From Sphingobacteriia bacterium (lineage in GTDB: Bacteria > Bacteroidota > Bacteroidia > Chitinophagales > Chitinophagaceae): a DNA stretch of 19,970 bases. The stretch covers positions 1-19,970 of the forward strand of contig REAV01000195.1 in the NCBI GenBank assembly GCA_004294465.1. The letters are read 5' to 3'. Every line of letters begins with the position of its first letter. Within the stretch, counting starts at the first letter, position 1. Positions 1 to 19,970 of the stretch are shown here, in pieces. Made by a program: the position numbers and the translations under genes. The notes under the pieces were generated by a model. The model did not search any database. It worked only from the letters and a program-made list of their open reading frames with translations, and was not told the DNA's origin.

Positions 1-103
1 CTAAGGTAAAGCAAATTTAAGGAGCAATGGATAAACTTGGTGTTAAGAGAATGATTTGTTTCCAAAATCGAAATTGATAAGAAAAAGTGAAGATAATACT
101 TGG

Positions 104-260
104 TTTGCTGTTGAGAATTAGATCATTCTTCGGCTTCTTTGCAAAAAGATATAGTTTCAAACAACTACAACGTTCGCTGCCGAGAAATGCATACCCTAAA
201 CTTTAAAGAAAACTAAATTCAGTATTTCTCAAAGGCTCACTTATGTAATTGTTTGAAACT
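104..260 (+). repeat. Left arm of a 157-nt inverted repeat pair
   Basis: This block matches the reverse complement of 1683-1839 along its whole length, roughly three quarters identical by eye, and both arms are exactly 157 nt. It has two parts. The short module at 104-130 (core CTGTTGAGAATT) is followed by a longer foldback module at 153-260. The foldback has perfect 12-nt ends, AGTTTCAAACAA at 153-164 and TTGTTTGAAACT at 249-260, and an inner pair GAGAAAT (182-188) with ATTTCTC (224-230). With the right arm it encloses the genes at 348-986 and 1066-1596. No transposase is present. It could be the end of a mobile unit or a dispersed intergenic repeat. Confidence 0.85.
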
Positions 261-286
261 CCTAATCGTAAAAAATAAATATTTAA

Positions 287-320
287 TTTTCTCAAAAGCC
301 CATGTTTGTATTTGCTTAAA
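287..320 (+). repeat. Extra half-copy of the foldback repeat
   Basis: TTTCTCAAAAGCCCATGTTTGTATTTG-like sequence here resembles the right half of the foldback module at 224-260 (TTTCTCAAAGGCTCAC, then TTGTTTGAAACT). It is a degenerate additional half-module just upstream of the start codon at 348. It may contribute to the leader of that gene. The match is by eye and imperfect. Confidence 0.5.
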
Positions 321-347
321 TTACTTATTTTTAATAAAATCCAATTC

Positions 348-986
348 ATGAAAAATGCATTTTTTATTATTGCATTAGTCCTTGCTCTGCAAACAAAAGC
401 TCAAACAAAAAGCAGATTTTCTACCGAAATCAATTATGGCATACAAGGCAATTACTTTGTGAGAAGCTATAATGAAATTGGAAGGCCAGATGGCACAGCA
501 TTTTTAAATAAAAATTTTATTGGAACCATTGGGGGAGCCGAAATAATTTATAGAGCAACCAATATGGCATCTTGGGGTCTTGCATTTTCTAAAAGTACTA
601 ATACAAGAAATGTATCTTATAGTACTAGTATTAACGGAGTGAGTGTGTCTATTGGTGATTTTGATTTAAAGCATGAAAACAGGTTTTATCAATTATTCTA
701 CCAAAGAAAGTTTTCTAAAAAACTACCAAGTCTAACTTATGAAATTGGATTATTTTACGTACGTTTTCAACAACAAGAAGTTAGTATTGGGAATTCGGTT
801 TCATTTGGTCAGAGAAATTGGAAGAATAGCAAACTAGAAGAAGGAGGCGCTTTTGTAGGAATTAAATTTGAAAAATATATCGATAAAAAAATAGCACTAG
901 GAATAAAATCAAGGGTATACTATATTGTTACTGCTGATCAGTTAGAATCAATTACTTTAACTCCAACGCTTACTTATCATTTTTAA
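348..986 (+). CDS. Small outer-membrane beta-barrel protein
   Basis: A 212-residue exported protein. The chosen ATG at 348 gives a clean Sec signal (MKNAFFIIALVLALQTKAQ), cut probably after KAQ near residue 19. An in-frame TTG at 306 would add 14 residues in front of the signal and is unlikely. The mature part alternates polar and hydrophobic residues in strand-like stretches rich in Tyr, Phe and Gly, and it ends in TLTPTLTYHF. A terminal aromatic after a strand is typical of outer-membrane barrels recognised by BAM, so about eight strands are plausible. No enzymatic motif is visible. It lies inside the 157-nt inverted repeats with the next gene, which suggests an accessory unit. A porin-like or surface role is inference; the family was not identified. 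Confidence 0.75.
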   Translation: MKNAFFIIALVLALQTKAQTKSRFSTEINYGIQGNYFVRSYNEIGRPDGTAFLNKNFIGTIGGAEIIYRATNMASWGLAFSKSTNTRNVSYSTSINGVSVSIGDFDLKHENRFYQLFYQRKFSKKLPSLTYEIGLFYVRFQQQEVSIGNSVSFGQRNWKNSKLEEGGAFVGIKFEKYIDKKIALGIKSRVYYIVTADQLESITLTPTLTYHF

Positions 987-1020
987 CATTTTACTTCATT
1001 AAGTGATCATGCTTATTGTA

Positions 1021-1047
1021 ATCTTACTAAATTACATTTAGTAAGAT
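1021..1047 (+). terminator. Perfect 12-bp hairpin after the barrel gene
   Basis: ATCTTACTAAAT (1021-1032) and ATTTAGTAAGAT (1036-1047) are perfect reverse complements around a 3-nt TAC loop. The hairpin sits 34 nt after the stop at 984-986 and 18 nt before the ATG at 1066. It is AT-rich and not followed by a T run on either strand, so it is not a textbook intrinsic terminator. It could be an RNA processing or stabilising hairpin, or an operator for the gene at 1066. Confidence 0.5.
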
Positions 1048-1065
1048 CTGCTAATAAAAGTTATC

Positions 1066-1596
1066 ATGAATTTATACTTGATTTTATTAATTACATTTTT
1101 AGCTCATCAAAATAATGATTTAGCGTATATAAATAAGAAAAATACTTCCTATTTAGATAAAAAAATTCCAGTAGTGGTAGCAGTGAGGGGGGGTAAAAAT
1201 AGTGCAGAGATGCTGCCCCTAGAATATTACTTAAACGATAAATTAAAAAAAAATAATTACATAATATCAACTTTGGAAAATGCAATGGAATTAATGAAAT
1301 CTGAAATTGAGCAGTATGTTAAACTTAGCCCTAAAAAATCCATAACATCTGAAAATATAGTTGAAGAATCAATGCGTACAATAAAAAATATGCCCGCTAC
1401 CTATCAGAAACTCATATTTAGACTAGTGTTAAATGATGCAAAAAAAATTGATAGTTGCTTCTTTCAAGTAATTTATTCACCTAATGGAATAAGACTACCA
1501 AAAAACGGCGGATATTTACATGATAGCTTATTGCAAAATAATGATCTAAAACTTTTACTGGATTGCGTTTATGACTCTGTTACAATTAAGCGATGA
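1066..1596 (+). CDS. Unrecognised small exported protein
   Basis: A 176-residue protein that I do not recognise. The first residues (MNLYLILLITFLAHQ) form a short hydrophobic segment that could be a signal peptide or membrane anchor. The rest is Lys-, Asn- and Ile-rich with predicted helical stretches, for example around residues 70-100 (MELMKSEIEQYV, IVEESMRTIKNM). Near residue 131 there is a single Cys. The coding sequence is noticeably more AT-rich than the chromosomal genes to its right (runs such as AAATTAAAAAAAAATAATT), which fits an accessory origin. It follows the barrel gene in the same orientation, separated by a perfect hairpin, and both lie between the inverted 157-nt repeats. An ancillary role to the barrel protein is only an inference. 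Confidence 0.65.
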   Translation: MNLYLILLITFLAHQNNDLAYINKKNTSYLDKKIPVVVAVRGGKNSAEMLPLEYYLNDKLKKNNYIISTLENAMELMKSEIEQYVKLSPKKSITSENIVEESMRTIKNMPATYQKLIFRLVLNDAKKIDSCFFQVIYSPNGIRLPKNGGYLHDSLLQNNDLKLLLDCVYDSVTIKR

Positions 1597-1682
1597 AGCA
1601 ATATAATATTTACAAATAGTGCGGCTTCTATGATAAGCGTAAGCTGTTAAGAAGTACAATTATTGTATGCCTTAAAAAAGAA

Positions 1683-1839
1683 GTTTCAAACAAATACAAG
1701 AGTGAGCCTTTGAGAAATGCAGAATTTAGGGTCTCTAAAATCTAGGAAATGCATTTCTCAGCAGCGAACGATGTATTTGTTTGAAAGAAATATTTATTTG
1801 TAAAAAACTGGAAGAATTATGCAATTCTCAACAGCGAAA
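1683..1839 (-). repeat. Right arm of the 157-nt inverted repeat pair
   Basis: Inverted counterpart of 104-260. The foldback module spans 1683-1787. Its outer arms GTTTCAAACAAATAC (1683-1697) and GTATTTGTTTGAAAG (1773-1787) pair at 14 of 15 positions, and its inner arms GAGAAATGCA (1712-1721) and TGCATTTCTC (1750-1759) pair perfectly. The short module (1811-1839, core AATTCTCAACAGCGAAA) then mirrors 104-130. The arm ends 12 nt before the 3' end of tadA. The foldback could form a long cruciform or an RNA hairpin. Confidence 0.85.
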
Positions 1840-1850
1840 GATGAATTGAA

Positions 1851-2297
1851 TTATCGCTTCGATCTAAAAAATGATTTCATTAAAAAAGCACATTCATTTT
1901 CGAGCACCCCATTTACCAATTCCGCTTTCGGATGAAAAGGCCATTGCTCTTGTGTTAATCGGCGGTATCCATTTTTTTCATCCGATGCACCAAAAACAAT
2001 TCTGCCAATCTTCCCCCAGTAAATAGCACCGCAACACATGATGCAAGGTTCGAGTGTAACATAGAGTGTTGCTTCGGGAAGGTATTTTGCTCCTAAAGAA
2101 CTATAAGCAGTAGTTAATGCAAGTATTTCAGCATGTGCTGTGGAGTCGTTTAATAATTCCACCTGGTTATGTGCTCTTGCAATAATTTTATTATTCATTA
2201 CCACCACTGCACCAACAGGAACTTCATCTGAATCGTATGCGAGTTGAGCTTCTTTCAATGCTTGTTGCATGAAATAATCATCATTCAACAATTGCAT
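1851..2297 (-). CDS. tadA: tRNA-specific adenosine deaminase
   Basis: A 148-residue zinc deaminase of the cytidine/deoxycytidylate deaminase fold. It converts A34 to inosine in tRNA-Arg(ACG), which is needed to read CGN codons. The signature is complete: HAE at residues 55-57 (zinc ligand His55, proton shuttle Glu57) and PCIMC at 84-88 (zinc ligands Cys85, Cys88), with flanking EVPVGAVVV and the GASDEKNGYRRL segment of TadA proteins. Length matches the bacterial family (about 150-165). The ATG at 2297 is preferred. It starts two bases after the stop of the hydrolase gene, whereas the longer TTG frame from 2333 would overlap that gene. The spacing suggests co-transcription with the sugar genes, though the job is housekeeping. 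A related nucleoside or guanine deaminase is the main alternative. Confidence 0.88.
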   Translation of the reverse strand: MQLLNDDYFMQQALKEAQLAYDSDEVPVGAVVVMNNKIIARAHNQVELLNDSTAHAEILALTTAYSSLGAKYLPEATLYVTLEPCIMCCGAIYWGKIGRIVFGASDEKNGYRRLTQEQWPFHPKAELVNGVLENECAFLMKSFFRSKR

Positions 2298-2299
2298 GG

Positions 2300-3004
2300 T
2301 TATAATTTTTTGATCATGATATTTCTGTACCAAACTTTATCGCCATGATCTTGTAATGCAATATGACCGCTGAATATTCTTCCAAAATCTGGTTTATCTT
2401 TGAACTTACTACCTGCTATTAAGTTTTTCCAGTCAGCATCGCCATAAGTAGTTGAAACAACATTTGTACCATTCAAATAAAAATCGAGTTTCCCATTGTT
2501 ACTAATAATCTCCACTAAATTCCATTCTCCTACTTTATTTACAGCACCTTCTTTTCCTTCAATTAAATCGTATAAATTTCCTGCACGGTGTTTTTTTATT
2601 TTCCCGTCGGGATGACCATCGTTGTCGAGTACTTGCATTTCGGGTCCTGTAAACCAAACTTGCTTATACTTAGCGGTATCATCTTGTACCCAGAAAATAA
2701 TTCCGCTATTGCCATTTTTGGAAATCTTCCATTCTAATTTTAAATGGAAATTAGAAAAGCTAGCATCGGTTACAATATCGCCTCCTTCTGCACCAGCTGT
2801 TTTTATTGATTCTGCATCAAAAAACAATGAACCATCTTCTACTTTCCAGGCAGAACCTACCGATGTTTTACCATATTTGTGCCATCCCTTGGTATTTTTC
2901 CCATTGAATAAGGAAATCCATTCTTTGGGTTTTTGTTCATCAGGAATAGATGTTCCAAAAAAAGTATTCAAAATTACTATTGCTCCAATTAGAAATGGGT
3001 ACAT
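2300..3004 (-). CDS. 3-keto-disaccharide hydrolase family protein (DUF1080)
   Basis: A 234-residue exported protein with a short hydrophobic N-terminus (MYPFLIGAIVILNTFF), probably a Sec signal. The remainder is one domain of the family formerly called DUF1080, now 3-keto-disaccharide hydrolase: it opens with EWISLFNGKNTKGW near residues 28-41, has the core GNSGIIFWVQDD and TGPEMQVLDNDGH, and closes with GHIALQDHGDKVWYRNI. The fold is a lectin-like jelly roll. Family members cleave or dehydrate 3-keto-glycosides in the periplasm. Its neighbours (cytochrome c, Gfo/Idh/MocA, TIM-barrel isomerases and a GMC flavoprotein nearby) support that role here. It lies 24 nt downstream of the cytochrome gene and is followed two bases later by tadA. 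Family assignment is firm; the substrate is unknown. Confidence 0.88.
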   Translation of the reverse strand: MYPFLIGAIVILNTFFGTSIPDEQKPKEWISLFNGKNTKGWHKYGKTSVGSAWKVEDGSLFFDAESIKTAGAEGGDIVTDASFSNFHLKLEWKISKNGNSGIIFWVQDDTAKYKQVWFTGPEMQVLDNDGHPDGKIKKHRAGNLYDLIEGKEGAVNKVGEWNLVEIISNNGKLDFYLNGTNVVSTTYGDADWKNLIAGSKFKDKPDFGRIFSGHIALQDHGDKVWYRNIMIKKL

Positions 3005-3028
3005 GAAGAATTATTTTATTATTGAGAA

Positions 3029-3427
3029 TTATTTTTTTAACAGAAAAATATATTTTACCATTTGTTCTGCATCGGCTTCTGATATCTGTGGATGTGGTGT
3101 CATTGGTACTTCGCCCCAATTGCCTTTTCCACCCTTGATAATTTTTCCTGCAAGCATTTTGATGTTGTCTTCAGTGTTTTCATATTTTGCTGCAACATCG
3201 GCATAAGCTGGCCCGATTAATTTATCTTTTACTTTATGACATGTTAAGCAATCTGATTTGCCAATCAATTCCAAACCTTTTTGATAATCAGGATTAGATC
3301 CTAAATCATCTTTTGTTGGAGCAGCTGAACCCAATTCAGGTTGGTTAGCTACTGTTTCTTTTTTTTCTCCGCCACCACAAGCTGCAATAGCTGCTGCAAA
3401 TACAATTAGTGTAAAAAACTTTTTCAA
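3029..3427 (-). CDS. Lipoprotein class I cytochrome c
   Basis: A 132-residue periplasmic mono-haem cytochrome. A lipoprotein signal (MKKFFTLIVFAAAIAAC) puts the lipidated Cys at residue 17, followed by a flexible linker. The haem site is CLTCH at 60-64 and a likely axial Met is in VPMTPHP (Met109). The C-terminal ISEADAEQMVKYIF helix is typical of class I cytochromes. The start codon is TTG at 3427. An in-frame stop at 3436-3434 excludes any upstream ATG, and an internal start would remove the lipobox. It would carry electrons from a periplasmic dehydrogenase to the respiratory chain. In LacABC/glucoside 3-dehydrogenase systems a cytochrome c is the third subunit, so it may partner the GMC enzyme at 6893-8572 although that gene is on the other strand. 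Confidence 0.9.
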   Translation of the reverse strand: MKKFFTLIVFAAAIAACGGGEKKETVANQPELGSAAPTKDDLGSNPDYQKGLELIGKSDCLTCHKVKDKLIGPAYADVAAKYENTEDNIKMLAGKIIKGGKGNWGEVPMTPHPQISEADAEQMVKYIFLLKK

Positions 3428-3463
3428 TTTGATTTATTTTATGGTTCTAAAAATACGCTTTTC

Positions 3464-3537
3464 TAATTAACTCTTATCTCATAATTCTTCATTCCAATAT
3501 TGTATCTCTTATCTTTTATCTCTTAACTCATATCTAT
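3464..3537 (-). repeat. Stop-anchored purine-rich tract A
   Basis: On the minus strand the stop codon of the isomerase gene (3540-3538) is followed directly by ATAGATATGAGTTAAGAG and further GATAAGAG units, ending in GAGATAC at 3508-3502. After AATATTGG a second short block (3490-3464, GAAGAATTATGAGATAAGAG) repeats the same words. It belongs to the same family as the tracts at 6791, 9191 and 16441. It fills most of the gap before the cytochrome gene. Confidence 0.85.
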
Positions 3538-4590
3538 TTAAATGCCTAAAATCCTTTTATTTAATTCATCATTAGCTCCAGTAGCAGCAAAATCATCAAA
3601 TGCTTTTTCCGTTACTCGTATGATGTGCTGCTTTATAAATGGCGCTCCTTCAGTAGCACCTGTTTCTGGATGTTTGATAGCACATTCCCATTCCATCACA
3701 GCCCATCCTGTATAATCGTATTGAGCCAACTTACTAAAGATGGTTTTAAAATCTACTTGTCCATCTCCTAATGAACGGAACCTGCCAGCTCTATTGATCC
3801 AGCTTTGATAGCCACCATAAACTCCTTGTTTACCCGTTGGATTAAATTCAGCATCTTTTACATGAAACATTTTAATACGTTCATGGTAATGATCTATATA
3901 AGTTTTGTAATCAAGACATTGTAATACAAAATGAGAAGGATCATACAATAAACAAGCGCGGGAATGATTATTTACTTTTTCTAAAAATAATTCATAAGAA
4001 ACGCCATCATGTAAATCTTCACCTGGATGTATTTCATAACAAAGGTCAATTCCATGAGTATCAAATTCATTTAAAATCGGCAACCATCTTTTGGCCAATT
4101 CTGTAAATCCAGTTTCTACTAATCCTGCCGGACGTTGTGGCCAAGGATAGACAGTTTGCCATAATAAAGCACCACTAAAAGTAGCATGTGCATTGAGGCC
4201 CAGGTTAGCTGATGCTTTTGCTGCATATTTTAATTGCTGCACTGCCCATGTGGTTCTTGCTGTTGTATTTCCTCTAATGGCTTCTGGCGCAAATCCATCA
4301 AATAATGCATCGTATGCAGGATTTACTGCTACCAGTTGACCTTGCAAATGAGTACTCAATTCGGTGATTTGCATTCCAGTTGATTCCACAATTCCCCTTA
4401 TTTCATCTGCATAGGTTTTGCTTTCTGCAGCTTTCTGTAAATCGATGCATCGAGGATCCCATGAAGGAATTTGAACTCCAACAAAACCCAATGATGCCGC
4501 CCATTTACAAATAGATTCCAAGCTATTAAATGGGGCAGTATCACCCATAAACTGTGCTAAAAAAATACCAGGGCCTTTTATTGTTCTCAT
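3538..4590 (-). CDS. Cytosolic sugar phosphate isomerase/epimerase (TIM barrel)
   Basis: A 350-residue protein of the xylose isomerase-like/AP endonuclease 2 TIM-barrel superfamily. No signal peptide is visible, so it should act in the cytosol. Expected metal-binding residues can be seen in order: Glu186 (CYEIHPGE), Asp217 and His220 (YDPSHF), His243 (FHVKD) and Glu300/302 (VMEWE). Family members isomerise or epimerise free or keto sugars using a divalent metal. Its ATG overlaps the stop of the Gfo/Idh/MocA gene by four bases (ATGA at 4590-4587), which implies translational coupling. Such pairs are common where a 3-keto-sugar or inositol-like compound is processed in two steps. The exact substrate cannot be read from sequence. 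The transcript continues into purine-rich tract A. Confidence 0.85.
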   Translation of the reverse strand: MRTIKGPGIFLAQFMGDTAPFNSLESICKWAASLGFVGVQIPSWDPRCIDLQKAAESKTYADEIRGIVESTGMQITELSTHLQGQLVAVNPAYDALFDGFAPEAIRGNTTARTTWAVQQLKYAAKASANLGLNAHATFSGALLWQTVYPWPQRPAGLVETGFTELAKRWLPILNEFDTHGIDLCYEIHPGEDLHDGVSYELFLEKVNNHSRACLLYDPSHFVLQCLDYKTYIDHYHERIKMFHVKDAEFNPTGKQGVYGGYQSWINRAGRFRSLGDGQVDFKTIFSKLAQYDYTGWAVMEWECAIKHPETGATEGAPFIKQHIIRVTEKAFDDFAATGANDELNKRILGI

Positions 4591-5762
4591 TGGTTATTGA
4601 TTTTATAAGTGGTCCATTTTTCATTCGATTGTGCCGATGCAACTACATTATCAATAAATGCCATACCGCGAATACCGTCTTCCACCGAAGGAAAATCTAG
4701 CGCCTCTTTACTTGGAACCGTTCCATCCAATTTAGCCATTAAGGTAGCTGCAAAATTTTTATAAATATTGGCAAAAGCTTCTAAATATCCTTCGGGATGC
4801 CCGCCTGGTGTTCTGCAGTTGGATGTTGCATAACTAGATAGTCGATCAGTATAATTAGATCCTGCTCTCAATATCTGAGTAGGTGCGTCTAGCCATTTCA
4901 CTATTAAAGTATTCGGTTCCATCTGTGCCCATTCCAATCCACCTTTTTCTCCATAAACCCTTATTTTTAAAGCGTTTTCCTCGCCTGCCGCCACTTGAGA
5001 TGCCATTAAAACACCAGTAGCACCATTATCAAAATGCAATAAAACAGCACCATCATCATCTAAGGCCCTGCCTGTAACAACTGTATTTAAATCGGCACAT
5101 AGTTTAGAAATTTTTGCTCCGCTGATATATTCCGCTAAATGGGCAGCATGTGTTCCTATATCCCCCATACTTCCACTCTTTCCAGATTTTTTTGGATCAG
5201 TTCTCCAGGCGGCTTGTGCATTTCCTTCGCGCTCACTTAACTTACTCAGCCATCCTTGCGGATATTCTACCCATATCTTTCTAACTTTCCCCAATACTCC
5301 ATCAGCCACCATAGCTTTGGCTTGTTTTACCATAGGATAGCCCGAATAAGTATGTGTTAAACAAAGTACTAATCCAGTAGCATCCACTTTGGCTTTTAAT
5401 TGTAAAGCTTCATCTAAATTAAACGCGATGGGTTTTTCTATCACTACATGAAAACCGTTGTCTAGTGCCATCATTGCAGGAGCAAAATGCGCAAAATTCG
5501 GAGTCACAATGGTAACAAAGTCCATTCTTTTATCTGATGGTAAAGCAGCTTCCTTGGTGATCATCTCTTCGAAAGTCAGGTATATTCTATCTTTTGGAAG
5601 AAATAAAATTTCACCAGATTCTTGCGCAACAGCAGGGTTAATGCTTAAAGCCCCACATACTAATTCAATTTGGCCGTCCATATTTGCAGCCAACCGATGA
5701 ATGGCACCAATGAAAGCGTCTTTGCCTCCACCTACCATTCCCATTCTTAATTTTCTTGCCAT
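4587..5762 (-). CDS. Cytosolic Gfo/Idh/MocA family oxidoreductase
   Basis: A 391-residue NAD(P)-dependent dehydrogenase without an export signal. The N-terminal Rossmann fold has a GMVGGGKDAF nucleotide-binding loop (residues 8-17) and the family hallmark EKP at 109-111, whose Lys is usually catalytic. The substrate domain carries GDIGTHAAHL (200-209), where the Asp and His are the usual catalytic pair. Members oxidise or reduce sugar hydroxyls, often at C3. It is the first gene of the minus-strand run, starting 128 bp from the divergent isomerase gene at 5891, with an inverted repeat between them that might serve as a shared operator. It overlaps the downstream isomerase by four bases. A role in reducing or oxidising 3-keto-sugar intermediates is inferred from context. 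Confidence 0.88.
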   Translation of the reverse strand: MARKLRMGMVGGGKDAFIGAIHRLAANMDGQIELVCGALSINPAVAQESGEILFLPKDRIYLTFEEMITKEAALPSDKRMDFVTIVTPNFAHFAPAMMALDNGFHVVIEKPIAFNLDEALQLKAKVDATGLVLCLTHTYSGYPMVKQAKAMVADGVLGKVRKIWVEYPQGWLSKLSEREGNAQAAWRTDPKKSGKSGSMGDIGTHAAHLAEYISGAKISKLCADLNTVVTGRALDDDGAVLLHFDNGATGVLMASQVAAGEENALKIRVYGEKGGLEWAQMEPNTLIVKWLDAPTQILRAGSNYTDRLSSYATSNCRTPGGHPEGYLEAFANIYKNFAATLMAKLDGTVPSKEALDFPSVEDGIRGMAFIDNVVASAQSNEKWTTYKINNQ

Positions 5763-5800
5763 AACATCAATTTTAATTGGATATTCTTTGTCAATAAAAG

Positions 5801-5835
5801 TAAATAATTAGAAGGGGAGTAAAGCTAATTATTTA
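5801..5835. promoter_or_regulatory. Inverted repeat in the divergent promoter region
   Basis: TAAATAATTAG (5801-5811) and CTAATTATTTA (5825-5835) are perfect reverse complements separated by 13 nt. They lie between the divergent genes at 5762 and 5891, 39 nt from the first start codon and 55 nt from the second. The position fits a regulator binding site controlling both directions; a hairpin in a leader RNA is the alternative. No dedicated regulator gene is in the window. Confidence 0.5.
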
Positions 5836-5863
5836 AAAGAAGTTTTTTTTCGATAACAATAAT

Positions 5864-5871
5864 TATATTTA
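5864..5871 (+). promoter_or_regulatory. Possible Bacteroidota -7 element
   Basis: TATATTTA resembles the Bacteroidota -7 consensus TAnnTTTG at seven of eight positions and lies 19 nt before the ATG at 5891. A T-rich stretch (5843-5850) sits roughly where a -33 element would be, though it is not a convincing TTTG. The assignment is weak because AT-rich DNA gives such matches by chance. Confidence 0.25.
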
Positions 5872-5890
5872 GTCTCTTATTTGCCATTTG

Positions 5891-6790
5891 ATGAAGAACG
5901 AAAATAGACGATCTGCTATTAAAAATATTCTTGCAGGAACTGCCGCAATGGCTATCACTCCGATATCGCAAACCTTTGCGAAAGCCAACGATTTTTCAAC
6001 AGTATTGGAAAACACAAACATGAACTTAAAAGGCAATATTAATCACGCAGTTTGCAGGTGGTGCTTTAATGATTTAACCCTTGAACAACTTTGTATTGAG
6101 GCAAAAAAAATGGGCATCACTGGTATAGATTTAATTGGCCCAAAAGAGTGGCCAATACTCAAACAGCAAGGCTTGTTTTCGAGTATGTGTAATGGCGCAG
6201 AAATCAGCCTGGTAAAGGGCTGGAATGACCCACAATATCATACTACCTTAATAAAAAATTACACAGAACATATTGAGTTGGTTGCGGCAGCAGGCTATAA
6301 AAACCTGATTTGTTTTTCGGGAAACAAAAACGGAATGGATAATGAAACAGGGTTAAAAAATGCTGCTGATGGGTTAAAAAAGATAATGTCGCTGGCAGAA
6401 AAGAAAGGCGTAATTATTCAAATGGAACTTTTTAATAGTAAGGTTGATCATAAAGATTATATGTGCGATAGTACTGCTTGGGGTGTAGAGCTTTGTAAAA
6501 AAATTGGCTCTCCAAATTTTAAATTATTGTATGATATCTATCATATGCAGATTAATGAAGGAGACGTTATAAGAACCCTTACCAGCAATCATGAATTTAT
6601 TGGTCATTATCATACTGCCGGTGTGCCAGGTAGGCATGAAATTGATGAGAGTCAAGAATTATTTTATCCTGCCATAATGAAAGCGATTGTAGCTACAGGA
6701 TACAAAGGATATGTTGCCCAGGAGTTTATTCCGGTTGCAAAAGATAAATTGGCTTCTTTGAAAAAAGCGATCGACATATGTGATATATGA
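5891..6790 (+). CDS. Exported hydroxypyruvate isomerase-like TIM-barrel protein
   Basis: A 299-residue xylose isomerase-like TIM-barrel protein. The N-terminus has a twin Arg (ENRRSAIKNILAG) followed by a hydrophobic stretch and SQTFAKA, which reads as a Tat or Sec-like export signal of about 31 residues. Metal-site residues are visible as Glu179 (QMELFN), Asp215 and His218 (YDIYHMQ), His241 (GHYHTAG) and Glu278 (AQEFIP). That arrangement resembles hydroxypyruvate isomerase (Hyi). The ATG at 5891 is preferred over the adjacent TTG at 5888. It begins the plus-strand half of the locus and is followed by a purine-rich tract and the GMC gene. An exported isomerase beside a periplasmic sugar dehydrogenase suggests work on a keto-sugar in the periplasm. 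The name reflects similarity, not a demonstrated reaction. Confidence 0.82.
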   Translation: MKNENRRSAIKNILAGTAAMAITPISQTFAKANDFSTVLENTNMNLKGNINHAVCRWCFNDLTLEQLCIEAKKMGITGIDLIGPKEWPILKQQGLFSSMCNGAEISLVKGWNDPQYHTTLIKNYTEHIELVAAAGYKNLICFSGNKNGMDNETGLKNAADGLKKIMSLAEKKGVIIQMELFNSKVDHKDYMCDSTAWGVELCKKIGSPNFKLLYDIYHMQINEGDVIRTLTSNHEFIGHYHTAGVPGRHEIDESQELFYPAIMKAIVATGYKGYVAQEFIPVAKDKLASLKKAIDICDI

Positions 6791-6851
6791 GTTAAGAATT
6801 AAGAGAGAAGAATTAAGAGATAAGAGATATAAGATAAAAGATAAGAGATAC
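6791..6851 (+). repeat. Stop-anchored purine-rich tract B
   Basis: The tract starts at the base after the TGA of the isomerase gene with GTTAAGAATTAAGAG and runs through GATAAGAGATATAAGATAAAAG to end in GAGATAC at 6845-6851. It then gives way to ordinary intergenic sequence before the GMC start at 6893. It has the same words and orientation (sense strand of the upstream gene) as tracts A, C and D. Confidence 0.85.
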
Positions 6852-6892
6852 AAAGGTTGAGTGAATTGTTTAATCGTTTATAAATAAATACT

Positions 6893-8572
6893 ATGGCGGA
6901 ACAAAATTTTGATGCAATCGTAATTGGCTCTGGAATCAGCGGCGGATGGGCTGCTAAAGAGTTAACCGAAAAAGGGTTGAAAGTGTTGATGCTCGAAAGA
7001 GGAAGAAACATTGAGCATGTAAAAGATTATGTAAATGCCAACAAAGAAGCTTGGGATTATCCGCACCATGATCGTAAAACACAGGAAATGATTGCCAATA
7101 ATCCTGTACGCAATCGCGATTATCCTTTGAATGAATCTACATTTGATATGTGGGCTAATGAAAAAGAAAGTCCTTATACAGAAGTAAAAAGATACGATTG
7201 GTTCAGGGGATACCATGTTGGTGGACGTTCCTTATTATGGGGTAGACAATCCTATCGTTGGAGCGATTTAGATTTTGAAGCAAATGCAAAAGATGGTGTT
7301 GCTATAGACTGGCCTGTGCGTTATAAAGACATAGCACCTTGGTATGATTATGTAGAAAAATTTGCAGGCATCAGTGGTAACAGAGATGGTATTCCTGTTT
7401 TACCAGACGGGCAATTCATGCCTCCAATGGATATGAACTGTGTAGAAAAAGATGTTGCTAAAAGAATTAAAGATTTTTATAAAGGACAACGTGCCATGAT
7501 TATTGGCCGTACTGCCAATATTACTCAACCTTTGGAAGGACGTACCAATTGCCAGTTCAGAAATAAATGTTGGCTAGGATGTCCATTTGGCGCCTATTTC
7601 AGCACTCAGTCTTCTACTTTACCTGCAGCTATGAAAACGGGCAATCTTACTTTACGCCCTTGGAGTATTGTCACCAAAATATTATACGATAAAGACAAAA
7701 AGAAAGCAACTGGTGTTGAAGTATTGGATGCAGAAACCAACAAAACCTATGTATACAATGCGAAAATAATTTTCTTGAACGCCTCTACGTTGAATTCTGC
7801 TTGGGTATTGATGAACTCAGCAACCGATGTATGGGAAGGAGGATTGGGCAGCAGTAGCGGTGAGTTAGGACATAATATTATGGACCATCATTTAGGAGCA
7901 GGTGCAAATGGCAAAATTGATGGCTATGAAGACAAATATTATTTTGGGAGAAGAGCCAATGGCATTTATATACCTCGTTATCAAAATGTAAATGGAGATA
8001 CACGAGAATATAAAAGAGGATTTGGCTATCAAGGTTCTGCAAGCAGAGAAGGTTGGGGAAGACAAATTGCTGAAATGAGCATTGGCGGAGATTTTAAAGA
8101 TGCATTAACTGAACCAGGCGGTTGGAGAATGGGTATTATGGGTTTTGGTGAAGTATTACCTGATCATGCCAATTTTGTTACACTCGATAAAACTGTAAAA
8201 GATAAATGGGGTTTGAATGTGTTGAAGATTGATGCAGAACTAAAAGAGAATGAATTAAAGATGCGCAAAGATATGCAGGCTGATGCCATTGAAATGCTTA
8301 CCAATGCTGGCGCTAAAGATGTAAAGGGATATGATGCGAATGGTGTGCTTGGCAGAGGCATTCACGAAATGGGAACAGCTAGAATGGGTGCTGATCCTAA
8401 AACATCTGTAGTGAATAAGCACAATCAAATTTGGGATGCTCCGAATGTATTTGTAACAGATGGATCTTTCATGACTTCAGCTGCTTGTGTAAATCCTTCT
8501 TTAACTTATATGGCATTTACTGCGAGAGCAGCAGATTATGCAGTGAGTGAATTAAAGAAAGGGAATTTATAA
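6893..8572 (+). CDS. GMC-family flavoprotein sugar dehydrogenase, large subunit
   Basis: A 559-residue FAD-dependent oxidoreductase of the glucose-methanol-choline family. The FAD-binding loop GSGISGG (12-18) and Glu35 (MLERG) are at the N-terminus. The C-terminal GMC domain has His491 (HEMGTARMG) and Asn534 (CVNPSLTYMAF) in the positions of the catalytic pair. Cys220, Cys226 and Cys230 (C-x5-C-x3-C) match the spacing I recall for the 3Fe-4S ligands of bacterial FAD glucose dehydrogenase catalytic subunits. There is no own signal peptide. The small subunit encoded 51 bp downstream has one, and in this class export occurs piggy-back through Tat. The likely reaction is oxidation of a sugar hydroxyl, at C3 in glucoside 3-dehydrogenases or C2 in gluconate dehydrogenases. 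C3 is favoured by the keto-sugar context. Confidence 0.9.
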   Translation: MAEQNFDAIVIGSGISGGWAAKELTEKGLKVLMLERGRNIEHVKDYVNANKEAWDYPHHDRKTQEMIANNPVRNRDYPLNESTFDMWANEKESPYTEVKRYDWFRGYHVGGRSLLWGRQSYRWSDLDFEANAKDGVAIDWPVRYKDIAPWYDYVEKFAGISGNRDGIPVLPDGQFMPPMDMNCVEKDVAKRIKDFYKGQRAMIIGRTANITQPLEGRTNCQFRNKCWLGCPFGAYFSTQSSTLPAAMKTGNLTLRPWSIVTKILYDKDKKKATGVEVLDAETNKTYVYNAKIIFLNASTLNSAWVLMNSATDVWEGGLGSSSGELGHNIMDHHLGAGANGKIDGYEDKYYFGRRANGIYIPRYQNVNGDTREYKRGFGYQGSASREGWGRQIAEMSIGGDFKDALTEPGGWRMGIMGFGEVLPDHANFVTLDKTVKDKWGLNVLKIDAELKENELKMRKDMQADAIEMLTNAGAKDVKGYDANGVLGRGIHEMGTARMGADPKTSVVNKHNQIWDAPNVFVTDGSFMTSAACVNPSLTYMAFTARAADYAVSELKKGNL

Positions 8573-8623
8573 TTTAATTGCTGGGATTTTATTAATTAAT
8601 TAAGACATTTTAAAAATACAATT

Positions 8624-9190
8624 ATGAATAGAAGAGAAGCATTATCCAGTGTAGCCGTTTTATTGGGCGGCACTTTGATTGGTGCAGAAGCTTTTTTATC
8701 GGGATGTAAAAACGCATCGAGTGATGTGGTAGCATTTACTCCAGATGATATTGCTTTTTTAAACGAAGTAGCTGAAACAATTTTACCTAAAACTGATACT
8801 CCGGGAGCCAAGGAAGCTAAAGTGGGTGATTTTATGGCGGTGATAGTAAAAGATTGTTATAAGCCAGCAGAAGCAAAAGCATTTATGGAAGGAATGGCTG
8901 CCTTGAAATTCAAAGATGCTAAAGCTAAAATTGGAAAATCATTTATGGAAGCCTCCCCAGAAGAGCGCCATAAATTATTGGTGGAATTAGATGCAGAACA
9001 AAAAGCGTTTCAAGAAAAAAAGAAAACAGATGATTTGCCTCATTATTTCCGTATGATGAAAGAACTTACATTATGGGGCTTCTTTACCTCTGAAGTAGGT
9101 GCTACCAAGGCTTTGCGTTATGTTGCTGTGCCAGGAAAATATGAAGGTTGTATTGATTATAAGAAAGGAGATAAAGCTTGGGCGACATAG
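8624..9190 (+). CDS. Gluconate 2-dehydrogenase subunit 3-type small subunit
   Basis: A 188-residue partner of the GMC flavoprotein. It begins with a Tat-like signal (MNRREALSSVAVLLGGTLIG) leading to FLSGC, so Cys28 is probably lipidated. The mature part starts FTPDDIAFLNEVAETILPKTDTPGA, which is the characteristic opening of the gluconate 2-dehydrogenase subunit 3 family, and contains YFRMMKELTLWGFFTSEVG near the end. In the family this subunit carries the export signal for the folded large subunit and is needed for its maturation. The LacC or glucoside 3-dehydrogenase small subunit is the closest functional analogue. It lies 51 bp after the large-subunit gene and is followed at once by the longest purine-rich tract. 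Confidence 0.88.
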   Translation: MNRREALSSVAVLLGGTLIGAEAFLSGCKNASSDVVAFTPDDIAFLNEVAETILPKTDTPGAKEAKVGDFMAVIVKDCYKPAEAKAFMEGMAALKFKDAKAKIGKSFMEASPEERHKLLVELDAEQKAFQEKKKTDDLPHYFRMMKELTLWGFFTSEVGATKALRYVAVPGKYEGCIDYKKGDKAWAT

Positions 9191-9324
9191 AGAATTATGA
9201 GATAAGAATTATGAGATAAGAGATATGAGATAAGAGATATAAGATAAGAGATATAAGATAAGAGATATAAGATAAGAGATATGAGATAAGAGATATGAGA
9301 TAAGAGATATAAGATAAGAGATAC
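9191..9324 (+). repeat. Tract C: nine 14-nt tandem units after a stop codon
   Basis: After AGAATTAT (9191-9198), positions 9199-9324 consist of nine consecutive 14-nt units of the form RAGATAAGAGATAY. The only clear deviation is the first unit (GAGATAAGAATTAT), and the last unit ends in GAGATAC. Since 14 is not a multiple of three, stops occur in every frame, and unit junctions create minimal ATG-AGA-TAA frames. It starts at the base after the TAG of the small-subunit gene and ends inside what should be the start of the next gene. Confidence 0.95.
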
Positions 9325-9361
9325 AGAGAAAACAGTTGGTTTAGCAACTGCAGGATTAACA

Positions 9362-10171
9362 TTGCCTTTTACTGGTAAGAGTAATTTAATAGAAGAATTT
9401 GCAGCATATAAAAAATTGTCTGCTTTTGGAATACAGTTGTGGACAGTGAAATCAGAAATGGGCGCCGATGCAAAAGGAACTTTGGCCAAATTAGCTAAAG
9501 ATGGATATAAGCAAATCGAAAGTTTTGAAGGCCCGAAGGGAATGTTTTGGGGAATGAAAAATACAGAGTTTAAAATGTATATGGACGATTTGGGTATGAA
9601 TTTAATTTCATCTCATTGCAACAATACTGTAGACTTTGAACGAAAAGCAACTGAAGCTGCTGAAATAGGAGTTAAGTATTTAATATGCGCCTATAAAGGG
9701 CCACAAAAATCAATCGACAATTTCAAGGCATTTAATGATGAGTTTAATAAGTGTGGTGAAATCTGCAAAAAAAACGGAATAAGATTTGCCTACCATAATC
9801 ATGACTATTCTTTTAAAATGATTGATGGACAAATGCCTCAAAAAGTAATGATGGAAGGAACTGATGCTTCATTGGTAGATTTTGAAATGGATATTTATTG
9901 GGTGGTTGCTGCAAAAGAAAACCCTGAAGAATGGTTTAAAAAATATCCCAACCGATTTAAATTATGTCATGTAAAAGACCAGACTAAAACAGCCACTGGA
10001 ATTGAGTCTTGTCATTTAGGTAAAGGTGCGATAGATTTCAAATCGATACTTAAAACAGGAAAGGCAGAGGGATTACAGCATTTTATTGTAGAACAAGAAG
10101 CATTTACTGGAAGCAATCCAATGGATTCAGCTGCTGCCAATGCCTTATACATGAAAGCAATTAGCATATAA
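9362..10171 (+). CDS. TIM-barrel sugar isomerase with its 5' end lost
   Basis: A TIM-barrel isomerase/epimerase read here from a TTG at 9362 (269 residues). The body looks intact: FGIQLWTVKSE opens the barrel, followed by His145-Asn146-His147 (YHNHDYSF), Asp177 (MDIYWV), His203 (CHVKD) and Glu244/246 (VEQEAF), consistent with a metal site. Upstream in frame the DNA encodes EKTVGLATAGLTLPF, which looks like the hydrophobic part of a Tat signal. The expected Met and twin Arg are missing, because repeat tract C supplies that sequence and places a stop at 9296-9298. The first in-frame ATG (9458) would delete the first barrel strand. It may be a recent pseudogene, or be translated from a non-ATG codon and so remain in the cytosol. 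Its 3' end converges with the lipoprotein gene, 10 nt apart. Confidence 0.7.
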   Translation: MPFTGKSNLIEEFAAYKKLSAFGIQLWTVKSEMGADAKGTLAKLAKDGYKQIESFEGPKGMFWGMKNTEFKMYMDDLGMNLISSHCNNTVDFERKATEAAEIGVKYLICAYKGPQKSIDNFKAFNDEFNKCGEICKKNGIRFAYHNHDYSFKMIDGQMPQKVMMEGTDASLVDFEMDIYWVVAAKENPEEWFKKYPNRFKLCHVKDQTKTATGIESCHLGKGAIDFKSILKTGKAEGLQHFIVEQEAFTGSNPMDSAAANALYMKAISI

Positions 10172-10181
10172 ATACATCCTG

Positions 10182-10868
10182 TTAATTACTGCTATTTATC
10201 AAGGGAACAATATTGTAAGTGGCTTCTACAGACCTTTCTGATTTATTCCATATGTATTTGCCATCCACTTTTTTGCCAAGAGGTAAGCCCCAACTCTCTT
10301 GGAAATCGGTATTCATTAAAATAATTTGAATTGGAATATTTTTTTGGCGAATGATTTTTGCTGTTTCCAACACTTCCTCGCGCATGTCTTTATATAATGC
10401 ATATTTCATCCATGGAATAATCACAACATAGTTACCAATTAAATTTTCTGCAAAAATATTTTTTCTATCTAAGGTTCTTAAAGGCGCTAACGCTTTGTTT
10501 AGATTTCTGTTTGTATCAATTAATTTTTCAAAATGAATGGATAAGGAATCAGGATTAGCTGCTGTATGAGCAAAGAATGGGGCCCAATTATTTTCATTTT
10601 TTGGAACTAATGCATTGCCGTTGGGGTCGAAAAATTTGTTTGACCATGCAGTATTAAAGTTGAGTAAACTAGCTGAATCTAATGGAGTTTGATGAATATA
10701 AGTATGTAATGCGGGCAATGAATCTTTTTGATTCAAAAAAGCTTGAACCGTAGATGCATTTTCAACGCGTGGTGATTTTCCTCCAGCTAACTTATATATT
10801 CCTTGTGCACATGACAAAAACAGAAGTAGATGAGCAGCAACAACAATATATAGAGTAATTTGACGCAT
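10182..10868 (-). CDS. Lipoprotein of unknown function
   Basis: A 228-residue protein I do not recognise. The N-terminus (MRQITLYIVVAAHLLLFLSC) is a lipoprotein signal with Cys20 as the probable lipidation site, so the protein should be anchored in the periplasm or at the outer membrane. The C-terminal half has an alternating strand/helix pattern with NYVVIIPWMKYALYKDMREEVLE and IPIQIILMN, which could be a thioredoxin-like or Rossmann-like core, but no CxxC is present. The only Cys is the lipobox one. It lies on the minus strand within the sugar locus, downstream of the Tat-exported Gfo/Idh/MocA gene with a 92-bp gap. A link to the keto-sugar pathway rests on location alone. Confidence 0.7.
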   Translation of the reverse strand: MRQITLYIVVAAHLLLFLSCAQGIYKLAGGKSPRVENASTVQAFLNQKDSLPALHTYIHQTPLDSASLLNFNTAWSNKFFDPNGNALVPKNENNWAPFFAHTAANPDSLSIHFEKLIDTNRNLNKALAPLRTLDRKNIFAENLIGNYVVIIPWMKYALYKDMREEVLETAKIIRQKNIPIQIILMNTDFQESWGLPLGKKVDGKYIWNKSERSVEATYNIVPLINSSN

Positions 10869-10943
10869 CTTTTTTTATTGATAACATCAAATAATAAGCC
10901 ATCAAAGGCAACGAACTGTTAAAGGAATTGCCAGATTATCACT

Positions 10944-10966
10944 TTTTAGAATAATCTATTCTAAAA
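10944..10966 (-). terminator. Perfect 10-bp hairpin over the stop codon
   Basis: TTTTAGAATA (10944-10953) and TATTCTAAAA (10957-10966) pair perfectly around a 3-nt loop. The right arm contains the TAG stop of the Gfo/Idh/MocA gene (10963-10961). Stem length and loop size resemble the hairpin at 1021-1047. No T run follows in the minus sense, so termination is uncertain; 3'-end protection of the mRNA is an alternative. Confidence 0.45.
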
Positions 10967-12391
10967 TGAACGATAGGTTCTTTTGATAAACTGATTGGCT
11001 TCATCAAAATTGGTGATCTTCATATTTGGTCCATCCCACAAAAGTTTAATATTTCTACCAGGATAAGTTGTGTTTCCACTGCTGCTTTTCTTTTGCAAAT
11101 CGTTGCTGCGTATAGCTAAATTGCCCATCAAGACACTTTCGGTTAGAGGGCCTGCGATATCAAAATGAGAACTTAGATTTTTTGCTTTATCAGAACCATA
11201 TCCTGCAATAGCGGCTTCTACCCAAGCTGCATAGTGCCCATTATCTCCATTGGGAACCCTTGCAATTGTCTGAGGAACGATGGTTTGTTTGCTCCTACTG
11301 GTTGGCAATAAATTAGGCAATGCTCCATATGTACCACAAATCATCTTTCCTTTAGTTCCTAAAAAGATTGTTCCGTTTCCACCATCACCCATTAATTCGT
11401 TGGGTTCTAATTCCTCAGGACGATCTGGGCGAATACCACCATCCATCCAATGTAATTTTACATCGGGCTTACCATTTTGTCCTTTGAAAGTTAAAATAAT
11501 ATGAGATGCAGTTGGGCAGCTTTCCGGATAGTATGCCCTTGTCCACGGTTGTAGATACCTGGTTGCAACACTACATTCGGCCGAAACAGGATAACCCAAT
11601 CCTAAAACAGCAAATGCAGGTGCTATGATATGACAAGCCATGTCGCCTAAAGCACCAGTACCATAATCCCACCAGCCACGCCAGTTAAAAGGAAGTAATC
11701 CCTCTACAAAGTCTTTGTAAGGTGCTGTTCCCAACCATAAATTCCAATCTAATTCTGCAGGTATGGGGCCAGTAGCAATAGGCCATCCAATTCCTTGAGG
11801 CCAAACTGGTCGATCAGTATAACAATAAATAGTATGCACATCTCCAATAATACCTGCATTATACCAATCAATTAATTGGCGAACGCCATCACCTGATGCA
11901 CCTTGATTACCCATCTGTGTTACTACTTTGTATTTATGGGCGGCTTCGGTCATGGTTCTTGCTTCATAAATATCATGAGAAAGCGGCTTTTGAACATAGA
12001 CATGCTTTTTTAATTGCATAGCTGCCAATGCTTGTGGGGCATGCATATGGTCAGGAGTTGATACAGAAACTGCATCTATATTTTTATGCTCTTTATCGAG
12101 CATTTCGCGATAGTCTTTGTACTTTTTTGCATTTGGATATCTACTTCTGCTTTTTGCTGTTTGACGTTCATCTACATCACATAAAAATGCAATATCTGCT
12201 TTGCCGCTTTGGTGAAAATTCCAGAGATCACTTTCTCCCTTACCGCCAGCTCCAATACCAGCTACTTGTAATTTATCACTTGGTGCAATAAATCCTCTGC
12301 CTAATACATGGCGAGGAACAATGTAAAAACCTGCAGCAGCAATACCTGCATTACGGAGGAAGGAACGACGAGATGGATTTTCTTTTTTCAT
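10961..12391 (-). CDS. Tat-exported Gfo/Idh/MocA protein (GH109-like candidate)
   Basis: A 476-residue Gfo/Idh/MocA protein with a Tat signal: SRRSFLRNAG at 7-16, a hydrophobic stretch, then VPRHVLGRG. The Rossmann loop follows (VAGIGAGGKGESD, 43-55), with QKP at 134-136 in place of the usual EKP and GALGDMACHI carrying the Asp/His pair. The ATG at 12391 is chosen because it gives a compact Tat n-region; a TTG at 12400 is the only extension. Secreted members with tightly bound NAD include GH109-type glycosidases, which cleave glycosides through a 3-keto intermediate. That would fit the locus well, but free NAD(H) is absent from the periplasm and the specificity cannot be read here. It is divergent from the membrane-protein gene at 12516. 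Confidence 0.86.
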   Translation of the reverse strand: MKKENPSRRSFLRNAGIAAAGFYIVPRHVLGRGFIAPSDKLQVAGIGAGGKGESDLWNFHQSGKADIAFLCDVDERQTAKSRSRYPNAKKYKDYREMLDKEHKNIDAVSVSTPDHMHAPQALAAMQLKKHVYVQKPLSHDIYEARTMTEAAHKYKVVTQMGNQGASGDGVRQLIDWYNAGIIGDVHTIYCYTDRPVWPQGIGWPIATGPIPAELDWNLWLGTAPYKDFVEGLLPFNWRGWWDYGTGALGDMACHIIAPAFAVLGLGYPVSAECSVATRYLQPWTRAYYPESCPTASHIILTFKGQNGKPDVKLHWMDGGIRPDRPEELEPNELMGDGGNGTIFLGTKGKMICGTYGALPNLLPTSRSKQTIVPQTIARVPNGDNGHYAAWVEAAIAGYGSDKAKNLSSHFDIAGPLTESVLMGNLAIRSNDLQKKSSSGNTTYPGRNIKLLWDGPNMKITNFDEANQFIKRTYRSF

Positions 12392-12515
12392 GAATGGCAA
12401 TTATGAACAATGAATATACAGAAAATAATAAAAAAGGAGATAATCAAATCCTATGTAATTTTAAAAAGCTGATTATTTTTGGTTGTAAGTCAACAATAAA
12501 TAAAACCTAGATAAA

Positions 12516-12899
12516 ATGAGATCATTACTCACCGTCACAGCATTGTTGGAAGGATGTACTGGTTTGGCACTTGCTTTTGTTCCTACTTTGGTTGCATCAA
12601 AATTACTTGGCACTAGTTTCACCGATCCGGGTGTAATGATCATTGCGAAACTTGCCGGTGCTGCATTAATAACTATTGCAATTGCCTGTTGGCTTTCGAG
12701 AAGTAATTCTCAGTCTACTATTATGGTTAAAGCTATGCTTGCATATAATTTCTTTTCTATAGTTTTACTATCATACTCAGCATTAGGGGAAAGCATTTCA
12801 GGACCTGGTTTGTGGCCGGCTGTGTTCATTCATCTTGTATTGTTGATTTGGTGTTTATTTTCATTGAAGTCTAAGCAGCAATCTCAAATTAACACTTAA
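12516..12899 (+). CDS. Small four-helix membrane protein, unknown function
   Basis: A 127-residue protein dominated by four hydrophobic segments: roughly residues 5-30 (TALLEGCTGLALAFVPTLVA), 40-62 (VMIIAKLAGAALITIAIACWL), 72-90 (KAMLAYNFFSIVLLSYSAL) and 98-117 (GLWPAVFIHLVLLIWCLFSL). The tail is short and polar. It resembles uncharacterised small integral membrane proteins of Bacteroidota; I cannot name a family. The ATG at 12516 is the natural start and is the first gene of the plus-strand run. A 78-bp gap separates it from the dihydroorotase-family gene, so co-transcription is possible. Confidence 0.7.
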   Translation: MRSLLTVTALLEGCTGLALAFVPTLVASKLLGTSFTDPGVMIIAKLAGAALITIAIACWLSRSNSQSTIMVKAMLAYNFFSIVLLSYSALGESISGPGLWPAVFIHLVLLIWCLFSLKSKQQSQINT

Positions 12900-12977
12900 G
12901 TCAAACAAAATTAATTCGGCCATTATTGAAACCAATTATTGCATTTCTTTCATACTTTTTTAATCATACGATTTTCA

Positions 12978-14324
12978 ATGTCTCAAAGAATCATCATTCA
13001 AAATATCAGCATCGTTAATGAAGGAAAAATCATCATTAACGATCTTCTGATCGACAAAGGAATCATTCAAAAAATTGGATCAATCAATCATATCGACAAT
13101 GCTACAATCATTGATGGAACGGGAAAATTTCTTTTCCCTGGTATAATCGATGGACAAGTTCATTTTAGAGAGCCGGGGCTTACGCATAAAGGCGACCTCT
13201 ATTCTGAATCTAAAGCGGCCGTTGCAGGTGGAGTAACTTCTTTTATCGATATGCCCAATACCATCCCCAATGTTTTGACCATGGAACTATTTGAGGAGAA
13301 GTACAAAATAGCTGCAAAAAAATCCCTGGCAAATTTTGGTTTTTTTCTGGGCGTAAATGGCGATAATATAGATGAAATAATACAACTAGATACTTCCAAA
13401 CTCTTAGCTGTATCTGATGATGGACTTTATTTTACTAAGAAAGGCAATTTGTTGGCAGATAACCCTGAAACAATGGAAAAATTGTTTGCCAATTGTAAAT
13501 CGATCATTGCCATTCATTCCGAAAAAGAACAAATAGTAGAGGAGAATGAAAATATATACAGAGAAAAATATGGCGAAAATGTACCTGTGGAATTTCATCC
13601 ATTAATCAGAAGTGAGAAAGCATGTTATGAAGCAACTAAAAGAGCGATTGAACTGGCTAACAAGCACCATGCTAAACTCCATATTCTTCATTTAACAACT
13701 GAAGCAGAAACGCATTTATTTAGAAACGATATTCCATTAAAAGAAAAAAATATTACTACAGAAGTATCGGTTCATCATTTATGGTTTTCCGATAAAGATT
13801 ATCCTGAATTAGGAACACTCATTAAATGGAATCCAGCAATTAAAACAGAAAAAGATAAAAAGGGACTTTTAAAAGCATTATTGGATAATAGAATAGATAT
13901 TGTAACAACCGATCATGCTCCGCACTCTTTAGACGAAAAACAAAAACCCTATTTTCAGTCTATGTCTGGAGCACCGATGGTGCAACACTCTTTGAATATT
14001 ATGCTGGAATTTTACAAGCAAGGACTTATTTCTTTGGAAGTCATTGCAGAAAAAATGTGCCATAACCCAGCCATACTGTATAGAATTACTAATAGGGGAT
14101 TTGTAAGAGAAGGGTATGCTGCGGATTTAACCATTCTTGATCTTCATTCCGAATGGACTGTCTGCAAAGAAAATATCTTATATAAATGCGGTTGGTCTCC
14201 TATAGAAGGAACCCATTTTCAAACTAAAGTGACGCATACATTTGTTAATGGAAATTTGGTATATGAGAATGGAAGTTTCAACGAAGAAATAAAAGGGGAA
14301 GCATTATTAAAGATCATTGAATAA
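12978..14324 (+). CDS. pyrC: Dihydroorotase-family amidohydrolase
   Basis: A 448-residue type I dihydroorotase-like enzyme, which would close carbamoyl aspartate to dihydroorotate in pyrimidine synthesis. Family motifs are clear: FPGIIDGQVHFREPG at 53-67, MPNT at 92-95, SDDG at 146-149, IHSEKE at 179-184, LHILHL at 234-239 and TDHAPH at 311-316. The first His of the metal-binding HxH is replaced (Gln60-Val-His62). The carboxylated Lys found in other dihydroorotases is absent. SDDG, where Asp serves as metal ligand in the Aquifex-type enzyme, stands in its place. The remaining ligands (His180, His235 or 238, Asp312) are present. The ATG at 12978 starts the family match; an upstream TTG at 12939 adds an unlikely 13 residues. 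Function as PyrC is likely but a related hydrolase is possible. Confidence 0.82.
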   Translation: MSQRIIIQNISIVNEGKIIINDLLIDKGIIQKIGSINHIDNATIIDGTGKFLFPGIIDGQVHFREPGLTHKGDLYSESKAAVAGGVTSFIDMPNTIPNVLTMELFEEKYKIAAKKSLANFGFFLGVNGDNIDEIIQLDTSKLLAVSDDGLYFTKKGNLLADNPETMEKLFANCKSIIAIHSEKEQIVEENENIYREKYGENVPVEFHPLIRSEKACYEATKRAIELANKHHAKLHILHLTTEAETHLFRNDIPLKEKNITTEVSVHHLWFSDKDYPELGTLIKWNPAIKTEKDKKGLLKALLDNRIDIVTTDHAPHSLDEKQKPYFQSMSGAPMVQHSLNIMLEFYKQGLISLEVIAEKMCHNPAILYRITNRGFVREGYAADLTILDLHSEWTVCKENILYKCGWSPIEGTHFQTKVTHTFVNGNLVYENGSFNEEIKGEALLKIIE

Positions 14325-14387
14325 AACTAAAATGAACTGAGGAGGTATTTTTTATTTCCTTAACTTGAGTAAATAAAAATTTCCCTG

Positions 14388-15764
14388 ATGAGTTCCTTAC
14401 TAGATCAACTCCATGCAATGCGCCGTTATTTTGAAACTGGCGTAACTAAACCATATGCATACAGGAAACAACAATTACTTGCTTTAAAAAAGGTGGTAGA
14501 AGAAAATGAACAAGCCATTTATGACGTTTTACATGCCGATTTAAAAAAAAGCAAAGAGGAGAGTTGGGTTACTGAGAATGGTTTTTTCATGGCAGAATTG
14601 AAAGACACCCTTTCTAACTTAAAAAATTGGATGGAGCCTCAAGCCGTACCAACCAATTTATTAAATCTTCCATCGAGCAGTAAAATTGTTCAAGAACCAT
14701 TGGGTGTTGTTTTGGTGATTGGGCCATGGAATTATCCATTTCAATTATTATTCACTCCATTAATGGGGGCTATAGCAGCTGGTAATTGTGTGGTTTTAAA
14801 ACCCAGTGAGTTTGCACCTGCTACTGCTGCAATCATGCAAAAAATTGTAGAAGCTTGTTTTACACCAGAACAGGTTTTATATATTCCAGGAGATGGTGCA
14901 ACAGTTATTCCTGAGATGATGAATCATTTTTCTTTTGATCATGTTTTTTATACTGGCAGTACTTCTGTAGGAAAAATCATTTATAAAATGGCCGCAGAAA
15001 AGTTAACGCCTGTAACATTAGAACTCGGTGGCAAAAGCCCTTGTGTAGTGGAAGCCGATGCCAATATTTCGGTTGCTGCGAAACGGATAGCTATGCCTAA
15101 ATATTCCAATGCTGGTCAGATGTGCGTTGCTCCTGATTACGTATTGGTGCATGAAAGCAAAAAAAACGAGTTGATTGAAGCCTTAAAAAAAGCGATACCC
15201 AATATGTATGGAGTAGACGCTTCAAAAACGGATGGATATGGAAAGATCATTAATGAAAAACAGTTCAATAGAATCATCACTTACTTGACGGATGGCACAA
15301 TCGTGTATGGTGGAAAATACAATGCAGCTGATTTATATATTGAACCTACTATAATTGATGGAGTAAATATTGATTCGAAAATAATGAAGGAAGAAATTTT
15401 TGGACCAATTCTTCCAATACTTACTTTCAACACTATGGAAGAAGCAAAAGCAATTATTGCGCACAATCCTAATCCATTAGCATTTTATATTTTCACTTCT
15501 TCTAATGAAAAAGAAAAAGCTTGGATTGACGCAGTTCCTGCTGGTGGGGTTTGTGTAAATGCAGCAAGTGTTCATTTGATGAATCCGCATCTTCCCTTTG
15601 GTGGTAGAGGTTTCAGTGGCACAGGCGCATATCATGGTAAATACAGTTTCGATACATTCAGCCATAAAAAGTCAGTGATGAAATCGTTTACCTGGTTTGA
15701 TCCAGCATTAAAATATCCGCCATTCAATGGTAAATTGAAATTATTAAAATGGATGCTAGGATGA
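14388..15764 (+). CDS. Aldehyde dehydrogenase, class 3-like
   Basis: A 458-residue NAD(P)-dependent aldehyde dehydrogenase, in the size range of the ALDH3/fatty-aldehyde group and shorter than typical ALDH1/2 enzymes of about 500. The cofactor region has VIGPWNYPFQL and GNCVVLKPSE. The general base is Glu212 (TLELGGKSP) and the catalytic Cys is Cys246 (NAGQMCVAPDYVL), a segment typical of class 3 enzymes. PFGGRGFSGTGAYHGKYSFDTFSH near the C-terminus is also class-typical. It would oxidise medium- or long-chain or aromatic aldehydes to acids, for example from lipid peroxidation. Its stop overlaps the glutathione peroxidase start by four bases (ATGA), which supports a joint role against oxidative lipid damage. 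Confidence 0.92.
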   Translation: MSSLLDQLHAMRRYFETGVTKPYAYRKQQLLALKKVVEENEQAIYDVLHADLKKSKEESWVTENGFFMAELKDTLSNLKNWMEPQAVPTNLLNLPSSSKIVQEPLGVVLVIGPWNYPFQLLFTPLMGAIAAGNCVVLKPSEFAPATAAIMQKIVEACFTPEQVLYIPGDGATVIPEMMNHFSFDHVFYTGSTSVGKIIYKMAAEKLTPVTLELGGKSPCVVEADANISVAAKRIAMPKYSNAGQMCVAPDYVLVHESKKNELIEALKKAIPNMYGVDASKTDGYGKIINEKQFNRIITYLTDGTIVYGGKYNAADLYIEPTIIDGVNIDSKIMKEEIFGPILPILTFNTMEEAKAIIAHNPNPLAFYIFTSSNEKEKAWIDAVPAGGVCVNAASVHLMNPHLPFGGRGFSGTGAYHGKYSFDTFSHKKSVMKSFTWFDPALKYPPFNGKLKLLKWMLG

Positions 15765-16420
15765 AAAAATTCATCCTGATATTACTCACTTTATTCATCA
15801 TTGCAATTGTATTTGTAAAACAAAAAAACATGACCTGGAGACAATCTATCTTAAAAGCAATTTATCCATTGATCATGTTGAAAGGAAAAATTGCAGGAAA
15901 TGATAAAGCCATTAAACTAAATAGTGAAGCGGTTTTACCTACAACTTCTTTTTACGATTTATCGGCAATTAAAAACAATGGCGATACGCTTCCATTCGCC
16001 ACATTGAAAGGCAAAAAGGTATTGATTGTAAACACTGCCAGTGATTGTGGCTATACAGGTCAATATGAACAATTAGAGCAATTGCACAAAAAATATGGCA
16101 ATCAATTGGTAGTGCTGGGTTTTCCTGCCAACGATTTTAAAGAGCAAGAGAAAAAATCAGATACCGATATTGCGGAGTTTTGTAAAGTGAATTATGGTGT
16201 AAGTTTTCAATTGATGAAAAAATCTAGCGTGATAAAATCTCCAAATCAAAACATCGTATTTAAATGGTTGTCTGATCCTGCTGAAAATGGCTGGAGTAAA
16301 TACCAACCTACCTGGAATTTTAGTAAATATCTGATTGATGAGAAAGGAGTGCTACAGGGATTTTTTACGCAAGATATTTCGCCGTTAGACGGAGCAGTTA
16401 TTAAGTTATTGGGTTATTAG
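15761..16420 (+). CDS. Membrane-anchored glutathione peroxidase-like protein
   Basis: A 219-residue thioredoxin-fold peroxidase with an N-terminal hydrophobic segment (MKKFILILLTLFIIAIVFV) that works as an anchor or uncleaved signal, so the enzyme should face the periplasm. The peroxidatic Cys96 is in NTASDCGYTGQY. Gln129 (KEQE) and Trp185 (TWNFSKYL) complete the usual catalytic set, and Cys141 (EFCKVNYG) is a candidate resolving Cys of the thioredoxin-dependent type. The usual GFPCNQF motif reads GFPANDF, with Cys and Gln replaced. About 60 residues separate the anchor from the catalytic domain. The ATG at 15761 overlaps the aldehyde dehydrogenase stop (ATGA), giving a translationally coupled pair. 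Likely substrates are hydrogen peroxide and lipid hydroperoxides. Confidence 0.88.
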   Translation: MKKFILILLTLFIIAIVFVKQKNMTWRQSILKAIYPLIMLKGKIAGNDKAIKLNSEAVLPTTSFYDLSAIKNNGDTLPFATLKGKKVLIVNTASDCGYTGQYEQLEQLHKKYGNQLVVLGFPANDFKEQEKKSDTDIAEFCKVNYGVSFQLMKKSSVIKSPNQNIVFKWLSDPAENGWSKYQPTWNFSKYLIDEKGVLQGFFTQDISPLDGAVIKLLGY

Positions 16421-16421
16421 G

Positions 16422-16435
16422 TTATGCATTTCTCC
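16422..16435 (-). repeat. Solo core of the 157-nt repeat
   Basis: On the minus strand this reads GAGAAATGCATAAC-like sequence, matching the core GAGAAATGCATA of the foldback repeats at 182-193 and 1711-1722. It sits directly after the stop of the peroxidase gene and beside tract D. It is short, so coincidence is possible. Confidence 0.3.
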
Positions 16436-16440
16436 TTAAG

Positions 16441-16516
16441 GTATCTCATAACTCATATCTTTTATCTTATATCTCTTCTTTCTTAATTCTTCTTTCTTAA
16501 TTCTTAATTCTTAATT
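16441..16516 (-). repeat. Stop-anchored purine-rich tract D
   Basis: On the minus strand the TAG of dusB (16519-16517) runs straight into AATTAAGAATTAAGAATTAAG, then AAGAAGAGATATAAGATAAAAG, and ends in GAGATAC at 16447-16441. It fills the convergent gap between the peroxidase gene and dusB. It shares words, orientation relative to the upstream gene and terminal heptamer with tracts A-C. Confidence 0.85.
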
Positions 16517-17554
16517 CTATATGGGGCAATTCTCATGGTAATTGATCAACTCTATAGGAGTTCTCTCAAAACCATATCCAGCATAAGCTACAGCCACTTC
16601 ATCTAAGACAGCTTCTATCTCCAATGGGTCCATCAAGGTAACTAAGCGTGCGCGATAATCTTTTATTCCTGGTAAACCTTTTAAGTAATTTGTATAATGA
16701 CGGCGCATTTCGAATATACCCACTTTAGGTCCCTTCCATTCTACAGATTTTTGCAAATGTTTTTTACATACTGCCACTCGTTCTATTAAAGTTGGGGATG
16801 GCATTATTTCTCCAGTAGCTATATAATGTTTGATCTCTCTGAAAATCCATGGGTAACCAATAGCGGCTCTTCCAATCATTATTCCATCTACCCCATAACG
16901 ATTTTTATATTCCACTGCTTTTTGTGGGCTGTCAATATCTCCATTCCCAAAAATCGGAATATGCATGCGTGGATTATTTTTCACTTTTGCAATTAGGGTC
17001 CAATCGGCTTCACCTTTATACATTTGAGCCCTTGTTCTTCCATGTATTGCCAGCGCTTTGATTCCTACATCCTGTAATCGCTCAGCTACTTCTTCAATAT
17101 TTTTATTGGAATCATCCCAGCCCAAACGAGTTTTTACGGTTACAGGCAATGAAGTGCTTTTTACAACAGCCTCTGTTAATCGAACCATTAAATCAATATC
17201 TTTCAAAACACCCGCACCCGCACCTTTTAATGCCACTTTTTTTACTGGACACCCAAAATTGATGTCTAGTAAATCAGGGTTTACCGTTTCTACAATTTTT
17301 GCACTTAATGAGAGTGCTTCTTCATCTCCTCCAAAAATTTGTATACCAACCGGGCGCTCATAATCGAAAATATCGAGTTTTTGACGGCTCTTGATGGCAT
17401 CCCTTATCAACCCCTCACTACTGATAAACTCAGTATACATCAGGTCTGCTCCGTTGTCTTTACATACAGCACGAAATGGTGGATCGCTTACATCTTCCAT
17501 TGGAGCAAGCAACAAAGGAAAATCAGGAAGTATTATTTGATCAATTTTTACCAT
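16517..17554 (-). CDS. dusB: tRNA-dihydrouridine synthase
   Basis: A 345-residue FMN enzyme that reduces uridine to dihydrouridine in the tRNA D-loop using NADPH. The FMN-binding opening LLAPMEDVSD, the substrate segment MYTEFISSEGL, the proton-donor Cys102 in DINFGCPVKKV, VKTRLGW, AIHGRTRAQMYKGEADW and IFGNGDI/IMIGRAAIGYPW follow in the normal order. The ATG at 17554 is chosen because it places the conserved ILPDFPLLLAPM close to the N-terminus. The TTG at 17596 would add 14 residues that do not fit the family. DusB is the Bacteroidota-type Dus most often seen, though subgroup naming by eye is uncertain. It is divergent from the CPBP protease gene 80 bp away. Confidence 0.93.
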   Translation of the reverse strand: MVKIDQIILPDFPLLLAPMEDVSDPPFRAVCKDNGADLMYTEFISSEGLIRDAIKSRQKLDIFDYERPVGIQIFGGDEEALSLSAKIVETVNPDLLDINFGCPVKKVALKGAGAGVLKDIDLMVRLTEAVVKSTSLPVTVKTRLGWDDSNKNIEEVAERLQDVGIKALAIHGRTRAQMYKGEADWTLIAKVKNNPRMHIPIFGNGDIDSPQKAVEYKNRYGVDGIMIGRAAIGYPWIFREIKHYIATGEIMPSPTLIERVAVCKKHLQKSVEWKGPKVGIFEMRRHYTNYLKGLPGIKDYRARLVTLMDPLEIEAVLDEVAVAYAGYGFERTPIELINYHENCPI

Positions 17555-17634
17555 ATTGCAGTGTATACCTCTTATCCTTTTTTGGGTGTTTCCCAATAAG
17601 GAATTTGCGAAATTACAATCTTATTTTTAAAACA

Positions 17635-18564
17635 ATGATTCAGAAGCGATCAGTTGGGTATGGAAGTCAATTTGCATTATTACTTGCATTATTAGGAGTT
17701 TTACTCATTTTGGGCAGTTTATTGATGGGTTTTATAGCATCTCAGGTGTTTAATGTACCTATATTAAATGCAGGAAATGAATTGCTCAAGCCCCAAAATG
17801 TGCAAATGGCAAGGTTGCTAAATACCCTTGCAACAGCCATTTCTTTCTTTTTGCCAGCATTGATTGTTGCTAAAATAAGTAGTACAAAACCTTTCGAATC
17901 ACTGGGCTTTAATCGAGTGATTTCTTTTAAGCAAATTGTTTTAGTACTGTTTATCACGTTAGGTGGGCTGTTTTTAAGTGGGTCTCTGGCTGCTTTGAAT
18001 GAAATGATTCCCATGCCTGCTTCCTTCCTAAAAAAAGCGCGTGAATTAGAAGCTACCTATCAATCAGCAATGCTTACTATGGCCACTATGAAAAATTTTG
18101 GCGATTATTTATTGACCTTAATAGTAATTGGTTTAGCTCCTGCCATTTTTGAAGAGGTTTTGTTTAGAGGAAGCATGCAAAGCATTTTGATTCATTGGTT
18201 TAAAAGTCCATGGATTGGAATCATTTTTACGGCTATTATTTTCAGTGCAATACATGGTTCTTATTTTGGTTTATTACCTAGAATTGCTTTGGGAATCGTC
18301 TTGGGCTTAGTGTATTATTTCAGTAAGAATTTATGGCTTTCGATAACAATGCATTTCTTAAACAATGCTGTTGTGGTTACTCAAATTTATTATTTAACAA
18401 AAATGGGAAAACCAGTTAAACAAGCAATGGATGAAAGCATGCCTATTTGGTTTGGCGTACTTGCCATACTGGGATTAATGATTATCTTTCGATTGTTCCA
18501 ACAAACATCTCAACAAGTTCAGGCAAATCATCCAACAAATAATTCCTATGAACTCATGGACTAA
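17635..18564 (+). CDS. CPBP-family intramembrane metalloprotease
   Basis: A 309-residue polytopic membrane protein of the CAAX protease/bacteriocin-processing (CPBP, Rce1-like) family. The three conserved motifs are present: EEVLFR at 173-178 (Glu173, Glu174, Arg178), His207 in SAIHGSYFG, and His240 with Asn244 in MHFLNNA. About eight hydrophobic segments can be counted, with a long periplasmic or cytoplasmic loop around residues 125-150. Such proteins cleave membrane peptides or prenylated substrates; in bacteria most targets are unknown. The ATG at 17635 begins the hydrophobic region; a longer open frame upstream overlaps dusB on the other strand. It overlaps the DUF2007 gene by 17 bp. Confidence 0.88.
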   Translation: MIQKRSVGYGSQFALLLALLGVLLILGSLLMGFIASQVFNVPILNAGNELLKPQNVQMARLLNTLATAISFFLPALIVAKISSTKPFESLGFNRVISFKQIVLVLFITLGGLFLSGSLAALNEMIPMPASFLKKARELEATYQSAMLTMATMKNFGDYLLTLIVIGLAPAIFEEVLFRGSMQSILIHWFKSPWIGIIFTAIIFSAIHGSYFGLLPRIALGIVLGLVYYFSKNLWLSITMHFLNNAVVVTQIYYLTKMGKPVKQAMDESMPIWFGVLAILGLMIIFRLFQQTSQQVQANHPTNNSYELMD

Positions 18565-18754
18565 AATTTTCTCTACCCGCAATATTGCTGAAGCGAGTAT
18601 TATTCAAGGCATGTTAGAAGAAAATCAAATTCCTGTACAACAGCTCAATAAACAAGATAGTAGTTATGTAAATTTTGGAGAAATTGAGTTGTATGTTCCC
18701 CAACAATTTAAACTTACTGCTGCTCAATTGGTAGAGCAAAGTTTGTTGAATTGA
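18548..18754 (+). CDS. DUF2007 family small protein
   Basis: A 68-residue cytosolic protein. The pattern WTKIFSTRNIAEASIIQGMLEENQIPVQQLN, then a short strand and IELYVPQQFKLTAAQLVEQ, matches the DUF2007 (putative signal transducing protein) family, a small alpha/beta domain related to PII-like folds. Its molecular role is unknown. It starts 17 bp before the CPBP stop, which suggests translational coupling, and it precedes cdsA by 34 bp. I recall this neighbourhood as recurring in related genomes. Confidence 0.8.
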   Translation: MNSWTKIFSTRNIAEASIIQGMLEENQIPVQQLNKQDSSYVNFGEIELYVPQQFKLTAAQLVEQSLLN

Positions 18755-18788
18755 TCTGCTTATCTTTACAGTCAACAATTTATATTCA

Positions 18789-19478
18789 ATGGCATTAAAT
18801 CTGACTACACTTAGAACAAGAGCAATCACTGCAATTGTTTTTGTAATAATTATGTTAGGTGGTATAATTTGGAATGAATGGAGTTTTAATTTTTTGTTTT
18901 TGATCATTCAACTCTGTTGTATTGCTGAATTGGTTAAACTCATAAGCGTTATTGACCCGAACTACACTAAATTTCCAATGCCTATTGTAAAATACCTGGC
19001 TTTTGGAATAATTTATCTTTCTTTTCCCTTTGCAGCTTTAAGAGACTTGTATAGGCATAGTACCGATTATTTTCCCGGACCCAATTGGATATTACCTATG
19101 ATCATCATCGCTTCTATTTGGGTAAATGATACAATGGCGTATTTTGTTGGATCACTTATTGGAAAGACACCCCTTTCATCCATTTCACCAAAAAAAACAT
19201 GGGAAGGAACAATTGGAGGTGCTGTTTTAGCTGTTTTAGTGATTGGCATTGGTGGTCATTTTATTTGGAATTTCTCGATCAATATATTGGTATTAATTGC
19301 AGCTACCGCAGCAATTGCAGGCACACTGGGCGATTTACTGGAAAGTAAAATCAAGAGAATGGCCGATGTTAAAGACAGTGGCAATATCATGCCAGGGCAT
19401 GGTGGTTTTTTAGATCGTTTCGATTCACTTTTATTAGCTGCACCAGCAGTTTGGTTGGTTTTAAAGCTTTTTTTATAA
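18789..19478 (+). CDS. cdsA: Phosphatidate cytidylyltransferase
   Basis: A 229-residue integral membrane enzyme that makes CDP-diacylglycerol from phosphatidic acid and CTP, the branch point of phospholipid synthesis. The family signature is near the C-terminus: SPKKTWEGTIGG at about 131-142, GDLLESKIKRMADVKDSG, and PGHGGFLDRFDSLL. Asp residues in GDLLESKIKRMADVKD and DRFDS are the expected metal ligands. It is on the short side compared with Escherichia coli CdsA (285 residues), with fewer helices between the first segments and the signature. The start at 18789 is the first ATG after the DUF2007 stop, at a spacing of 34 bp. It is followed by psd, which consumes its product after serine addition. 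Confidence 0.92.
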   Translation: MALNLTTLRTRAITAIVFVIIMLGGIIWNEWSFNFLFLIIQLCCIAELVKLISVIDPNYTKFPMPIVKYLAFGIIYLSFPFAALRDLYRHSTDYFPGPNWILPMIIIASIWVNDTMAYFVGSLIGKTPLSSISPKKTWEGTIGGAVLAVLVIGIGGHFIWNFSINILVLIAATAAIAGTLGDLLESKIKRMADVKDSGNIMPGHGGFLDRFDSLLLAAPAVWLVLKLFL

Positions 19479-19517
19479 GCATTCTGCGTTTTAGGATTTA
19501 CATTTGCTTTTCAATAT

Positions 19518-19970
19518 ATGCCAATGACCATACATAGAGAAGGATACAGAACAATTGCCATAAGTGCTTTTTTGTTTGGAGTTATCAATATGATTTCCTT
19601 TAGTTTTTTGAGTAGCCATTTACCATGGTTGGCAATTGCTTTATTCATTATTACGTTGGGCTTGTTTTTATTTCTGGTTTCTTTTTTTAGAATTCCGAAT
19701 AGAACACATACGATTAATGAGCATCAAATTATTTGCCCAGCTGATGGAAAAGTAGTAGTGATCGAAGAAATTACTGACGTAGAATACTTTAAAGACAAAC
19801 GAATACAAGTAAGTATTTTTATGAGCCCTGCCAATGTGCATGTGAATCGCAATCCAATGGATGGTGTTGTAACGTACAATCAAAATCATAAAGGAAAGTA
19901 TTTGGTGGCATGGCATCCAAAATCATCTACAGAAAATGAGCGCTGGAGTATTGCTGTAAAAAATAATTTT
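19518..19970 (+). CDS. psd: Phosphatidylserine decarboxylase proenzyme, 5' part
   Basis: Only the first 151 codons are in the window. A double hydrophobic segment (about residues 12-60) is followed by FFRIPNRT, then ICPADGKVVVIEE and IQVSIFMSPANVHVNRNPMDGVV, which are typical of the shorter bacterial phosphatidylserine decarboxylases. These form phosphatidylethanolamine from phosphatidylserine. The self-cleavage site (LGST-like) that generates the pyruvoyl group lies beyond residue 151 and cannot be checked. The ATG at 19518 is chosen; MPM offers an alternative start six bases on. It follows cdsA by 39 bp, so the pair probably forms one phospholipid operon. Confidence 0.9.
   Translation, partial: MPMTIHREGYRTIAISAFLFGVINMISFSFLSSHLPWLAIALFIITLGLFLFLVSFFRIPNRTHTINEHQIICPADGKVVVIEEITDVEYFKDKRIQVSIFMSPANVHVNRNPMDGVVTYNQNHKGKYLVAWHPKSSTENERWSIAVKNNF

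Follow-up and report, generated by a model that had tools for sequence, protein, structure and literature searches.

Four purine-rich tracts in a 19,970-nucleotide stretch of a Chitinophagaceae genome (contig REAV01000195.1, here called the window) consist of degenerate heptanucleotide repeats, and on balance they probably belong to a lineage-specific, spreading tandem-repeat family that selection has filtered to stop codons. This reading is built on the observation that two sister genomes contain many copies, which lie mostly in sense orientation at stops with their 5′ edge at the gene end; internal units differ between the sister species while the compared sites stay shared, and a gene's final residue and its stop are often encoded by the array.

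The four tracts of the window

An earlier note on this DNA had described four tracts lying behind stop codons, sharing several words and all ending in GAGATAC. Their positions, their location directly behind a stop and their sense orientation were confirmed, as were the coordinates of GAGATAC; the shared words and the end of tract 1 were not, since TTAAGA is missing in tract 3 and GATAAGAG in tract 4, and the heptads of tract 1 continue past GAGATAC to position 3467. A fifth GAGATAC copy (7995–8001) is intragenic. The feature truly common to the four tracts is a period-7 array of the unit RARWTAW, and Tandem Repeats Finder (TRF) reported periods of 7 and 14 in the window.

Tract 1 (3467–3529, minus strand, six perfect units) lies behind the stop of a xylose-isomerase-like gene (3538–4590, minus), its purine strand being the sense strand, with the first perfect heptad at +8 nt from the stop and GAGATAC internal (3502–3508, minus). 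Tract 2 (6789–6844, plus, seven perfect units) starts at −2 nt, its first unit overlapping the TGA stop of the gene at 5891–6790, and is terminated by GAGATAC at 6845–6851 (plus); the codon matching this TGA is TAA in 11 and TGA in 1 of 12 congeners. Tract 3 (9192–9317, plus, 18 perfect units, period 7/14) begins at +1 nt, just past the TAG of the gene at 8624–9190, a stop position common to relatives, and is followed by its terminating GAGATAC (9318–9324, plus) and by what is left of the 5′ coding region of a xylose-isomerase-like gene (9325–9361, plus). Gene order places tracts 2 and 3 within an apparent operon. Tract 4 (16448–16517, minus, eight perfect units of GAATTAA, GAAAGAA and GAGATAT types), with its terminating GAGATAC at 16441–16447 (minus), lies at a convergent junction behind the TAG stop of a Dus gene (16517–17554, minus), its first perfect heptad at −1 nt. 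GAATTA-type units include the short palindrome AATT.

Genome-wide copies and their address

The tracts are members of a larger family. This genome contains the word GATAAGAGATA 140 times and a four-heptad pattern 291 times, against 0 for the reversed control in both cases; GAATTAAGAATTAA is not enriched (8 against 8 for the reversed control) and hence does not mark the family on its own. In 246 kb of the genome, picked for the presence of such words, we counted 66 arrays with a mean of 8.3 perfect units, the commonest being GAGATAA and AAGATAA, and an array-strand composition of 55% A, 22% G, 22% T and 0.4% C. Gene ends were taken from a home-made codon-usage caller that missed or shortened some genes (e.g. 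the ORF at 17476–18564), and distances at single loci may therefore be wrong.

A same-strand stop codon lies at the purine 5′ end in 50 of the 66 arrays, and 47 of these 50 are located between −23 and +9 nt from the stop. Fifteen others adjoin an opposite-strand start codon, and one has no gene on its left; the stop-and-strand rule of the earlier note accordingly describes 50 of the 65 arrays that have a gene on their left and fails for 15. Side preference depends on the unit: AGATAW-type arrays are divided 37:1 between stop side and start side (with one more lacking a left gene), ATTAW/GTTAW-type arrays 5:11 (Fisher p = 5e-7 between the two types) and mixed arrays 8:3. When 42 arrays were slid inside their own gaps, 14.7 ± 2.3 were expected within 10 nt of a stop (maximum 25 in 20,000 placements), against 41/42 observed; the right end lay at most 10 nt from the next gene in 7/42. 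The earlier note had named copies with neither strand bias nor excess at stops as the result that would count against it, and its claim survived this test on the 246 kb and on loci of a sister metagenome-assembled genome (MAG).

RAGATAC directly follows the array in 26/66 cases, suggesting copied units, and is absent after the rest, so that beyond the window this ending is recurrent and not universal. Past RAGATAC nothing is conserved except the following A (27/34). The remainder from array to next start has a median of 44.5 nt (n = 28), and the gap at 129 tandem junctions lacking an array one of 41 nt (p = 0.43 for non-negative gaps). The native gap thus seems to be kept downstream of arrays, and because the remainder matches normal gap length, 5′-ward overwriting of the native flank is not favoured as a general mode. 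Replacement of native sequence does hold for tract 3, which occupies the place of the next gene's leader, start codon and first codons (the gene is intact in the sister MAG), and seems to have occurred at ctaB as well.

Arrays also alter the genes that they follow. Half of the 50 stop-side arrays (25) overlap the stop codon that the gene uses; at ctaB, where relatives end in ADKI, ADKIG, ADKIR, ADKL and similar, this genome has ADKN, with the last codon and the stop lying in the first array unit, and between sister pairs the terminal codons change with the first unit (ANKN/ANKR, LVKR/LIKN). The arrays rewrite C-termini and stop codons, apparently harmlessly in most cases, which makes the site choice of intergenic repeats testable by comparing sister genomes. 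The presence of stops in every frame can, by reasoning, be put down largely to a unit in which an isolated T stands among purines; as one such T yields a stop in most letter orders, we do not accept these stops as proof that selection for three-frame stops caused the consensus.

Related arrays in other genomes

The sister MAG, at about 83–87% nucleotide identity, shows the same stop-side bias (38:8) and carries arrays at all four window junctions (4/4), with different units, lengths and in some cases stop codons. At the site of tract 1 it has 10 perfect units, followed after GATAC by the flank AATATTGGAATGAAGAA, as in this genome. RAGATAC ends 23 of its 46 arrays, a share inflated because 30 of the loci were retrieved by a pattern that itself ends in RAGATAC.

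Among 12 congeners, flanking gene order at the window junctions is conserved and a single genome has a RARWTAW array of at least three units, antisense on the start side (locus L184). The tract 4 junction, which also carries arrays in the sister MAG, has arrays in congeners G034 and G026 too, built there of other purine-rich units. Of 36 listed congeners, 34 have 0–2 copies of the array word, while G026 has 7 and G034 has 34. The mostly array-free junctions of the 12 congeners, along with the native gap apparently kept downstream, fit the earlier note's proposal of an element for which gene ends are the preferred place of copying or insertion.

A congeneric clade (G026, G034 and G455) has another heptad, RAGTGAR, and follows the rule less strictly (stop side 23:4), using the same gene junction as RARWTAW arrays at least once. 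RAGTGAR reads the same backwards and its reversal is no control; this part is played by 57 of 61 genomes, which gave 0 matches. Chryseobacterium (AAGATAA)n-AAGATCTTG arrays resemble those described here in their RAGATAW unit, variable unit number and shared 3′ flank, but this flank is longer and the (RAGATAW)n arrays lie on the start side in 19 cases and on the stop side in 1. Likewise, both AGATA-type arrays of G403 are start-side, and the heptad by itself therefore does not set the address rule.

Among the closest known systems is STRR, the short tandemly repeated repetitive heptanucleotide sequences of heterocystous cyanobacteria. As in STRR, the units are degenerate 7-bp tandem repeats (RARWTAW, with periods of 7 and 14 in the window), and the copies are multiple, intergenic and lineage-specific (66 arrays, with the word counts across congeners given above). 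The phylum and unit differ, and here the 5′ edge is at a stop, orientation is mostly sense, a 3′ word recurs and units supply stops; we know of no such address rule for STRR. Keeping to a stop codon and at the same time to one strand is unusual for a repeat, and here two sister MAGs allow the rule to be expressed in counts.

Origin and placement of the arrays

In the spreading family that we favour, copies would pass between junctions through short-homology copying or conversion and then lengthen or shorten by slippage and unequal exchange. They would survive at stops since genomes this compact offer few other free places, with coding DNA and the ~40-nt leader of the next gene both protected. 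A purine-strand array laid over a gene end would immediately make good the loss of the stop, whatever the frame, while an antisense AGATAW-type copy, pyrimidine-rich and lacking stops, would do harm at a gene end or in a leader. Against this stand the four sites common at about 83–87% identity, which would also fit selection for function, a stop preference that possibly exceeds what simple filtering would produce, and the different rule of the Chryseobacterium (1:19) and G403 arrays; movement itself is inferred.

A tentative alternative is that the arrays are functional 3′ elements, in which nearly C-free, unstructured purine-rich RNA behind the stop is selected for ribosome termination or recycling, mRNA protection or as a readthrough seal. 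Stop adjacency and sense orientation in both sister genomes, the retention of window sites despite differing units, the similar address of another heptad in the congeneric clade and the base composition all agree with this, as does folding of the four tracts (−0.3, 0.0, −1.7 and 0.0 kcal/mol) that does not go beyond mononucleotide shuffles (means of −2.0, −0.6, −2.7 and −1.2). However, such a function would be dispensable in the 34 of 36 congeners with 0–2 word copies, 15/65 arrays are antisense at start codons, tract 3 has broken a neighbouring gene, and at gathering scores no Rfam 15 model matched the window.

A further reading, also of low probability, is a sequence-flexible process in some Bacteroidota that adds heptad arrays at stops on the sense strand with no fixed unit (RAGATAW in this genome and its sister, RAGTGAR in G026/G034/G455); its anchor would be the stop codon, the border at which translated DNA or RNA ends. 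If true, it would tie translation to where repeats grow.

We consider it unlikely that a dedicated enzyme recognising a gene-end motif moves the arrays, with RAGATAC as one end, in the manner of REP/RAYT or IS200/IS605. REP elements, which a Y1 transposase (RAYT) mobilises, are short palindromes, and REP/BIME sequences lie behind stop codons and in convergent junctions as inverted pairs. The heptad arrays share these locations, their 3′ word RAGATAC recurs, facing pairs (GATAC-loop-GTATC) occur at several convergent junctions, and PF01797 matched 3/12 genomes, including one Y1 transposase in G034, which bears related arrays. Yet the four tracts lack palindromic units that fold beyond shuffles, only RAGATAC and the following A are conserved while unit number varies freely, and PF01797 had 0 matches in the RAGTGAR-bearing G026 and in this genome (70.6% complete), where REP/RAYT is consequently not supported.

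It is improbable that the arrays are intrinsic terminators or half-terminators, although facing arrays could pair in RNA as a bidirectional hairpin and, among junctions with gaps of at least 30 nt, 10/51 with an array are convergent versus 6/112 without. Many arrays are single, the units of facing arms differ in pairs such as L055, L058 and L064, and the four tracts have no terminator-like site on the sense strand, i.e. no G+C hairpin with a T-run, in keeping with the scarcity of C; apparent hairpins of that form sit 3′ of the arrays at L039, L040 and several G034 loci, and the arrays at L039 and L040 lie between the stop and an apparent native terminator. Finally, an assembly or composition artefact, as might be suspected from arrays often ending contigs (C23 and C57 here; C24, C37 and C59 in G026), can practically be dismissed given the reversed controls of 0, the conserved flanking gene order and the arrays at the same junctions in a second MAG.

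Heptad arrays behind stop codons

Four purine-rich tracts in the window, at 3467–3529 (minus strand), 6789–6844 (plus), 9192–9317 (plus) and 16448–16517 (minus), consist of 7-base tandem units with the consensus RARWTAW on the purine strand, next to genes with Pfam matches to cytochrome c, xylose-isomerase-like, GMC oxidoreductase, gluconate 2-dehydrogenase subunit 3, glutathione peroxidase and Dus families. The coordinates from an earlier note were borne out, as were the stop-codon adjacency and sense strand of all four tracts; the words TTAAGA and GATAAGAG, described there as common to all four, are not, and GAGATAC as a shared end fails for tract 1. None of the four tracts folded better than mononucleotide shuffles, and no terminator-like sites were found on their sense strand.

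The source genome (1.78 Mb, 233 contigs, 70.6% complete; the window is contig C54) contains GATAAGAGATA in 69+71 copies and its reversed form in none; a run of four RARWTAW units has 291 matches, versus 0 for the reversed control. We analysed the window and 43 stretches fetched around array words (246,020 bases, ~14% of the genome, array-chosen), which held 66 arrays of at least three perfect units: 50 with a same-strand gene at the purine 5′ end (stop-side), 15 with an opposite-strand gene there (start-side) and one with no gene. The distance to the stop was −23 to +9 nt in 47 of the 50 stop-side arrays, and 22, 38 and 413 nt in the remaining three. Sliding each array inside its own gap, after dropping six stop-side arrays without a right neighbour and two with a very distant one, gave an expectation of 14.7 ± 2.3 arrays beginning no more than 10 nt from the stop (maximum 25 in 20,000 placements), compared to 41/42 observed; the far end was unanchored, with the next gene no more than 10 nt away in 7/42. 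Array-bearing junctions were tandem, convergent and divergent in 37, 10 and 4 cases, versus 72, 6 and 34 for array-free junctions with gaps of at least 30 nt.

Sorted by dominant unit, AGATAW arrays of this genome were stop-side in 37 cases, start-side in one and without a left gene in one; ATTAW/GTTAW arrays were stop-side in 5 and start-side in 11, and mixed arrays in 8 and 3. As read from the units, AGATAW carries stops on the purine strand only, ATTAW/GTTAW on both strands.

For 25 of the 50 stop-side arrays the distance to the stop is negative, the array overlapping the stop codon that the gene uses. The ctaB product, which ends in ADKI, ADKIG, ADKIR, ADKL and similar in relatives, here ends in ADKN-stop, with the last codon and the stop inside the first array unit; one relative's ctaB (L384) also ends in ADKN, without an array behind. 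The gene at locus L050 ends in VLSKN with an array, compared to VLGK in four close relatives and a different end in the closest (L392).

Arrays in the sister species and in congeners

In a sister MAG, 'Sphingobacteriia bacterium isolate RE-15aug16-157', whose contigs are ~83–87% nucleotide-identical to ours, 46 arrays (deduplicated; contig-end arrays and those without a left gene dropped) were stop-side in 38 cases and start-side in 8, with AGATAW-type arrays at 33 and 4. Stop distances were −23 to +16 nt in 36/38 (24 and 28 nt in the other two), and RAGATAC followed 23/46 arrays, a share inflated by the manner of fetching loci. The sister's window region, located by similarity independently of arrays, has arrays at 4/4 window junctions, with differing unit number and units and partly differing stop codons, and one extra array at a junction that is array-free in our genome. 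Terminal residues change with the first unit between the two genomes (e.g. ANKN/ANKR, LVKR/LIKN). Among own array junctions matched in sister loci, a comparison biased because most loci were fetched for arrays, 25/26 carried an array; the array-free one is L051 (own) versus L298 (sister). At L051, 3012–3669 spans an array and a ~500-bp ORF, both absent from L298.

The arrays seem mostly to have been added at the stop, not written over native flank, because the remaining gap is near normal and congener junctions nearly all lack a RARWTAW array. At tandem junctions the median distance from array end to next start was 44.5 nt (n=28), versus 41 nt for array-free tandem gaps (n=129; p=0.43, gaps of 0 or more). 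Across the window junctions hyi-gmc, small-iso, epi1-cytc and gpx-dus, compared in 12, 12, 10 and 8 congeners, a RARWTAW array (at least three units) occurred once, on the start side of hyi-gmc in G030 (locus L184). The hyi-gmc gap was 35–60 nt in 9/12 congeners and 93, 126 and 127 nt in the other three. The L184 gap, corresponding to the site of tract 2, contains a different short repeat of GTCGGGAC-like units as well as TAATTC-type heptads.

Tract 3 is an exception to addition at the stop: it occupies the place where the xylose-isomerase-like gene would have its leader, start codon and initial codons. The earliest in-frame ATG/GTG/TTG of this gene is a TTG at 9362; the sister's gene has its start and an RRDFL signal-type N-terminus. 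The gene in the window (9325–10171) lacks a start codon and a Tat-like N-terminus, both kept in the sister and the compared relatives.

Another heptad, RAGTGAR, has an address in congeners similar to that of our arrays. Its triplets number 224, 225 and 229 in congeners G026, G034 and G455, 1 in genome G459 and 0 in 57/61 genomes. In 22 G026 and G034 loci, 29 arrays were stop-side in 23 cases, start-side in 4 and neither in 2; 13/23 lay within 13 nt of the stop and the other 10 at 21–122 nt, several of these behind other purine-rich heptads. At gpx-dus, the site of tract 4, G034 and G026 carry other purine-rich heptads, including AAGATAA-like units in G034 and RAGTGAR arrays behind both stops in G026.

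Similar arrays in other bacteria

The four-unit RARWTAW pattern occurred in 67/396 genomes among the matches listed, and in several of these the reversed control gave equal or more matches. In nine other Bacteroidia locus sets drawn from the matches listed, TTAT-type arrays were stop-side in 17, start-side in 24 and neither in 2 cases, TTAA-type arrays stop-side in 12, start-side in 6 and intragenic in 1, and AGATA-type arrays stop-side in 0 and start-side in 2. A gene boundary lay within 15 nt of the array 5′ end in 43/61 and of the 3′ end in 5/61 among these matches; therefore, the polarity, in which the array 5′ edge coincides with a gene boundary, is more widespread than the stop rule. In genome G353 (L128, L129, L131, L134), facing GAATTAT arrays of 3–4 units take up the greater part of the gap separating co-directional genes; long hairpins are possible, and their loops vary among copies.

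A named-genome scan for five RAGATAW units returned at least 114 stretches, of which 80 loci were analysed and hand-grouped by titles. Among the matches listed, stop-side, start-side and neither numbered 18, 2 and 3 in Bacteroidales-like loci, 5, 2 and 1 in Sphingobacteria-like loci, 18, 9 and 4 in others (including Clostridia and Vibrio), and 1, 19 and 2 in Chryseobacterium. The stop-side bias of RAGATAW is therefore recurrent yet not universal, and Chryseobacterium shows the opposite. Its dispersed (AAGATAA)n arrays (L259, L266, L312, L324, L325, L326 and others), antisense and 14–138 nt upstream of different genes, share a AAGATCTTGTCGTTAAA-like 3′ flank and look like a separate variable-number repeat element.

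Probable origin of the arrays and a second repeat

Many copies, their address, differing units at shared sites and array-supplied stops were observed directly. Most likely, such arrays would spread by short-homology copying, a copying of units being suggested by the recurrent RAGATAC end, and would change in length by slippage. Selection would then keep mainly sense arrays directly behind stops, since what remains of the short gap would be leader and a purine-strand array would restore a stop in any frame. That the arrays act instead as a functional 3′ element appears less likely. A Y1 transposase was not found in our 70.6% complete genome or in G026, and G034 has one.

The window also contains an inverted pair of a ~160-bp sequence (104–263 and 1678–1838, 81% identical) flanking two small ORFs, with GTTTCAAACA-like words near the ends; the pair appears to be a MITE-like repeat distinct in kind from the heptad arrays.
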